Shown: one piece after another, positions 1-64,000 of the stretch | How the letters are laid out: the number at the start of each line of letters is the position of its first letter | Position numbering within the stretch: position 1 is the stretch's first letter | Origin: Gammaproteobacteria bacterium | GTDB lineage: Bacteria; Pseudomonadota; Gammaproteobacteria; Ga0077536 | Assembly: GCA_016191285.1 (NCBI GenBank) | Contig: JACPPA010000002.1 | Coordinates: forward strand, 140,815-204,814 | Direction: 5' to 3' | Length of the DNA: 64,000 nucleotides | The notes under the pieces: generated by a model | Databases searched by the model: none | Told to the model about the DNA's origin: nothing | Seen by the model: the letters and a program-made list of their open reading frames with translations, nothing else | Position numbers and translations under genes: made by a program

Positions 1-220
1 CCGCAAGGGGAGAGGGGAAAGATCGCAAACCCCTCACCCTGGCCCTATCCGCAAGGGGAGAGGGGAAAGATCGCAAACCCCTCACCCTGGCCCTATCCGC
101 AAGGGGAGAGGGGAAAGATCGCAAACCCCTCACCCTAGCCCTATCCGCAAGGGGAGAGGGGAAAGATCGCGCTTTTGCATTACTCCCTCTCCCCTCGCGG
201 GAGAGGGCTGGGGTGAGGGG
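1..220. repeat. 48-bp tandem repeat array plus inverted copy
   Basis: Units begin at 1, 49, 97 and 145 with an exact 48-bp period, the fourth being partial. The unit carries CCGCAAGGGGAGAGGGG and CCCCTCACCCT. At about 185-220 the same motif returns in inverse orientation (CCCTCTCCCCTCGCGGGAG, then GGGGTGAGGGG), so transcripts could fold into a long hairpin. This resembles the common proteobacterial 'CCCTCACCC...GGGAGAGGG' intergenic repeat. The array is cut by the window start. From 221 to 306 I see no gene. Confidence 0.85.
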
Positions 221-306
221 GAAATAGACCGTCGGTCAGCCGTTCGACCTTATAGCGACGATTACTCTTCTAGCATCACCCACTCAAAATTCAAACGACG
301 CATTTT

Positions 307-1692
307 CTATGGAATAAGCGGTGCGAGTTCGGGCGCAAGTTTAACGTGACTTACCACGTATCGATGCTTGCCGGAGAGTTCGGGAGGAATGTCCTCGACT
401 TTCCTAACCCACACGCGCACGTCCTCGCCGAGTCGCGCCTGCAACCCCGCAACGATGGCCGCTTCTGCAGGGTCGTCCCACCGCGCACCGGCGACCACCA
501 ACACTTCCATCTCTAACGGCGAATGTTGGATGCACTTGAATTGTTCGATCCCCTCCACCGCGCGGAGCACGTAGATGACAGCCAGCGCGTGCATGATGGT
601 GCCGTCCTTGGTCACCACGAAATCGGTTTGGCGCCCGGTGACGTCGTCCAGGCGATGCAGGCCGCGACCGGCCGGATCCGATTGCGTTGAAAGTTTGACG
701 ATGTCGCCGGTGCGATACCGGATAAACGGTTGGGCGTGGGAGGTTAAGCCGGTAATTACAGCTTCCCCTGAGGTCCCGGGTGCGACCGGGTGGCCGTCGG
801 CATCGAGCACCTCAAGAAGATGCGATTCACTCATCAAGAGCATGGCGCCGCCGGGCGCCTCGTGAGCCGTGAATCCAATGTCACGACTGCCAAATTCATT
901 CGCGACCGGTGCACCGAACACCCTACGGATCACTTCCCGCTGATGGGGATACAGCGGCTCGCCGGTGGTGCACACGACTTTTAGGTGTTGCAACCGAAGC
1001 GGCGCGCGGCCGCGCGCTTCGGCATGCGCCGCGAGCAGCGCCACACTGGAGGCGTAGCCATAAACACAGACTGGATTCCAAGCTAGCAACGCCTCCAGAT
1101 ACTCATCCATCCGTGAGGCAGACATCGCGAACGCGTTCAGTACGAGCTGGTTCAGCAAGCGATCGCGAAGCGTTTTGATACGGTCGGTCTTGTTGAGTTC
1201 GACCGGCGCACCCCATAGGTAGGCTTCACGTTCACCCGGCGCGACTCCCCACCATTGCCGTGCGCGCATTCGGCCGGCCGCATCCGAGGCCTGGCGGTCT
1301 CGGCCAAAATAAAAAATGAGCGGCGAGCCCGATGAACCTCCCGTGTTGTACTTGTGCGCGCCGCCGGGAACCCCTGACCAGACGAGGTCAGACAAATTCG
1401 TACGAGCGTCTTGCTTACTCATCGTTGGCAGTCGACGGAGTCCATCGAGATCTACCGATAGATTTCGGACCGCACTGCCTAGGCCTGCTGAATCGAAGCG
1501 GCGAGCATGCCAGGGACAATGCTTTTGCGCATTCGATAGCAGTCGATTGAGTTTCTCTAGCTGCAGCGCTTCAAGATCGCGGCGGCTCATCCATTGCGAT
1601 TTCTCAAGCGCTGCAAGATATGAAAACGTGGGACGCTTACAGGCGAATTCCTGCAAGGGATAAACGAGATGGCGGGCGATCCAAGGATTCAT
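307..1692 (-). CDS. CapK/PaaK-like adenylate-forming ligase
   Basis: This 461-residue protein resembles the phenylacetate-CoA ligase (PaaK)/CapK family often found in capsule and O-antigen clusters. The AMP-binding loop is visible as TGGSSGSPLIF around residue 115, followed by a glutamate/arginine-rich nucleotide pocket (EFGSRDIG) and a YRTGD motif near residue 326. Length matches the family (about 430-470). It is likely cytoplasmic and could activate an acyl or amino-acid group for decoration of a glycan; the substrate is unknown. It is transcribed toward the window edge, downstream of the 1858-3795 gene. Confidence 0.75.
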   Translation of the reverse strand: MNPWIARHLVYPLQEFACKRPTFSYLAALEKSQWMSRRDLEALQLEKLNRLLSNAQKHCPWHARRFDSAGLGSAVRNLSVDLDGLRRLPTMSKQDARTNLSDLVWSGVPGGAHKYNTGGSSGSPLIFYFGRDRQASDAAGRMRARQWWGVAPGEREAYLWGAPVELNKTDRIKTLRDRLLNQLVLNAFAMSASRMDEYLEALLAWNPVCVYGYASSVALLAAHAEARGRAPLRLQHLKVVCTTGEPLYPHQREVIRRVFGAPVANEFGSRDIGFTAHEAPGGAMLLMSESHLLEVLDADGHPVAPGTSGEAVITGLTSHAQPFIRYRTGDIVKLSTQSDPAGRGLHRLDDVTGRQTDFVVTKDGTIMHALAVIYVLRAVEGIEQFKCIQHSPLEMEVLVVAGARWDDPAEAAIVAGLQARLGEDVRVWVRKVEDIPPELSGKHRYVVSHVKLAPELAPLIP

Positions 1693-1857
1693 GTGATTTG
1701 TTTGAGTGAGTGCATTGAATCTATGACGATATTCGCGCGACGCGTCCGCGGCCCGGATCGCCAGTCCGTTTGAGGCGCGCTGAGCCTATCCGGAATTTTG
1801 AGTACGGCGGGCAGAGCATCAGAAGTAAAGCGGAATCAATACGCCGAACAAGGTCCG

Positions 1858-3795
1858 TTACCGACGCTGTCCGATGAGCTGATTGTGTTCTCCTCCCGTG
1901 CCCAGCTGAGCGCCGCGAGGAGGGATCACGCCACTGTCCCCGATTACCTGACCGTCAAGATCCTGCCAGCCGATCTCGACGGCGGGCGGGGTCGACCAAG
2001 ATAAACGGGAAGTGGTGTCGCCGGTGTTAACGACCAGGAACTCCACCCGATCCACGTCACCCAGGTTGGCAATTGCGATTGCAGGGTCGGAAGCAATGGG
2101 GCAGGGCACCTGCAGGGCAGGCGCCACCGCCTCGGCGTTCGCGCCCAGCAGCGACGGCGGCATGCCCATGCCGAGATCATGCAGATGGAGCATCGCTTCG
2201 GCCAGCAGCTTGCGATGGCTCAGGCCGTTGGGAGCTAATCGGCACAGGTGGTACAGCGCTTCGGCCCAGAAGCCTAGGGCGTACTTTTCATACTTTAGCT
2301 CCTTCCAGCGCAGCACGATTCCACATTGCTCGATGAATGCCAGGGCACTGGCGATGACGGAGGCGGTGATCTGCTCGGGAAAGCGCCGTTGGTGTCGCGC
2401 CAAATCCATAATGTTTACCGTGAGATAGTGGTGCGCCCAGGTGCGCACGGAAAGCTCCCGGTCCACATAGCCGCCGGGCATCACCAAACGGGGGAAACGC
2501 GCCTTGATGTCAGGCAGGCGTGGGATCAGGTATTTCCAGGTGATGCGCTTGAGGGCGCGCTGCCATACCGGCAAGTTAGCTGCCTGTGCAGTGGGTAGCA
2601 TGGTCAGACGAATCAGTGCAAACAGCGGCTGGTAAAGCCACTGTGCGCTGCGCGCGGCGAGTACTTCTCCTGTGGCGTGTCTCGCCCGCGTTACGATGTC
2701 TGCATAGCTTGAGTCGCTACAAACTTCGCGGAAGCGATCCAGGCCCACCGTGGTGTCGAGTTGGGTGTTGAGCACCAACATGTTGGTCGTCGACTTGCCG
2801 AATGCGCGGCTGGCTACCCAATGAAACGGCCCTTGTCGCAGTTTCTCGGCGCTATGTTCCAGTTCATCATGGAGAAACCAGACACCGTCTCTCGCCATGC
2901 CGTCATGCTGGCGTGACAGAAATTCGGCCAAGCGCGCCATTGGCTTCTGCAATGCCCGATCTGATGACTGCGCCGCAGCGTCCATGAGCAGGTGCAAGCC
3001 ACTGCACGCCAGGCGGTAATGAGATTCCATGAGTTCTGTCCATTCGCCATGTCGAAGCCCGCCGTCGTCGCCCATGCGGGCCAGCACCGCCAGCACCAAC
3101 TGTGCCTTGAGCAGCGCATACAGGCGCTTGCCTGTAGCCAGCTCCAGGCCGCTCAGCGTGACGTGCAAAGCGTGGGCATCATTTTCCGAACAGATCTTGC
3201 GTTTGAACGGCCAAGCGAACCGGTTCTCATACACCCAGCCGTGGATCAGGTGCCGGTAGACGTCGGCGGGCCGAGCATAGTTGGTATGAGAGCCCCATAG
3301 AAAAACCGGCTTGGATTCCAGTTGCAGCAGGTGGCCCAATTCCGCCGCCAGCCCTGCGTCGGCGATCCGCCAGGCGACGCAGTCGACGTGAAAGTCGGGC
3401 CTGCCGGCAAAGCTCACGCCCAGTCCGTTCACCGCCACGTCCAATCGTGTCAATTTTGGTTGGGCTTCTTCCAGGATGTGCCCTTGGGCATTTAGGCGGC
3501 GGAGGGTGGGGATTACAGGGAACCAATAGGCGGGGGCGGATTCACTAATTGCCGCGGCACTTATCAGCCACCCCCCCGCCGGACAAATGCTAAGCGAATA
3601 ACCTGCCGGAGCTGTCAAGAAAATTTCCGACCCTGGGGCACCGCGCCAGAACAGACAACTGGCCCTCACGTCCTGAGCGTGATCCAGCAAGACGCATTGC
3701 CCCGAGTCCGCGATACGCGTCATGCCAGCGCCGACATGGTTCGGATTTCCGCGGTTTGCAAGCGCAAACAGCGCTTCAAGGGTCAGTTCCCCCAT
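1858..3795 (-). CDS. Unrecognised 645-aa polysaccharide-cluster protein
   Basis: I do not recognise the family firmly. The N-terminal ~100 residues and C-terminal ~90 residues look beta-rich. The middle (about 110-550) is a long run of amphipathic helices with many Trp, Tyr and His residues, compatible with an alpha/alpha-toroid as in heparinase II/III-type or uronyl-epimerase-like proteins. A segment near residue 315 reads GKSTTNMLVLNTQLDT. No signal peptide is evident. Its place between a CapK-like ligase and a heptosyltransferase-like gene suggests a role in glycan processing, but that is inference only. Confidence 0.5.
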   Translation of the reverse strand: MGELTLEALFALANRGNPNHVGAGMTRIADSGQCVLLDHAQDVRASCLFWRGAPGSEIFLTAPAGYSLSICPAGGWLISAAAISESAPAYWFPVIPTLRRLNAQGHILEEAQPKLTRLDVAVNGLGVSFAGRPDFHVDCVAWRIADAGLAAELGHLLQLESKPVFLWGSHTNYARPADVYRHLIHGWVYENRFAWPFKRKICSENDAHALHVTLSGLELATGKRLYALLKAQLVLAVLARMGDDGGLRHGEWTELMESHYRLACSGLHLLMDAAAQSSDRALQKPMARLAEFLSRQHDGMARDGVWFLHDELEHSAEKLRQGPFHWVASRAFGKSTTNMLVLNTQLDTTVGLDRFREVCSDSSYADIVTRARHATGEVLAARSAQWLYQPLFALIRLTMLPTAQAANLPVWQRALKRITWKYLIPRLPDIKARFPRLVMPGGYVDRELSVRTWAHHYLTVNIMDLARHQRRFPEQITASVIASALAFIEQCGIVLRWKELKYEKYALGFWAEALYHLCRLAPNGLSHRKLLAEAMLHLHDLGMGMPPSLLGANAEAVAPALQVPCPIASDPAIAIANLGDVDRVEFLVVNTGDTTSRLSWSTPPAVEIGWQDLDGQVIGDSGVIPPRGAQLGTGGEHNQLIGQRR

Positions 3796-3877
3796 GGGGT
3801 CTGATCCTTAAAATCTTTAACAAGCAGCAAGTGTTCGGCGGTGCGTAGAATCAAGCCCTCGCACTGCGTTGACAACG

Positions 3878-4945
3878 TCATGTGGCGGCTCTACGGGTGA
3901 CCATGTGCGGCAGCCGAGAGGCAACGGCACTCAGTACCTCATCCACGCTGATGTCATTCATGCAGCGAATATGATAGGGACAGAAACTTTGCCCCATGTT
4001 GAGCCGCCACACGCCGAGCTCGGGTTTTTCCTGACAGGGCTGGCAGCCGTAATGTTTAGTGATGACAACGCAATTCTTCAGGAAGGTAGGGAACACCTTT
4101 CTCGTGCTGGAAGGCCCGACGAGCACAAAGGTGGGTTTACCTAGGGCAATGGCCAGATGGGTCAATCCGCAGTCATTGCCAATGACGCATCCGGCCTGTG
4201 CGATGAGTGCGGCAGTGTCGTCCAGGGAAAGCCTTCCGACATAATCTTTTGCATGAACGGGGAAGGCCATCGTCTCATCGTGACGTTCGGCAAAGTGTTT
4301 GGCCACACGCCACCATTTTCCCTGGTAATTGATTCTCGCCCCGAATGCTCGCTTGACCCAGGGCGGGAAGATCACGCGATTGGACAGATCCATATCAGCG
4401 GGCACGCCAACGATCGCCACGTCGTCGAAATGTTCAGCCAACCTGCCGTAGCCGGTCCATTTCCGGATGGAAAGATGGCGCTGACCGCCCGGCGCGATCA
4501 CACAGGTCTTTGCGGAAATTTCGGGGAACACGCGGCCGGAATGGGAACAGCCCGTCTGTGTAACAGGGGCAAGGTCGGGCAAGATGCAACGCGCCAAGTT
4601 GCTATACATCTCGATCTCGGAATAAAGCCCGTACTCCTGATAATCCCACATGGGATGCAGAACGATGGCGTCGTCCCCGTTCTTAAAGCGTATAGGCGGA
4701 GCGGCCACCTCCACGCCATAGATGTAGTACTGATAACGATTAGCGGAGAAGTCGTCGGGCTGCGCGGAAACACGGCGAACGTAAGGCCAGTTGAGAAAGA
4801 GTTTCTCCGCGCCGGGTGTTTCGCCCTGCAGACACAAATCTACCTGGAACCCCCCCATACTGAATATTTGCATCATGGGGGTCGCCATGAGCATGTTGCC
4901 CATGCCGCTGCCCAGGTGTACGAGCACGCATTTTTTTTCGGTCAT
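3878..4945 (-). CDS. Glycosyltransferase family 9 (heptosyltransferase-like)
   Basis: This 355-residue protein has the GT9/ADP-heptose:LPS heptosyltransferase layout. The N-terminal Rossmann strand (VLVHLGSGMGNMLMATPMM) has the glycine-rich loop, and the C-terminal half has IGNDCGLTHLAIALGKPTFVLVGP, the nucleotide-sugar site. It would add a sugar, possibly heptose, to LPS core or O-antigen on the cytoplasmic face. It sits divergently next to the heptose-biosynthesis genes gmhA and hldE, which supports a heptose donor. A Cys-rich tail (CQPCQEKPELG, FCPYHIRCM) near residues 300-330 is notable. Confidence 0.8.
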   Translation of the reverse strand: MTEKKCVLVHLGSGMGNMLMATPMMQIFSMGGFQVDLCLQGETPGAEKLFLNWPYVRRVSAQPDDFSANRYQYYIYGVEVAAPPIRFKNGDDAIVLHPMWDYQEYGLYSEIEMYSNLARCILPDLAPVTQTGCSHSGRVFPEISAKTCVIAPGGQRHLSIRKWTGYGRLAEHFDDVAIVGVPADMDLSNRVIFPPWVKRAFGARINYQGKWWRVAKHFAERHDETMAFPVHAKDYVGRLSLDDTAALIAQAGCVIGNDCGLTHLAIALGKPTFVLVGPSSTRKVFPTFLKNCVVITKHYGCQPCQEKPELGVWRLNMGQSFCPYHIRCMNDISVDEVLSAVASRLPHMVTRRAAT

Positions 4946-5345
4946 CTAAAGTCCTCGATACCAGGTTTTATGGTTATTGAACACCGAATCGAAATTTATA
5001 CCGCCTTGCCGCCAAACCCGATCACCGCCACGCAACTTCGCATGTCCAAACCACCTCTCCAAATGCGTCGTTCAGCGCTACTTCAGTTTGTTCGGCGTCC
5101 AACCGCACCACAGCCGTAGCTTCAAGTTTTCGATCGACACTTTACTTTGTGGCGAAAGTCCGCGATACCGCTGGCCAATTCCTCCGCCTCGCGGCTCCGG
5201 CCCAAATAGGCTAACCCGTGTTTTGAGGCGGTGGTGTGCCTCGGTTCGCGGAAGTCATAATGTCTATATCGGTAAGGACATCATCTTTTTCCAATCGTGG
5301 CCGCTAAAATCTAACCTCGGCTGCCGTACGCTATACACAGACTGG

Positions 5346-5957
5346 ATGGATCAAATTATGTTGAATTGCGACCTTGAAGCTTTTTTCCACTCAGAACTCG
5401 ACGAGCATTTGGTCGTTGCCACGGCAACGAAAGATGCCTTGGTCGCCGAATTCGGGCGCCTTGTTGAGGTCTGTACTAAATCGTTGTCGATGGAGGGCAA
5501 GTTGCTATTTTTCGGCAATGGCGGGAGCGCCGCCGATGCGCAGCATATTGCTACGGAATTCAGTGTGCGTTACCGGACGGACCGTCGTGCGCTGGCGGCC
5601 ATCGCGCTAACCGCCGAAGGCGCCACGATGACAGCGATCGGCAACGACTACGGTTTTGAATATGTCTTTTCCCGACAGATTGAAGCGATCGGACGGGCTG
5701 GCGATGTCGCAATCGGCATTTCAACGTCGGGAACGAGTGCGAACGTTTTACAAGCATTACGTATCGCGCGGGCCAAGGGGTTAATTGCGGCTGGCTTTGG
5801 TGGGCGCGATGGCGGGGCCATGCGAGAATTAGCCGACCCCCTATTAATCATCCCGTCATCGACAACGGCTCGAATTCAAGAAATGCATCAAATGCTGGGA
5901 CAAATGCTGTGCGGCGCGATCGAGTACACGCTTGGTTTGGTTACGAAGGATTCGTAG
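5346..5957 (+). CDS. gmhA: Phosphoheptose isomerase
   Basis: SIS-domain protein of about 203 residues if it starts at ATG 5346 (ATG 5358 is also possible). The frame is open back to 4977, but that extension is low-complexity, Arg/Pro-rich and absent from GmhA proteins. GmhA converts sedoheptulose-7-phosphate to D-glycero-D-manno-heptose-7-phosphate, the first step of ADP-heptose synthesis. Diagnostic motifs are FFGNGGSAADAQHIATEF, GNDYGFE and ISTSGTSANV. It is followed after one base by hldE, forming a two-gene heptose operon. Confidence 0.9.
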   Translation: MDQIMLNCDLEAFFHSELDEHLVVATATKDALVAEFGRLVEVCTKSLSMEGKLLFFGNGGSAADAQHIATEFSVRYRTDRRALAAIALTAEGATMTAIGNDYGFEYVFSRQIEAIGRAGDVAIGISTSGTSANVLQALRIARAKGLIAAGFGGRDGGAMRELADPLLIIPSSTTARIQEMHQMLGQMLCGAIEYTLGLVTKDS

Positions 5958-5958
5958 C

Positions 5959-7440
5959 GTGACAATTACGGTCGATATGATTGAACAATTGTTGCCGCGG
6001 CTGTCCCTAATGACAGGCGCGCGGACTTTGGTGATCGGGGATGTGATGCTCGATCGCTACGTCTATGGATCAGTTGAGCGGATCTCGCCGGAAGCGCCTG
6101 TCCCAGTACTCACCATTGAGCGCGAAATAGCGATGCCGGGTGGCGCGGGGAATGTCGCACGAAATCTAGCCACGCTTGGGGCTAAAACGTCGTTCGGTTC
6201 GGTTTTGGGCAGCGACGCAGCGGCAGCGGATCTCACCCGGATTTTTGCTACTGAATCTTTAATTACGCCGCATTTGGTCATCGATCCGACGCGGCATACG
6301 ACGGTAAAAACGCGCTTCGTCGGTGCGTCGCAACAGCTGTTGCGTGTCGACCATGAACAGCGTGAAGCGTTGAACGAAGTTACACAGCGCGCGCTGCTAA
6401 AGCTCATTGAAGAGCTGACGACAGAACACGATGTGATGATTCTTTCCGATTACGACAAAGGGCTGCTCAAAGGAGGTTTGGCGGGAGGCCTAATCTCGGT
6501 AGCACGGCGTGCTGGGATTAAAGTGCTAGTCGATCCGAAGGGGCGCGATTATTCGCGCTATCGAGGGGCGGACATCTTGACGCCCAACCGCCAGGAGTTA
6601 GCGGAGGCGACCGGCATGGCAACCCTCGACAACAATCAGGTAGAAGCCGCGGCGCGAAAATTGATTTCCGAATTCGATTTCGGCGCCGTCCTCGCGACTC
6701 GCGGCGCCCTCGGCATGGCACTAGTCCAGCGCGATGGCCCCGCGACGCATATCCCCGCGCGCGTGGTCGAAGTATTTGATGTGTCTGGTGCGGGTGACAC
6801 GGTGATCGCAGTACTTGCCGCAGCGATCGCGGCGGGCGCGCCGCTACTCGACGCTGCGGTTCTGGCCAATTTCGCGGCAGGCATTGTCGTCGCAAAGCTG
6901 GGGACCGCGACCTGTTCCTTAGACGAATTATCAGGCGCCCTGCGTCGTGAATTTCATATTCCCTATAACGAAAAAGTTTTCCGGCTAGTTGAATTGCAGA
7001 ATAAACTTGAATCCTGGCGGCACGCAGGACTTCGAATCGGTTTCACCAATGGGTGCTTCGATATTTTGCATCCCGGCCATATCTCATTAATTCGCCAGGC
7101 GCGCAGCGCCTGTGATCGCCTGGTGGTCGCCCTGAACAGCGACTCCTCGGTTCGTCAGATTAAGGGAGATGGCCGGCCGGTAAACGATGAACGCGCGCGT
7201 GCGCTGGTATTAGCATCGCTTGCCGATGTCGATGCGGTGATCCTGTTCGAAGAACAAACGCCGTTAACGCTGATTCAGCAATTACTACCGGACGTTCTGG
7301 TAAAAGGTGCCGACTACACTGAAGACGCCGTGATTGGCGCCGATGTGGTTAAAGCTCATGGCGGACGTGTGATATTAGCTGACTTGATGGCCGGCTGGAG
7401 TACGACTAATACAATTGCGCGCATGCAGGAAAGGACCTGA
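5959..7440 (+). CDS. hldE: Bifunctional heptose-7-P kinase / heptose-1-P adenylyltransferase
   Basis: About 493 residues from GTG 5959, right after the gmhA stop; ATG 5977 is an alternative. The N-terminal ribokinase-like domain (about 1-330) shows IGDVMLDRYVYG, PGGAGNVARNLA and the anion-hole/base motif SGAGDT. The C-terminal nucleotidyltransferase domain (about 360-490) shows TNGCFDILHPGHISLI with the HxGH signature. It makes ADP-D-glycero-beta-D-manno-heptose precursors for LPS inner core. Length is close to E. coli HldE (477). No gmhB is seen in this window. Confidence 0.93.
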   Translation: MTITVDMIEQLLPRLSLMTGARTLVIGDVMLDRYVYGSVERISPEAPVPVLTIEREIAMPGGAGNVARNLATLGAKTSFGSVLGSDAAAADLTRIFATESLITPHLVIDPTRHTTVKTRFVGASQQLLRVDHEQREALNEVTQRALLKLIEELTTEHDVMILSDYDKGLLKGGLAGGLISVARRAGIKVLVDPKGRDYSRYRGADILTPNRQELAEATGMATLDNNQVEAAARKLISEFDFGAVLATRGALGMALVQRDGPATHIPARVVEVFDVSGAGDTVIAVLAAAIAAGAPLLDAAVLANFAAGIVVAKLGTATCSLDELSGALRREFHIPYNEKVFRLVELQNKLESWRHAGLRIGFTNGCFDILHPGHISLIRQARSACDRLVVALNSDSSVRQIKGDGRPVNDERARALVLASLADVDAVILFEEQTPLTLIQQLLPDVLVKGADYTEDAVIGADVVKAHGGRVILADLMAGWSTTNTIARMQERT

Positions 7441-7474
7441 GTAACGATGGATTTTGAATACCCAGTTCGTGCCC

Positions 7475-7834
7475 GAATGGCACTTACTTAAGCAGAAATA
7501 CCGGGACAGATGCGCAGTCTTGGCCCTTCGTCATTCCGGCGAACGAGGACGTGTAAAAACTCAAATCGCCGTCCGTCACCCCGGAATTCGCAAAGCGAAT
7601 ATCCGGGGTCCAGTCAGAACAGACGTCCACGCAGCGCGCGGATCCATCTTTTTTACTGGATTCCGGCGTGCGCCGGAATGACGTGTGCTGGGTTCCTGTT
7701 CCCTGCTCCAATTCACTTGGAGTTTTTACCCGGCCTGGAGCGCCGGAATCCAGTCAAATAATAGATTCATTTTTCACTGGACTCCGCATCGGAGCACGGG
7801 GTGACGGCGCAAACCGCCCTTAGTAAGTGCCATT
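7475..7834. mobile_element. MITE-like element R1a with 12-bp direct flanks and nested insert
   Basis: The element has perfect 13-bp terminal inverted repeats (AATGGCACTTACT at 7476-7488 and its complement at 7822-7834). It is flanked by identical 12-bp direct repeats, CAGTTCGTGCCC, at 7463-7474 and 7835-7846, a target-duplication signature. It carries no transposase. Its body is interrupted between 'CATTCCGGCGAA' (about 7545) and 'CGCCGGAATCCAG' (about 7741) by a second element whose ends are GTAAAAACTC (about 7553) and GAGTTTTTAC (about 7721). It fills most of the gap between hldE and the next gene. Related copies lie in the wzm-wzt island and at 49.7 kb. Confidence 0.8.
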
Positions 7835-7850
7835 CAGTTCGTGCCCATAG

Positions 7851-9152
7851 TTATGCTGTCGCTTGCCCTTCCGCTAGACGCGCTTCATAAGAACCGCGAA
7901 AGCTGGCCAGCCCTTTGATCAAAAATGCTTCGAGCTCGTCCACCATGCGCTTGGTGGAAAAGTATTCGAGTGCGCGTGCTCGGCCCAATACCGAGAGCGA
8001 TCTAGCCAACTCCGGACTGCGCATAATCTCCCCTAACAAATTGGCTAACGTTTCCGCATCGCCTGCCGGAAAAATTAGCGCCTCCTTGCGATTAACCAGC
8101 AAGCGACTGATCCCAGTTTGGTCACTGACAACAAGTGGCAGACCTGCTGCCATACCTTCGGCCGCGACCCGCGGCAAGGGGTCCACCTGGGACGGCACTA
8201 CCACCACATCATGGGCACCGAACAGGGCAGGCATCTCTTCGAACGGCACCGGATCATGAATACGCAACCGCTCAGGGAAAGGTGCCGCAGCAATTACATC
8301 GCGCAAAGCCTCAAGATAAACGTGGTCGTGATGCCACCCCGCCAGCGTAAGCTCCAGATCGGCGAATTCGGATTGGGACTGCAACAAAGCGCAGGCTCGC
8401 GCCAACGTGACCTGATCCTTGGTCGGATGAATACGGCCCACCAAAATGATGCGTCTTGCCCGGTCGATGTTAGCCGGCCTCACATGGGCATAGCGCTCCA
8501 CTGGTGCACTATCGTAAATCTGGACCGGGGTACTTTTAGCAGGTGGGCCTGGCAAACCGGCAAAAACATCCTCATTGTTGAATGCCAACCAGTCAAACAC
8601 CAGCGGCTCGAAATCCATCGGTATCCCCTTATACTCCAGCAGTGTCCGCAGCATTTTCCGGATGAACCCAACGACTCCGCTATTTTTACCCCACTGCCAA
8701 AACTGGTATTGCCGACGCAGATGCGCCAGCTTGTTGTGATCGGAAAGCCAGAACCCACACACATAAGCGAATTTCGGTGCAGCGTAGTGCATCAGGCGGA
8801 CGGCAAGAGAATAACTCATGCCCTTAGTCGCCCACACGAAGATCGCCTCCGGCCTGAAATCGTCAAGCGCCTTCTGTATAAATCCATGTTCAATCCATTC
8901 ACGCCGGTACCAGTACCACAAATCCAGCGGACGACCGGACGACAACTCATTACCCGTGTTGTCCGGGCAATAGTCGAACACACGCCACAAGCGCGACTCC
9001 TGAATGCGCCTACCGTCAAACCCCATGTTGCTTGTCAGCACCAGCACGTCGTGCCCACGCTGCTTCAACTCCTCGACCGTTTCCTGGCAAAGCAGCGGAT
9101 AACCGCCATCAGAATGGGGCGGGTACATGTTCATGAGTAACAATATTCTCAT
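7851..9152 (-). CDS. Glycosyltransferase family 4
   Basis: A 433-residue GT-B fold enzyme. The N-terminus has the typical start MRILLLMNMYPPHSDGGYP. The C-terminal half carries the donor-binding region: GRIHPTKDQVTLARAC, then VPSQVDPLPRVAAEGMAAGLPLVVSD with the EX7E-like glutamates. It probably extends the surface glycan from a nucleotide sugar; the sugar is unknown. It is the last gene of a minus-strand polysaccharide operon that starts near 24 kb, and it ends only 17 bp from the R1a element. Confidence 0.85.
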   Translation of the reverse strand: MRILLLMNMYPPHSDGGYPLLCQETVEELKQRGHDVLVLTSNMGFDGRRIQESRLWRVFDYCPDNTGNELSSGRPLDLWYWYRREWIEHGFIQKALDDFRPEAIFVWATKGMSYSLAVRLMHYAAPKFAYVCGFWLSDHNKLAHLRRQYQFWQWGKNSGVVGFIRKMLRTLLEYKGIPMDFEPLVFDWLAFNNEDVFAGLPGPPAKSTPVQIYDSAPVERYAHVRPANIDRARRIILVGRIHPTKDQVTLARACALLQSQSEFADLELTLAGWHHDHVYLEALRDVIAAAPFPERLRIHDPVPFEEMPALFGAHDVVVVPSQVDPLPRVAAEGMAAGLPLVVSDQTGISRLLVNRKEALIFPAGDAETLANLLGEIMRSPELARSLSVLGRARALEYFSTKRMVDELEAFLIKGLASFRGSYEARLAEGQATA

Positions 9153-9165
9153 TGGCCAGATTCGC

Positions 9166-10212
9166 TTAATGTATTTGCTTAGAAGCGACGAGATTTTTCA
9201 GACGATGGCCATACCACGCCAGCGTCTTGCGTTGAGACGATGACAACGAGCACCAAACAAAGCCCTTCCAATTCAGCCAATCCAAGGGGCGTTGAGACAA
9301 CGCCGTGCAAAAAAATGCTCGGGCCTTGTCAAAATCCTGTTCTTGCCACGTATACCACGTGCCTGCGGCATAATTTAGCGCAGCAAGACGGCGGTTCACG
9401 ATGCGAGGACCAATCGCTAATCTCGCGGCTGGATCGATTGCAAGCACGGATTCCAACGACTGCAACTCGCGCACGGTCATCTTGAACAAATCATGGCTAA
9501 CGTTGCTAGCGTGGATCCGATAACTGGCCAACGTTTCGGGAATGAATCCAAACTGGAAACGCCGCGCAAGCCTTAACCACAACTCGTAATCATCGGCCCC
9601 TGAGAGGTTTTCGTTGAGTGCGCCAACCTGTTCCAGACTGCACTTGCGCACCAACACAGTCAGAACCGCTATCCGGTTCCTCCGGAACAATTCCGCAAAG
9701 CAATCACCACTCAAAGGTGCTATCCAGTCTTTAGGATTGGTTATCTCCTTACCTGTCTGATCGATATAGCCCTGATAGCTATGCACCAAAGCAACCTCCG
9801 GATGCTCAGCCAGATAGCGCACTTGACGCTCGAGTTTGTGCGGCATCCAGACATCGTCCTGATCCAGGAAACTTATCAGCTCACCCGCTGCGGAATTAAT
9901 CGCGGTGTTTCTCGCAGCAGCCACCCCTCTGTTTTCTTTTCTGATATACCGAATGTTAGGTAGCGAAAGATAAGGCGCCACCTTGTCATGACTGTCATCC
10001 TGCGATCCATCGTCGACGATTACGACTTCGAAGTTTGTGTAGGTCTGAGCCAGAGCCGACTCGATTGCGGCGACGACATATCGCTCGCCGTTGAAGACGG
10101 GCATAACGATGCTGACTTTCGGGTAGTACCGCTCTATAGACTGTTGCATATTCTTGGTTTGTTCCTGGGCGTATGCATAACGATTCCACCGCGATGTAAC
10201 GTAGGTCTGCAC
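9166..10212 (-). CDS. Glycosyltransferase family 2
   Basis: A 348-residue GT-A enzyme; the start may instead be the internal ATG at 10149, since the first 21 residues precede the conserved strand VSIVMPVFNGERYV. It shows VVIVDDGSQDDS, RGVAAARNTAI and SFLDQDDVWMPHKLE, the nucleotide-sugar/metal (DXD-type) motifs. The C-terminal ~100 residues are helical. Predicted cytoplasmic, acting on a lipid-linked glycan. Located 13 bp upstream of the GT4 gene. Confidence 0.85.
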   Translation of the reverse strand: MQTYVTSRWNRYAYAQEQTKNMQQSIERYYPKVSIVMPVFNGERYVVAAIESALAQTYTNFEVVIVDDGSQDDSHDKVAPYLSLPNIRYIRKENRGVAAARNTAINSAAGELISFLDQDDVWMPHKLERQVRYLAEHPEVALVHSYQGYIDQTGKEITNPKDWIAPLSGDCFAELFRRNRIAVLTVLVRKCSLEQVGALNENLSGADDYELWLRLARRFQFGFIPETLASYRIHASNVSHDLFKMTVRELQSLESVLAIDPAARLAIGPRIVNRRLAALNYAAGTWYTWQEQDFDKARAFFCTALSQRPLDWLNWKGFVWCSLSSSQRKTLAWYGHRLKNLVASKQIH

Positions 10213-10306
10213 ATCTACGGTGGTAGCATTAGATAGCGTCGTGGGTATTATCGCGGCTGAATGGCTAGGCGCTTGATATCGTAGACCTTAATGTGTCCTG
10301 TTTTGA

Positions 10307-11320
10307 TCATCGCGGTCGACGCCATATTTCAGCAAACCGTTCTAACAAACTATTCTTTGTACGAGTCGATCGTTCTAGAGTGGGATAACGGATGAGGAGT
10401 TCTTTCCACTCCTGAAGTAATTTAGGATTTGGGGTAGATGTGCGGTTCGCGGCGTCTATTGCGATCCACCGCGCTCCGGCTAATTTTTTGTTCAGCATGG
10501 CCTTTAGGTCCACCGGAGGATCGCGCCGCCGCATAGCTTTCCTCACCGGTTCGAATGCCGGGTTGTGCACGTATTCGTACATAAGCAACAAGCCGTCCAG
10601 GGTGAGTCTGTATTGCCGCTCGGCAAAGTTGTAGGCGCTAGTGGAACCAGCATGGACCCGAAAGCTGGCGAGGGTTTTAGGTAGGTACGTGAAGCCATGA
10701 TGGGCTGCCAAACGTACCCAGTACTCCGTATCGCAGATCTGGGCCAGTTCTGAATTGAACAGGCCGTGCCGCTCAAAAGCCTCGCGACGAATCAACGTTG
10801 CCGTGGGCTCACCAAAAAAATTTACGCCGAACAAGTCAATGGCGGTGGCACTTACAGCGCCAGATGCGACATAAGTGACACCCGTCCCGAACACTCGCTC
10901 AGGATCCGGATGCTGTTCGTAATATCGGCGCGTCACCTCGGGGGTGCCGTTCTCAAATATAAACGCCCGGCGACATACGATGAGCCAGGAGTCCGGCGTG
11001 CTCGCGGTCAGCATCTCCTCCACGCATGTCGGAGCAATCAGATCGTCCTGGAAGACGAACTTGATCCACTCGCCGCGCGCTAGTTCGATGCATCGATTCC
11101 AGTTACCCACCAGACCAAGATTGTTTTTGTTGCGGATCAGTCGGATTCGCTGATCGCTGGCCGCGTAACGCTCAAGAATTTCAAAGGTGGTATCTGTCGA
11201 CCCGTCATCCACCATCAGTATCTCAATATCTTTGTATGTCTGGCTCAATACGCTGTCCAAACAGGCTTCAAGATATCGGGTACCGTTATATGTGGGGATG
11301 CAAATGCTGACGATTGGCAT
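10307..11320 (-). CDS. Glycosyltransferase family 2 (paralogue 1)
   Basis: A 337-residue GT2 enzyme starting MPIVSICIPTYNGTRYLEACLDS, with MVDDGSTDTT and GEWIKFVFQDDLIAPTC as donor/metal motifs. The following gene upstream (11396-12418) has the same GEWIK-x-VFQDDL-x-AP-x-C block and overall plan, so the two probably arose by tandem duplication and divergence. Acceptor and donor are not predictable. Confidence 0.85.
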   Translation of the reverse strand: MPIVSICIPTYNGTRYLEACLDSVLSQTYKDIEILMVDDGSTDTTFEILERYAASDQRIRLIRNKNNLGLVGNWNRCIELARGEWIKFVFQDDLIAPTCVEEMLTASTPDSWLIVCRRAFIFENGTPEVTRRYYEQHPDPERVFGTGVTYVASGAVSATAIDLFGVNFFGEPTATLIRREAFERHGLFNSELAQICDTEYWVRLAAHHGFTYLPKTLASFRVHAGSTSAYNFAERQYRLTLDGLLLMYEYVHNPAFEPVRKAMRRRDPPVDLKAMLNKKLAGARWIAIDAANRTSTPNPKLLQEWKELLIRYPTLERSTRTKNSLLERFAEIWRRPR

Positions 11321-11395
11321 TATTGAGCCTTACGAACGCGCCACTGCACTGGACTGAGATATGGCAGCCATGACGAATACCAAAGAGGAACCAAT

Positions 11396-12418
11396 CTATC
11401 TAGCAATATATTTTTTTATGCGGGTAAGCAGGCTCGGATCTGTCTCTTTTGTTTTAGGCAACAACTTGGTTATGTGGGGATGGTATTGGCAGAAGTTCTC
11501 CCACTCCGTAAGGAGCGTGGAATCGTTGTGGCTGTTCTTGGCATGGATGGCAAGCCACCGTACATCTTGGGCTACTTGCACTAGTTTTGGAATGGGGTCA
11601 ATTGGCGGGTCGACTCTTGCGGCATGTGCCCGGAGAGTGGCGTATTGATCAGAAAAAGCAAGGGTGTTGCACAGTAACACTCTCTCTAGCTCTGCCCGGT
11701 ACTGGCGTGCACTGCGGATGATCCCACTCATGGATGCTTCGTGGATGCGGAAGGTTGCAAGTATCTCCGGTACGATGGTTAAGCCTTCGTGGCTACCAAC
11801 ACGAATCCAGCATTCCATATCAGCGAATGTCGCAATATCAGGATTGAACTGGCCGTACTGCTCGAAACAATCCCTATGTATCAGCATTGAAGTTGGCTCG
11901 CCTACGAAGTTCTTCTGCCAGCGTGCCAGTACCGCATGACAAAAGGTTGTAGCATCTACTCGATTATGTTCACCGAATACCGATTTGAGGTCAGGCATGG
12001 CCAGATATTCGTCCCGCACTTGGTGGGGTGTATCCGGCGAGAAAAGAAAGTCTTTCCAGCAAGCCACAAAGCAACTTTCTGCATTTGTGGTTTCCAACAT
12101 GCGTTCAAGACACTTAGGCGCCAGTAGATCATCTTGAAAAACGTACTTAATCCATTCTCCGTGTGAATGTTCGATGCATCGGTTGTAATTTCCGGCACCG
12201 CCAAGCCCAGAATGTGTCTTGTATTCAAAAATCTGAATACGTGGGTCGTCGTCGGCGTGCTGTGCTGCAATTGCTATTGTTGCATCTGTTGAGTTGTCAT
12301 CGACGATAACGATTTCGAAATCACTGAAACTTTGACTGCGAACGCTGCGTAGACAATCATCCAAAAATGCCGCGCCATTGAATGTTGGAATGCAGACGCT
12401 TACGGCAGGGGCTGGCAT
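11396..12418 (-). CDS. Glycosyltransferase family 2 (paralogue 2)
   Basis: A 340-residue GT2 enzyme: VSVCIPTFNGAAFLDD, VIVDDNSTDAT, GEWIKYVFQDDLLAPKC. The start codon overlaps the stop of the upstream aminotransferase gene by one base (TAATG), so the two are translationally coupled. Paralogous to the 10307-11320 gene. Confidence 0.85.
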   Translation of the reverse strand: MPAPAVSVCIPTFNGAAFLDDCLRSVRSQSFSDFEIVIVDDNSTDATIAIAAQHADDDPRIQIFEYKTHSGLGGAGNYNRCIEHSHGEWIKYVFQDDLLAPKCLERMLETTNAESCFVACWKDFLFSPDTPHQVRDEYLAMPDLKSVFGEHNRVDATTFCHAVLARWQKNFVGEPTSMLIHRDCFEQYGQFNPDIATFADMECWIRVGSHEGLTIVPEILATFRIHEASMSGIIRSARQYRAELERVLLCNTLAFSDQYATLRAHAARVDPPIDPIPKLVQVAQDVRWLAIHAKNSHNDSTLLTEWENFCQYHPHITKLLPKTKETDPSLLTRIKKYIAR

Positions 12419-13620
12419 TATTTACCTCCCCGTTCCGCATGGGTACGCACTGCGGGCGCATTGGCGATGGCGGAATACAGAATATCGCCGATGGAGTCGA
12501 CATCCCTGGAATTAACAGCGGTACCGGTGGGGAGTACCAGCACCCGGTCGGCTAAGGCTTCCGTGTCCGGTAGTAGCAACCGGGCGTGTGGAAAGAAGGA
12601 GCGGTAAGGCTCCATGCGATGACAGCCTGGATAGAAATAACGTCGGGCGATGACGTTCTCTGCATGCAGAACTCTGATCAGTTCGTCACGACTGAGGCCG
12701 GTCTGGGACTCGTTCACTTCCACCACGACGTATTGGTAGTTGTTTCGTTCGCTGTCGTCGTACCGTACCAGCTTAAGTCCAGGCAAATCCGCACAGGATG
12801 CGACGTAAGTTTCGTGGTTGGCCCGGTTGGTGGCGATGAAGTTGTCCATGCTCTCAAGGGACGTGAGAGCCATAACAGCCGATGCTTCGCTCATCTTGCC
12901 GTTGGTGCCGATATAGACGACGTTGTCGTAGCCACTGAATCCAAAATTCTTCATCAAGCGGATTTTCGCCGCTAGTGCATCGTCGTTGGTAGTGACCGCC
13001 CCACCCTCGAAAGCGTTAAAAAACTTGGTGGCATGAAAACTAAACACTTCAACGTCGCCGAAATTGCCGATGTGGCGCCCATCGGTGGTACAGCCAAAGG
13101 CATGGGCGGCATCGAACAAGAGCTTGAGCTGGTGTCGCTGTGCGATTTCGGCGAGCGCCGTAGTGTCGCAGGGGCGCCCCCATACATGCACACCGATGAT
13201 GCCCGTAGTACGGGGTGTGATGAGTTCTTCTATACGACGTGGATCAAGATTATGGGTCGCTGGGTCAACGTCGCAGAACACAGGGGTGATCTCTTGCCAT
13301 TGCAGGGCATGGGCGGTGGCAATAAAAGTAAAAGATGGGATGATCACCTCGCCCTTCAATTCCAACGCACGAATGGCAATTTCCAGAGCTATTGTCGCGT
13401 TGCACATGGCGATGCAATGCTTCACGCTCATCATCTTTTCCAGTTCCCGCTCCAGTTCCTGCACGTAGGGTCCGTTGTTGGTAAGCCAGCGGCGGTCGAG
13501 CATATCGTTGAGTCGTGCCATTAGACGTTCTCGGTCGCCGATGTTGGGACGCCCCACATATAGGGGTTCGGCGAACGCCGGGGCGGCACCGAGAATGGCG
13601 AGGGGTCTGGTATTGTTCAT
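12418..13620 (-). CDS. DegT/DnrJ/EryC1/StrS sugar aminotransferase
   Basis: PLP-dependent aminotransferase of about 400 residues that would convert a keto-sugar nucleotide into an amino sugar for the surface glycan. The start chosen is ATG 13620 (MNNTRPLAILG), whose ATGA overlaps the stop of the acetyltransferase gene; a longer frame to 13752 lies inside that gene. Motifs: NATIALEIAIRAL (phosphate site), PSFTFIATAHA, LFDAAHAFG, and SFHATKFFNAFEGGAV containing the PLP lysine. The adjacent N-acyltransferase is the usual next enzyme. Confidence 0.88.
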   Translation of the reverse strand: MNNTRPLAILGAAPAFAEPLYVGRPNIGDRERLMARLNDMLDRRWLTNNGPYVQELERELEKMMSVKHCIAMCNATIALEIAIRALELKGEVIIPSFTFIATAHALQWQEITPVFCDVDPATHNLDPRRIEELITPRTTGIIGVHVWGRPCDTTALAEIAQRHQLKLLFDAAHAFGCTTDGRHIGNFGDVEVFSFHATKFFNAFEGGAVTTNDDALAAKIRLMKNFGFSGYDNVVYIGTNGKMSEASAVMALTSLESMDNFIATNRANHETYVASCADLPGLKLVRYDDSERNNYQYVVVEVNESQTGLSRDELIRVLHAENVIARRYFYPGCHRMEPYRSFFPHARLLLPDTEALADRVLVLPTGTAVNSRDVDSIGDILYSAIANAPAVRTHAERGGK

Positions 13621-14270
13621 TCGTTCACTTTCCTGATAACACGGGCTGGTACTCCGTAGGCCAGCATGTCTGCTGGAATATCCCGCACCACGGCGGCACC
13701 AGCTCCGATGAAGGCATCTGAGCCTATGCGGACACGGTCGCTCACACAGCAACCAATGCCAATCCAGGCGCGTTCTCCCACCTGTACTCTACCGGCTAAA
13801 TGTACACCCGGGCCAATGTGGGCAGCCGCGCCAATTTCGCATTCATGGTCTACGGTGGCCCCGGTGTTGACGATGACGTTTGCGCCTAACCGGCTACCCG
13901 AATTAATCGCGGCCTGGGCCGCCACCACGCAGCCAGCGCCGATTTGAACGGTGCCGGCAATACAGGCTCGCGGGTGAATTGCGCTGACCAACGTAAAACC
14001 TGCGTTGACGAGCATTTCAGCGATTCGTGCGCGTGTTGAACAGTGACCAATTGCCACGATGGCGTGAGCCACGCCGTCGGCGCGCAAGGCCGACAGTTTG
14101 CTGGAACCGCCAAGGATGGAGGCTCCAGCAAATTTCGCGCCGTGGCGTTCGTGATTCACATCATCGAGGAATCCTACGATACGGTACTGGTTCATCTGGC
14201 CAAGTATATCGGCCACTACTAGGGCATGGCCTCCAGCACCGAACACGACGATAGGAGGTTTGTTGGTCAC
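13617..14270 (-). CDS. NeuD/PglD-like sugar acetyltransferase
   Basis: A 217-residue protein with an N-terminal Rossmann-like segment (VVFGAGGHALVVADIL) and a C-terminal left-handed beta-helix of hexapeptide repeats (IGAGCVV, IGPGVHL, IGIGCCV, IGAGAAVV). This is the plan of NeuD/PglD/PerB acetyltransferases that N-acetylate an amino-sugar nucleotide. It overlaps the following aminotransferase by ATGA, so aminotransfer and acetylation are probably consecutive steps. Confidence 0.87.
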   Translation of the reverse strand: MTNKPPIVVFGAGGHALVVADILGQMNQYRIVGFLDDVNHERHGAKFAGASILGGSSKLSALRADGVAHAIVAIGHCSTRARIAEMLVNAGFTLVSAIHPRACIAGTVQIGAGCVVAAQAAINSGSRLGANVIVNTGATVDHECEIGAAAHIGPGVHLAGRVQVGERAWIGIGCCVSDRVRIGSDAFIGAGAAVVRDIPADMLAYGVPARVIRKVNE

Positions 14271-14280
14271 AGGATGGATT

Positions 14281-15531
14281 TCAGTCGCGGCAACGGGTCA
14301 TTGGTGGCGCTGTTAATGGGTCGACCTCAAATCGGCTCTTCATATAAAAAAGTCCCATTTCCTGTTGGCGGGTGATGAGGTGGTCATCCGAAAAGACCTG
14401 GAAAGAGAAAAGATTTTCCCCATAAAATGATTCGCGTCCTTCTGGGTTCCCTATCCATGCGCGCATTGAGTAAACGCCTGGTAGAAGGGTCATGGACTCG
14501 AAATGCAGTTCGACAGAATGCTCTCCAGGTTCAAAATCACGCGCATCCTGTATGTTGTTATTGGCAGTCAAATACACAAAATCAGTTGTATGCGCACCGA
14601 TGAGGAAACAAATGCGTTCGAGGGGCTTATTAATCGTGAATTGAACGCGTATGTGGAAGGGTGAGAGAAAATCAATCCGATCCACGGATTGGCCACGCTC
14701 ATCGTAAAATACCATGTGCTTAAACGTTAACTCATCTGACGTTCTGGATTTTCCACTACTCGCATTCGAAGCATCTGATTTGATTTTCTTGTTGCTGTAA
14801 TCGAAGAAGAGATTACTAACTTCGGTTGGATCACCGTCTGCCACGGTGTGACCATGATCCAACATAATGACTCTGCCGCAGAGGCGCTCTAATTGCCTGA
14901 TGTTGTGCGAAACGATCAGCACCGTTTTCCCCTGCCGCTTGATTAGATCCTCCATCCGGTCAAAGCACTTCCGTTGAAACGCCAGGTCCCCCACCGCCAG
15001 TACTTCGTCGACAATTAAAATATCGGATTCCATGCTGGTCGCTATGGAAAACCCCAGACGCACTTGCATGCCCGAGCTGTAACGTTTGATTGGGGTGTCG
15101 ATGAATTCTTCTAGTTCGGCGAAGGCGACAATGTCATCGAACTTGCGCTGTATTTCTGCTTTGGAGATGCCGAGAATGGCGCCGTTGAGGTAGATGTTCT
15201 CGCGTCCGGTGAGGTCCCCGACCAGGCCGGCGCCCACTTCGATCAGTGGCGCCATCTTACCTTTTACAATGATGCTGCCGCTGGAAGGTTTCGAAATATT
15301 GGCCAGCAGCTTGAGCAGCGTGCTCTTGCCGGCGCCGTTGTGACCGATGATGCCCAGCACTTCGCCTTGCTCCACTTTGAAATCAACATCATCCAGCGCC
15401 TTAAACGGGGCGCGTTCTTCAACCGGTTGACCGGTGAGCCTTCGCCACTGGTTGAGCGCAGTGGTTTTCAAGCTCTGCAGTTGGCCGAGCCGGTATTCCT
15501 TGGTAACGTGATTGACTTCGATGATGGGCAT
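14281..15531 (-). CDS. wzt: O-antigen ABC exporter ATPase (Wzt-type)
   Basis: A 416-residue ATPase. The nucleotide-binding domain (about 1-235) has Walker A GHNGAGKST, signature YSSGMQVRLGFS, Walker B DILIVDEV and the switch H in VSHN. The C-terminal ~165 residues form a beta-rich Wzt_C-type domain, which in known systems recognises the glycan end. Its partner permease gene wzm lies 7.8 kb upstream at 23337-24185, an unusual separation caused by an inserted TA/repeat island. The region before the start (ACCAACCGCC-ATG) has no clear Shine-Dalgarno sequence. Confidence 0.9.
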   Translation of the reverse strand: MPIIEVNHVTKEYRLGQLQSLKTTALNQWRRLTGQPVEERAPFKALDDVDFKVEQGEVLGIIGHNGAGKSTLLKLLANISKPSSGSIIVKGKMAPLIEVGAGLVGDLTGRENIYLNGAILGISKAEIQRKFDDIVAFAELEEFIDTPIKRYSSGMQVRLGFSIATSMESDILIVDEVLAVGDLAFQRKCFDRMEDLIKRQGKTVLIVSHNIRQLERLCGRVIMLDHGHTVADGDPTEVSNLFFDYSNKKIKSDASNASSGKSRTSDELTFKHMVFYDERGQSVDRIDFLSPFHIRVQFTINKPLERICFLIGAHTTDFVYLTANNNIQDARDFEPGEHSVELHFESMTLLPGVYSMRAWIGNPEGRESFYGENLFSFQVFSDDHLITRQQEMGLFYMKSRFEVDPLTAPPMTRCRD

Positions 15532-15616
15532 GGCGGTTGGTTATTAACGAATTGGGGTTAGGGGGTGGTCGGCAGTGGGCGGGGCTGATTCCCTTTTCCG
15601 ATTTTCATGCTGCTTG

Positions 15617-15832
15617 TTACTGCCTGACATCCAACTCGACACCTGCTTCCAGTGCTTCCGCCGCGTGTTCTAGCAAGCGCCCGGCGACGGTATCATCAAG
15701 GTATTCTTCCCCGCAGTTTGTACAGACTTGGGCGGGCGCGTGCTTGAATACCAAAGTGGCTTGCCCGCGTTCAAGGGTAACGGTGGCAATTCCTTCGCGG
15801 GTTTCTCCCTGGTTGCAGATAAGGCATTTCAT
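15617..15832 (-). CDS. YgiT/MqsA-type zinc-finger antitoxin
   Basis: About 71 residues from ATG 15832 (MKCLICNQGE). Two CxxC pairs (CLIC and CTNC) give the YgiT-type zinc finger seen in MqsA-like proteins and in antitoxins paired with DUF4258 toxins. The DUF4258 gene normally lies just upstream; here its remnant is at 15954-16070, separated by an R1 repeat copy. Probably a relic antitoxin, intact in itself. Confidence 0.8.
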   Translation of the reverse strand: MKCLICNQGETREGIATVTLERGQATLVFKHAPAQVCTNCGEEYLDDTVAGRLLEHAAEALEAGVELDVRQ

Positions 15833-15844
15833 GTCGGTTTCCAA

Positions 15845-15953
15845 TGGCACTTACTTAAACGCGGTTTACGCCGTCACCCCGTGCGCCGAGCACTAAGTCC
15901 AGCGTGCAATGAATCCATTATTTGACTGGATTCCGGCGTCCGCCGGAATGACG
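15845..15953. repeat. R1 repeat copy (R1b), truncated at right
   Basis: Starts TGGCACTTACTTAAACGCGG and contains the conserved body with CTGGATTCCGGCGTCCGCC, but lacks the TAAGTGCC right end. It abuts the 3' side of the DUF4258 remnant, replacing that gene's last third. Confidence 0.75.
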
Positions 15954-16070
15954 AAGCGCCAAGCTTGAATAGGGCACATCATCTGGATAGTCCTGAATCA
16001 CTTCCCCCCGATTAATAGCGGCGCTTACGTCAGCCTCTACAATGCCACGTTCAAACATTCGTTTGATGGC
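15954..16070 (-). pseudogene. DUF4258 toxin remnant, cut at both ends
   Basis: The segment AIKRMFERGIVEADVSAAI, followed by GEVIQDYPDDVPYSSLAL, is the centre of a DUF4258 protein (consensus RM-x-ERGI ... GEVI-x-Y-x-DD-x-P). The frame then runs into the R1b repeat (RHSGGRRNPVK, stop 15918). On the 5' side it runs into a 10-base poly-A tract and the GTGGGAGCGGCTTTAGCCGCG-type repeat tail. Without its ends it is unlikely to be active. The neighbouring zinc-finger gene is its expected antitoxin. Confidence 0.7.
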
Positions 16071-16119
16071 GTTTTTTTTTTCAATAAATGCGCTCAATAG
16101 AGTCAGGCAACAATTCTTC

Positions 16120-16300
16120 CTTTTTTCGCGGCTGAAGCCGCTCCCACAAAAGAGTTCGAGACAATCAATGGGGTCAGACACCAATGGCACTTACTTAAAC
16201 GCGGTTTACGCCGTCACCCCGTGCTCCGAGCACTAAGTCCAGTATGCAATGAATCTATCGTTTCACTGGATTCCGGCGTTCGCCGGAATGACGAAGCGCC
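16120..16300. repeat. Repeat tail fragment plus R1 copy (R1c)
   Basis: From about 16120 comes a CGCGGCTGAAGCCGCTCCCAC tail fragment, then the junction motif CAATGGGGTCAGACACC (16176ff.). R1c runs from 16185 (TGGCACTTACTTAAACGCGG) to about 16300. Its right end is missing; the sequence passes directly into a VapC start codon region. Confidence 0.75.
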
Positions 16301-16325
16301 AAGCATGAGTGTCAAGCAGGATCAT
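16263..16325 (-). pseudogene. VapC (PIN-domain) toxin start, cut after 8 codons
   Basis: The ATG overlaps the antitoxin stop as ATGA and the reading begins MILLDTHA, the canonical N-terminus of PIN-domain VapC ribonucleases with the first metal-binding Asp. The next codons belong to the R1c repeat (WRFVIPANAGIQ, then stop). About 120 residues of toxin are missing, so this toxin is dead while its antitoxin remains. Confidence 0.75.
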
Positions 16326-16558
16326 CGCAACGCTTCCCAGTCTTCCTCAGGACACGCTGGTGTGATGAGGTCGTCGTGCAAGATGACTGTGCCAGCGAGA
16401 CGGGGGCTGGGTTTTAGGCGCGCGACCGGTTCAGGCGCCGCAAGCTGGTCATCCGCCGGGAACACGATCACTTCTAACCGCCTGCTGTCCAGACCTGGCG
16501 GAAGATCGATTATAAGCTGGTGATTAATTGGTTCGGCAATGAAACGTAGCGCTTCCAT
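16322..16558 (-). CDS. VapB-type antitoxin (orphan)
   Basis: About 78 residues from ATG 16558 (MEALRFIAEPI), which has GAGGA about 7 bases upstream; ATG 16576 is an alternative. The pattern EVIVFPADD ... LAGTVILHDD ... EEDWEALR resembles small antitoxins that precede PIN-domain VapC genes. The stop codon overlaps the truncated vapC start (16325), confirming the pair. The antitoxin is intact, its toxin is not. Confidence 0.7.
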   Translation of the reverse strand: MEALRFIAEPINHQLIIDLPPGLDSRRLEVIVFPADDQLAAPEPVARLKPSPRLAGTVILHDDLITPACPEEDWEALR

Positions 16559-16607
16559 ACGGTTGTCCTCACTCATGGTGGTCAGTGGCGAATCCAAGGC
16601 CAACAAA

Positions 16608-16721
16608 TCAAATGGCAATCAATGGAGTTGCAATCAAAAGAACAGGCCGGGGTTTACCCGAAGACAGGTCGGTGTTAGGGAACCGTAAAATTGCCACTTG
16701 CCCTGGACGGATCACCACCAT
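16608..16721 (-). pseudogene. PemK/MazF toxin N-terminal fragment
   Basis: Reads MVVIRPGQVAILRFPNTDL followed by SSGKPRPVLLIA, the beta1-beta2 region of MazF/PemK endoribonucleases (consensus GDI...PFxxTDLSGxKxRPxLVL). It ends at codon 37, where the coding sequence meets a CAATCAATGGA junction. Full MazF proteins are about 105-115 residues. The start is ATG 16721 or GTG 16715, the latter giving a GTGA overlap with the upstream antitoxin gene. Confidence 0.7.
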
Positions 16722-16924
16722 TTCTCCTTCATATCCTCATTCCGATACTCAGGCCACACTTCGCCTTCTAAACCACGCAACGCAGCAGCCATGGATAACT
16801 CAGACCAGCCAGCGTTTTCTTTTTGAAGTTTATGCGCCAAGTACTCGACAAAATTGAGCACTTCTCTCTGCACCGTTTCGGGTAGGGCGCTTGTTTCCTC
16901 ATAAATGCGATCGACCGTCTTCAT
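16712..16924 (-). CDS. DUF2281-type antitoxin (orphan)
   Basis: 70 residues, MKTVDRIYEETSALPETVQ, then VLNFVEYLAHKL, typical of DUF2281 antitoxins: a helical N-terminus and a short tail ending KEKWW. A GGAGG lies just before the ATG. The gene overlaps a PemK/MazF toxin that is cut to about 30 residues (16608-16721). Confidence 0.75.
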   Translation of the reverse strand: MKTVDRIYEETSALPETVQREVLNFVEYLAHKLQKENAGWSELSMAAALRGLEGEVWPEYRNEDMKEKWW

Positions 16925-16955
16925 ACCATACCTCCACTATTCTCAATCAATGGGG

Positions 16956-17087
16956 TCAGCGACCAATTCTCGGTTTTGCTGGCCCTGTTGGTGCCGATAA
17001 GACCGCTCGGCCTTGATGCACATAGTCTTCGATACGCAAGATGCAATCGTAGATATGCCGGATGTAAACGGACGGATCTTTGTTCAC
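16956..17087 (-). pseudogene. HepT toxin N-terminal fragment
   Basis: From GTG 17087, overlapping the mntA stop as GTGA, the frame reads VNKDPSVYIRHIYDCILRIE, then DYVHQGRAV. This matches the first helix of HepT/DUF86 HEPN ribonucleases. After about 30 residues it diverges and stops at 16956 inside a CAATGGGGTCAG junction motif. The RX4-6H active site normally found near the HepT C-terminus is absent, so it cannot be an active RNase. Confidence 0.75.
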
Positions 17088-17374
17088 AGGGCTATCGCTT
17101 CGCCAAGAATGCTGTCTCGTAGATAGGGATTGATTCCCTTTTCAGTCAGGACCTCCGCCGGCCGATTCAACATGGCCTCTAATTCCTGCTGGAAACCTAC
17201 TAAATCCAGCAGGCTACAGGATTCTTCCATGTCGATTAAAAAATCGATGTCGCTCTGCGCGGTGTCTTCCGCTCTGGCAACTGATCCAAAAACCCGAATG
17301 TTGTGCACGCCATGAAGGCTCGCCAAGCGTTCGATCTCTGGCTTACGGGAACGAAGTGTTTCAAGTGTACTCAT
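17084..17374 (-). CDS. MntA-like minimal nucleotidyltransferase (antitoxin)
   Basis: A 96-residue nucleotidyltransferase with the pol-beta core motif GSVARAEDTAQSDIDFLID (GS-x9-DxD). In MntA-HepT systems the enzyme neutralises HepT by adenylylation. The gene is complete and followed with GTGA overlap by the hepT fragment, so it is probably a surviving antitoxin with no functional target here. Confidence 0.82.
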   Translation of the reverse strand: MSTLETLRSRKPEIERLASLHGVHNIRVFGSVARAEDTAQSDIDFLIDMEESCSLLDLVGFQQELEAMLNRPAEVLTEKGINPYLRDSILGEAIAL

Positions 17375-17442
17375 GGTAAGGGGTGCTTATCCGAATATTG
17401 ATCAACTTTGGGTACATGCAATGGGGTCAGACCAGACATCAA

Positions 17443-17716
17443 TGGTACCTATTTAAACGCGGTTTACGTCGTTGCCCTGTGCGCCGAGCACTAAGTCCAG
17501 TTAAAAATGAATTCATTGTTTTACTGGATTCCGGCGTTCGCCGGAATGACGAAGGGGCAAGGTTGTGGATCTTTCTTGGCATTTCAGCGTAGGTTAAGTG
17601 CCGTTCGGGTCAGGCGCCAATGCGCGTTTTTCGCGGCTAAAGCCGCTCCCACATAAAGAGTGTTCGAGACGGGGTCCGCGCACTGGCGGCGAGGTCGTCC
17701 GGGCCGAGGGCTTGAA
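17443..17716. repeat. R1 copy (R1d) plus composite tail
   Basis: R1d spans 17443-17602 with both ends (TGGTACCTATTTAA ... TTAAGTGCC). The junction motif CAATGGGGTCAG precedes it. The shared tail follows: GTTCGGGTCAGGCG, TCGCGGCTAAAGCCGCTCCC, then CGGGGTCCGCGCACTGGCGG and CCGAGGGCTTGAAGC. The same order recurs at 19163-19500 and 23004-23340, where the tail continues into a wzt 5' fragment. Confidence 0.8.
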
Positions 17717-17752
17717 GCGTTTAAAGGACACACGTTTCGCCTCGCCACGATG

Positions 17753-17977
17753 TCACAGTAGGCCCATCAGTTCTTCTATGGTAAGGCCCGCTTGCTTGAT
17801 GATGGCGCGAAGGGTGCCTTTTGCAATTTCGTCATGGTCGGGAATCACGAGACGGCGATGAGGCGCTTCAACCTGCCGGAGCACGATGTGACTTCCTTTT
17901 TGGCGGTCTTTCTCAAAGCCGATCTTTGCCGGGGCTGCCACGACTTTACGACCCGAAACTTGAGGTAGGCTGCTCAC
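17753..17977 (-). CDS. hicA: HicA mRNA interferase toxin
   Basis: 74 residues from GTG 17977, which overlaps the hicB stop (GTGA). The dsRBD-like HicA fold is evident: SLPQVSGRKVVAA, then the catalytic-His motif KGSHIVLRQ, then VIPDHDEIAKGTLRAIIKQAG. HicA cleaves mRNA. This toxin appears complete, unlike most others in the island. Confidence 0.88.
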   Translation of the reverse strand: MSSLPQVSGRKVVAAPAKIGFEKDRQKGSHIVLRQVEAPHRRLVIPDHDEIAKGTLRAIIKQAGLTIEELMGLL

Positions 17978-18186
17978 GCAGCCACCTCAACGACCTCTTC
18001 GTCGATGGAAGGAGGAATGGGCTCGTCGTGGTCCTTCAGGCTCTCCAGATATGCTTCTATGGCCTCCCGGATATTGGCTAGTGCCTCGACTCGTGTCGCA
18101 CCTTGAGACATGCATCCGGGAAGGGCGGGAACCTCCGCCACGAGCATCCCGTCTTCGTCTTGCTGGATAATGACGCGGTATTTCAT
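17974..18186 (-). CDS. hicB: HicB antitoxin
   Basis: About 70 residues from ATG 18186, chosen because GGAGG lies just upstream. It has the partial RNase H-like HicB fold: YRVIIQQDEDGMLVAEVPALPGC, then GATRVEALANIREAIEAYL. No separate DNA-binding domain is seen, so this is a short HicB. It precedes hicA in a two-gene operon; antitoxin-first order with autoregulation is usual. Confidence 0.88.
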   Translation of the reverse strand: MKYRVIIQQDEDGMLVAEVPALPGCMSQGATRVEALANIREAIEAYLESLKDHDEPIPPSIDEEVVEVAA

Positions 18187-18249
18187 TTTTACCTCCATCC
18201 ATCAAAGTAGTTGGTAGCGTATAGCGCATTCTATGAGGTCAGGCACCAA

Positions 18250-18420
18250 TGGCACTTATTTAAGTGCGGTTTACGCCGTCACCCCGTGCTCCGACATGGG
18301 GTCCAGTGTGCAATGAATATATTGTTTCACTGGATTCCGGCGTTCGCCGGAATGACGACGGGCCAAGGTTGGGAGTGTTCGAGAAGGGGTCCGCGCACCG
18401 GCGGCGAGGTCATCCGGGCC
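18250..18420. repeat. R1 copy (R1e) joined to shortened tail
   Basis: Begins TGGCACTTATTTAAGTGCGG at 18250. The right third is deleted: CCAAGGTTG (about 18370) passes directly into GGAGTGTTCGAGA and the GGTCCGCGCACCGGCGGCG tail, which leads into wzt fragment C. Confidence 0.75.
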
Positions 18421-18530
18421 GAGGGCTTGAAGCTGGTGAGTGGCCCCTGCTTGCATGCGTTGGCGACGTGATTGACTTCGATGATGGGCATAGCGGTTGG
18501 TGATTAGTGAATAGGGGTTAGTGGGTGGTC
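18420..18530 (-). pseudogene. wzt 5'-end fragment C with upstream flank
   Basis: On the minus strand ATG 18491 reads MPIIEVNHVANACKQGPLTS, similar to the intact Wzt start MPIIEVNHVTKEYRLGQLQS, then runs into repeat tail. The ~40 bases upstream of the start (18492-18530) also match the sequence upstream of intact wzt (15532-15572), including GGGGTTAG and the GCGGTTGGT block. Confidence 0.75.
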
Positions 18531-18834
18531 AATTAGCTGGATCTGCGATACGTTTGCGCCAATATCCTGGCTCGCGGTGGCTGTGCATGAGCGAGATGAT
18601 TAGTAAGTAATCGGTTTCAACCGAGTAAAGTACTGCATAAGGAAAGACGCGGGTAAGGCATCGGCGAATATCCTCTTCGAGCACCGGCCAACGGCCGGGC
18701 GTTTCAATAATCTGCTGGATGACATGTTCCACCGCCGCAATGAACCGAAGTTCCAGTCCCTTCTGACACTCCGCGTAATGGCGAGCGGCATCTTTGTACT
18801 CGGCCAGTGCCTCCGGGTGAAACTCGAATCTCAT
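18529..18834 (-). CDS. ParE/RelE-type toxin
   Basis: 101 residues beginning MRFEFHPEALAEYKDAARHYA, with ETPGRWPVLEEDIRRCLTRVF and PYAVLYSVE, the RelE/ParE superfamily core. ParE members poison gyrase and RelE members cut mRNA; which applies here is unknown. It overlaps its antitoxin by ATGA (18831-18834). Apparently intact. Confidence 0.85.
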   Translation of the reverse strand: MRFEFHPEALAEYKDAARHYAECQKGLELRFIAAVEHVIQQIIETPGRWPVLEEDIRRCLTRVFPYAVLYSVETDYLLIISLMHSHREPGYWRKRIADPAN

Positions 18835-19064
18835 CGCGCAATAGATTTCCGAACGCGATCCAGCGCCTCCTGACCCGGAATGGTTTTAACCAGGTCACCT
18901 CTGACCTCATCACGGCGAGTGCGCGCTTCAGCAACCCAAAGCTGCCGTATATAGCCGTCCTCCAAGGGGTCAAGACTTTCAACAAGGCGATCAGCAAGCA
19001 AAGCCCGTGCTTCGCTAGGGAGGGCAAGCGCTTCCTCGGCGATTTGTTCAATTGTGAGGCTCAT
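18831..19064 (-). CDS. Addiction-module antitoxin (TIGR02574-like)
   Basis: 77 residues: MSLTIEQIAEEALALPSEAR, then ALLADRLVESLD. This is the helical antitoxin family that pairs with ParE-like toxins. Its stop overlaps the toxin start. The same family recurs at 21454-21684. Confidence 0.85.
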   Translation of the reverse strand: MSLTIEQIAEEALALPSEARALLADRLVESLDPLEDGYIRQLWVAEARTRRDEVRGDLVKTIPGQEALDRVRKSIAR

Positions 19065-19162
19065 CTTCAGGGCTCCTGGAGGTTAGTGAAGTAGCGTGTA
19101 GTTTAAAGGGGGATGCGCATAGCGGTTAGTGGTAGCGCATTCAATGGGGTCAGAGACACGAA

Positions 19163-19430
19163 TGGCACTTATTTAAGTGCGGTTTGCGCCGTCACCCCGT
19201 GCGCCGAGCACTGGGTCCAGTGAAGAATGAATTCATTGTTTGACTGGATTCCGGCGTTCGCCGGAATGACGTAGTGAAGGAATTGCGCATCTTTCTCGGC
19301 ATTTCAGCGTAAGGAAGTGCCGTTCGGGTCAGGCGCGAATGCGCGTTTTTCGCGGCTAAAGCCGCTCCCACAAAGGAGTGTTCGAGACTGGGTCCGCGCA
19401 CCGGCGGCGAGGTCAAGGCCGTCCAAGCCG
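19163..19430. repeat. R1 copy (R1f) plus composite tail
   Basis: Full-length R1 from 19163 (TGGCACTTATTTAAGTGCGG) to 19321 (GGAAGTGCC), preceded by CAATGGGGTCAGAGACACG. The tail follows with GCGCGTTTTTCGCGGCTAAA and GGTCCGCGCACCGGCGGCG, and continues into wzt fragment B. Confidence 0.8.
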
Positions 19431-19500
19431 AGGGCTTGAAGCTGGTGAGTGGCCCCAGCTTGCATGCGTTGGCGACGTTATTGACTTCGATGCTGGGCAT
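19430..19500 (-). pseudogene. wzt 5'-end fragment B
   Basis: ATG 19500 reads MPSIEVNNVANACKLGPLTS, a degraded version of the Wzt N-terminus, then continues through repeat tail to a stop at 19192. It lacks Walker A and everything after it. Not expected to be functional. Confidence 0.7.
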
Positions 19501-19593
19501 AGTTTAGAAAATAGCTAGTAGCGTATAGCGGTTAGGGGCCGCTTCTGCTTGAGGCCCTGCCGCGACCAGGGAATATTTCTTGCTGTTGAGCTG

Positions 19594-19875
19594 TCATGCA
19601 ACCGCTTCGAGCACAGTGTGCTTCTCGATCTGGTTTTTATATAGGTCAATAACAGGAAAGCACAAATCATAATCGCCCCAGACCAACTCCCCGTGCGCCA
19701 CCTTGAATGCCGCAAAATGGTCTTGCGCAAGGTAAGCGCGAATCTCGGGATGCTGGGCCCGTGTCAGAAATGAGCCGAAGTCAACGTCCTGTGCTGTTCC
19801 GTCGTCGAAGCACAGATGGATTTTGTACTCGCCAACTTGTGTTGCGGAAACAACATTGATAATGCTGGGTGTCAT
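19594..19875 (-). CDS. DUF2442-type protein
   Basis: 93 residues: VVSATQVGEYKIHLCFDDGT and AQDVDFGSFL, typical of DUF2442 small proteins commonly found as the second gene of TA-like pairs. Its ATG overlaps the stop of an upstream short frame (ATGA). The molecular role of the family is not established to my knowledge. Confidence 0.75.
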   Translation of the reverse strand: MTPSIINVVSATQVGEYKIHLCFDDGTAQDVDFGSFLTRAQHPEIRAYLAQDHFAAFKVAHGELVWGDYDLCFPVIDLYKNQIEKHTVLEAVA

Positions 19876-19991
19876 TTGAGCCTCCTGGTAATTCGCTCTG
19901 GCTTGATTGGCTTATGCAATACGAAGAAGTCTATCCATTTGGCTACGATCTCATCCGCGCGTGCGGTTACCAGTTCGTGAAAAAAGCGCAT
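19872..19991 (-). CDS. Short frame upstream of DUF2442 gene, possible partner fragment
   Basis: About 39 residues from ATG 19991 (MRFFHELVTARADEIVAKW, then IDFFVLHKPIKPERITRRLK). The frame stays open further upstream without a start before the KilA-N gene end. The ATGA overlap with the DUF2442 gene suggests it is the C-terminal end of the cognate first gene. I do not recognise the family; it is probably truncated at its 5' side. Confidence 0.45.
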   Translation of the reverse strand: MRFFHELVTARADEIVAKWIDFFVLHKPIKPERITRRLK

Positions 19992-20040
19992 TTCGTTCGA
20001 CTCAAGCGGGGCACGTCCCGGTAGGTTGGTGGCGTGTAGG

Positions 20041-20878
20041 TCATATGTTGCTTGTCCATTTGAGTTTTTTGATGGCCGGGCTCTGAAGCAGCGAGCACAT
20101 CTGCGCGATTGCGGTGGCGTTGAGTGCCATGATCCGTTGTTTTTGCGATAACCCCTGTCGTATCAGCTCGGCGTTAATACTTTCCAGATTGGAGAGTACA
20201 ACGAGCTGCTCTATGGCGGCGTGTGTCACGCATGTTACCTTCCTTGGTTGGATTTTCTTCGCGCCATTGTTTTGAGGTGATGCTGAACAGTGCCATGTTG
20301 AGCACTTCGGCTTCGGATGCGTAGATCAGCCCTGCTTGCGCCGTGGTGATACTTGCCGGAATGAGGGTTTCCGCGATGGCGTCGGTATGGATACGGTAGT
20401 TAATCTTGCTGAGGCTGCGCGTCAGGTTCCATTCAAGGGAGCGATTCGCGATCTCTTCGTCCTTGAGGCGCTGAAATTCTTTGATGAGGAAGAGTTTGAA
20501 CTCGGCAGATATCCACGAGGCAAATTCGAAGGCAATATCTTTGTGCGCAAAAGTGCCGCCATTGCGGCCGGTCGTACTTTTAATGCCGATGGCGCCAGTA
20601 GTTTCGATCCACTTATTAGGCGAAAGCGTGAAGCTGTTAGAGCCTGCTGCATTCCTTAAGGGGTCGAATTCGACCCCTTTAAAGTCCGGGTTGTTGATTT
20701 TTTCCCATAAACCGAGAAATTCGATGGTGGAGCGGCTGCGCAGCCAGTTCTTCACCACGTCCTTGGGTTCGGCGGAATTTTTAACGCGAGCGATGTCGGT
20801 TAGGGAAATGAAGTCGCTGTCATTGATCCGCGTCAGCGAGACGACCATCTCCTGGACGATCAGTTTGTTCTTGGTCAC
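20041..20878 (-). pseudogene. KilA-N domain protein, frameshifted near C-terminus
   Basis: Frame 1 (20174-20878) encodes the KilA-N DNA-binding domain typical of phage and RhuM-like proteins: FISLTDIARVKNSAEPKDVV, WLRSRSTIEFLGLWE, GTFAHKDIAFEFASWIS, and ends NMRDTRRHRAARC. The expected C-terminus (AAIEQLVVLSNLESINAELI, then QMCSLLQSPAIKKLK) is present in the next frame from about 20224 to 20041. A single-base slip at GACACACGCC explains this. Full length would be about 279 residues. It could be a recent mutation or a read error. A 34-bp palindrome lies just upstream. Confidence 0.75.
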
Positions 20879-20926
20879 TCCATCCCCCTGTGGAATATGG
20901 CGAAGTGGTTGAGCCCCGCCTCGTTA

Positions 20927-20960
20927 CCTCCAATTCCCTCGAATTCGAGGGAATTGGAGG
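20927..20960. promoter_or_regulatory. Perfect 34-bp palindrome upstream of the KilA-N gene
   Basis: Half-site CCTCCAATTCCCTCGAA is followed by its exact reverse complement with no spacer. It lies about 50-82 bases before the KilA-N start codon. A gapless symmetrical site of this length suits a dimeric operator or a strong RNA/DNA hairpin. Autoregulation by the KilA-N protein is possible but is inference. Confidence 0.7.
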
Positions 20961-21084
20961 CTGGGTTACAGATACCTTCCCAGACTGAGAGGATCTTAAA
21001 AAGAGACCGGCAAGAATTCATGGTTTTCGCGGCTGTCTCAAGGGATGTACCTTCGGATAAATCCGCTCCCCTACAAAAAAGAGT

Positions 21085-21138
21085 TCGAGACTGAGTCCGC
21101 GCACCGGCGGCGAGGCCGTCCAAGCCGAGGGCTTGAAG
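21085..21138. repeat. Composite tail fragment E
   Basis: Contains GAGTTCGAGACTGAGTCCGC, GCACCGGCGGCGAGGCCGTC and CCGAGGGCTTGAAGCT, the end of the composite repeat tail, here without an R1 core and without the wzt start. Confidence 0.7.
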
Positions 21139-21165
21139 CTACGAGCAGCAAAACTCCGGCAGAGG

Positions 21166-21457
21166 TTAGGCGCGAATGCGCCAATAATTTGGCCGACGGT
21201 GATGGTGTGCTACCGCGACGATGAACAGTTTATTCACGAGCGATCGATAAAAGACGGAATAGGGAAAGCGACGCACGATGGCCCGCCGAGAATGGCGCCA
21301 AACCGGGGAACCGATGTTGGGGTTTTCCCTGGTGATCGCCACGGTTCGCTCAACTTCGGCGGCGAACGCAAATCCAAGTCCAGCGACCTGGCGTTCATAG
21401 TATTGCGCCGCTTCACGAAGTTCTCGGCGAGCATTCATGAAACTCGATCTCAATCAC
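21166..21457 (-). pseudogene. ParE/RelE-type toxin, frameshifted near start
   Basis: The body (ARRELREAAQYYERQVAGLG, then RRFPYSVFYRSLVNKLFIVA) is a RelE/ParE toxin. The natural start is GTG 21457, which overlaps the antitoxin stop (GTGA) and reads VIEIEFHE, but an extra T after GAA shifts the frame so the body is out of phase. Translation could restart at ATG 21438 (MNARREL), giving about 90 residues that lack the first strand. It could be a mild toxin, a pseudogene or an assembly error. Confidence 0.7.
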
Positions 21458-21684
21458 TTCAAGGAATGACGGACTTCGGAAAACACCTGCGAGGCGGAGA
21501 TGGTCACGGTCTCGCCGCTTTCGATTTCAGACCAGCGACGATCAACTTCGACACGCCAGGCCTCGGCAACGTCGCCGTCATCTTGGTTATCAAGTGATTC
21601 GATTAGCGCCAACGCTAAGCGCGCGCGCTCCGGTTCGGATAATTTTCGGGCTTGGGACTCAATTTCGTGAAGATTTGTCGCCAT
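21454..21684 (-). CDS. Addiction-module antitoxin (TIGR02574-like)
   Basis: 76 residues: MATNLHEIESQARKLSEPER, ARLALALIESLD, ending SEVRHSLK. Same family as the 18831-19064 antitoxin, and followed by a ParE-like gene with a damaged start. Confidence 0.82.
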   Translation of the reverse strand: MATNLHEIESQARKLSEPERARLALALIESLDNQDDGDVAEAWRVEVDRRWSEIESGETVTISASQVFSEVRHSLK

Positions 21685-21815
21685 AAACTGGTTACCTTGG
21701 AAGCGGCAAATAGAAGCTAAGGCCGATTCCGGTCTCGGTCAAGTTGGGATCATGATTTCGATGTGTTGTTGCCGATAGGGTGGCTAAAAAAACTAGAGCG
21801 CATTCAATGGAGCGC

Positions 21816-21983
21816 AAAGTGCGGTTTGCGCCGTCACCTCGTGCTCCGAGCACTAAGTCCAGTGAAAAATGAATCGATTGTTTCACTGGATTCCGGCGTG
21901 CGCCGGAATGACGAAGGGCCAAGATTGCGCATCTCTCTCGGCATTTCAGCGTAAGTAAGTGCCGTTCGGGTCAGACACGAATT
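21816..21983. repeat. R1 copy (R1g), left end lost, plus short tail
   Basis: Body from about 21816 (AAGTGCGGTTTGCGCCGTCA) to 21963 (GTAAGTAAGTGCC), then GTTCGGGTCAGACACG joining directly to the cut HEPN gene at about 21984. The left end is replaced by CATTCAATGGAGCGC. Confidence 0.75.
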
Positions 21984-22178
21984 CTCGCCCACCGTGTCCT
22001 GCAATTTGATAAAGCGGAAAAGCAGTTGGTCCACAATCCGGACACGGGCACGATCACTTTCCAGCGCCTGCCACGTGACCGTAGGCGATGCGTTCCATTC
22101 TGCTAACGCTTCTGTAAGGGTGTCCGAGTGGCGATCCGCCTCCCACAGCACAGCGGCAAGTTTGTCGGTCGGCATCAT
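21984..22178 (-). pseudogene. HEPN-type nucleotidyltransferase partner, cut by repeat
   Basis: Starts with ATGA overlap on the nucleotidyltransferase gene. It reads MMPTDKLAAVLWEADRHSD ... LLFRFIKLQDTVGE, like the helical HEPN partner proteins of MNT enzymes, in which the conserved F-x-K-L-x-D-x-x-GE motif is followed by ~80 more residues. After residue 65 the frame is repeat sequence (NSCLTRTALTYAEMP). It is therefore a truncated toxin-type partner. Confidence 0.75.
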
Positions 22179-22492
22179 ACTTGCGCCACCTGGAGCCCTT
22201 CACGTTTTGCCGTGGCAACCACCGCCCGCGAATCTTGCTGGTCTTGCGTGGCAATGACCACATCAATGCGTTGTTCATCAAGCAGCCGGTAGAGGCGCGA
22301 CACAAAACGAGTACGACGGCGCACCAACTCCGCAGGGGGCAGGGCTGCGGGGATCTCAACCAACAGATCAATGTCTCCTCCACGCTTACTGTCATCCACC
22401 CGCGAACCAAAGAGAAACACGGCTGTACCCGGCGTAAAGGCGTCCTGGGCAGCTTGTGCAATGGCGTTCACTTCGTTGGGTTGCAATCTCAT
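22175..22492 (-). CDS. MNT-domain nucleotidyltransferase (antitoxin type)
   Basis: About 105 residues from ATG 22492 (MRLQPNEVNAI), with AGGA a few bases upstream; a longer frame to 22516 is less likely. The catalytic core reads AVFLFGSRVDDSKRGGDIDLLVE (GSR ... DIDL). The second half (RIDVVIATQDQ) is typical of this group. Paired with the truncated HEPN gene downstream. Confidence 0.82.
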   Translation of the reverse strand: MRLQPNEVNAIAQAAQDAFTPGTAVFLFGSRVDDSKRGGDIDLLVEIPAALPPAELVRRRTRFVSRLYRLLDEQRIDVVIATQDQQDSRAVVATAKREGLQVAQV

Positions 22493-22592
22493 GGGTGTCC
22501 TAATAAACGCACGCATGCACGGGGGTCGACACGAATGGCACTTACTTAAGCCAATGTTAGGTGCTACAACAATATGGCGCTAGAATTTCGAC

Positions 22593-22820
22593 ATGCCGGA
22601 AATTGAGCGCATCAAAGAAGAGTTGGGCTGGCTCAAGGTTGTCTTCGCCGCACTTGTGGCCGTAGATATTTCCTTGGTCGCCTGGGTTGCACAGAACTAC
22701 GCAATCGCAGTCGCGCAATTGGTGTGGTTGGCATCATTCGGTGTTCTTGCTATTTCGCTCGTAATAGTGTGGGTAAATCGAGTCGTGTATCGTCGCCTCA
22801 GAAAATTGGAGAGCCTCTAA
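22593..22820 (+). CDS. Small two-helix membrane protein
   Basis: 75 residues: MPEIERIKEELGWLKVVFAA, then two hydrophobic helices (about 15-32 and 38-60) and a basic end VVYRRLRKLESL. The type is seen in mobile cassettes and resembles small membrane genes found in pairs, but the function is unknown. Plus strand, opposite to the rest of the island. Confidence 0.65.
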   Translation: MPEIERIKEELGWLKVVFAALVAVDISLVAWVAQNYAIAVAQLVWLASFGVLAISLVIVWVNRVVYRRLRKLESL

Positions 22821-22906
22821 TGGTTTGGGCCGTCATAATTTCAGCCCTAGCATTGGTCGGTAGCCTGTGCTTCGTAGTTTACGAAGCGGCCTCACAGAGG
22901 CAGTAG
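22820..22906 (+). CDS. 28-residue single-helix membrane peptide
   Basis: The ATG overlaps the stop of the previous gene (TAATGG). It reads MVWAVIISALALVGSLCFVV, then YEAASQRQ: one transmembrane helix with a short polar tail. Translational coupling with the 22593 gene suggests the two act together. It is too short for confident homology. Confidence 0.5.
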   Translation: MVWAVIISALALVGSLCFVVYEAASQRQ

Positions 22907-23003
22907 CACCTAACCATTGCGTCGAACTGACGCCGAGGAAAGCGCGGTGGCGCCGCGCGGTCATGTCAGTGGCCGGTGCAGTTCAATGGGATCTGACCCC
23001 AAG

Positions 23004-23265
23004 GGCACTTATTTAAGTGCGATTTACGCCGTCACCCCGTGCTCCGACACGGGGGCCAGTGAAAAATGAATTCATTATTTGACTGGATTCCGGCGTTCGC
23101 CGGAATGACGAGGGGCCAGGATTGCGGATCTTTCTCGGCATTTCAGCGTAAGAAAGCGCCGTTCGGGTCAGGCACCAATGCTCGTCTTTCGCGGCTAAAG
23201 CCGCTCCCACAAAAAAAAAGTTCGAGGCTGGGTCCGCGCACCGACGGCGAGGTCGTCCAAGCCGA
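23004..23265. repeat. R1 copy (R1h) plus composite tail
   Basis: R1 from 23004 (GGCACTTATTTAAGTGCG) to 23160 (AAGAAAGCGCC), then the tail with GGTCAGGCACCAATGCTCG, CGCGGCTAAAGCCGCTCCCA and CTGGGTCCGCGCACCGACGG. It runs directly into the wzt fragment that overlaps wzm. Confidence 0.8.
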
Positions 23266-23340
23266 GGGCTTGAGGCTGGTGAGTTGCTCCAGCCGGTATT
23301 CCTTGGTGACGTGGCTGACTTCGATGCTGGCCACGTTCAC
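23265..23340 (-). pseudogene. wzt 5'-end fragment A, still coupled to wzm
   Basis: GTG 23340 overlaps the wzm stop as GTGA and reads VNVASIEVSHVTKEYRLEQL, then TSLKPSA: the natural first codons of a Wzt ATPase. After about 25 codons the frame enters repeat tail and stops at 23143. This is where wzt should begin in a normal wzm-wzt operon; the intact wzt now starts 7.8 kb downstream. Confidence 0.8.
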
Positions 23341-24185
23341 ACCACGTCCGCGAAATAGGCTTCGGCGCGTTTGAAGTAGACATAACTGAGCGGCAGCAGC
23401 GCCAAGACCAGGATCAGGCCTGGCAGTACCACGTCGGGATCGGGCGCTAGCCCTTTGAGGATGGTGCGCTGGAAGCTGTCGATGATGCCGGCGAGCGGAT
23501 TGAGATTGTAGAGGGTGTAGAGCGTATGTGACCAGTCGCCGGCGGCTTGGTGCACCACGAGCTTTTCGCGCACCAAGTGCAGCGGATACATCACCGGCGA
23601 CATGTACATCATCAGTGACAGCGCCACCGGCAGGGCGGCTGAGACGTCGCGGTAATAGACGTTAAGCGCAGCGCCGGCAAAGGCGATCGTCAGCGCGGCG
23701 AGCAGGGTGTAGGCGAGCAGCAGCGGCAGCCACAGGATCTGCACGCTCGGCATGAAGCCATACCAGACCATGAGCGCGGCGAGGATGAAAAGATAGATAC
23801 CGAATTCGACGGTTTTGGTGACCACCGAGGTGAGCGGGAAGATCTCGCGGGGAAAATAAATTTTCTTAATCAGGTTGGCATTGCCGACCACGCTGGTGAC
23901 GCCTTCCGAGGCGGATTCCTGAAACAAAATCCACGGCATGAGCGCGGCGAAGGTGAGCAAGGGGTAGGGGATGGTGCCGGAATCGATCCCGATAAAGCTT
24001 CTTACTACGGTGAAGATCGCGACCAGCATCAGTGGCTTTAATACCGCCCAGGCGATGCCGAGGTACGCCTGCTTGTATCGCAGGGTGATGCTTTTCCAGG
24101 AAAGTACGGCGATGAGTTCGCGGTATTCGATGAGGTTCTTTAATAAGCCAGTCATAAAGTCGGAGGGTGCTCGGGCGCTCGGCAC
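23337..24185 (-). CDS. wzm: O-antigen ABC exporter permease (Wzm-type)
   Basis: A 282-residue ABC-2 permease with about six membrane helices; ATG 24155 (MTGLLKNLIEYRELI) is an alternative start. Motifs typical of Wzm are LIEYRELIAVLSWKSITLRY, PWILFQESASEG, NLIKKIYFPREIFPL and YNLNPLAGIIDSFQ. With Wzt it would move the undecaprenyl-linked glycan across the inner membrane. Downstream of it lies the wzt fragment and TA island. Confidence 0.9.
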   Translation of the reverse strand: MPSARAPSDFMTGLLKNLIEYRELIAVLSWKSITLRYKQAYLGIAWAVLKPLMLVAIFTVVRSFIGIDSGTIPYPLLTFAALMPWILFQESASEGVTSVVGNANLIKKIYFPREIFPLTSVVTKTVEFGIYLFILAALMVWYGFMPSVQILWLPLLLAYTLLAALTIAFAGAALNVYYRDVSAALPVALSLMMYMSPVMYPLHLVREKLVVHQAAGDWSHTLYTLYNLNPLAGIIDSFQRTILKGLAPDPDVVLPGLILVLALLPLSYVYFKRAEAYFADVV

Positions 24186-24379
24186 TTGGATACTGGTCGG
24201 GCGTATTTCGATTTAGGGGTGCTTGCGATGAGTGTTGTTATCGAGTGAACCCAGCGATTTGAGCGGACGCCCGACGATTATAACGTCGAGCGCGCGCCAT
24301 GAGTGAATTCACGTAAATAATCAGCGCTCGCCGATTGCTCGTTCGATGACGCGCAAGCCATTCCGATCCAACTGGGACC

Positions 24380-24745
24380 TACAATAGTGTATCGCCCATG
24401 CCCGAGTTCTCTTGAGGCGTGAGACAGGAGTTGTCGTCGTAGCGTCCGACTCTGCACACGTCATTCCGGCGCACGCCGGAATCCAGTGAAGAAATGAGGT
24501 CCGCGCGCTGCGCGGACGCCTATTCTGACTGGATCCCGGATATTCGCTGCGCGAATTCCGGGATGACGGCGTGAGACCGGAGTTGTCGTCGTAGCGCCCG
24601 ACTCCGCACACGTCATTCCGGCGCATGCCGGAATCCAAGGGCCTTAGAGCACCCATCATCGTCATTCCGGCGCACGCCGGAATCCAAGGGCCTTAGAGCA
24701 ACCCCAACCATCGTCATTCCGGCGAATGCCGGAATCCAGAGGACC
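24380..24745. repeat. CATTCCGGC repeat cluster (R2)
   Basis: Several copies of CGTCATTCCGGCGCACGCC followed by GGAATCCA, separated by short spacers such as GGGCCTTAGAGCA and a longer block with GGTCCGCGCGCTGCGCGGA, TGGATCCCGGATATTCGCTG and GTTGTCGTCGTAGCG. The same block recurs at 39155-39310. No gene is seen between wzm and 24746; 24186-24379 shows nothing clear. Confidence 0.75.
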
Positions 24746-25036
24746 TTAGAGCAACCCCGAATACAGGTCTTCCCATCGCGGGTTCGTGCGCTCAATCAGG
24801 TCCAGCTTCCACTGACGTTGCCAATTCTTGATTGCTTTTTCACGCGCGATGGCACTCGGCATGGTCTGGTGTACCTCGTACCACACGAGGGTCCGCACTC
24901 CGTAGCGGTGCGTGAAACCGTCAATCACCGCGTGCTTGTGTTGCCATACGCGCTTCACCAAATCGGCGGTCACGCCGACGTATAGCGTGCCGTTCTTCCG
25001 GCTGGCCAGCAGGTAGACGCAGGGGATCTTTCCCAC
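24746..25036 (-). CDS. GIY-YIG domain protein
   Basis: A 96-residue single-domain GIY-YIG nuclease-like protein: VYLLASRKNGTLYVGVTADL contains the (G)IY...YVG pair, followed by RVWQHKH, the Arg/His region, and EKAIKNWQRQWKLDLIE near the end. This UPF0213-like group is common in proteobacteria and its role is unclear. CATTCCGGC-type repeats lie on both sides (24380-24745 and about 25045-25080). Confidence 0.82.
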   Translation of the reverse strand: MGKIPCVYLLASRKNGTLYVGVTADLVKRVWQHKHAVIDGFTHRYGVRTLVWYEVHQTMPSAIAREKAIKNWQRQWKLDLIERTNPRWEDLYSGLL

Positions 25037-25176
25037 CGCGAAACTGTACTGGATTCCGGCATTCGCCGGAATGACGATGGTTGGATTCCCCTGATGATCC
25101 GATGTGTCGTCGCGACTTGGTCGCTACCGCTGCTCTTCTATTCCGCCGCCTTGCGCCGTGCCCAGCACCCCATGGG

Positions 25177-28100
25177 TCACCCTGAGGTGCTGGGCTCCTC
25201 GGGTTTGCCGGTAGTTCGTGCGGCAAGCGCGTCTTCGCTTGGAATGCTAATGCCGTCCAGTGCGAGAAAGTAGGTTAATTCGTGCCACAGCAGGTTGACG
25301 ACTGTCGGATGCGTGGCCGCCAGATCGTGCTGGCAACCGGGGTCGCTAGCCGTGTCAAACAGTCCTAAGAAGAAGCCATCGATCAGCGGCTGATAAAGTA
25401 ACTTCCAGCGCCCACGCACTACGGCGCGATCTTTGGCCGCGATGAGGCGCGCACGATACGCCGGCTTGATCGCCAGTGTGCCGCTGGCCTGATCGGGGAT
25501 TTCCAACAACTCGATGATCCCGGGATAGCGCAAGTGATTGTCCGGCATGCCCGGGAGATCGGTTAGCCAAATCCCGGTTTCGATGTACGCCGTAAGATTC
25601 AAATCCTGGGTCTCGCCGCTGATCAATGGGGCCAACGAAGTCCCTTGCACCGTTTCACAGGGTGCACATCCCGCGAGCTCTAACAAGGTCGGCGCAATAT
25701 CAATGCTCCGGACGGTGGCGTCCACTTTGCGCGGTGCGGGATTTCGTGGATCGCAAATCAACAGCGGGATGCGCGAGGAATAATCGCCGTAGGCGGAATT
25801 GCCCTGACCCCACGTCCCATGCTCAAAAAATTCCATCCCGTGATCCGAATAGACCACAATCACCGTATGGTCGGCGATCCCCAGTTGTTTCAGATGATCG
25901 ACTAAACGGCCCACCTCATCATCGAATTGGGCCACGCAGCCATCGTACAGGTGCAAAATTTGTTCTAAATCGAATTCCTCGCGCGGCTCGGCTTGGCGCC
26001 GAATGATGTCGAAGGGATCGGTGAGCCGGGCCATGGCGAATTTGGATTCACCCGCATAGTTCTCGGCCGCGTAGCGCGTGTACCACGGATCCTCCGATGC
26101 GAACGGCGGGTGGGTGGTTGAATAAAAAATATTGAGCAGAAACGGTCGCGGGTCGGCGGCGAGTCCCGTGATGAGGTTCCGCGCCTTGATTCCGATCTGC
26201 GAGGTAATCGGTACCCCGCCGAGATAGAAGATCTCGGGCAGTAAGCGCTCGCCGAGCCGGTTGTGGACGAACAGCGACAGGAACAAGCGTAAATCCTTGG
26301 GACCCTGCCGGATAAGATATTTGAAATTCCATTGATCGGTTGGCAGATCGAGATGATCGAAACCGAAATCGAATTTCCCCATGTCGGCGCCGCACCAGTC
26401 GGATACCGCCGCCGTGCGGTAGCCGGCGGCCGCCAGCAACTGCGGCAATGCCGGGACCGGTAGCCGCGTGTCGTGGTCGGCGACAAAATTGTCGCGAACG
26501 CGATGCAGGAGGGGCCAGGTTCCGGTCAGGATCGAAATCAGACTGGGCGCGGTGCGCGCGCACGGCACAAAGCAGTGCGCAAACTCAGTGGCGCACGCTT
26601 TCAGTTTCTCGATGTGTGGCGCGAGTCCACGGGCTGGCTCCAAGCGATCGGCACGCAGCGTATCGGACCCTATCAAGACGATATTTGGCGGACCTGCGGG
26701 GCGCGAGACCGCGCGTGTGGGCGGGACAGAGACCCGGCGTGTGAGTGTTTTTAAACTCAGGACAAAGCCGCTCCAAGCCAGCAGGGCCACGGCGGCGGCG
26801 GTGTCGCCGCGCTGAACAAGCGTCGCGCTCGCCCCGGCGACCAGCACCAGCGCGAGCGCCAGACTCACGGTCTCCGCGACTTTGAGCAAGGGCCGATTCA
26901 ACCCGCGCCATAGCGGGTAAAGACGGCTTACGCGATAGTGCATCGACGCGACGAGCAAGCCTGGGTTCTCCACCAAGGTCCGGGCAAACCGCGTCCCCGT
27001 GATGAGGAGGATGCCGGCGCAAGACGCCATGACTGCGCCGACGATCGAGTAACTGCTTCCGGCTTGAATGGTATACGCGCCATAAACTGCTGCTCCGGTC
27101 AGCGCCATGATCGCCATCAACGTGAACGCCCAAAAACTTAAGCGCAGCATCGTGAGCGCGACCTGGACTCGGTAATCGCGCAACATCGAGCGCTGGATCC
27201 CCGGCCCGGTCTGCGAAAAGTCCAAGAGTGACTTCAGCACGAGCGTCGCGGTCACGAGACCAGCAACGCTCAGCGCTACGCCAACGATTCGCCACGGAAA
27301 ATCCGGAATCGCCAGCGACGCCAAGATCGACGCCATGAGCGTGACGCCCACCGCGGCCGTCGCAACACGGCCCATCAGCGGTCGCGGTAAGCGTAGGCGC
27401 GGGAGTCGCGCCGCGTCGCGCATGCCCTGCAGCTCGCCGAGCGCCGCGGCGCTGCGGACCAAATAGAATCGGCGCTTGGCCCATGACAGCGTAAACACGC
27501 TATGCCAACTGTAATTGAGCAGCTTACGCCACATGTATAGCGGCACATCGTGGCCAGCGTGACCGATGCGCGCGCCTGAGCGCGTGCGTTGAAAGCCCTT
27601 ACGCACGATATACGATAAGGTCAGTCGCGCTAAATCGACGTAGTGATATTGAACGATGTCCGGAATGTATTGCAGCGTGGCGCCGCGACGAAGCGCACGG
27701 ATCACGTAATCACTGTCTTCGCCGCCGCCTAAGTCGTGACCGTGCGGTCCGAGCTCGGTCGAAAATCGACCGGCAAGGCCGAACACATGACGGCGCACGA
27801 TGAGGTTTCCACCGCCTGGAATGGGGCCTTCATCTTCGGTGACGAGCCGGGGTTGCGAGCCTTGATCGTAGCGTGGGACCGGCAGTGGATAAATTCGATA
27901 AGGCCCGTCGTCATGCACCCATTGCGGCTCCGCGCCGGTCCAATCGGGCAGGATCCGGCCACAATAAATAGCGGCCTTGGGGTAAGTCGCGGCCGCCGTT
28001 TCGATATGCCGAAGGTATTGCTGATCGATCCGATGATCGTCATCGACAAACGCGATCAGTTCAGTGGTGAGTTCAGGGATGGCGCGATTGAGCGCATGCG

Positions 28101-28320
28101 ATTTTCCGGGCGTGGGCTCCGCGATCCAGCGCAGGGGCAGCGCATCGCCACTCGCACGAGTGTATTCATCGAGAAATTCGTGCGTGTTGTCACTACAGTT
28201 GTTGGCCACCACGAGGATCTCCACCGGGATTGCCGGTCTGGCCGCCGCATTGAGCGAGGCCAGCACCTGAGTGAGTAATTGCACCCGGTTGTGGGTGCAG
28301 ATGAGCACGGTCAATCCCAT
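25177..28320 (-). CDS. GT2 - membrane - alkaline-phosphatase-superfamily fusion
   Basis: A 1047-residue fusion. Residues 1-300 are a GT2 domain (TVLICTHNRVQ, FVDDDHRID, GGEDSDYVIRAL). Residues about 315-530 hold some six hydrophobic helices. Residues about 545-1010 are a sulfatase/phosphotransferase-type domain: IGSDTLRAD (metal Asp 553), CARTAPSLISILTG with Thr 590 where sulfatases have Cys/Ser, and YSDHGMEFFEHGTWGQG (Asp 826, His 827). A Thr nucleophile is typical of phospho-group transferases such as EptA and LtaS. I infer one protein that glycosylates inside and modifies the glycan outside the membrane; it could instead be an inactive or true sulfatase. Confidence 0.75.
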   Translation of the reverse strand: MGLTVLICTHNRVQLLTQVLASLNAAARPAIPVEILVVANNCSDNTHEFLDEYTRASGDALPLRWIAEPTPGKSHALNRAIPELTTELIAFVDDDHRIDQQYLRHIETAAATYPKAAIYCGRILPDWTGAEPQWVHDDGPYRIYPLPVPRYDQGSQPRLVTEDEGPIPGGGNLIVRRHVFGLAGRFSTELGPHGHDLGGGEDSDYVIRALRRGATLQYIPDIVQYHYVDLARLTLSYIVRKGFQRTRSGARIGHAGHDVPLYMWRKLLNYSWHSVFTLSWAKRRFYLVRSAAALGELQGMRDAARLPRLRLPRPLMGRVATAAVGVTLMASILASLAIPDFPWRIVGVALSVAGLVTATLVLKSLLDFSQTGPGIQRSMLRDYRVQVALTMLRLSFWAFTLMAIMALTGAAVYGAYTIQAGSSYSIVGAVMASCAGILLITGTRFARTLVENPGLLVASMHYRVSRLYPLWRGLNRPLLKVAETVSLALALVLVAGASATLVQRGDTAAAVALLAWSGFVLSLKTLTRRVSVPPTRAVSRPAGPPNIVLIGSDTLRADRLEPARGLAPHIEKLKACATEFAHCFVPCARTAPSLISILTGTWPLLHRVRDNFVADHDTRLPVPALPQLLAAAGYRTAAVSDWCGADMGKFDFGFDHLDLPTDQWNFKYLIRQGPKDLRLFLSLFVHNRLGERLLPEIFYLGGVPITSQIGIKARNLITGLAADPRPFLLNIFYSTTHPPFASEDPWYTRYAAENYAGESKFAMARLTDPFDIIRRQAEPREEFDLEQILHLYDGCVAQFDDEVGRLVDHLKQLGIADHTVIVVYSDHGMEFFEHGTWGQGNSAYGDYSSRIPLLICDPRNPAPRKVDATVRSIDIAPTLLELAGCAPCETVQGTSLAPLISGETQDLNLTAYIETGIWLTDLPGMPDNHLRYPGIIELLEIPDQASGTLAIKPAYRARLIAAKDRAVVRGRWKLLYQPLIDGFFLGLFDTASDPGCQHDLAATHPTVVNLLWHELTYFLALDGISIPSEDALAARTTGKPEEPSTSG

Positions 28321-28327
28321 GTGGGTT

Positions 28328-29242
28328 TTAAGCTTCCGCGGCCGACATCCAGCCGCGAAGGTAGCCGAGGAAGTAGGCGACGTTCATTTCCAGACGCAAC
28401 GAATAGTCCGCGCCTTCTTGCGCACGCGTCGCGAGCGCGCGAACCAGCGCCCGCCCTAATTGCGCAATCAGGTATTTGGGGGGTAGACGCGACGCTGCGC
28501 CGCGCTTCCTTTGCCCCTCGGTCACGCCTTGCTTGAAATGCAAGTCGAGAAAATATTTTCGATTTAATTTCCAGGCTTGAATGCGGTGGTGAATTATTGC
28601 GGTCGGCAGCCAGCGAACCTGTAGTGAACGCTCAATCATTCGATGGTAAAGATCTGAGTCCTCGCCGCCCGTGTTGCTCCGCCCCTTTCGTCCTAAGCGG
28701 GGATTAAAAAGACCGATCCGCTCGAAGACGTCGCGGCGATAGCAGGCATTTCCGGTAAACACAGGCGTCGAACGGCTGGTCAGAAATTCGACATCCGGAC
28801 CATAATCGAGTTGCCCGAGGAAGCCGAGCAGTTCGTCCGTGAGCCACCGCGGGCGAATGGAATCTTCAAAGTAGACGACTATTTTTCCACCTATCGCGTC
28901 GGCGTGATGCGCTTGGATATCGTCGACATAAGAGACCAGCCAGGCCGGATCGGGTGTCTCGTCGTCATCCAGGAACAATAAATACTCACCGCGGGCTTCC
29001 GCCACCGCTCTATTTCGTGCATTCGCGATCCCGAGCGAAGGTTCGACTACCACTCTTGTTGGCCGGTCACAGAGTGGCCACGCACGAGAGCTCAGCAACT
29101 CAGGCGTCCGGTCCGTGCTGGCGTTATCTATAATCAGAAATTCGTATTCGCACGGGGGTGACGAAATAGCCGACAAGCCGGACAACGTGCGCTCCAATCT
29201 CGAAGCATGATTATGCGTGCAAAGCGCAACGGTCAGCAGCAT
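28328..29242 (-). CDS. Glycosyltransferase family 2
   Basis: A 304-residue GT2 enzyme: LTVALCTHNHASRLERTLSG, IIDNASTDRTPEL, YLLFLDDDETPDPAWL and GGEDSDLYHRM, the acceptor-side ED motif also seen in the GT2 part of the next gene. It ends 7 bases before the fusion gene start, so both are likely co-transcribed. Confidence 0.85.
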   Translation of the reverse strand: MLLTVALCTHNHASRLERTLSGLSAISSPPCEYEFLIIDNASTDRTPELLSSRAWPLCDRPTRVVVEPSLGIANARNRAVAEARGEYLLFLDDDETPDPAWLVSYVDDIQAHHADAIGGKIVVYFEDSIRPRWLTDELLGFLGQLDYGPDVEFLTSRSTPVFTGNACYRRDVFERIGLFNPRLGRKGRSNTGGEDSDLYHRMIERSLQVRWLPTAIIHHRIQAWKLNRKYFLDLHFKQGVTEGQRKRGAASRLPPKYLIAQLGRALVRALATRAQEGADYSLRLEMNVAYFLGYLRGWMSAAEA

Positions 29243-29254
29243 AAGGAGATAAAT

Positions 29255-30052
29255 CTAGGATGTGAACCGTGATCTAAAACGCGAAAGATAATAGCGGCAG
29301 CTCTGGACAAAACTGCCATCGTTGGCGCCAAAGCGCACCTTGCGCAAAAGCATGGTCGCGGAATCGTCGCCGAATACGTCGAGGCGTCGAATCCGTAAGG
29401 GCTCGACATCGCGACGATTAAATCCCGGCTGGGTCGAGAACGCAGCTCGATAGCCGGCCGTGGCGACCGCGGCCGCGACTCGCGCATCGAGATGCCCATA
29501 GGGATAGGCGAAGAATTCAACTGGCCTGCCGAGCAGCGCGATTAAGTTTGAGCGGGAGTCCGCGACTTCTTCGCGTAGGCGAACATCATCCAAGCTCGGT
29601 AAGCTCACATGGGTTCGTGAATGCGACTGAAAAGCGAAACCGGAATTTTGCATGTCGATAATGTGCGGGACGTCCATCAGCGGATAGGTTTGCGCTGATG
29701 GATCGGAACGGCGGCTCCATTGGTCGTCTTTACCGATGAGGTCGGTCACGAGAAAAATCGTGGCCGGCCAGCCTAAGGCTTTTAGGAGCGGAAACGCATG
29801 CTCGTATACGCCGAGGAATCCGTCGTCGAAAGTAATCACCAGCGAACGATCGGGTAACGGCTGGCCGCCTTCAATCCACGCAAAAAATCGGTCCATGGGA
29901 ACGGCCGTATAGCCAGCATCCGCTAGACGACGCAGATGGTCGTTGAATACCTGCGGCGCTACACAATACTTGCGTTCCCGGACGTTGTGCGCGGCGCCGA
30001 CCCGGTGATACATCAGCACCGGCACTCGCCCTTCAGGTGTATCTGGCGTCAT
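29255..30052 (-). CDS. Polysaccharide deacetylase (NodB-type)
   Basis: About 265 residues from ATG 30052 (MTPDTPEGRVPVLMYHRVG), with AGGA 9 bases upstream; a longer frame to 30145 runs into repeat DNA. NodB motifs: VITFDDGFLGVYE (metal Asp pair), FAFQSHSRTHVSL (His pair) and FFAYPYGHLDARV. It would remove N- or O-acetyl groups from a glycan or its precursor. No signal peptide is clear, so its location is uncertain. Confidence 0.85.
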   Translation of the reverse strand: MTPDTPEGRVPVLMYHRVGAAHNVRERKYCVAPQVFNDHLRRLADAGYTAVPMDRFFAWIEGGQPLPDRSLVITFDDGFLGVYEHAFPLLKALGWPATIFLVTDLIGKDDQWSRRSDPSAQTYPLMDVPHIIDMQNSGFAFQSHSRTHVSLPSLDDVRLREEVADSRSNLIALLGRPVEFFAYPYGHLDARVAAAVATAGYRAAFSTQPGFNRRDVEPLRIRRLDVFGDDSATMLLRKVRFGANDGSFVQSCRYYLSRFRSRFTS

Positions 30053-30124
30053 AGACAAAAATCCTCGGCATGCCTCTCTACGAAATCGATCCAAGCATAG
30101 AGCAGGATGATTGACCTCGACCGT

Positions 30125-30258
30125 CGTCATTCCGGGCGCAGCCAACCATCACCGTCATTCCGGGCGCAGCCGCTACGCGGCGGAGACCCGGAATCCAGGG
30201 GGGCTTCGGATCACTCGCATGGATTCCGGATAGTCGCTGCGCGACTTCCGGAATGACG
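30125..30258. repeat. Palindromic repeat R3 (reverse copy)
   Basis: GTCATTCCGGGCGCAGCC occurs twice (30125 and 30154), then CGGAGACCCGGAATCCAGG, GGATCACTCGCATGGATTCC and CGACTTCCGGAATGACG. Same family, opposite orientation, as 36678-36781 and 36898-37000. Confidence 0.75.
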
Positions 30259-30452
30259 GAGTGCCGTTCCCACTCGCCATGACAAAAATCCTCGGCATGC
30301 ATCCCTATATCAAGCGATTGCCGGGGCATTGGCGGCGCGACGCATCGGCTTCGCGATCATTGCGCGTCACGAGCTGTTTGAATACCGCATACGGCAGTAA
30401 CGACGGCAGCAAGTATTTCAGATCCGCCATGGACCACGTCCCCGCTTTAGTC
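30256..30452 (-). pseudogene. Duplicated 3' end of the 31357-32319 GT2 gene with flank
   Basis: About 200 bases are nearly the same as 31267-31472: CACTCGCCATGA, CCTCGGCA, then CGCATCGGCTTCGCGATCAT and ACGAGCTGTTTGAATACCGC. In the minus frame it encodes the GT2 C-terminus (YLLPSLLPYAV ... TRNDREADAS) but the stop is changed. Identity ends at CCCGCTTTA (30452), where the higA gene end begins. Confidence 0.75.
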
Positions 30453-30462
30453 CCTCTCGCTC

Positions 30463-30789
30463 CTATGTCGGTCGCGCTTGATTGCCGTCTGGCCTTTTGC
30501 CGCGTGCGTTGAGTGTCGGTAGGGTCTTAATGGCGTCGCCGGTTTTTTGTTCGGCCACCCGCAAGTCGTAAATCGACTGAAGATTCAGCCAGAATTGTGG
30601 GCTAGTGCCAAAGAAATGTCCTAAACGAAGTGCGGTGTCGCCGTTGATGGCGCGCTGTCCATTCAGGATTGCCGTGATGCGATTGGCGGGCACGTTGAGC
30701 TTGCGTGCAAGTTCCGTTGCGCTCATATCAAGCGCTCCAAGCTGCTCGGCAAGCTGCTCTCCGGGATGAATCGCACTGCGCGCCATGAT
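30463..30789 (-). CDS. higA: HigA-type antitoxin
   Basis: About 108 residues from ATG 30789 (MARSAIHPGEQLAEQLGALD). Helix-turn-helix region MSATELARKLNVPANRITAI, then GQRAINGDTALRLGHFFGTS with SPQFWLNLQS, the standard HigA/XRE signature. It follows higB by a few bases and probably represses the pair. Its last codons meet the duplicated GT2 segment. Confidence 0.9.
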   Translation of the reverse strand: MMARSAIHPGEQLAEQLGALDMSATELARKLNVPANRITAILNGQRAINGDTALRLGHFFGTSPQFWLNLQSIYDLRVAEQKTGDAIKTLPTLNARGKRPDGNQARPT

Positions 30790-30796
30790 GTGCCTC

Positions 30797-31078
30797 TTAG
30801 TGATAGTCCGTGATTTCGACATTACTTGGGCCACCCGTCCCCTTAGGCCATGTGAAGCAGATTCGCCACTGATCGTTAACGCGAATGCTGTATTGGCCCC
30901 TGCGATCGCCTTGCAAAGCTTCGAGCCGGTTCCCCGGTAAGTCTAGCTCCAGCAACGAAGTTGCCGCGTCGAGTTGGTCGAGATGCAACTCCGCTTTACG
31001 CGCGAAGCCGGAGAAAGCCTTGACTCTTTTCCCTGCGGCGAACGTCCGCGTCCGTTTATCCCGGTAACTGGTGATCAT
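30797..31078 (-). CDS. higB: HigB-type mRNA interferase toxin
   Basis: About 93 residues from ATG 31078 (MITSYRDKRTRTFAAGKRVK). RelE-fold HigB signature: LDAATSLLELDLPGNRLEAL, GDRRGQYSIRVNDQWRICF, ending VEITDYH. Toxin-first gene order is typical of higBA. It appears intact. Confidence 0.9.
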   Translation of the reverse strand: MITSYRDKRTRTFAAGKRVKAFSGFARKAELHLDQLDAATSLLELDLPGNRLEALQGDRRGQYSIRVNDQWRICFTWPKGTGGPSNVEITDYH

Positions 31079-31190
31079 GATTCTACACTGGTGAGGCGCG
31101 CAGCGACGAAGCAATCCATCCTTAGCAACACCATAGATTGTTTCGCTGCGCTCTTAAGAACGATTGCTGAATCGACGCACGACTACGATC

Positions 31191-31269
31191 GTCATTGCGA
31201 GCGCAAGCGAAGCAATCCATCTTGCACCGCGTTCTGGATTGCTTCGTCGCTGCGCTCCTCGCAATGACG
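31191..31269. repeat. Inverted hairpin repeat (R5)
   Basis: CGTCATTGCGAGCGCAAGCG, AAGCAATCCATC, a short loop, then TGGATTGCTTCGTCGC and CCTCGCAATGACG. The arms are inverted complements. It is a common type of intergenic palindromic element. It sits between higB and the GT2 gene. Confidence 0.8.
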
Positions 31270-31356
31270 GGGTGTCGTTGCACTCGCCATGATAAAAGCC
31301 CTCGGCACGCATCGCTTATGCCAAGCGATTGAGGGGCATTGGTGGCGGACTCAGCG

Positions 31357-32319
31357 CTATGACGCATCGGCTTCGCGATCATTGCGTGTCACGAGCTGTT
31401 TGAATACCGCATACGGCAGTAACGACGGCAACAAGTATTTCAGATCCGCCATGGACCACGCCCCCGCTTTAAATGCTGCCCTAAATAGCGCGTGTGCGTC
31501 GGCGAGTTGACGCGTCCAGAACGAGCGGTAGGCCTCGCGAAGCAGTACGCCCGTGGTCAGCGTGCGAAGCTCCCGCTTATCGAGGTGGCTCACCAGGGTC
31601 GGGTTATGGGTCGCGAAGAATTGTCGTACCTCGACGGCGTCCAGCACTTGCCGGCAGCGATTTTTTGAGATTTGCCCATGCTGATGCCATCGATAGAAGG
31701 CAAGGACTTCCGGCACCCGTGTTAATTTCGGTGTGTGCGCGTATATCCGTAGCCAGAGATCGTAGTCCATCGCGGAGAAACGCCGCTCGGAGAAGCCGCG
31801 TACGGCGTCCATGACTTCGCGCCGGATCAGCGCGGCATGAATGGGCCATGGACAGTTTTTGAGGAAGGCCGTGGTGGTGTCCCCGGCGCCATAGTCCGGC
31901 GGGATGAAGGGATCTCTACTGTGCGTGGTCTCCCCGACGTTTTGCCATCCGCAATACGCGAGATCCGCAGTCGAGCTTTCTAGCGCTGACTGGAGCCGGG
32001 TTAGACAGTCAGCGGTCCAATAATCATCCGCGTCGAGAAAGGCGATAAAAGCTCCGCGCGCCTTGCGTAAGCCTAAATTACGCGCCGGGAAAGGCCCTTG
32101 GTGATTCTGCGCGAGTACGGTAATTCGGCTCGGATAGTCAGTGCTAAGCCGCTCGAGAAGAGTCACCGACTCATCGGTCGAGCCATCGTCAACGACGATT
32201 AACTCAACTGACGGATAACGCTGATTCATTACACAGGTGACAGCCTCCTCAAGATACGCCGCGGAGTTGTAGCAGGGCATGATGACGCTGATTAATCCAG
32301 GCGTCTGGGTGCCGGTCAT
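31357..32319 (-). CDS. Glycosyltransferase family 2
   Basis: About 320 residues from ATG 32319 (MTGTQTPGLISVIMPCYNS), whose ATGA overlaps the stop of the upstream short gene. Motifs VVDDGSTDES, ARNLGLRKARGAF and FLDADDYWTADC are GT2 donor/metal sites. Its 3' end is duplicated at 30256-30452. Confidence 0.85.
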   Translation of the reverse strand: MTGTQTPGLISVIMPCYNSAAYLEEAVTCVMNQRYPSVELIVVDDGSTDESVTLLERLSTDYPSRITVLAQNHQGPFPARNLGLRKARGAFIAFLDADDYWTADCLTRLQSALESSTADLAYCGWQNVGETTHSRDPFIPPDYGAGDTTTAFLKNCPWPIHAALIRREVMDAVRGFSERRFSAMDYDLWLRIYAHTPKLTRVPEVLAFYRWHQHGQISKNRCRQVLDAVEVRQFFATHNPTLVSHLDKRELRTLTTGVLLREAYRSFWTRQLADAHALFRAAFKAGAWSMADLKYLLPSLLPYAVFKQLVTRNDREADAS

Positions 32320-32549
32320 GACGACACCGTCGCGGGATAGGTCGCGGTGATGACATCGGCGATCCGCGGCCACTCAAAGCGCCGCGCAAACACCAGGGTC
32401 TCGGGGCCGCGTAGCCGGAGTTGAATTAAGCTCGCCAGCGGACGGCCAGCGACCGCGCATTGAAAATCGTCGCAGCGCAGGTTCGAGCCGAACGGCGTGA
32501 CGTGTTTGCCGGCGAGAAGGGCGTCGAGGTTGATGGACGATGCTTGCAT
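32316..32549 (-). CDS. Short protein, probable C-terminal piece of a glycosyltransferase
   Basis: 77 residues: MQASSINLDALLAGKHVTPF, then GSNLRCDDFQCAVAG and ARRFEWPRIADVITATY. The last part looks like the C-terminal helix of GT4 enzymes, so this may be the remnant of a longer gene whose 5' part is lost. It is coupled by ATGA to the following GT2 gene. Identity is uncertain. Confidence 0.45.
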   Translation of the reverse strand: MQASSINLDALLAGKHVTPFGSNLRCDDFQCAVAGRPLASLIQLRLRGPETLVFARRFEWPRIADVITATYPATVSS

Positions 32550-32809
32550 GGGAAGTTAGACGTCTACTTGAGTCGACACTACGTCGGCGAGTGCACTGAA
32601 ATTCGATCCCGGCAAACGCTATGGCGCCAACGGCGGCGCGTCGCGGCGAGTGCCGGGCGATCTGCACTCGCGTCCGGCCGTCGTTGCTCGGCGCGAGTAT
32701 AGAGACGATGACGCATCCATGTCATGCCGTGTGTGTCACGCATCGCGACGTTAGAGAGCTTACCCATACAATGGGATCGAACAAGAACCCGGCGCAGACG
32801 CTTAGATAC

Positions 32810-32913
32810 GTCATCCCGGACGCCGCCGCGCACGCGGCGAAGATCCGGAATCCAGGGGGCTTCGGATCCGTCGCCTGGATTCCGGATAACCGCGCGGCGG
32901 TTTCCGGAATGAC
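32810..32913. repeat. Palindromic repeat R3 copy
   Basis: CGTCATCCCGGACGCCGCCG, GATCCGGAATCCAGG, GGATCCGTCGCCTGGATTCC and GTTTCCGGAATGACC, a divergent member of the R3 family. The rest of 32550-33183 shows no convincing gene on either strand. Confidence 0.65.
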
Positions 32914-33183
32914 CGGGTTTGGGAGGCCGGACGAACATTCATGGATCGCACGGGCGACCAAAGTCCAATGATCCACCATCGATGTGAATGTGTTTAGTGA
33001 ATCGATCCCGCGGGCCGAAAGCACCGGCGAGTGCGGGATTATTTGATCGCAGGCTTGAACCGTGTAGCCTACTGAGGGCAATCAGCCCGTGTCGCGAATA
33101 ATCGGTGTCATGTTAGAAGAATTAACCACGCGACCCGCTAACTACACAAGGCTCCGCCAGCAGCCGCTGGCCAGTGACGGTTT

Positions 33184-34242
33184 ATGGCCGGCGTCCGAGT
33201 GATGTTCCAGATGACCGATCGCGACCCGTCCGTGCCCTTGCCCCCGCCGCTGGTGTCTATCGTTGTCCCCACGCGCGACCGTCCCATGGAATTGCGTCAG
33301 GCGCTCGAAAGCGTCGCGATGCAGGAAGGGGTCAACCTCGAAATCGTGATAGTCGACGACGGGTCGGTGCCGCCCGTGGACTTGACCGCGATCACTCGCG
33401 GGATCCCGCTCGGTGTGCGGCTCTTGCGCAACGCCACGCCACGCGGCATCGCACACGTCAGAGAACAAGGCGCGGCTGCTTGCATTGGCCATTATGTGAT
33501 GCAACTGGATGATGACGATATCCTGGCCCCGGGTGCGATCAGGCAGTTGCTCGACGTCCTGATTGCTTCCCCGACGACTGATGTGGTCTACCCTGGGGTA
33601 AAGGGCTTTGGCGCCACCGCGGAAGAGTTCAACAGAAATCATGGTTCGGCGATCTCGAAACTGCTCACCAACGTCCCGCCGATGCCCATCGCGGGCAATG
33701 CCCAGCGATTTCCGCGCGAGGTCTTGTTGGCACTGTTGCAATCGGTACCGATGGCGTTTCAGCGGCCTTTTGCCGCGCGAAGCGTCTGGATGAATGTCTT
33801 CGAATTGCGGCAACGTGCGTATCAGGCTGGCAGCCAGACACGGAATCCCTATTTTTCGCCGCAGAATCCCGATCAGCTCACCGAATCGGAATGGACCTTG
33901 TACGCGGCAGTCGACTTGCACCTCGCCTACTTAGCCGAGCCGCTGTATCTGCAGCGCTGCGATCACGCCCGCTACTATTCGCGCCCGGAATTTGCGGAGG
34001 CGCAGTTGCTAGCCAACGTGGCCGTTAAGTCGACGCTGCATTTTGCCGCCTCTGAACTGGACCGGCTCGGCGTCTGGCGGCGGTTTCTGCGCGAGAGTTA
34101 TGCGGTTGGCTGCTTTGACCTCGCTTATTGGTATGAAAAGCAGGGGATGCGCGGCGCGGCATCTGCTTTTTTGAAAGCGGCGTTGAACATAGCACCCCGC
34201 TGGAGATATCTGCGGTATTGGCTGCGCACTCTTTTGCCCTGA
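33184..34242 (+). CDS. Glycosyltransferase family 2
   Basis: A 352-residue GT2 enzyme on the opposite strand to its neighbours; ATG 33202 is an alternative start. Motifs: VSIVVPTRDRPMELRQALES, IVIVDDGSVPPVD, YVMQLDDDDILAPGA. The C-terminal half is helical and ends with paired aromatic residues (WRYLRYWLRTLLP). Acceptor unknown. Confidence 0.83.
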   Translation: MAGVRVMFQMTDRDPSVPLPPPLVSIVVPTRDRPMELRQALESVAMQEGVNLEIVIVDDGSVPPVDLTAITRGIPLGVRLLRNATPRGIAHVREQGAAACIGHYVMQLDDDDILAPGAIRQLLDVLIASPTTDVVYPGVKGFGATAEEFNRNHGSAISKLLTNVPPMPIAGNAQRFPREVLLALLQSVPMAFQRPFAARSVWMNVFELRQRAYQAGSQTRNPYFSPQNPDQLTESEWTLYAAVDLHLAYLAEPLYLQRCDHARYYSRPEFAEAQLLANVAVKSTLHFAASELDRLGVWRRFLRESYAVGCFDLAYWYEKQGMRGAASAFLKAALNIAPRWRYLRYWLRTLLP

Positions 34243-34307
34243 CTTATTACTCGCATCGCTACGCGTGCTCCAAACTTCGCCGCATTTATCCCTGGTGTGC
34301 TGTCGCG

Positions 34308-34444
34308 CAATGAATCTGCATCATTCGGCCGCCACCGGCGGTGCCGTGTGGGAGCCGCTTTAGCGGCGAATACAGCGGTAATGCCCCATTCGCGGCTAAA
34401 GCCGCTCCCACCCTAACACCGCGTCGAATTATGCAGATTCATTG
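34308..34444. mobile_element. 137-bp MITE-like palindromic element (R4)
   Basis: Terminal inverted repeats CAATGAATCTGCAT and ATGCAGATTCATTG bound inner inverted arms GTGGGAGCCGCTTTAGCGGC and TTCGCGGCTAAAGCCGCTCC. There is no coding capacity. The inner arm also occurs in the composite repeat tails of the wzm-wzt island and at 51.5-51.7 kb. Confidence 0.75.
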
Positions 34445-34461
34445 CCGGGCACCGCACTAGG

Positions 34462-36642
34462 ATGAGCGTTCGATTCTCGTGTTATCCGCGACTGATCTCG
34501 GCGCTCTGGCTGATCGCTGCCGCGCTGCTATCGATTGTGTATCAGGGCTGGGATTTCGGCTTGAACAACAACGCCTCGCATCTCGCCATCATCGATCAGT
34601 TTCGGGACCCGGCGTTGTTTCCGGGAAACCCGTTTATCGCTGCGCTCCACAACTACTGCACGGTGTTGTGGTGGGTAATCAAAAGAATCCCCATGCTTTC
34701 GAATCTCCCGCTCACTTTTTTCGTCGTGCATATCGCGACCCGCCTAATCACGCTGTATGCGATTGTTCTCCTGCTTGAAGGGTTCGTTCGTGATCGAATT
34801 TTCGCGCTAGCCGGCGCAACCGTGCTGGGATTTTCCGGAGCGCTGCAATCCTTTACTCCGATATCCCGCTCGGATCTCCTGATCACCTACACCAATCAAA
34901 GCGCGGTGGCGATGGCGCTGGTGTTGCTGGCCTACGCGTATCTTCTGCGTCGCCGCGACACGCTGGCCATGGTGGTCTGCGGCCTGGCGCTGAATTGCAA
35001 CGTTTTCATGGGACTGTGGGCCGCAGCCGTCATCACGATTTATCGTGTGGCTCTGCGTCAAATAAGGCGGCCCGCGGACGTCGCGGCGTTCTGCCTGCCA
35101 ATTGGCGCTTTCCTCGTCGCCGGGCTCCCCGTCGTGGCTTGGGTCGCGTCGATCCTGCTGTCTTCGCAGCCGACGATCTCGGCAACCGATTATGGTCAGT
35201 TCCTCTACGACTTTTATCCATTTCATTACTACATCGCGGCCTCGCCGCCAAGCGCGATCGCAACGCATGTGGTGACGGTCATCGCGGGTGTACTGGCCAT
35301 CCTCGCGTTGCGCACCGACGAAACCGAAGCAGCAGTGCTCTATACCGCGCATCTTGGGCTATTCGCGCTAGGCATCGCGATGCCCTTCATGACGACGGGA
35401 AAAATCTTCATGGATTTGCAATTGATGCGGATCGAGACTTTCGTCGATATCCTCGCGTTCGTGTTGGTCATCGCGGCCGCGGGATCGCGTTGGTCGCACG
35501 CGCGGGAATCGACCGAATTCCGGCTGTTGATATTGCTAGCCGCGATCGGCGCGGTATTGGGTTATTGGGTGATCGTCGTTATCGGGCTGGTCTCGGCGTT
35601 GCGGCACACACCGCCTTACTCGAAGAACGCCTGGTGGGCGCCCGCGTTGGTGGTCTGCGTCGGTCTCTTGATCGGGGTGTCTGGCGTCGAGTTACCGGAA
35701 TTATGGTCGCCGCGTCTACAGCGACTGATCGTCTGCGGAATATTGTTCTACTGCACGGTATCCACGAGGCTGCCTATCGCCAGCTTCTTTCCCGCGTTGG
35801 CGACCCTGAATTACGCGGACCTGAATGAACTTGAAGGGTTAGTAATCCTGCTCTTGGCGCCGTGCGTGGCGCGCGCCGACGATTCGTTCGAACGATTGAT
35901 CCGTTATGGCATGCAGGCGACGGCGCTAATAATTGTTTGCGCCGCGAGCGTTGCCCTGCTTTACAACGCGAGCCCTGAAGTCGTCCCGGCCTGGTTCGAT
36001 TCAATCCTGGTCCCACGCGACGGGAGCCGGCTGCATTTTGCGGAACTATGCGCGGTGTCTCTGCTCGCGTTGCTGGTTGGGATCAATCGCGGCGTGCCGC
36101 GGTTGAGCGGTGCGCTCGAGAACCGCCAGGTTGGTCGTCACGGACATCGGGCGGCGCTGATCGGTCTACTGTTGCTTATTCTTCCGACGAGTCTATCGGT
36201 AGCCCTGCATCGATGGACCCGACAGACGCTGAGCAACCGCGATGCGGAGGTACGCGAATTGCCGGCTGTCGGGCAGTGGATTGCCGCCAACACCAAAATC
36301 AACGAGGAGTTTTTTGTCGCCTTCAAATACGACGAATTTTCGGTGTTCGCGAAGCGTAACTATTGGTGGGGTATGAAGTATGGCGACGGCGTCGTGTGCA
36401 ATCCGTCGCTCTATCCTGAGTATCGGATGCGCAAGGAATTGCAGAGCCGGTTTCAGCGTCGGCTCCTGGACGATCAGGCCACGGAATTCTGGGCATTCAC
36501 CAAGACCCACGGGATCTCGTATGTGCTGGCCGAGAACGCGTACGTGGGGCACGGTACCGCGTTTAAAATCGTGCATGCGACGCCGCACTACTCTGTCTTA
36601 CGGCTGAGTGAGCGAGTCGCGGGCCAGGCGTCGTCGCGCTGA
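34462..36642 (+). CDS. Polytopic membrane protein of polysaccharide cluster
   Basis: 726 residues with at least a dozen hydrophobic helices (about 10-600) and a soluble C-terminal ~130 residues (VGQWIAANTKINEEFFVAFK). The aromatic/His-rich loop after helix 1 (SIVYQGWDFGLNNNASHLAI) resembles GT-C or DUF2079/DUF6798-type proteins, where the first outer loop carries catalytic residues. It could be a glycan-modifying glycosyltransferase or a flippase-like protein. I do not recognise it with certainty. Confidence 0.55.
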   Translation: MSVRFSCYPRLISALWLIAAALLSIVYQGWDFGLNNNASHLAIIDQFRDPALFPGNPFIAALHNYCTVLWWVIKRIPMLSNLPLTFFVVHIATRLITLYAIVLLLEGFVRDRIFALAGATVLGFSGALQSFTPISRSDLLITYTNQSAVAMALVLLAYAYLLRRRDTLAMVVCGLALNCNVFMGLWAAAVITIYRVALRQIRRPADVAAFCLPIGAFLVAGLPVVAWVASILLSSQPTISATDYGQFLYDFYPFHYYIAASPPSAIATHVVTVIAGVLAILALRTDETEAAVLYTAHLGLFALGIAMPFMTTGKIFMDLQLMRIETFVDILAFVLVIAAAGSRWSHARESTEFRLLILLAAIGAVLGYWVIVVIGLVSALRHTPPYSKNAWWAPALVVCVGLLIGVSGVELPELWSPRLQRLIVCGILFYCTVSTRLPIASFFPALATLNYADLNELEGLVILLLAPCVARADDSFERLIRYGMQATALIIVCAASVALLYNASPEVVPAWFDSILVPRDGSRLHFAELCAVSLLALLVGINRGVPRLSGALENRQVGRHGHRAALIGLLLLILPTSLSVALHRWTRQTLSNRDAEVRELPAVGQWIAANTKINEEFFVAFKYDEFSVFAKRNYWWGMKYGDGVVCNPSLYPEYRMRKELQSRFQRRLLDDQATEFWAFTKTHGISYVLAENAYVGHGTAFKIVHATPHYSVLRLSERVAGQASSR

Positions 36643-36677
36643 CCCGACCCGCTTGATATCTCGATCCGTGGCGGTTC

Positions 36678-36781
36678 GTCATTCCGGAAGTCGCGCAGCG
36701 ACTATCCGGAATCCATGCGAGTGATCCGAAGCCCCCTGGATTCCGGGTCTCCGCCGCGTTGCGGCTGCGCCCGGAATGACG
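36678..36781. repeat. Palindromic repeat R3 copy 1
   Basis: GTCATTCCGGAAGTCGCGCA, CGACTATCCGGAATCCATGC, GAGTGATCCGAAGC, then CCTGGATTCCGGGTCTCCGC and GCCCGGAATGAC. Each half forms its own hairpin and the outer ends are complementary. Confidence 0.8.
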
Positions 36782-36897
36782 GTGGTGGTGGTTGGCTGTG
36801 CCCGGAATGACGGCGGTAGCGTGTGTCCGGAATGACGGTGGTCGAGGGCAAGCGTGGATCAACGGACTTGAGTCGCGCCGGGGATCCTCGGATCCTC

Positions 36898-37000
36898 GTC
36901 ATTCCGGAAGTCGCGCAGCGACTATCCGGAATCCATGCGAGTGATCCGAAGCCGCTGGATTCCGGGTCTCCGCCGCGTAGCGGCTGCGCCCGGAATGACG
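36898..37000. repeat. Palindromic repeat R3 copy 2
   Basis: Almost the same as copy 1, in the same orientation, 220 bases away. The sequence between (36782-36897) has partial copies of the CCCGGAATGACGG end. No gene is seen in 36643-37056. Confidence 0.8.
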
Positions 37001-37056
37001 GTGGTCGAGGGCAATCATCCCCCTCTATGCTTGGAGCAATTTCGATGTGATTCCGT

Positions 37057-38889
37057 TTAGATAAGATCGACCCCAGTCGAATCCACCCACACCGCGAGCG
37101 CCACGAGGATCCACGCGAGCGTACCGTAATACGCCGGATGTTCGTTCAACTTAGTCGACAGAAACTCATCGCGAAATCCTGCTTTCAAGATTTTCCGATC
37201 TTCTAATCCGCGCAGCCGCGCGTGTGCAAATTCGCGCAAGCGCGGTTGTTCATGGAGCCAAACGCCAAACGGCAAGCCAAATCCTTGCTTGCTCTTAGCC
37301 AAGGTAGCGGCGGGCAAAAAATCCTTAAACGCGCGGCGATACAGCGGGCGGAGCTCTCGCGCCGAAACTTTTCCGGCGTTAGGTATACGACACGATACTG
37401 CCACCACCGCTTCGTCCAACATGGGGTACGCCACTTCGATTCCGGCCAGCGCACACATGCGCGAAACTTTCGGCAGATCGCTGTCGGCCAGCGTGATCCG
37501 CCAATCGAGACTGAGCAGACGGTTGACGGTGCTGGTGCCCTCTGGTGCGGCATACATGGCGCGTAATTCTCGGAGCGGCGCGGTGCGATCGATCGACGCC
37601 AAAAAGTCGGGTGTAAAAAACGTGCTCGGCACGACGCGATTGAGCAAGTTGTAGGTCATCAAACGATCCGGTAGAGGAACCGCTGCCTGGCGAATATAGC
37701 TGGCGGCCTTACCTAGCAGCCCAATTTGCAGGAACGACGGTAAGTTCGAGGCCATCGGCTCGATCATCCCGGCACGTAATCCATGTGGCAACCGCGCGTA
37801 ATGTTCAAACGCCAGTTGTTTGGCATAACGTTCATTGCCGCCAAACAACTCATCACCGCCGTCGCCGGCCAGAATAACGCGATGACCTTGAGACGCCGCA
37901 TGCTTCGCGCAGTAATACGTCGGAATCGCCGAGGCATTACCAAACGGCGCGTCGAACTCGCCGATAATGGCGGGTAGCGCGTCGACAATATCGGCTGGGG
38001 TCACATAGTAGCTTTCATGCCGCACGCCGAAATGCCGCGCGGCGCCACGCGCGTATTCCATTTCATCATAGCCCTGCGCTTCGAAGCCGATCGTATACGC
38101 GACGGTGTCGGCGCGGTGTTTGGCGGCGTAGCCGGTGACGGTGGAACTGTCGAGTCCTCCGCTCAGAAAACTTGCTGGAGTGGAATTGGGAAGACGGCGA
38201 GCAACTGCCTGGTCGATACTTGCGCGCAATTGTTCGGCAATAGCAGCTTCTGAACTGTAGGAATCGATGGGAAACGATGGCTCCCAATAGGGCGCGATCT
38301 CAACACGACCCTCTCGCCACCGCAAGAAATGGCCAGGAAGTAGCCGTTGCATCCCGGCGTAGCCAGCATCCGGACCCGGCAGCCAATGGAAGTAGACGCT
38401 GTTGTAGAGGCTCTGGTGGGAAAACCGATTACGAACGACGGGATGCGCGGCGAGCAGTCGTGACCGATTGGAAAACGCGATCCCATCGGGTGTGATTACG
38501 TAATAAAGATTCTCGATGGCAAATCGATCTACGGCGAGCACGACTTCGCGTGTTTCGGAATCGATTGACGCAAACGCGAAATGACCGCCGATGGCGGCCA
38601 GCGCGGCCCGCGGGTTGCGATCGGCCTTAAGCGCGATGGCGACCGGTGAAGGCAGCGGCTCGCTTCTAGTGCCGAGTGGGTAGGGGGCGCCGAACAGTGC
38701 GGCGATAGATCGATTACTTGGCGAGGGTTCCGCGTTGACGATTCCGCGCCAGTGCAGCGCGGCGTGGCTACTCGTGTTGGTCGGCGCGACGAACTTGGAC
38801 CAATCGCTCGCGTCCGCGCGCTGGAGCCAATGGTCGGATTTCAGGCGATCTTTGGCGAAATAACCGAGAAAGAGAGTCCCTGCTGGCAT
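37057..38889 (-). CDS. Asparagine-synthase-like amidotransferase
   Basis: 610 residues. The synthetase domain has the PP-loop FLSGGLDSSTVTGYAAKH (241-258), LAGDGGDELFGGNERYAKQL and ...RELRPLYRRAF. The N-terminal domain keeps the glutaminase-like fold (GGHFAFASIDSETREVVLAV, FSNRSRLLAAHP) but begins MPAGTLFLGYF with no Cys at position 2, so glutamine hydrolysis looks absent. In polysaccharide clusters such proteins may amidate a sugar acid or make another ATP-dependent amide; the substrate is unknown. Confidence 0.82.
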   Translation of the reverse strand: MPAGTLFLGYFAKDRLKSDHWLQRADASDWSKFVAPTNTSSHAALHWRGIVNAEPSPSNRSIAALFGAPYPLGTRSEPLPSPVAIALKADRNPRAALAAIGGHFAFASIDSETREVVLAVDRFAIENLYYVITPDGIAFSNRSRLLAAHPVVRNRFSHQSLYNSVYFHWLPGPDAGYAGMQRLLPGHFLRWREGRVEIAPYWEPSFPIDSYSSEAAIAEQLRASIDQAVARRLPNSTPASFLSGGLDSSTVTGYAAKHRADTVAYTIGFEAQGYDEMEYARGAARHFGVRHESYYVTPADIVDALPAIIGEFDAPFGNASAIPTYYCAKHAASQGHRVILAGDGGDELFGGNERYAKQLAFEHYARLPHGLRAGMIEPMASNLPSFLQIGLLGKAASYIRQAAVPLPDRLMTYNLLNRVVPSTFFTPDFLASIDRTAPLRELRAMYAAPEGTSTVNRLLSLDWRITLADSDLPKVSRMCALAGIEVAYPMLDEAVVAVSCRIPNAGKVSARELRPLYRRAFKDFLPAATLAKSKQGFGLPFGVWLHEQPRLREFAHARLRGLEDRKILKAGFRDEFLSTKLNEHPAYYGTLAWILVALAVWVDSTGVDLI

Positions 38890-39097
38890 TACATGTATTC
38901 GATATTGGAAGCGATTAATTTACGGGATGTGCGCGATTCTTGCGGACCTTGGTAACGGCTTATGGCGTTTGACGCTTGAATCTCACGTAAAGCGCTCCGC
39001 AGATAAAGAAAGATTAGTCTGCAGCAACTTGCCCCCTATCGCTAAGCCTGACTCTTACTTCACCTTTATCCATCGAAGTACCCTGTCCAACCCCGCC

Positions 39098-39365
39098 ATC
39101 GTCATTCCGGCGCACGCCGGAATCCAAAGGACCTCAGAGCACCCACCGTCGTCATTCCGGCGCACGCCGGAATCCAGTGAAGAAATGCTGTCCGCGCCGT
39201 GCGCGGACACCTATTCTGACTGGATCCCGGAGTTTCGCTGCGCGAATTCCGGGATGACGGCGTGAGACAGGAGTTGTCGTCGTAGCGTCCGACCCTGTAC
39301 ACGTCATTCCGGCGGCCACCGGAATGACGATGGTCGGATTCCGGCATTCGCCGGCATGACGGCAG
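39098..39365. repeat. CATTCCGGC repeat cluster (R2)
   Basis: CGTCATTCCGGCGCACGCC appears repeatedly, followed at 39170-39310 by the block shared with 24470-24600 (GGACACCTATTCTGACTGG, CGCGAATTCCGGGATGACGG, GTTGTCGTCGTAGCG). No gene is seen in 38890-39436. Confidence 0.75.
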
Positions 39366-39436
39366 TTTGCATGCGGCCGCTACCGCTGCTGCAAAAATCA
39401 GGACAAGAGACAAGTCGCTAAGCGGAGGAGGTGCGG

Positions 39437-42400
39437 TCATGGTCTTATGGTGGATGTTGCGGTAGATGGGCGCCGTAAGTTCTGCTTAGGCCGTACCGGT
39501 TTTTCGACGAGGAAAAAGCTTAACCCAGCTAGAAAATACAGTAGTAGCGCGTGTCTTGGTACATCGACTAGTGAATCCACGATGCCCACCACCAGGAGTC
39601 CACTTAAACCGGACAGAATTGCGGTCGCGAACAAATCTCCGGACATTGTCCTGCGCGTGAGCTTGCCGAGCGCAAGCAATAAGAGCCCACCCACCGCCAA
39701 TACCCCGAGCACGCCTTGTTCAAAGAACAAATGAACCCACAGATTTTTCACGTGCCAGGGCAAATGATTGTCGGTGGCAAAAAACCATTGATCCATGCCG
39801 GCAGAAAAATCCCCGTTACCGATCAAATCTATTCCCGCTGCATTCACCAGATGAACGTTATCGACATCGATTACCGACTTGGCAGTGCCGTTATATAGCG
39901 TCAATTTCACCGAGCGCTTTTGATACCAGCGACCGCTCGCTATCTTGCTGGTATCCAGCAGCGTGGAGATATGTTGCCATCCTGGGGCGTCAGGCTTAAG
40001 TCGATACGTATGCCACACGCAATTGAACGAATACAGCATCCATTTTTCGCACAGCGGAACCGTAAGGCTGCCGGCGCCTTGCACCACGCGTGCGTCAAAC
40101 GAAAGTTCGTACAGGGTCGCGGGTTGGACGCTTACCAACTGCTCGAAATAAAGCGAGTCACCGGCGCCGAGCCGCAAGAAGGTATTGTTGCCGTCCCGCG
40201 CGAATTGATAAGTAGCGGGGACAATGTTTTCCCGATTACGCCAAAAATAGATCTCCGGATAGCGTCCCAATCCCATGCCAAATGCAGTCGCTACGCCGGA
40301 ACTGTCCATCATGCGACGTGCGTCGGCCCAATGCGCGCGCCGCGTCGCGAAGTCTTCATTAATTTTGGCCATGCGGCCCTGCGCGTATGAGCCGGCCAAG
40401 ATTGGAACGATGACGAGCAGCGCGATTCCCGCAATCACGCTTGCAATCAATACGCGACGAACAGCGTCGGTGAGGCGCGACGAGCCCACGATAAATCCGC
40501 TCAGCAAAATACCTCCAGAAGCGATAAAAGCTAATTGGCCGCCGCGAGAATAAGTGACCATCAACGCGTATGCCGCACCCAAGAAGATGGCGAGCGCGGA
40601 CAGGCGGAGTAGCAAGTTGCGTTGCGTTAACACTAAGTAGACGGCAAATGGGGTGGCAGCCACCAGATAGGCCTCGATATAGGCCCCCCCGGTGTGCATG
40701 GCGGAAAAAATGCCGGTTACCCGATAGTCGTCTTGAAAATTAAACAGGCCAATAAAAACTTGACGCTCCCAGAGTACGAACGCAACAGTCAACGCCAATC
40801 CCAAACTCATGCCCCACGCAATGGCTTCATGCTTCAGTTTCATGGGGGCCGGATCGAATTTGAACAACCGAAGCAGCAGGAGTGCGCAGAGAATCCCTTT
40901 TACAATCCGCAAGCCTGAGTAATGACTGTAGTAATTCGAAAAAGAATTCACGTCGATGGGCTGCAAAGGGAATATCGAGATGGCGAGACTTGCGGCATAA
41001 GACAAACCAACCAGCGTCATCACCGCCCCATACGCGGACACCGGTGAAGCCGAAGCATTTCGTAGGCGCCCGTTGGCCAGCGCAAACGCCAAGGTAACGA
41101 GCACTAGGATATCGAACTCGTCAAAAAAGAAGCGCCCTGTCCAATGCGCTAGGTCTAACGCCGGCAGCGCCATCGGCACGACCACCATCCATACCCACGA
41201 ATAACGCCGTAGAAGGATCGCGTAAATGACGAAGAAGGCGCCGAGCGGGATCCGGCCGATGGGGAACTCATAAATCATCGCTAGCGCGATAAGCGCAAGC
41301 AAGCCCTGCGCAAAACGGGTTCTCAGGCGAAGTTTCTTGATCGATCGAGGTGTCGTTATCGGCTGTGGTTCGAGGGGTTTCGTCGGGGGGGCCTGGATAA
41401 CAGCGGTCACTAGTGCTTTTGATCTGAATGCCAGCCGGCAAATGCGGTAGGTAAGAAAAGCGGCAACCGCGGCAATCAATACGTTGGTCGGATCGGGGTG
41501 CTTGGTGGCGAGAAATAGCTTGCCAATTTCGGCGCACGTCGCGGTAACCGCTGCCACTACGCCGGCGAGTAATCCCAACGCGGGCGCGCCACGACGTTCT
41601 ATAGTCCACAACCAAAACCCGAGGCCGACGGCGCCATATAAAATCGCGATAACGAGCAAGCTGACGGTGGCGGTCGTTTCGGAGGTGTAGTAGTGGTAGT
41701 AGAAGGGTATCCACCGCACTTCACTCAAGCGCGATAGCGCGAGATCGAGTCCGATCCGGGGCGACGTGAAAAATCCGCCGAGGTAGCCGATCAATATCAG
41801 ATAAAGGGGCAGCGCAAGCAGCATACACGCGCGCAATATCGGCGCCAGCCGGCGCACGTCGCGACGCGCAAAGCTGGCGTAAAGCGCGACCCCCGCTGTC
41901 GTCCCTAAGGCGCGAGTGAGTACGGAAATGCCCTGCGCGATCCCCGTGACGAGGAATAACTGCAAGCCTTCTATAAGCAATCCGAGGCTGGCCCCACTCC
42001 AGAACGCGCGCGCGTAATTCGCTCTATTGTTTGGATGGATGAGCGCCAGCGCCACCCCGAAGGGCGCGACGCTTAGCGCCTCCGCAATGAGCTTTAGCAA
42101 CTGAAAGAAGGTAAGGCCGCTATTTTCGCCCGAGGCAAAGAACCAATGGACTAACGTCGAATTAAGTTTGTCGTGAAGTTCGCTTTCGGAGACGAGAAAA
42201 TCAAAGGGGAACAGACTTAAGGCCAAATACGAGAGCAGATAAATCACGAGCAAAGCGCGCCGCGCGCCAGCACCCCCCGCGAATAAGGTACCGAATATTC
42301 GAACAAAGCGTGTTCCTAGCACGTGCCATAGACTTATTCCCACCACCGTGCCGATGAGTTCGGCGATTAAATCGTTCATCGACACGGTGCGCGGCGGAAA

Positions 42401-42751
42401 GAATACCTGCGCGAACTCGATGGCGACGGCGAGAATGAAGCAACTAAGCAATGCGACGATAGAAAATACGATTCGAGCGATCACACTCCGCGAATTTGCA
42501 GTCGCGGCGCCAATCACCAGGAAGCCGAGCGGAATATAGAGCAAGAGGTTTGCGACCCAATCCGCGCGTGCTCCCGCACCGAGATCGAGGTAGCGAATTT
42601 GTTCGAAGGTCGTGAGCGCGGCAGTCAGCGAGTGAGGTTTGAAGTCGAGCGGGACTAAACTCCCGTACACCACAAAGGCGGCGACGGCGAGTGCGAGCCA
42701 GCCTAACCCATGGCTGCTATTTAACTCGCGCGAATTAGTTACTGGGGACAT
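39437..42751 (-). CDS. VanZ-like / O-antigen ligase fusion membrane protein
   Basis: 1104 residues. Residues about 15-150 are a VanZ-like unit (IEFAQVFFPPRTVSMNDLIA at 111-130); similar signatures recur at 260-290 (IEGLQLFLVTG) and 406-435 (CAEIGKLFLATKHPDPTNVL). Residues about 480-1060 look like a WaaL/Wzy-type O-antigen ligase or polymerase (YSRGGQL at 734-740; NLWVHLFFEQGVLG at 1003-1016). A beta-rich segment resembling a carbohydrate-binding module sits in a loop at about 850-1000. It would act on lipid-linked glycan at the periplasmic face. The fusion is unusual. Confidence 0.7.
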   Translation of the reverse strand: MSPVTNSRELNSSHGLGWLALAVAAFVVYGSLVPLDFKPHSLTAALTTFEQIRYLDLGAGARADWVANLLLYIPLGFLVIGAATANSRSVIARIVFSIVALLSCFILAVAIEFAQVFFPPRTVSMNDLIAELIGTVVGISLWHVLGTRFVRIFGTLFAGGAGARRALLVIYLLSYLALSLFPFDFLVSESELHDKLNSTLVHWFFASGENSGLTFFQLLKLIAEALSVAPFGVALALIHPNNRANYARAFWSGASLGLLIEGLQLFLVTGIAQGISVLTRALGTTAGVALYASFARRDVRRLAPILRACMLLALPLYLILIGYLGGFFTSPRIGLDLALSRLSEVRWIPFYYHYYTSETTATVSLLVIAILYGAVGLGFWLWTIERRGAPALGLLAGVVAAVTATCAEIGKLFLATKHPDPTNVLIAAVAAFLTYRICRLAFRSKALVTAVIQAPPTKPLEPQPITTPRSIKKLRLRTRFAQGLLALIALAMIYEFPIGRIPLGAFFVIYAILLRRYSWVWMVVVPMALPALDLAHWTGRFFFDEFDILVLVTLAFALANGRLRNASASPVSAYGAVMTLVGLSYAASLAISIFPLQPIDVNSFSNYYSHYSGLRIVKGILCALLLLRLFKFDPAPMKLKHEAIAWGMSLGLALTVAFVLWERQVFIGLFNFQDDYRVTGIFSAMHTGGAYIEAYLVAATPFAVYLVLTQRNLLLRLSALAIFLGAAYALMVTYSRGGQLAFIASGGILLSGFIVGSSRLTDAVRRVLIASVIAGIALLVIVPILAGSYAQGRMAKINEDFATRRAHWADARRMMDSSGVATAFGMGLGRYPEIYFWRNRENIVPATYQFARDGNNTFLRLGAGDSLYFEQLVSVQPATLYELSFDARVVQGAGSLTVPLCEKWMLYSFNCVWHTYRLKPDAPGWQHISTLLDTSKIASGRWYQKRSVKLTLYNGTAKSVIDVDNVHLVNAAGIDLIGNGDFSAGMDQWFFATDNHLPWHVKNLWVHLFFEQGVLGVLAVGGLLLLALGKLTRRTMSGDLFATAILSGLSGLLVVGIVDSLVDVPRHALLLYFLAGLSFFLVEKPVRPKQNLRRPSTATSTIRP

Positions 42752-44075
42752 GTGTGGGAGGCACGCGGCCGAGGGTTAGTGGACGTCGTAAGGGTGACGA
42801 AGCGCTGGCATACGCTCCGGCTACCGGTACAGTCCTTGGGTGCTCATCGAAATCGATCTTAATATCCAGCAGGTCAGCCGCGGCATCGGAATTAAATGGC
42901 GAAGCCGAATGGACCTTCACCGTTGGCGTCAGGTCGAGTTCCGGCGGCGATGAATAGGGGCGCTTAAAGTATCCATCGGCATGCGCGTAGTCCCCGACCA
43001 CATTGCCCAGCATCGGGTGCCCGACAATCGTATGCGCCGCGAACACCGCATTGGCGTCGATCACCAGACGCGGCTTAGGCGCTGCTTCAGGCACGCGAAT
43101 TATTACTCCGCTTTGCGGCGTCAGTACGCTGTTAAACAAAATCCGCACCTCACGCACTTGGTCGTTGTGCGGTTGAATGTGGATCGCGTCATTCAATCTA
43201 TTTACGAATACGTTGTTGTAGAGCGCAAGCCGTCCTTCGCCCTGAAATAACGCCTCGTCCCAATTCTGATAGAAGAAATTCCCGTAGATTAAATAAAGAT
43301 CCTCTTGTCCTGGTCCCGACAATGGCCAATGCCCCACCAGCACATTCGGCCTCGCCTCGGGGCCACTCGAGCCGCCATGTTCTTTACTAAACCGGTTGCG
43401 ACGAATCACTGTAACTTGCGGCGCAGTCGGCATCCCGTCGATCGCAGGGCGCGGCAGTTGATGTTTGATCTGGAGGTTATATCCAATGGTGTCGGCGACA
43501 ACGTTGTCTTCGATAATCCCCGCAATGAACGGCGCACTGCCATCTGAATTTCCAAAGTACATGCCGGTGCCGGCCCCTCTGATCTCATTGCCCCGGATCA
43601 CCCAATTCCACGCCGGACATTTGGTCGAGATGCCGACGATTTGCTGGTTGGCGCCGTGGCCGACAATGCGAAGATTTTCCAATGTAATGTGATGGGCCCA
43701 GTGCGCATTGCCTTCGCCTTTGACGGCGTCGACGGCGAGGCCTTTGCCATCTAAGGTGAGATTGCGAAGTTCGAGATAGCTCGAGTCCGCGACGCTTACC
43801 GTATTGTGGCCTTCGCGCGCGACGAAAATCGCCGCGCTCCCCTTGGCGGGTCCCCTGATGATCACGGGCGCCGCGGCCGTGCCGGAAAGCTCGTGCAAAT
43901 ACAATCCACCGCGATACTCGCCAGCAGCGAGCTGCAAGGTCATGCCGGGTTCAAGATGCCGCACCTTTTCAAGGTAATCGTCTGGTGAACCATCGATGGT
44001 GGTGAGTGCGCTCGCGCTTGCGGCCAGATACACGCCGAGCAGGGCTAGGTATCGGCGCTGACCCACCCGCCTCAT
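42735..44075 (-). CDS. Secreted right-handed beta-helix protein
   Basis: 446 residues with a signal-peptide-like start (LALLGVYLAASASALTTIDG). The body is built of repeating beta-helix turns (YLELRNLTLDG, HHITLENLRIVGHG, NWVIRGNEIRGAG, AGIIEDNVVADT), as in polysaccharide lyases/epimerases of the pectate-lyase type. Catalytic residues cannot be assigned. Its end overlaps the start of the ligase-fusion gene by 17 bases, so the two may act on the same glycan. Confidence 0.72.
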   Translation of the reverse strand: MRRVGQRRYLALLGVYLAASASALTTIDGSPDDYLEKVRHLEPGMTLQLAAGEYRGGLYLHELSGTAAAPVIIRGPAKGSAAIFVAREGHNTVSVADSSYLELRNLTLDGKGLAVDAVKGEGNAHWAHHITLENLRIVGHGANQQIVGISTKCPAWNWVIRGNEIRGAGTGMYFGNSDGSAPFIAGIIEDNVVADTIGYNLQIKHQLPRPAIDGMPTAPQVTVIRRNRFSKEHGGSSGPEARPNVLVGHWPLSGPGQEDLYLIYGNFFYQNWDEALFQGEGRLALYNNVFVNRLNDAIHIQPHNDQVREVRILFNSVLTPQSGVIIRVPEAAPKPRLVIDANAVFAAHTIVGHPMLGNVVGDYAHADGYFKRPYSSPPELDLTPTVKVHSASPFNSDAAADLLDIKIDFDEHPRTVPVAGAYASASSPLRRPLTLGRVPPTHVPSN

Positions 44076-44827
44076 CGATCCTCGAGCAATTGCAGCACGT
44101 GCCGGCTGGGAATCGCATACGTAATCCGCGACGGATCTTTGAGCAGCCCTTCTTTCGACTCCCGCGCCAGCACGCTGTTGACCACCCCGATGACTTTGCC
44201 GCTCGCCACATCGAACACCGGGCTGCCGCTATTACCGGGATAGGCGATGGCGTCGAGCTGAAAGACTTCGAACGGCTCGCGCAGGCGCCGAATTTGATCC
44301 GCCGTCAGGCTTTGGGTCGAACCCTGCGGAATGGCGATGGGACTGATCGCGGAAACGATTCCGGCGTTAGTCGAGGGATAGAGGCCGAGCACCGCGCCGA
44401 TGGGGAATCCGATCAAGGCCACCGCCTGACCTTCGCGCACACCGTCCGCGCTTCCGATCGGCGCCGCGGTCACGGCCGGCCCCTCGATGGTCAAGCGCGC
44501 GAGATCGTGAAAGCGATCGGATTTTGAGGCGAGCACGCGGCGGATTTCGGGCCGCTTGCCGCGGCCGACGAAGACCACGAGCGTTGCATTCTGCTCGCCC
44601 TCGTTGCCGAGATCGATCACATGATGGTTGGTGATGACCGTGAGGCCATCGCCAACCACAAAGCCCGTCCCGCGCAGTTGATTTTGCGGCGCCCCAAGTG
44701 GCGCATGGGTGCCGACGCCGACCACGCTCGGCCGCACGCGGTCAATCAAGTCAGGTAATTCAAGCGCGCGGACGGTGGGCGAAACCAACGCGAATAGAAC
44801 GACTGCGAAAGAAAAAATTTTGATCAT
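44072..44827 (-). CDS. Periplasmic trypsin-like serine protease (HtrA-like, no PDZ)
   Basis: 251 residues with a signal peptide (IFSFAVVLFALVSPTVRALE). Catalytic triad motifs: TNHHVID (His), FHDLARL (Asp) and YPGNSGSPVFD (Ser). No PDZ domain follows, unlike DegP/DegQ. It overlaps the start of the beta-helix gene by ATGA. Its substrate is unknown. Confidence 0.83.
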   Translation of the reverse strand: MIKIFSFAVVLFALVSPTVRALELPDLIDRVRPSVVGVGTHAPLGAPQNQLRGTGFVVGDGLTVITNHHVIDLGNEGEQNATLVVFVGRGKRPEIRRVLASKSDRFHDLARLTIEGPAVTAAPIGSADGVREGQAVALIGFPIGAVLGLYPSTNAGIVSAISPIAIPQGSTQSLTADQIRRLREPFEVFQLDAIAYPGNSGSPVFDVASGKVIGVVNSVLARESKEGLLKDPSRITYAIPSRHVLQLLEDR

Positions 44828-44829
44828 TG

Positions 44830-45852
<1,023 letters not shown>

Positions 45853-46047
45853 GACAGCGTAGAGACCCTCAAGATTTATCGACTCAGTTCCAACTGATGC
45901 AACCGCCGCGTGTTGCGTCGCAGTATATCGGTCGCGCATCGCCTTTAGTTAATTTCACTGCGGCGGATCAACACGCAGGGCCGTGGCCGGCGCAAGAGTT
46001 CGGCTATACTCCGCCGCATCTTTGGCAGGCCAACCTGGAGTTCCCGC

Positions 46048-46470
46048 ATGGTGCGTACGTTTCGAATCTCCCTGATTGCATTGGTCGTCTTCGCGGCAAA
46101 TGTGCAGGCCAACGACTATCCGACGATGGACCGCGTGGATCAGGTTTTGACCTGTATGCGCGAAAACGGCGGTCAAAACGTCGATAACATGTACCGCTGT
46201 TCGTGCGAGATCGACGCCATAGCCCAACAGCTAAGCTTGGACGATTTCAATGCCGCGCGAACCTACGAAATCTACAAGAACATGCCCGGGGAAAAAGGGG
46301 GCTTGTTTCGGGAATCGAGTGATGGGACAGCGGCCGTGAAAAAGCTTGAGAACGCCCGTTCAGATGCCAAAAAGCGCTGCTTTGTCGGCGCCGCACGGCA
46401 AACGGTGGTACCCACGGAAAAAGGACTGCCGAAGGCGGCCGCTAAAGCCGCACCGGCGGCTGCCCAGTAA
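46048..46470 (+). CDS. Periplasmic Cys-rich protein of the xox region
   Basis: 140 residues with a signal peptide (ISLIALVVFAANVQAND). Three cysteines cluster (TCMRENGG ... MYRCSCEIDAIA) and a fourth occurs later (KKRCFVG); the tail is Ala/Lys/Pro-rich. I do not recognise the family. Its place upstream of xoxF suggests a role with the methanol oxidation system, but a CxC pair could also bind metal or haem-free redox partners. Confidence 0.55.
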   Translation: MVRTFRISLIALVVFAANVQANDYPTMDRVDQVLTCMRENGGQNVDNMYRCSCEIDAIAQQLSLDDFNAARTYEIYKNMPGEKGGLFRESSDGTAAVKKLENARSDAKKRCFVGAARQTVVPTEKGLPKAAAKAAPAAAQ

Positions 46471-47048
46471 GCCGTCGAATGCGTCTGAAATCTTAAGTGG
46501 TGCAGTGCGGTTCAGGAGACGTTGCTCGCTGATTCGTTGCGGCTTAATTCACCGTGATGAAGACCAATTTCGAAACGGTTGCCGGGCATGAATTTTTCTC
46601 TATAATCGATTGCAGTAATGCGCATTCTCCGTACCTTCTAAAAGTGTGCGGCGGAGGCGAAACAACGATAAGAAAAAGCATCCCGCCGGCCGGTCTCGCG
46701 AAGTAAAATGGTCAAGACCTGGGAGGGGCGGTGTCGACCCGTACACCTGCCGTACGAGTCTGGATGCCGGTTACACGAAAGGGTGAGAAGAGCATAACTC
46801 GAATGACCTCGACCCACGCGTCGCAACACTTGGCATTACTTCAGTCGCGGTCACCGGCGTCCGTCGGCGCGGCTATCGAATCTTTTCAACATGACGTGTC
46901 GGTGCCCGATGCGCATGTGTTTTCCCGTCTCGTGCAAAGAATCAGAAACACTCTGCGGTTCGCCTTTGATCTCGGGTGCGCCGAGGAGTTAAAACGCGGT
47001 GGAGATCGACATAAAACTGTTAACAGCGATAGTGTGAAGGAGGAGGTC
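46471..47048 (+). other. 578-bp region upstream of xoxF, no gene
   Basis: The xoxF frame is open back to 46731, but this extension ([13 protein letters not shown]...) has no signal peptide and is not found in XoxF proteins. A strong Shine-Dalgarno sequence, AAGGAGGAGGTC, lies just before ATG 47049. The region presumably holds the xoxF promoter and perhaps metal-responsive control sites; I cannot point to a specific operator. Confidence 0.5.
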
Positions 47049-48908
47049 ATGAATAAAGCATCGTTTAAACGATGGCTTGTCGCAGCGGCCTCTCTAACAG
47101 CAGTGACTGCATCTGCAACAGTCATGGCAAATGCTGAATTAGAGAAGTTAATGCAAGACCCCAATTATTGGGCTTACCCGGGTGGAAATTACTGGAACTG
47201 GCGCTATTCGGAGTTGAAGCAGATCAACGCCACGAATGCGGGCAAGATCCAGGCGGCGTGGACGTTCTCCACGGGCGTACTGAGAGGTCACGAAGGTGGC
47301 CCATTAGTGTTGCCCGCTTCGGCGACCGGCCTTGCTGGCGATACTCTGTTCATTCATGCGGCGTTCCCGAACAACGTTTTCGCGATCAATCTCGATACGC
47401 TTGAAGTTATCTGGGAATATGTGCCGGTCCAAAACTACGACGAAACGGTGCCAGTCATGTGCTGCGATACCGTCAATCGCGGGTTGGGCTATGGCGATGG
47501 CAAGATTCTGCTGCAACAGGCAGATACCACGCTCGTCGCGTTGGGCGCTAAAGACGGCAAAGTGGTGTGGTCGGTCAAGAACGGCGATCCGAAACTTGGC
47601 CAAACCAATACCAACGCGCCGCACGTCATTAAGGACAAGGTGTTTACCGGTATGTCGGGCGCCGAATTTGGCGTTCGCTGCTGGATAAATGCCTATGACC
47701 TGAAGACTGGCAAGCGGGTATGGCGCGCGTACAGCATGGGACCGGATAGCGATATCCTGTTCGATGACAAGACGACTTCTCTCGGTCAGGCAGTCGGCAA
47801 AGATTCGTCATTGAAAACCTGGAAAGGCGACCAATGGAAAATCGGCGGCGGCTCGGTGTGGGGCTGGTGGCCATATGATAAAGCACAGAACTTAGTGTTC
47901 TACGGTTCTGGCAATCCCTCGACGTGGAATCCAGTCGTCCGTCCTGGTGACAACAAGTGGTCGATGTCTATCTTCGCCCGCGATGTGGATACTGGGGTTG
48001 CGAAGTGGGTGTATCAAATGACGCCGCATGACGAATGGGACTATGACGGTATCAACGAGATGATCCTCGTGGATATCAGTGTCAAGGGCAAAGCAACCAA
48101 AGCCCTGGTCCACTTCGATCGTAACGGCTTCGGCTATACGCTTGATCGTACCAACGGTGCCCTCTTGGTCGCCGAGAAGTATGACCCGGCGGTGAACTGG
48201 GCGACGCATGTCGATATGAAGACAGGTCGGCCGGAAGTCGTTGCCAAGTACAGCACGCATCATGGTGGGGAAGACAACAACACCACGAACATCTGCCCGG
48301 CCGCGTTGGGTACAAAAGACCAGCAGCCAGCAGCGTTCAGTCCGATGACCGGTTTGTTCTATGTGCCGACGAACCACGTCTGCATGAACTATGAACCCGT
48401 CAGCGGTGGTGAGTATGTCGCGGGCCAACCGTATGTGAATGCGGTGCTCAGTATGTTCCCTGCGGGTCGTGTCTCGCCCGGCGCTGAATTCGGCAACAAT
48501 GCCGAAAACAATAACCTCGGCAATTTCATTGCCTGGGATGCCGGTCAAGGCAAAATCAAATGGTCGATTCCGGAACGCTTCTCGGTGTGGAGCGGTGCGC
48601 TCGCGACTGCGGGCGGCGTCGTGTTCTACGGCAACCTGGAAGGCTATTTGAAAGCCATTGACGCCAAGTCAGGCAAATTGTTGTGGAAGTTCAAGACTCC
48701 GTCCGGAATCATCGGCAACGTCAACTCCTGGGGCCATAAAGGCAAACAGTATGTGGGCGTGCTGTCCGGAGTCGGTGGTTGGGCCGGTATCGGCATGGCC
48801 GCTGGGCTTATTAACGACACCGACGGTTTAGGTGCTGTGGGCGCGTACAAAGGCCTGAACAACTATACCCGTTTGGGTGGCGTGCTGAGCGTGTTCAGTC
48901 TGCCGTAA
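47049..48908 (+). CDS. xoxF: Lanthanide-type PQQ methanol dehydrogenase
   Basis: 619 residues from ATG 47049, with signal peptide and mature start near [13 protein letters not shown]. Eight-bladed beta-propeller quinoprotein that oxidises methanol to formaldehyde (or formate) in the periplasm. Visible: the vicinal disulfide CC in [10 protein letters not shown]; the metal ligands Glu (GAEFGVRCW), Asn ([10 protein letters not shown]) and Asp ([10 protein letters not shown]). The second Asp two residues on (D-Y-D) is the extra lanthanide ligand that calcium-type MxaF lacks. No mxaI is nearby, in line with XoxF. Followed by a clear terminator. Confidence 0.95.
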
Positions 48909-48951
48909 GCTTGATTCGCACGATTTAGAATAAGGTTTTTTGAACGTGATG

Positions 48952-48985
48952 CCCGGCGCTTCGTAAGAAGTGCCGGGTTTTTTTT
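48952..48985 (+). terminator. Rho-independent terminator after xoxF
   Basis: CCCGGCGCTTC - GTAA - GAAGTGCCGGG forms an 11-bp stem with one mismatch-type pair, followed by a run of T (48978-48985). It lies about 45 bases after the xoxF stop. It implies xoxF is terminated separately from the blue copper gene. Confidence 0.85.
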
Positions 48986-49183
48986 GCGTCGGGAGGCGAT
49001 CGACCCCGAACCAATCCCGGCATGCTGTGCCTAAACAGGCACCGAGCAAAGGCTGCTTTAAACACGGTTCAGGACGAATTCACGGGGTTTGACGCTAAGA
49101 TCATGTGGGCCGATTAGAAGTGAGGCGCAATCGGCGCGCGAGTAACCAACTGTGAAATTAATTTGAGTGTGGAGCAATCGAAA

Positions 49184-49642
49184 ATGAGGTCAATGAGAAC
49201 CGTAGCCTTGGTGGCGGCGACTATGTTGGCGAGCCACGCGGCGATGGCCGAGGAACATATCATTAGAGCGGTAGTTGACCATTGGGAGCCGATGGTCACC
49301 TACGCCAAACCCGGCGACACCATTAAGTTTCTCAATATGCTGGGTCACGACACCGAAACGCTTGATGGCATGTTGCCGGTGGGCGCGGAAAAATGGAAAG
49401 CGCCACTCGGCAAAGAGGGATTCGGCTTCACGCTCGACAAGCCCGGCGCCTATATGTACAAGTGCAATCCCCATATGTCGATGGGGATGGTGGGCGTCGT
49501 CGTCGTCGGTGACGGCGTGCCGGCGAATCTGGAGGCGATCGAAAAAAATCTTGATTCGGTCAAGTTCGGGAAAAATATGGTGGCCCGCGCGCTCAGAAAG
49601 TTTAAGGAAGATCTGGTCAAGACCGGGCGCCTTAAGAAATAG
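49184..49642 (+). CDS. Pseudoazurin/amicyanin-like blue copper protein
   Basis: About 152 residues from ATG 49184 (ATG 49193 also possible), with a signal peptide (TVALVAATMLASHAAMAEEH). A single cupredoxin domain with type-1 copper ligands: His in GHDTE and the Cys-His-Met set in YMYKCNPHMSMGMVG. Pseudoazurins carry electrons in the periplasm. It occupies the position where xox clusters usually encode the XoxG cytochrome c, so it may accept electrons from XoxF directly or from a cytochrome encoded elsewhere. Confidence 0.83.
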   Translation: MRSMRTVALVAATMLASHAAMAEEHIIRAVVDHWEPMVTYAKPGDTIKFLNMLGHDTETLDGMLPVGAEKWKAPLGKEGFGFTLDKPGAYMYKCNPHMSMGMVGVVVVGDGVPANLEAIEKNLDSVKFGKNMVARALRKFKEDLVKTGRLKK

Positions 49643-49704
49643 CGCAAGATGCTCCAAGACACGAAACAGGGCAACGGATGAACCGATCGGTTGGTCTCTC
49701 GAAA

Positions 49705-49847
49705 GATGCGCAATCTTGGCCCTTCGTCATTCCGGCGAATGCCGGAATCCAGTCAAATAATGAATTCACTTTTCACTGGATTTAGTGCTCGGAGCACGGG
49801 GTGACGCCCTAAATTGGCTCCCCTAAATTGGCTTAAGTTAAGTGCCA
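49705..49847. repeat. R1 repeat copy (R1i), reverse orientation, left end lost
   Basis: Reads GATGCGCAATCTTGGCCC, CATTCCGGCGAATGCCGG, AGTGCTCGGAGCACGGGGTG and ends TTAAGTTAAGTGCCATT, the R1 family inverted relative to the island copies. It lies between the blue copper gene and xoxJ. Confidence 0.75.
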
Positions 49848-49924
49848 TTCAAACCTTACAATTTAGTGCATGTCGCTGGACGTAGTCGGGTTTGTCGGCG
49901 GGATCGATGGTTAAGGAGTTAACG

Positions 49925-50815
49925 ATGCTGAGTTTGCCAAAAATCCGCGGTCGCATCAGGTTGCTGACGGCGATGATGTCCGGTGTTTTTGCGTTATCGG
50001 TGAGCGCGGCCGAGCCACCATCTCCACCGCGGACCGCCTTCAAGGTGTGCGCGCCGCCTTATAGCCTGCCGATGTCCGACAAGGACGAGTCGGGCTACGA
50101 AAACAAAATTGCCCAGCTTTTTGCCAAAGACTTGGGCCTTCCGCTGCAATACACCTGGTTCCCACAGCGCATGGGCTTTGTGCGGGCGACGCTCAAGAAT
50201 AACGAGACCGAGGACGGCTCGTACAAATGCGATATCGTCATGGGCGTGGTCGATAACTTTGATTTAGCGGCGACGACTCGGCCGTATCTGCGCTCGAGTT
50301 GGGCGTTGGTGTATTTCAAGGGGCGCGGGCTCGATTTCATCAAGTCACAAGACGATCTAAAGCATCTCACGGCGGCGCAGAAGAAACTGCTGCGGATCGG
50401 TGTATGGGACCAGGGCCCGACCACCGATTGGGTTTATAAACTCGGCTTAATGGATAACGCGACCCCGTTTCCGATCATGTCGGGTGACGCACGCCAAGGG
50501 CCGGGTCACATCATCGAAGAAGATCTTAAGCAGGATAAAATCAATCTGACCTTTGTATGGGGGCCGATCGGAGGCTACCTCGCGCACAAGATTAAAGATG
50601 CCGAACTAATCGTTATCCCGCTGCAAAAAGATCAAGGCGTGAAGTTCGATTTCCAAATCGCGATGGCGGTCCGCCACCCGGATACCGCCTGGAAAAAGCA
50701 GATCAATGATCTCATCGGCAAGCACCAGGCCAAGATCACGAGCATCCTCGATGAATACGGCGTGCCGCAACTTGAATTACTGCCACCTAAGAAGAAATCC
50801 ACGAACGATGATTAA
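49925..50815 (+). CDS. xoxJ: Periplasmic binding-protein-like XoxJ
   Basis: 296 residues from ATG 49925, preceded by AAGGAG; a signal peptide spans the first ~35 residues. It has the type-2 solute-binding fold of MxaJ/XoxJ (FKVCAPPYSLPMSDKDESGY, CDIVMGVVDNFDLAATTRPY, HIIEEDLKQDKINLTFVWGP). XoxJ is thought to help activate XoxF rather than transport. The next gene begins inside its last codons. Confidence 0.85.
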   Translation: MLSLPKIRGRIRLLTAMMSGVFALSVSAAEPPSPPRTAFKVCAPPYSLPMSDKDESGYENKIAQLFAKDLGLPLQYTWFPQRMGFVRATLKNNETEDGSYKCDIVMGVVDNFDLAATTRPYLRSSWALVYFKGRGLDFIKSQDDLKHLTAAQKKLLRIGVWDQGPTTDWVYKLGLMDNATPFPIMSGDARQGPGHIIEEDLKQDKINLTFVWGPIGGYLAHKIKDAELIVIPLQKDQGVKFDFQIAMAVRHPDTAWKKQINDLIGKHQAKITSILDEYGVPQLELLPPKKKSTNDD

Positions 50816-51542
50816 GAGTTCTTTTAGCCGATTGCTCGGTACTGCGTTGGTCGGTCTTAGTCTCGCGGCCAATGCCGCGGATCCCAAAGGTCCGGCTGCG
50901 GCGAGCCTCGAATTCTCGGAAGCGGAAACCGTGCTGTGGATGACCGATCAGTTGAAATCGGTAACCAAACCCGTGGTGCTCACCTATCAGTTCGAAAAGT
51001 CCGGATCGTTCGAGTCTGGATTCAAGGATTCGGTGGTATTCACCGTGCACAAAGTAAAATCCGACGGGATGAAAGCCGCGTCGCTCGCGTTTTTCAGCGG
51101 CGAACGCAATTTCCCCGTTCCACCGGAAGACAGCACCAACGTCAATCCGACGCTCAAGGTTTATTTTCAAGGCGATGTGTACGAGATGAATCGCCTGTCG
51201 GATCCTAACGGAGTCGCGCGCGAGCGCTGGCGGTATTTTCAGCGCCGAATCAAGCTCGCGTTGGCTGAATCCGCCGCGGTAACGCCGACTAAATTCGAGT
51301 TCGATGGACGGCAGTACGCGGGCAAAGCGATCGTATTTCAGCCGTTCGTAACGGATCCAAAGCGCAAGGAGTTCGAGAAATTTGCCGATAAAACCTATCG
51401 AGTGATTGTCAGCGACGAGTTGCCGGGATACCTGTACAAGATTGAGACCGTGGTGCCGGATAAGAACGTCGCGACAACGCCGCTGATCCAGGAGACGTTA
51501 CAGCTGACCTCGGTTACTCCCTATGTAGGCCATAACCAATAA
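50808..51542 (+). CDS. Periplasmic protein of unknown function, xox cluster
   Basis: About 244 residues from ATG 50808, overlapping the xoxJ end by 8 bases, with a signal peptide (GTALVGLSLAANAADPKG). A single beta-rich domain (LTYQFEKSGSFESGFKDSVV, PTLKVYFQGDVYEMNRLSDP, YRVIVSDELPGYLYKIETVV). I do not recognise the family. Tight coupling to xoxJ argues for a shared job in methanol dehydrogenase maturation or activity. Confidence 0.6.
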   Translation: MIKSSFSRLLGTALVGLSLAANAADPKGPAAASLEFSEAETVLWMTDQLKSVTKPVVLTYQFEKSGSFESGFKDSVVFTVHKVKSDGMKAASLAFFSGERNFPVPPEDSTNVNPTLKVYFQGDVYEMNRLSDPNGVARERWRYFQRRIKLALAESAAVTPTKFEFDGRQYAGKAIVFQPFVTDPKRKEFEKFADKTYRVIVSDELPGYLYKIETVVPDKNVATTPLIQETLQLTSVTPYVGHNQ

Positions 51543-51705
51543 TTGTGGGAGCCGCTTTAGCATCGATTGTGAGAGCCGCTTGTGGGAGCCGCCTGTGCAT
51601 AGATTGTGGGAGCCGCTTTGAGCTTCGAATCTTCGACAACGACGAAAGCCGCTTAAAGATTCGCGACTAAAGCCGCTCCCACAGGCGCCGCGTCGATGTG
51701 TGGGG
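51543..51705. repeat. GTGGGAGCCGC repeat cluster
   Basis: Three GTGGGAGCCGCTTT or GTGGGAGCCGCCTG copies (from about 51545, 51578 and 51605) face an inverse copy, CGACTAAAGCCGCTCCCACA, ending near 51682. This is the inner arm of R4. It separates the xox cluster from the convergent formate dehydrogenase gene and may act as a bidirectional hairpin. Confidence 0.7.
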
Positions 51706-51719
51706 AGCTGATCGCGCAA

Positions 51720-54452
51720 TCACGCGGTCGCAACAGTCGCCGCCTTGATCCGAATCGCACAAAACTTGAATTCCGGAATCTTGCCAAACGGATCGAGTTC
51801 CTCGTGAGTGAGGAGATTGGCCGCGGCTTCGGCGTAACAAAACGCCATGCATATGGTCCCGCGCTGCACCCCCGGATCGGCGCGTACTCTAGCCACCAAT
51901 GAACCGCGGCGCGACTCGGCGCGCATGAATTCAGCCGCTTTGAGCCCGGCGAGTTCAATATCGTCGGGATGCACACTGACCACCGGTTCGGGCTCGAGTG
52001 CGTCAAGGACGCTGGCGTGCCGCGTCATGCTGCCGGTGTGCCAATGTTCGAGTTGGCGGCCAGTAATCAGCACGAACGGATATTCACTATCCGGTAGTTC
52101 GGCCGCATGCGTATAGGCGGCGGGCACAAATTTGCCGCGGCCGGAGGGTGTCGGAAAACCGGTCTTGAACAAAATGGGATCACCGGGATCGCCTTCCTTT
52201 TCGCAGGGGTAAGTGACTGAATGGGTTTGCTCCAAGCGTTCCCACGTGATGCCGGCCATGCTGGGCGCTGCCAGGCGCAATTCGTTGAACACGTCGCGCG
52301 GTGAGACGTAGTTCCAATCGAGTCCAAGGCGCCGCGCCAGTGCTTGGATGATCCACAGATCCTGGCGTGCGTCGCCGGGCGGCGGCACCGCTTGGCGACC
52401 GAGTTGTACGCGGCGATCGGTGTTGGTGAAGGTCCCGGTTTTTTCCGGGAAGGCAGAGGCCGGCAGAATAACGTCGGCGAAGCCCGCGGTTTCGGTAAAG
52501 AAAATATCTTGCACGACCAAGTGTTCGAGCTCGGCCAGTGCGTGGCGTGCATGATTGAGGTTGGGATCTGACATCGCCGGGTTCTCGCCCATGATGTACA
52601 TCCCGCGAATCTGACCGGCATGTACGGCGTGCATGATCTCGACCACCGTAAGCCCTGGTTCCGGATCGAGCGTGGTACCCCACAGGTGTTCAAAGCGCGC
52701 GCGGACTTGCGGACTATCGACGCGTTGATAATCCGGAAAGACCATCGGGATCAGGCCGACGTCGGATGCGCCCTGCACATTATTTTGGCCGCGCAGTGGA
52801 TGCAATCCACTGCCCGGCCGGCCGATTTGTCCCGTCAGTAACGCCAACGAAATCAAGCAGCGCGCATTGTCGGTGCCGTGGATGTGCTGTGAGATCCCCA
52901 TGCCCCAGAAAATCATCGAACCCTTGGAGGTCGCGTACAGCCGCGCCACTTCGCGCAAGGTCGCCGCGGGAATGCCACAGATCCGCGTGACCGATTCCGG
53001 ACTGTAATCCGCGACGCAACGTTTCAATTCGTCGAAACCTTCGGTGTAGCGCTCGATGTAGGCGTGGTTATGCAGATTTTCCTCGATGATGACATGCATT
53101 AAACAATTCAACAGCGGGACATCGGTATCCGGTCTAAACTGCAGATAGTGAGTCGCATGGCGCGCCAGATCCGAGCGGTAGGGGTCGAGCAAAATGAGCG
53201 TTTTCCCGGCCTTGACCGCGTTCTTCATGAAGGTTGCCGCGACCGGATGATTAACCGTCGGCCGCGCACCGATGATCAGGATCACGTCGGCTTCAGCGAC
53301 GTCGGCGACCTGGTTCGACACCGCGCCCGAGCCGATGGTCTCCAATAACGCCGCGACCGATGAAGCGTGACACAGGCGCGTGCAGTGATCGACATTATTC
53401 GTATGAAAACCCGTACGTATCAATTTCTGAAACAGATACGCCTCTTCGTTCGAACCTTTGGCCGAACCGAAGCCCGCAAGTGAGGCAGGTCCGCGCGTAT
53501 CGCGCAACTCGCGGAGACCACGCGCCGCGAAATCGAGCGCTTCGTCCCAGCTGGCCGGACGGAAATAGCGCGGCAGATCCGCGTGCTTTACCAGTGCGGC
53601 GGTTTTAGCCACGCCGTCACGCCGGATCAGTGGCGTGGTCAGACGTGCCGCATGATGGATGTAATCGAAGCCATAACGCCCCTTCACACAGAGTCGGCCG
53701 TGATTCGAGGGGCCATCGCGGCCGTCGACGAAAATTATTTGTTCGTCCTTGACGTTGAATTTGAGCAGGCATCCCACGCCGCAATACGGACACGCCGAAT
53801 CGACCGTGCGATCCGGAACTTCATGCGCGGCGGATTGCGCCGGCATCAACGCACCGGTCGGGCAGGCTTGCACGCATTCGCCACAGCTGACACAGGTGCT
53901 GTCGCCCATCGGGTCGTCGAGATCGAACACGATTGCCGAATGTTCGCCGCGAAACGCGTAACCGATGACGTCGTTGACCTGCTCTTCGCGACACGCGCGC
54001 ACACAGCGCGTGCACTGAATGCAGGCATCGAGGTTGACGGCGATGGCCGGGTTCGACACATCACGCGGCGGTTGCTTACGGCGCGGAAAGCGCGCGCTAT
54101 GCACGCCTAACACCGCGGCCCAATAATCGAACTCGGAGCGCGGCGTATACGCCGAACGGTCGCCCGGCGGCATATCGGATTTCAGCAGCTCGAGGACCAT
54201 GCGCTGCGAATGCCGCGCACGTTCGCTGGTCGACTGCACTTCCATGCCGGCGGTCGGTTGCCTGCAGCACGACGGCGCGAGCACACGCTCACCCTTGATG
54301 TCGACCACACACGCGCGGCAATTGCCGTCCGGCCGATAGCCGTCCTGGTAACACAGGTGCGGAATTTCAATGCCGACGCGCTTCGCTGCCTGCAGGATTG
54401 TCTCGCCTGCCATCGCCTGTAGCTCGCGGCCATCGAGTTTAAAGTCGATCAC
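51720..54452 (-). CDS. fdhA: NAD-type formate dehydrogenase, catalytic alpha subunit
   Basis: 910 residues. The N-terminal [2Fe-2S] plant-type ferredoxin region (PHLCYQDGYRPDGNCRACVV) is followed by 4Fe-4S clusters (CIQCTRCVRAC, CVSCGECVQACPTG), then the Mo/W-bis-pterin domain starting CPYCGVGC. The active site DHCTRLCHASSVA uses Cys, not selenocysteine. It oxidises formate to CO2. It pairs with the diaphorase subunit upstream and resembles FDH1-type soluble enzymes of methylotrophs. Confidence 0.92.
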   Translation of the reverse strand: MIDFKLDGRELQAMAGETILQAAKRVGIEIPHLCYQDGYRPDGNCRACVVDIKGERVLAPSCCRQPTAGMEVQSTSERARHSQRMVLELLKSDMPPGDRSAYTPRSEFDYWAAVLGVHSARFPRRKQPPRDVSNPAIAVNLDACIQCTRCVRACREEQVNDVIGYAFRGEHSAIVFDLDDPMGDSTCVSCGECVQACPTGALMPAQSAAHEVPDRTVDSACPYCGVGCLLKFNVKDEQIIFVDGRDGPSNHGRLCVKGRYGFDYIHHAARLTTPLIRRDGVAKTAALVKHADLPRYFRPASWDEALDFAARGLRELRDTRGPASLAGFGSAKGSNEEAYLFQKLIRTGFHTNNVDHCTRLCHASSVAALLETIGSGAVSNQVADVAEADVILIIGARPTVNHPVAATFMKNAVKAGKTLILLDPYRSDLARHATHYLQFRPDTDVPLLNCLMHVIIEENLHNHAYIERYTEGFDELKRCVADYSPESVTRICGIPAATLREVARLYATSKGSMIFWGMGISQHIHGTDNARCLISLALLTGQIGRPGSGLHPLRGQNNVQGASDVGLIPMVFPDYQRVDSPQVRARFEHLWGTTLDPEPGLTVVEIMHAVHAGQIRGMYIMGENPAMSDPNLNHARHALAELEHLVVQDIFFTETAGFADVILPASAFPEKTGTFTNTDRRVQLGRQAVPPPGDARQDLWIIQALARRLGLDWNYVSPRDVFNELRLAAPSMAGITWERLEQTHSVTYPCEKEGDPGDPILFKTGFPTPSGRGKFVPAAYTHAAELPDSEYPFVLITGRQLEHWHTGSMTRHASVLDALEPEPVVSVHPDDIELAGLKAAEFMRAESRRGSLVARVRADPGVQRGTICMAFCYAEAAANLLTHEELDPFGKIPEFKFCAIRIKAATVATA

Positions 54453-54538
54453 GGCGTTCTCCTCCTCTCTCCTCGCGGGCGAGGGCCGGGGCGAGCGGGC
54501 GCGATCCTCAAACCGAGTCGAATTTTAGACGGCGTCAT

Positions 54539-56197
54539 CTAAACAAACTCCTGCGGAAAATAGCGCATGGCCGAGCGCAGCGGATTCGGTGCGGCTTGGC
54601 CAAGACCGCAGATCGACGCGTCTTCCATCGCCCGCGCCAATTCCAGTAGCAGCGGCACGTCCCACCGCGGTTGCGCCATCAGGCGTGCAGCTTTGGCGGT
54701 ACCCACCCGGCACGGCGTGCACTGACCGCACGACTCGTGTTCGAAAAAACGCATGGCGTTCAGCGCCGCGTCGCGTGCTGTGTCGTGTTGTGACAGCACG
54801 ATGATCGCAGCGGAGCCGATGAAACAACCATGCGCCTGCAAGGTGTCGAAGTCGAGCGGCAGATCGGCCAACGACGCCGGCAATATTCCGCCCGAAGCGC
54901 CGCCCGGGAAATAACCATATAGTTCATGACCGGGCAGCATACCGCCGCAGTATTCATCGATCAGTTCGCGCACCGATACGCCAGCCGGCGCCAAGTGGAC
55001 ACCGGGTCTGGTCACGCGCCCACTCACCGAAAAGGATCGTAAGCCGACGCGCTCGCGTCGGCCGTGTGCGGTAAACCAGGCCGCGCCGTGTTCAAGAATA
55101 TTCCGCACCCAATACAGCGTTTCCATGTTGTGTTCGAGCGTCGGCCGGCCAAACAGTCCCACTTGCGCGACATAGGGCGGACGCAGTCGTGGCATTCCGC
55201 GCTTACCTTCGATCGATTCGATCATCGCGGACTCTTCGCCGCAAATATAAGCGCCAGCGCCGCGGCGCAATTCAATCGAGGGCAGAGGCCCCAGCGCGGA
55301 CACCCGCAGTCGAGTTAGCTCGGTTTCGAGCAGCAGCCGGCACGCGGCGTACTCGTCGCGCAAGTAGATATAGCAAGCTTCGGCTTCCACGGCCCACGCC
55401 GCGATCAGCATGCCTTCAAGAAAGCGATGGGGATCGCGTTCGAGATAATGGCGATCCTTGAACGTGCCGGGCTCGCCTTCGTCGATATTGACTGCGAGCA
55501 AACGCGGTGCGGCTTGCTGACGCAGGATCGACCATTTCGCGCCGGCCGGAAAACCCGCGCCGCCGAGCCCGCGTAGTTTGGAATCCTGCAGTGTTTTAAT
55601 CACCTCGTCGCGCGTGCGGGTGCCCGCGAGACAGGACTGCCATACCGCGTAGCCGCCGCCCTTCCGGTAGTCGTCCAAGGTCAGCGGCCGTAGCGCTTCC
55701 GGTGCATGGTCACCGCCTTCGATTTGACGGGTCACCGATTCGGCGGTGGCCTGTTCAACGGGATGTTGACCGACCACCGCCACCGGTGCGGCATGACAAC
55801 GACCGACACAGGGGACGCGCTGGATTCGATAGTTGCGATCACCCGTTCCTTCTAAATCTTTGATCAACGCCTCGGCGCCAAACATTGCACAGGTCACCGA
55901 CTCGCACACGCGCACGGTCAGCGCCGGTGGTGGTGTGTCGTCATCGCCAAGCACGTCAAAGTGATGATAGAACGTCGCGACTTCGTAGATTTCGGTCATC
56001 GCGAGTTTGAGTTCATGCGCGAGTGCGACCATCGACGCCGATGAAATATGACCGTAGTGATCTTGAATTCGATGCAGGTATTCAATCAGGCGATCGCGGC
56101 GGCGGGGCAGGGCGCCGAGCAACGTTTGAATTTCGGCCAACACGGCCAGATCGACCCGGCGGCCGCGCAGTTGTCCACGGTTATTGGTTTTCGCCAC
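54539..56197 (-). CDS. fdhB: Formate dehydrogenase beta subunit (NuoE-NuoF fusion)
   Basis: 552 residues. The N-terminal ~160 residues form a thioredoxin-like [2Fe-2S] domain as in NuoE (VRVCESVTCAMFGAEAL, VPCVGRCHAAP). The rest is NuoF-like: RGLGGAGFPAGAKW, the NADH/FMN region INIDEGEPGTFKDR-type, GAGAYICGEESAMIESIEGK, and the 4Fe-4S CGQCTPCRVG. It passes electrons from the alpha subunit to NAD. The gamma/beta fusion matches methylotroph FDH1. It follows fhcC after two bases. Confidence 0.9.
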   Translation of the reverse strand: MAKTNNRGQLRGRRVDLAVLAEIQTLLGALPRRRDRLIEYLHRIQDHYGHISSASMVALAHELKLAMTEIYEVATFYHHFDVLGDDDTPPPALTVRVCESVTCAMFGAEALIKDLEGTGDRNYRIQRVPCVGRCHAAPVAVVGQHPVEQATAESVTRQIEGGDHAPEALRPLTLDDYRKGGGYAVWQSCLAGTRTRDEVIKTLQDSKLRGLGGAGFPAGAKWSILRQQAAPRLLAVNIDEGEPGTFKDRHYLERDPHRFLEGMLIAAWAVEAEACYIYLRDEYAACRLLLETELTRLRVSALGPLPSIELRRGAGAYICGEESAMIESIEGKRGMPRLRPPYVAQVGLFGRPTLEHNMETLYWVRNILEHGAAWFTAHGRRERVGLRSFSVSGRVTRPGVHLAPAGVSVRELIDEYCGGMLPGHELYGYFPGGASGGILPASLADLPLDFDTLQAHGCFIGSAAIIVLSQHDTARDAALNAMRFFEHESCGQCTPCRVGTAKAARLMAQPRWDVPLLLELARAMEDASICGLGQAAPNPLRSAMRYFPQEFV

Positions 56198-56199
56198 GC

Positions 56200-57018
56200 T
56201 CAGGCCGCTCGCGCTAACAGTACTTCACCGGTGCCGCCGCAGCCCCGATCGCCCACCCACCGCTGGCTCGACGTAAACGCGCGCAGTCGGGTCTTGAAGG
56301 CTGGTTTGAACCGCGCGATATGCGCGAGCAACACGGGCACGAATGCCAACTGATAGCGGCCGGTATCGACAAAGGTTTCTGGCAAGCGGAGCGCGTCCGT
56401 TTCGCGCACTAGTAATGATCCGCGATGCATGCCGGTCGCACTGTCGCGCCCGACAGTGCCGAGCACCGCCACCGTGCCGGCGATCAGTTGGCTTGCGCAA
56501 TACGCGCCGGCATTACCCCCGATCACGATGAGACCGCGACGCATGCGATCGCCCACACGCGCGCCGGCGGATTTACCGATGATGACCGCGCCCCCTTTCA
56601 TGCCGGCGACCGCGCCGGGAATTGCGCTGCCCACGAAATCGCCGGCATGACCCGTGATATCGATCACGCCGCCCACCATGCCAGCGCCAACAAGATGTCC
56701 CGCGTCGCCCCGCACGTGAATCTCACCGCCCGTCATCTGCGTGCCCACGCCGTCGCCACAGCGACCCGTCACGCGAATGATTCCCTGGGCCAGACCCACG
56801 CCGATGTTGTGCAACCGTGTGCTAGCCGCTTCGATTCGGAGTTCTAAATCCGGCGTCCCGGAAACTGCAAAAAGATCGGCAAGCCGCAGCGTGTCGCGAC
56901 CGTATCGGAGACCGAGGCGTTTTATTTCAGTGAGCTTCAAACCGGCGAGCACCGCGGGCGTGACACGCGTTAGATCTAAATTAAAATCGAGCGCTGCCTT
57001 GAGTTCCAACACAATCAT
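56200..57018 (-). CDS. fhcC: Formyltransferase/hydrolase complex subunit C
   Basis: 272 residues with the parallel beta-helix repeats of FhcC/FwdC (GDGVGTQMTGGEIHVRGDAG, LVGAGMVGGVIDITG, FVGSAIPGAVAGMKGGAVII). Part of the Fhc complex that transfers formyl from H4MPT to methanofuran and releases formate. The start overlaps the fhcD stop (57015-57018). Confidence 0.93.
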   Translation of the reverse strand: MIVLELKAALDFNLDLTRVTPAVLAGLKLTEIKRLGLRYGRDTLRLADLFAVSGTPDLELRIEAASTRLHNIGVGLAQGIIRVTGRCGDGVGTQMTGGEIHVRGDAGHLVGAGMVGGVIDITGHAGDFVGSAIPGAVAGMKGGAVIIGKSAGARVGDRMRRGLIVIGGNAGAYCASQLIAGTVAVLGTVGRDSATGMHRGSLLVRETDALRLPETFVDTGRYQLAFVPVLLAHIARFKPAFKTRLRAFTSSQRWVGDRGCGGTGEVLLARAA

Positions 57019-57911
57019 TTCAAGATTTCCCGTAGCTTGAAGTGATACGGGCCGAGATTTCCACCGTAGTTACCGGCGGTGATCCCGACAATGCCGCGTT
57101 TCCGCCCCAAGGTGCAGGCGGCTCTAATCCCGGCGCGCGTGGCTTCATTGATGGCCTCGGCGGTCAGGCCGTCGATGACGATTTCCAACACGGCGCCGAC
57201 CGCCGCCGGCAGCGCTGAATCGACCACCTGTTTTAGCGTTGGGCAGTAACGATGATTGGTGGACGCGGGCAGCGTTTTGTATTTCGAGCCCACCTTCGAA
57301 CCGGAGCGCACCACGCCCCCGGGGAACGGCATGATCACACTCGGGATCTTCCGCATCGCGGCCACGGCACGTTCGCTCGCGGCGAGCGCCTGGGCTTGCG
57401 TCTCGGCCAAGATCAGAAAATTACCGCCACCAATGGCTTTCACCAGGTAGGTCACGTCTTGACAGAGAAATTCACCATCCATGACCGGCACGCGCCAGTA
57501 GCGATCGCGGCCAAGTTTCTTCGCAATTTGATAACCATCACCGAAGTAGCGCAGGGTTTTCCCGAGAGGCAATGGATCGCCGCTGTCGAACCCGGCGAAG
57601 CAGGCGCTGGTGGGTGACGTTAACACGCATTGACCAACCCGATTCTGCAACTGCTTGGTGAGTTCCTTAGTGCTGGTCGAAAACAGTAATACCGCGACAC
57701 CGGGCCGGCCGTCCGGGGTTTCGTTCGGCTGTAGTTCACGTTCAATGCCGGCTTCACATCCGCACGCAATGACCGAGGTCGCGAAGCCGGTCACGGCGCG
57801 CGCCGAATGCATGGCCCAGGTCGGATTAAGCGCGGTGATGATGAGTCGCGTGGCTTTCATCGAAAACGCTTCTGCGAAAGTGTCTTCAATGGCGACGCCG
57901 TTGATCTTCAC
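57015..57911 (-). CDS. fhcD: Formylmethanofuran:H4MPT formyltransferase subunit D
   Basis: 298 residues, homologue of Ftr: MKINGVAIEDTFAEAFSMKA, TGFATSVIACGCEAGIE, PFPGGVVRSGSKVGSKYKT, GITAGNYGGNLGPYHFKLRE. It moves the formyl group between H4MPT and methanofuran in the cytoplasm. 4-bp overlaps with fhcA and fhcC. Confidence 0.94.
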   Translation of the reverse strand: MKINGVAIEDTFAEAFSMKATRLIITALNPTWAMHSARAVTGFATSVIACGCEAGIERELQPNETPDGRPGVAVLLFSTSTKELTKQLQNRVGQCVLTSPTSACFAGFDSGDPLPLGKTLRYFGDGYQIAKKLGRDRYWRVPVMDGEFLCQDVTYLVKAIGGGNFLILAETQAQALAASERAVAAMRKIPSVIMPFPGGVVRSGSKVGSKYKTLPASTNHRYCPTLKQVVDSALPAAVGAVLEIVIDGLTAEAINEATRAGIRAACTLGRKRGIVGITAGNYGGNLGPYHFKLREILK

Positions 57912-59587
57912 GACGCGTTCCGCCGTGCCTGATGTTGAATCAAGGGGCTATGGCCGAAGTCTTCGATCTCGGCATCGGCAACGGCGATGTTGCGCCGGCG
58001 CACGCTCATGTAAGTCGCGAAATACGCGTCGAGTGCCTTCTCAATCGCCGGATCGTAGTCGGCGCGCGTCACATGCGTGGCGCCGCGCGGCGTGGCGACA
58101 ATCTTGCCGTCGCGGACGATCAATTCTCCGGCCTTGTAGACCAAGTGCGGGGTCGCGAACATGCGCTCACGGTTCGCGTCGTCCACATACACCGTGACAT
58201 CGCCGCGTGCGCCGGCGCCCAAGTGGCCGAGATTCTTGAGACCCAGGCTGCGGGCCGGCGCCGCGCGCGTGATGATGGCGATTTCGTATAACGAATATTC
58301 GCGGCCCAGGCTGCCGAGATGGCTCGCCGCCGCCGCGTCCGGGGCGATGGTCGCGAGCCTTTCGCGGCGGAACGAGGCATCCATCAGCAATCGGATCAGA
58401 TGCGGATAGCTGGTGAACGGCGCGCCATTCGGATGATCGGTGGTGAGGAATATTCGCCAGGGGTCGCGCGTGCTTAAAAACAATTCAAGTCCAATCGCCC
58501 ACTGCAGCGCGTTGACAAAACTCTTGTCCTTATACTTGAACGGCACGACCCCGCAACCGGCGTCGCATTCGATGTCCATGATCACGCTCTTTTTAGGACT
58601 GGCGAAGGCGCTGCCCGCGTATTGCCGCATGCTGTCGCCCGACTCGGTCACCGTCTGCCCAAACATGATCTGTCCGACATCGATCGAAATATTGGGATTC
58701 GCGTTGACCGCTTCCGCCACCGCCTGCGCGCCCGAGGAAAATTTGCGATCGCCCTCCGTCCCGTAACTATGAAACTGAATGTGCGTGAAGTGCGCGCGCA
58801 GTCCGTCCAAGGCCCTGATCGTCGCCAGCGTGGTTTCGACATTGCCGGCCACGCCGAGATTGCAACCGTGAATATGTAGCGGATGCGCGAGCCCCAGCGC
58901 GTGGATCCCTTCGGCCAAGGTCCGCACGATTTGGCGCGGCGTTACGCCATAGGCCGTGTTCGCTTCGTCGAGGTCGAGCTTACGCTGATTGAATTTAAAC
59001 GCGTTGATCCCGCCGGGGTTCACCACTTTGATCGCAAGCGCCTGCGCCGCGCGCAAGGTGTAGGCGATGTAGTCTTGAAATTCCTTGGGATCAGCGCCGG
59101 CCGCCAGGCGCCGCAAGAAAAAATCGTCATTACCAAGCAGCGCGTACGCGCCCTTGTCGACGAGGGGGGTGTCGGCCATTTCCATATGCGCGTGGCGCGC
59201 ATTGGCGGGCAGCATGGCCGGTTCAAAGCAGGCGGTGTAGCCCATTTGCGCGTAACGGTAGCCGGTGGTCAGCGTGGACGGTGCGGCGCGACCGCTACCG
59301 AGGCGCGGATGTTCACCTCGCACGGTTAAATTGGCCGCGTGATCTTCGGGCAGCAGCATCCGCGCGATATTGACCTTGCCGCCACCGATGTGGGTATGAA
59401 TATCGACGCCACCGGCCATCACCACGCAGCCGCTGATATCGATCGATTCTTTGATCGCCGCAGGGTCCGGCGCTGATGACACGATGCCATCGCGGCGCAG
59501 ATACACTGAGCGAATGACGCCATCTTCGCCATGCGCGGGATCGTAGACGCGGCCGCCGCGAAGTTCAGTGATGGATTTGTCGGTCAT
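57908..59587 (-). CDS. fhcA: Formylmethanofuran hydrolase subunit A
   Basis: 559 residues of the amidohydrolase fold: MAGGVDIHTHIGGGKVNIAR with the HxH metal pair, HPLHIHGCNLGVAGN, IQFHSYGTEG and TTDHPNGAPFTSYP (Asp/His). It hydrolyses formyl-methanofuran to formate. 4-bp overlap with fhcB and fhcD. Confidence 0.94.
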   Translation of the reverse strand: MTDKSITELRGGRVYDPAHGEDGVIRSVYLRRDGIVSSAPDPAAIKESIDISGCVVMAGGVDIHTHIGGGKVNIARMLLPEDHAANLTVRGEHPRLGSGRAAPSTLTTGYRYAQMGYTACFEPAMLPANARHAHMEMADTPLVDKGAYALLGNDDFFLRRLAAGADPKEFQDYIAYTLRAAQALAIKVVNPGGINAFKFNQRKLDLDEANTAYGVTPRQIVRTLAEGIHALGLAHPLHIHGCNLGVAGNVETTLATIRALDGLRAHFTHIQFHSYGTEGDRKFSSGAQAVAEAVNANPNISIDVGQIMFGQTVTESGDSMRQYAGSAFASPKKSVIMDIECDAGCGVVPFKYKDKSFVNALQWAIGLELFLSTRDPWRIFLTTDHPNGAPFTSYPHLIRLLMDASFRRERLATIAPDAAAASHLGSLGREYSLYEIAIITRAAPARSLGLKNLGHLGAGARGDVTVYVDDANRERMFATPHLVYKAGELIVRDGKIVATPRGATHVTRADYDPAIEKALDAYFATYMSVRRRNIAVADAEIEDFGHSPLIQHQARRNAS

Positions 59588-60846
59588 GTCCGCAAGGCGT
59601 TAAGCGTGCGCCCGAGCACGTCGGCCACCGTGAGTAAGTTTGAGTGCCGAAGTTGACGCAGCGGCAGCGAGACCACCGCATCGGTGCGAATTAATTGCCC
59701 GGCATGATCGATGCCAGGAGTCCCGACCGGAATATAGACAGCGTTTTTGGCGGGGGTCATGCCCGGCGGCCCCAGCACAATCGTCGGGATCGCATTCGCG
59801 GCGACTGGTGGCAAGCGCGGCGAAAACGCACTAATCCACACACACAAATCGACTGCGCGATCTCGCAATAAAGCGTCCGCCGACCAACGTTCGGGTGCAT
59901 AATCGAGGGTATTACCGGCATAAGAGACGCTGAGCGGGAAGCCGGTTAGCCAGGTTGCGGCGGAGACCGCGGTTTGTCCACCGTCGTCGCCGCCGAGGTT
60001 AAGCCCGGCCGCGCGCTGCGTGCGATTGAGACTCGCGACGATATCGCAGACCGCGCTGATCGTCAGATCGGCGTGCGCGGGATCGAGTTGACCGGCGGCC
60101 CACACAAAAACTGGATACGCCGCGGCTTTGATCTTGGCGGCGAGTTCGACCAGTAGCTTGCGCCGTTTCGGGGCGCCACTGACAGTGCCGCCAGCGAGCG
60201 CGGATTGCAGTGCGCGGAGTAGGGTGGGGAGCGCGTCGGTGTCGCAGCGTAGCGTATCAAGTGGCAGCTCGCCGCAGGCGCTGGGTGCGCCTTGGTTAGG
60301 ACCTAGATAGATCAACCGCCGTTCGCGGCGGCGTTCCGGCTGCAACGCAGCGGTTGGACTCAAGAAGCGTGGAATCAAATTTTGGTAGTTGACGTTTACA
60401 TCGACGCCGACCAGGACGACGAGATCGGCGCGGTTGCGGAGTTCACTCAAAGTCGTCGTTTGCCAGCCGCGACTTTGCAACACTTTCAGATTTTGGCGGA
60501 GTGCGCCGCCGTGGAGGTGATCGACCACCGCGCCGCAGTGTTCGGCGAGCGCGAAGGCCGCGCGCAGGCCCGCGAGATCGGCGCCGAGGCCGGCCACCAG
60601 CGGTTGCCGCGCCTTGCGCAATAAATTCACCGCGCTAGTAATGGCGTGCTCGATCGCCGCAGGCTGCCCGGCGATGAACGCGGTGACGCGCGCGCTCGAA
60701 TCGGCATAGGCCGCGGTGGCCTTGGCGCATGCATTACGAATGGGCGTTACGGTTGCGCCGTCCGTACGGACCACGAGGTCATCGCACAGCAGTCCGCAAT
60801 AGGTACAAGTAACGTCTTCGTGGCGGGTGTTAATGGTCGATGACAC
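59584..60846 (-). CDS. fhcB: Formyltransferase/hydrolase complex subunit B
   Basis: About 420 residues if it starts at GTG 60846 (VSSTINTRHEDVTCTYCGLL); a longer frame begins at ATG 60897. FhcB resembles the FwdB/molybdopterin-protein fold but serves as a structural subunit here: CTYCGLLCDDLVV, GLGADLAGLRAAFALAEHCG, LVVLVGVDVNVNYQNLIPRF. First gene of the fhcB-A-D-C-fdhB-fdhA run. Confidence 0.88.
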   Translation of the reverse strand: MSSTINTRHEDVTCTYCGLLCDDLVVRTDGATVTPIRNACAKATAAYADSSARVTAFIAGQPAAIEHAITSAVNLLRKARQPLVAGLGADLAGLRAAFALAEHCGAVVDHLHGGALRQNLKVLQSRGWQTTTLSELRNRADLVVLVGVDVNVNYQNLIPRFLSPTAALQPERRRERRLIYLGPNQGAPSACGELPLDTLRCDTDALPTLLRALQSALAGGTVSGAPKRRKLLVELAAKIKAAAYPVFVWAAGQLDPAHADLTISAVCDIVASLNRTQRAAGLNLGGDDGGQTAVSAATWLTGFPLSVSYAGNTLDYAPERWSADALLRDRAVDLCVWISAFSPRLPPVAANAIPTIVLGPPGMTPAKNAVYIPVGTPGIDHAGQLIRTDAVVSLPLRQLRHSNLLTVADVLGRTLNALRT

Positions 60847-61107
60847 GGACGGCTTAAGCTTAAGGGTTGCCAGCTGGAAAACAAAAAGACCGAGCACAGC
60901 TTGCGTTGTCGACTCACGCTTGCAGCGTCCGTGGCGACCGGTCGTAAACTAGCATACTCGCGAGACCCGCACTACCTAAGCGGCACTTCCCTGTGCCGCA
61001 GGAATCTCTGCCTTTTGCAGAGATTCCTTAAACGTTGCACACGCGCGCGCATTGGTCACTATAATTTCCTCGCCATTTGGCTACCGGGATCTCGAATTGA
61101 TTGCCGC
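60847..61107. promoter_or_regulatory. Divergent promoter region between fhcB and RFAP synthase gene
   Basis: About 210-260 bases separate two divergent C1 operons. A near-palindrome GGCACTTCCCTGTGCCGCAG lies around 60981-61000, followed by an AATCTCTGCCTTTTGCAGAG stretch (61001-61024), a small inverted repeat. Control elements are likely but not assigned. Confidence 0.45.
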
Positions 61108-62127
61108 ATGACTTCGCCCACCCACCACACTCGAATCACGGTCGTCGCGCCGGCGCGCCTGCACCTGGGATTCGTTGACCTCCATGGTGGACTCGGCCGG
61201 CGTTTTGGCAGCATTGGTCTGACCGTGTCTGAACTCGATGTCACGGTGCGCGCAGAAGCCGCGCAAGGTGTCGAAGTCTTCGGTGTCGAACGTGCACGAG
61301 CCGCGGCCGCAGCCGATGCCGTTCACACCTGGCTCGGAGATTTTACTGGCGTGCGGCTCACGATCGAGCGCGCGCCGTCGGCGCATGCCGGCCTTGGTTC
61401 TGGGACGCAACTTGCGCTGGCCGTGGCCACTGCTTGCAGCCGCGTGGCGGGGCGCGCTATCGATCCTCGCGCCTTGGCGCCCGTGGTCCGGCGCGGCGAA
61501 CGCTCTGGCATCGGTATCGCGGCGTTCGAAAGCGGCGGCTTTCTAGTCGACGGCGGCCGTGGTTCGCGCGATAGGGTCGCACCCCTGCTCGCGCGTTTGA
61601 CGTTTCCTGAAGCGTGGCGAGTGCTACTAATTTTTGATGACCAACGCCAGGGCTTGCATGGTGAGGCCGAAGTGAATGCCTTTGCACGTCTACCGCCGAT
61701 GGGGGAATCCACGGCGGCTGAGCTTGCGCGCTGGTGTCTGGTCGGTTTGCTGCCGGCGGTAGCGGATGCCGATTTCACCGCGTTTGCTCGTGCCATCGAC
61801 GCGATTCAAACACGGATTGGCCAGTATTTCGCGCCGGTGCAGGGCAGTGCCGCGTTTAGTAGTCCGCGCGTGGCGGCGGCGATCGCGAGCTTACGCGAGG
61901 AATTCGCCGTGGCCGGCGTCGGGCAAAGTTCGTGGGGTCCGACCGGATTTGTGTTCGCACCGACGGCGGCCTTGGCGCATGCTATGCAGCGTTACCTCGA
62001 CACTCGCGTGCCTGCGGCGCCGGGTCTCCGGTGTCTGGTCGTCGCCGGTCAAAACACTGGCGCGACCATCCTGGCGGAGGCCGGCGAGCGGTTGCAGGCA
62101 GGGCCGACCCCGCGACCGGGCGGTTAA
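61108..62127 (+). CDS. Beta-ribofuranosylaminobenzene 5'-phosphate synthase
   Basis: 339 residues from ATG 61108; the frame is open to 60901 but the extra 69 residues lack support. GHMP-kinase-like fold: VVAPARLHLGFVDLHGGLGR, SAHAGLGSGTQLALAVATA, RGERSGIGIAAFESGGFLVDG, VGQSSWGPTGFVFA. It joins p-hydroxybenzoate or p-aminobenzoate to PRPP in H4MPT biosynthesis, a marker of H4MPT-dependent C1 metabolism. Confidence 0.92.
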   Translation: MTSPTHHTRITVVAPARLHLGFVDLHGGLGRRFGSIGLTVSELDVTVRAEAAQGVEVFGVERARAAAAADAVHTWLGDFTGVRLTIERAPSAHAGLGSGTQLALAVATACSRVAGRAIDPRALAPVVRRGERSGIGIAAFESGGFLVDGGRGSRDRVAPLLARLTFPEAWRVLLIFDDQRQGLHGEAEVNAFARLPPMGESTAAELARWCLVGLLPAVADADFTAFARAIDAIQTRIGQYFAPVQGSAAFSSPRVAAAIASLREEFAVAGVGQSSWGPTGFVFAPTAALAHAMQRYLDTRVPAAPGLRCLVVAGQNTGATILAEAGERLQAGPTPRPGG

Positions 62128-62146
62128 ATTATTCGAAAGGACCGCG

Positions 62147-63055
62147 GTGAAAGATCCCTACCTCCTGCATATTTTCAGCCCGACCAAATACGTCAGCCCG
62201 TTCGATATCAACATGGCGTACGAGGCGCATTACGACGCGGTGATCCCCTACTGTAATGTGACACTCGACGAGATCCATGCGCTGACTCAAGACACGATTT
62301 TCTCGCGCAGTCCGGAAGGCGTGCGCCGCACCGGGATTTTCATCGGCGGTCGCGATCTGGTGCTCGCGATGGACATGTTGAATGCCGCCCGCCAAGCCAT
62401 GGTGCCGCCATTCGCCGTGTCGGTGCTGGCCGATCCGAGCGGCGCGATCACCACCGCGGCGGCGATGGTGGCCTATGCCGAACGCTGTCTGGCGAAAACG
62501 TTCAAGACCGATCTCGTGGATAAGGCCATGTATATTTTCGGCGGCACTGGCCCGGTCGGCGCCTGCGTGGCGTTATTGGGTGAGAGGTGCGGCGCGCGGG
62601 TGCACATTGTCAGCAATCGCGGCGCCAAGGAGGCGCAAGCGGCCGCTGATCTCGTCGGGCAGCGCTACGGCGTGACACTAACTGGGGTCGACGGCGGCAG
62701 CGCTGGAGCGGTGGAAGCAATCCTTGGCGACGCCGAGTTGATCTTCAACACTGCCAAGGCCGGCGTGCGGATCGTAAGCGCCGCGGCGCTCGCGCACGCA
62801 GCGCGTTTGAAAGTCGCGGTCGATGCCAACGCCGTGCCACCCGCCGGCATCGAAGGGATCGGGCCGAAAGATAATGGCGTGCCCTTAAAACATTCGAAGG
62901 GTGAGGGCATTGGCCTCGGCGCGTTGGCGGTCGGCGATATTAAGTACCGTGTGCACACGGGGTTGTTGGCGCATATGTACGAATCTTCGGAACCCGTCTA
63001 TCTCGCCTATCAGGAAGCCTTCGAGTTGGCGCGCGCGATTGTCGCGCAACGCTGA
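62147..63055 (+). CDS. mtdB: NAD(P)-dependent methylene-H4MPT dehydrogenase
   Basis: 302 residues from GTG 62147, preceded by AAAGGA. It shows DPYLLHIFSPTKYVSPFDIN, the nucleotide-binding YIFGGTGPVGACVALLGERC, SNRGAKEA and VAVDANAVPPAGIEGI. MtdB oxidises methylene-H4MPT to methenyl-H4MPT with NAD(P). The following ATP-grasp gene begins inside its 3' end. Confidence 0.93.
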   Translation: MKDPYLLHIFSPTKYVSPFDINMAYEAHYDAVIPYCNVTLDEIHALTQDTIFSRSPEGVRRTGIFIGGRDLVLAMDMLNAARQAMVPPFAVSVLADPSGAITTAAAMVAYAERCLAKTFKTDLVDKAMYIFGGTGPVGACVALLGERCGARVHIVSNRGAKEAQAAADLVGQRYGVTLTGVDGGSAGAVEAILGDAELIFNTAKAGVRIVSAAALAHAARLKVAVDANAVPPAGIEGIGPKDNGVPLKHSKGEGIGLGALAVGDIKYRVHTGLLAHMYESSEPVYLAYQEAFELARAIVAQR

Positions 63056-63998
63056 ACTCGTCCTCATTCTGGCCCACGCCGGACGGCAGCTCGCCGCCGC
63101 GGCGCGCGCGGCTTCATTCCGGCCGCTCGTTATCGATCGTTTTGGCGATCGCGACACGCGCGACATCGCACACGAATTTCGTTCGCTACCATGCGACGGA
63201 CGAGGCGCGATTGATGGCGCCGCAGTGGTGGCCTTGGTCGCCCAGCTCCGCGCAACATACGGCGCAGTGCCGCTAGTCTGGGGGGGCGGGCTCGAAGGGT
63301 CGCACCCGCTGCTGGCAAAACTTGAAGCGAGCGGCCCGGTGTTGGGTACGGCGCTCGTGGGGGTCCGTGAATTAGTCGATCCATCACAGACCACTGACGC
63401 GCTCGCGGCGCTCGCTATTCCTTATCCCGCGCTCGCCTTTAGTCCACAAATGACGCCGGGCTGGTTGCGCAAGCGGCGTGGCGGTTCGGGGGGTGGACAT
63501 GTGCAAGAGCACCAGCCGGGCGAGACACTCGGCGCCGATGAATATCTACAACGCGTGATTGCCGGCACGGTTCATTCGCTGACCTTCATGGCCGCGGCCG
63601 AGGGTTGCCGGGGCTTGAGCTTCAATCGCCATCTCGACATCCAACTCGATCCCGCCGCGCGCTATCGGTACGGGGGTGCGTGCGCGGTGACAGATTTGCC
63701 GCGCGCCGTGACTGACGCCTGTCTCGGTTATGCACACGCGCTGACCACGCGCTTCGGCCTTCGCGGACTATGCGGCTTTGATTTTGTGCTCGCGGCCGAC
63801 GCGACTGTGGTACTCATCGACATCAATCCACGACCGACCGCGACGTTTGATTTGGGCGTGACACCGGGCAGCGCGTTTGCCGCGCATATGGCGACCTGTC
63901 GCGGCGGCGCTGTGCCTCTGATTCCACAGACCGCCTGCCGGGGACACGTGGTCTACTACGCTTCGGATGCCATTCAAATCCCAAACTGGCTAGACTGG
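63039..63998 (+). CDS. ATP-grasp ligase of the H4MPT cluster, cut by window end
   Basis: From TTG 63039 (overlapping mtdB by 17 bases) the frame stays open to the window end, at least 320 residues: NAELVLILAHAGRQLAAAAR, LVWGGGLEGSHPLLAKLEA, GGSGGGHVQEH, CGFDFVLAADATVVLIDINP. The last motif (D...E/D-x-N-P) is the ATP-grasp metal site. Similar genes accompany methylotroph H4MPT clusters and include tyramine-glutamate-ligase-like proteins for methanofuran; I infer a cofactor-biosynthesis role. The start is uncertain. Confidence 0.7.
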   Translation, partial: MSRNAELVLILAHAGRQLAAAARAASFRPLVIDRFGDRDTRDIAHEFRSLPCDGRGAIDGAAVVALVAQLRATYGAVPLVWGGGLEGSHPLLAKLEASGPVLGTALVGVRELVDPSQTTDALAALAIPYPALAFSPQMTPGWLRKRRGGSGGGHVQEHQPGETLGADEYLQRVIAGTVHSLTFMAAAEGCRGLSFNRHLDIQLDPAARYRYGGACAVTDLPRAVTDACLGYAHALTTRFGLRGLCGFDFVLAADATVVLIDINPRPTATFDLGVTPGSAFAAHMATCRGGAVPLIPQTACRGHVVYYASDAIQIPNWLDW

Positions 63999-64000
63999 CC

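Follow-up and report, generated by a model that had tools for sequence, protein, structure and literature searches.

A glycosyltransferase fused to a sulfatase-fold domain with a threonine at the nucleophile place and a predicted cytoplasmic position

A single reading frame at 25177-28320 of the window (the whole 64,000-nucleotide stretch of gammaproteobacterial DNA analysed here) joins a GT2 glycosyltransferase, membrane helices and an alkaline-phosphatase (AP) superfamily domain. On which side of the membrane does the AP domain lie, and what might it do to the glycan that the GT2 builds? An initial sequence-only reading had pictured a glycan builder that also transfers a phospho-group, phosphoethanolamine or phosphoglycerol, outside the membrane. 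The chief points of interest proved to be the membrane side of the AP domain and the interchangeable GT2s.

One chain, three domains and a threonine site

The frame is read on the minus strand from an ATG at 28320 down to 25177 with no internal stop; the plus strand holds 25 stops over the same interval. In the 1047-residue product, Pfam places Glycos_transf_2 (PF00535) at residues 4-148 (7.1e-16) and Sulfatase (PF00884) at residues 545-884 (6e-37), and the GT-A domain keeps the DXD and ED motifs of GT2 enzymes (DDD 93-95, ED 201-202). The AlphaFold model of the full-length chain (pLDDT 90, pTM 0.82) contains six long membrane helices. The single-chain fusion described in the sequence-only reading is thus borne out, and the domain search it had proposed finds both domains in one chain. 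The parts of the protein, its putative catalytic residues and the neighbouring genes are collected in Table 1.

Table 1 Features of the fusion gene and its surroundings in the window
Feature	Position	Strand	Basis or remark
GT2 - six-helix membrane domain - AP-superfamily (sulfatase-fold) fusion, 1047 aa	25177..28320	-	ORF, Pfam, structure model
GT2 domain, residues 1-300	27421..28320	-	Pfam; DDD and ED motifs kept
Membrane domain, residues 311-535	26716..27390	-	Hydropathy, loop charges, models
AP-superfamily / sulfatase-fold domain, residues 541-1030	25231..26700	-	Pfam, alignments, structure matches
Codon of D553, metal-site Asp	26662..26664	-	81/81
Codon of T590, putative nucleophile	26551..26553	-	Invariant, 81/81
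Codon of H737 (THPPF)	26110..26112	-	81/81
Codons of D826-H827 (SDHG)	25840..25845	-	Motif and alignment
GT2 gene directly upstream (neighbour cluster 3)	28328..29242	-	Pfam, neighbour clustering
Polysaccharide deacetylase (neighbour cluster 5)	29255..30145	-	Pfam, neighbour clustering
GT2 of the same gene cluster	31357..32373	-	Pfam
GT2 of the same gene cluster	33184..34242	+	Pfam
Asparagine-synthase-like amidotransferase (neighbour cluster 7)	37057..38889	-	In 32/86 neighbourhoods, including the window
ABC-2 permease, Wzm-like	23337..24185	-	Domain match
ABC ATPase with Wzt_C domain, Wzt-like	14281..15531	-	Domain match

Compared with its relative L065, the window gene differs at 310, 226 and 553 first, second and third codon positions over 1032 codons, and the third-position excess is present in each of the three protein parts. 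This pattern and the recurrence of the fusion in 65 of 80 loci mark the frame, on sequence grounds, as a genuine coding gene and not a chance one; together they also rule out a sequencing artefact. Nor is there any sign of two separately translated proteins, a possibility flagged at the outset. The two in-frame Met codons in the inspected stretch, M300 and M316, have poor start signals: AGGG lies one base ahead of M300, too near a start codon by the usual rule, and no Shine-Dalgarno-like sequence precedes M316. With 65 of 80 loci fused, separate translation of the GT2 and AP halves finds no support. No RNA feature in the window reaches its gathering score.

The fold of the AP domain is nearest to type I (S1) sulfatases and phosphonate monoester hydrolases, with structural matches to 6hr5 (Z 37.4, 2.7 Å over 355 residues), 4upl (Z 36.1, 2.6 Å over 384 residues) and 2w8s (Z 34.2, 3.4 Å over 392 residues). 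Profile scores run the same way, at 4.6e-29 for a choline-sulfatase model versus 6.5e-4 for LtaS and 1.7e-4 for YejM.

Within this fold, T590 lies in the motif CARTAPSLIS, at the place of the Cys in the sulfatase CxPSR motif; in four printed alignments, 6hhm and 4upk place a Cys opposite it, 7p24 a Ser and 4uph an Ala. The threonine, noted from the first as the likely nucleophile, is a family trait, found in all 81 sequences compared (the window and the best 80 of 139 relatives). Also invariant in this set are D553, R589, R609, D641, W642, D646, K649 and H737. Of these, T590, D553, R589 and H737 are likewise invariant in the eight A2 sequences (the window and seven relatives found without motif patterns), and T590, D553 and H737 were absent from the patterns of the scan that yielded the relatives. 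D826, H827 and Q839 are invariant in both sets, although their count of 81 out of 81 is biased, since the scan patterns required them. The metal-site Asp and DHG motif are retained as first described, D553 within SDTLRADR and D826 and H827 within SDHG. The residues are of the phosphotransferase type suggested earlier: at the level of sequence, D553, T590, D826 and H827 preserve the one-metal D/E-T-D-H set of the LtaS, EptA and OpgB enzymes. Partial texts give this set as the Zn1 site of MCR-1, with T285, E246, D465 and H466 (PMC5031297), and as T300, E255, D475 and H476 in LtaS (PMC7576196).

Several residues typical of sulfatases are replaced. The Arg of CxPSR corresponds to L594 in all four printed alignments (Leu in all but one of the 81 sequences, the exception having Met), the later active-site Lys to Q839 in three of four (6hhm, 4uph, 4upk), and GKWH to SDWC, its Lys and His becoming D641 and C643, in one of four (7p24), the other three not aligning there. 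In sulfatases, this Arg, both Lys and the His bind the sulfate or anion. A genuine sulfatase identity was rejected on the nucleophile, as Thr replaces the formylglycine Cys or Ser in 81 of 81. The domain carries five cysteines (C583, C587, C643, C795 and C996), conserved in 76 to 81 of 81 sequences, and 96 of its positions are identical in at least 80 of 81.

The membrane side of the AP domain

In the full-length model the helices span residues 315-336, 343-366, 384-420, 426-451, 476-503 and 507-526; a separate model of the membrane part agrees with these, and mean hydropathy over 81 sequences returns the same six segments. Mean net charges are +2.4, +1.5, +5.8 and +2.5 for the four presumed inner loops and 0.05, -0.5 and 0.4 for the three presumed outer loops. 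Lys and Arg are denser in the inner loops of 74/74 sequences (1314 of 7531 residues inside versus 145 of 1708 outside), a set from which the 7 of 81 rows gapped at column 330 are missing, in which 72 of the 74 serve for TM1 and the loops follow window coordinates.

Ahead of a conserved anchor there are two hydrophobic segments in 68 of 71 fused members and one in 16 of 19 free-standing forms, three of each kind deviating; these samples exclude three contig-cut rows, the frame starts of the free-standing forms are not fixed, and one of the latter, L117, is doubtful (a 1495-residue frame with no membrane-part match). The extra span of the fused forms would leave the AP domain on an unchanged side when a cytoplasmic GT2 was joined to it. 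The 25 residues after the last span carry a net charge of +4 in the window protein, as against -1 for both E. coli OpgB and a protein of the window's own genome that we take to be LtaS-like, and 0 for BcsG. The linker at 527-545 is positive in 69 of 81 sequences and in 12 of 19 free-standing forms. Segment count alone proves little, because the hydropathy counter, by cutting one 37-residue stretch in two, gives six for the LtaS-like protein as well, and only three for BcsG.

Taken as a prediction, six spans with both the GT2 and the AP domain in the cytoplasm are the likely arrangement, with exceptions among family members; the Thr phosphotransferases of the LtaS, EptA and OpgB type have their catalytic domain at the outer face. 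Phospho-group transfer outside the membrane, as initially pictured, is accordingly the part of the sequence-only reading that is probably wrong, to judge from the six model helices, the loop charges and the extra segment of fused members, all of them predictions. In fold comparison the membrane domain gave no Foldseek match at E <= 0.001 and a best VIA Z of 6.1; no known fold stands among the matches listed, and the absence of LtaS, EptA and YejM from these excludes nothing.

A family with two kinds of GT2 in probable exopolysaccharide gene clusters

With A2-based patterns, one genome of each species was scanned; matches with tblastn E <= 1e-3 counted as relatives and numbered 139, of which the best 80 were kept. 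All 80 are from Pseudomonadota, beta- and gammaproteobacteria among them, and their titles name Thiobacillus, Nitrotoga, Aromatoleum, Thauera, Sulfuriferula, Marichromatium, Methylophilaceae, Methylococcaceae and others; several are near copies (Thiobacillus). The window-type GT2 (GT-A) is in frame in 65 of them, so the fusion does occur in other genomes, as the initial reading had asked. A different GT2 (GT-B) is in frame in five (assigned by Pfam in L094, L096, L098 and L102, and judged from sequence in L100), seven are split and three are cut by a contig end. In a first search of 58 genomes including the window's own, the full fusion appeared in G030 (65%), G001 (50%) and G056 (45% by blastp), the last from another family than the window genome; in G006 the GT2 and AP parts are separate ORFs.

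At E <= 1e-60, 20 of the 369 genomes searched from the window's class, the window's own among them, carry the membrane-plus-AP unit. We opened ten regions from these 20 genomes, chosen for frames that looked unfused and covering 5 to 8 kb each, so that a glycosyltransferase gene farther away is possible. A GT-A homologue (44-55%) is a separate nearby ORF in six of the ten, and in one a GT-B homologue (66%) lies upstream, in a frame that stops 26 bp short of the AP frame; the remaining three hold neither at that level within their 5 to 8 kb. From the fused counts and these seven regions, two GT2 types pair with one membrane-plus-AP unit, fused and unfused, which at the sequence level makes them swappable yet paired modules. 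The tree of relatives was built by a quick method, and its long branches meet in four places, one of them the window with L065. Its group table requires five changes for the five GT-B fusions and four for the seven split forms, scoring as a separate group the cut row L101, which clusters with L096 and L098; once cut rows are removed, eight changes account for the three states.

We then consider 86 neighbourhoods (the 80, L022-L026 and the window), which differ in length, have ORFs called by a crude longest-first rule and hold duplicates, given the near copies and the apparent repetition of G030, G001 and G056 as L065, L071 and L089. A flippase-like gene (neighbour cluster 8) occurs in 21 of the 86. 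The earlier assignment to glycan biosynthesis agrees with the context of the window gene, a cluster of glycosyltransferases, deacetylase, amidotransferase and ABC export. Neither the representatives of 26 neighbour clusters nor the scanned window genes include a recognisable donor-making gene.

Similar loci have been described under another name. In the accessible parts of two papers, the exopolysaccharide (EPS) gene list of Thauera aminoaromatica MZ1T, mz1t_3244-3253, ends with 'sulfatase [wbbL]' (Tmz1t_3253; PMC4784049), and the Rubrivivax gelatinosus psc1 EPS/biofilm cluster lists RGS1_10427 'sulfatase (wbbL)', which carries no transposon mark (PMC3684757). As at the window locus, both genes sit in EPS clusters with GT2s, a deacetylase and an asparagine synthase. 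They are apparently members of the same fusion family, by their names, gene content and place and by the fusion carried by T. aminoaromatica S2 (L085). In a mutant that does not flocculate, the MZ1T deacetylase tmz1t_3249 bears a nonsense mutation, and the gene restores flocculation (PMC4784049), whereas the same parts of the two papers report no test of Tmz1t_3253 or RGS1_10427. The MZ1T EPS is given there as four sugars (PMC4784049), and neither text, so far as accessible, reports phosphate on the EPS (PMC4784049, PMC3684757). Titles and abstract openings of the open PMC literature yielded no functional study of the fusion.

Possible functions and comparison with known enzymes

Our best reading, which we put forward tentatively and at somewhat less than an even chance, is a bifunctional inner-membrane enzyme of EPS clusters whose GT2 extends a lipid-linked glycan at the cytoplasmic face and whose AP domain adds a phospho-substituent before export. 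At the inner leaflet the GT2 would add a sugar to a polyprenyl-linked glycan, which the AP domain on that face would then bind. T590 with one metal ion (at D553, D826 and H827) might then attack a phosphodiester donor, for which an inner-leaflet phospholipid or a nucleotide-activated alcohol are candidates, and the phospho-substituent would pass via phospho-T590 onto the glycan before export; we infer the chemistry, donor and acceptor alike. Since the membrane-plus-AP unit occurs with two different GT2s, it probably performs one chemistry on more than one glycan. Several observations run counter to this phospho-addition. LtaS, EptA/MCR and OpgB, which are Thr phosphotransferases of this fold, act outside the membrane, and in sequence the window protein resembles type I sulfatases and phosphonate monoester hydrolases more closely than LtaS or YejM. 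The EPS papers, as far as seen, are silent on phosphate, and the neighbour clusters and window genes scanned revealed no donor-making gene.

We nevertheless favour addition over removal and over periplasmic action, both of which are less likely. An AP domain acting as a cytoplasmic hydrolase, on a phosphodiester or phosphomonoester group in the lipid-linked glycan (for editing, trimming or release) or on a by-product of the glycosyltransferase, would fit the six-span topology and the nearest folds, which are hydrolases; soluble enzymes among these include choline sulfatase and phosphonate monoester hydrolases. Yet a conserved membrane domain points to a lipid substrate, the positively charged sulfatase residues required for dianions have been lost, and the second-metal ligands of nucleotide pyrophosphatases are not apparent. 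We consider this hydrolase rather unlikely. Still less probable is a GT2 inside with a periplasmic AP domain that, once flipping has occurred, uses phospholipid as its source of phosphoethanolamine or phosphoglycerol, in the manner of LtaS, EptA, OpgB and BcsG. The free-standing forms speak for it, with one pre-anchor segment in 16 of 19, four later regions hydrophobic in all 15 measurable ones (the sixth hydrophobic region not being measurable in the other four) and a linker that is not positive in 7 of 19. By this count they would mostly have five spans, the number given for MCR-1 in the accessible text of PMC5031297, and the Thr and D/E-T-D-H site is as in MCR-1 and LtaS (PMC5031297, PMC7576196, both in part). 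The six model helices of the fused protein and the loop charges in 74/74 sequences oppose this, and it would either place a GT2 that uses nucleotide sugars outside or require that one of the six helices does not cross.

That the AP domain is a non-catalytic module, binding glycan or lipid or guiding the chain with a site kept for binding only, seems improbable: several sulfatase residues are lost and the pairing with glycosyltransferases could be structural, but T590, D553, H737, R589, R609, D641, W642 and K649 are invariant in 81 sequences, which is hard to square with it, as are the 96 domain positions identical in at least 80 of 81. Sulfate chemistry, with the domain acting on sulfated glycans made by neighbouring sulfotransferases, is the most improbable of all. 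Sulfotransferase-like genes do occur in 50 of the 86 neighbourhoods (for three clusters, one representative each matches PF13469), but none was found in the other 36, many of them short stretches and the window's among them, and the formylglycine Cys or Ser is missing throughout. A sulfotransferase partner as a rule was dropped on the same count.

The fusion family is widespread and, as far as its residues tell, would belong with the AP-superfamily Thr enzymes as a variant. A wider picture is more doubtful than our reading of the window protein: a family with a Thr-nucleophile, sulfatase-fold phosphotransferase on the cytoplasmic face and interchangeable GT2s, in which one protein adds a sugar and caps or decorates it with a phospho-group before export, a mark that the Wzt C-terminal domain could read in the window's ABC-exporting host. 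If true, phospho-decoration by the AP superfamily would not be limited to the outer face, and the unnamed 'sulfatase' family of floc and biofilm formers (Thauera, Thiobacillus, Nitrotoga and others) would be a glycan-building enzyme with a directly searchable product.

With type I sulfatases and phosphonate monoester hydrolases (S1; PF00884), the window protein has its best structural matches in common; it differs from them in the Thr in place of the formylglycine Cys, in the replaced Arg, Lys and His residues of the sulfate site, and in being membrane-bound and fused. With LtaS, EptA/MCR, OpgB and BcsG it shares the AP-superfamily fold, the Thr nucleophile (Ser in BcsG), the one-metal D/E-T-D-H site and a polytopic membrane domain ahead of the catalytic domain. 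Unlike these enzymes, whose catalytic domain is extracytoplasmic, its AP domain is predicted to be cytoplasmic, and it has six helices, a fused GT2 and a sequence nearer to type I sulfatases. A GT2 and an AP-superfamily phosphoethanolamine transferase also act on one glycan, cellulose, in BcsA and BcsG, genes for which are annotated in L109 and L111; unlike the window fusion, BcsA and BcsG are separate proteins and the transferase is periplasmic.

A repeat-flanked nuclease-like gene beside the fusion

The small GIY-YIG nuclease-like gene next to the fusion gene is flanked by two 36-nt inverted repeats that are perfectly complementary to each other. Each arm is a palindromic CCGGAATCCAG-type repeat, further copies of which lie between 21.8 and 25.1 kb of the window. 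Together, the repeats and the gene look like a mobile repeat-nuclease unit, separated from the fusion gene's 3′ end by 92 bp.

Other genes of the window

Genes for a KilA-N protein, ParE-like and nucleotidyltransferase proteins and a HigB-like/HTH pair are interspersed with the polysaccharide genes. Two open reading frames are matched by no family of Pfam or of NCBIfam at E ≤ 0.001, and VanZ, in two stretches (best, 23–144), is the sole Pfam match of a third, longer protein.

Features of the window (window coordinates)
Feature	Position	Size (residues)	Family match
Inverted repeats with GIY-YIG nuclease-like gene	24704-25084		
GIY-YIG nuclease-like gene	24746-25036		PF01541, 5.6e-15
KilA-N protein, ParE-like and nucleotidyltransferase genes, HigB-like/HTH pair	20174-22516 and 30463-31114		
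Open reading frame	34462-36642	726	none
VanZ-matching protein	39437-42751	1104	VanZ
Open reading frame	42735-44075	446	none

Recurrent neighbours of the fusion gene

Across the 86 neighbourhoods compared, a TPR protein (neighbour cluster 2, for example L076:11117-11896; assigned by Pfam from one representative) is present in 59, none of its members coming from the window. In most layouts its gene lies directly past the fusion gene, on the opposite strand. Upstream of the fusion, a protein of ~308 residues (neighbour cluster 22, for example L075:2540-3466), for which Pfam gave no match above cut-off, occurs in 9/86 neighbourhoods, a count in which loci L025 and L089 are one record. The fused GT2 of these neighbourhoods is just 40–48% like that of the window.
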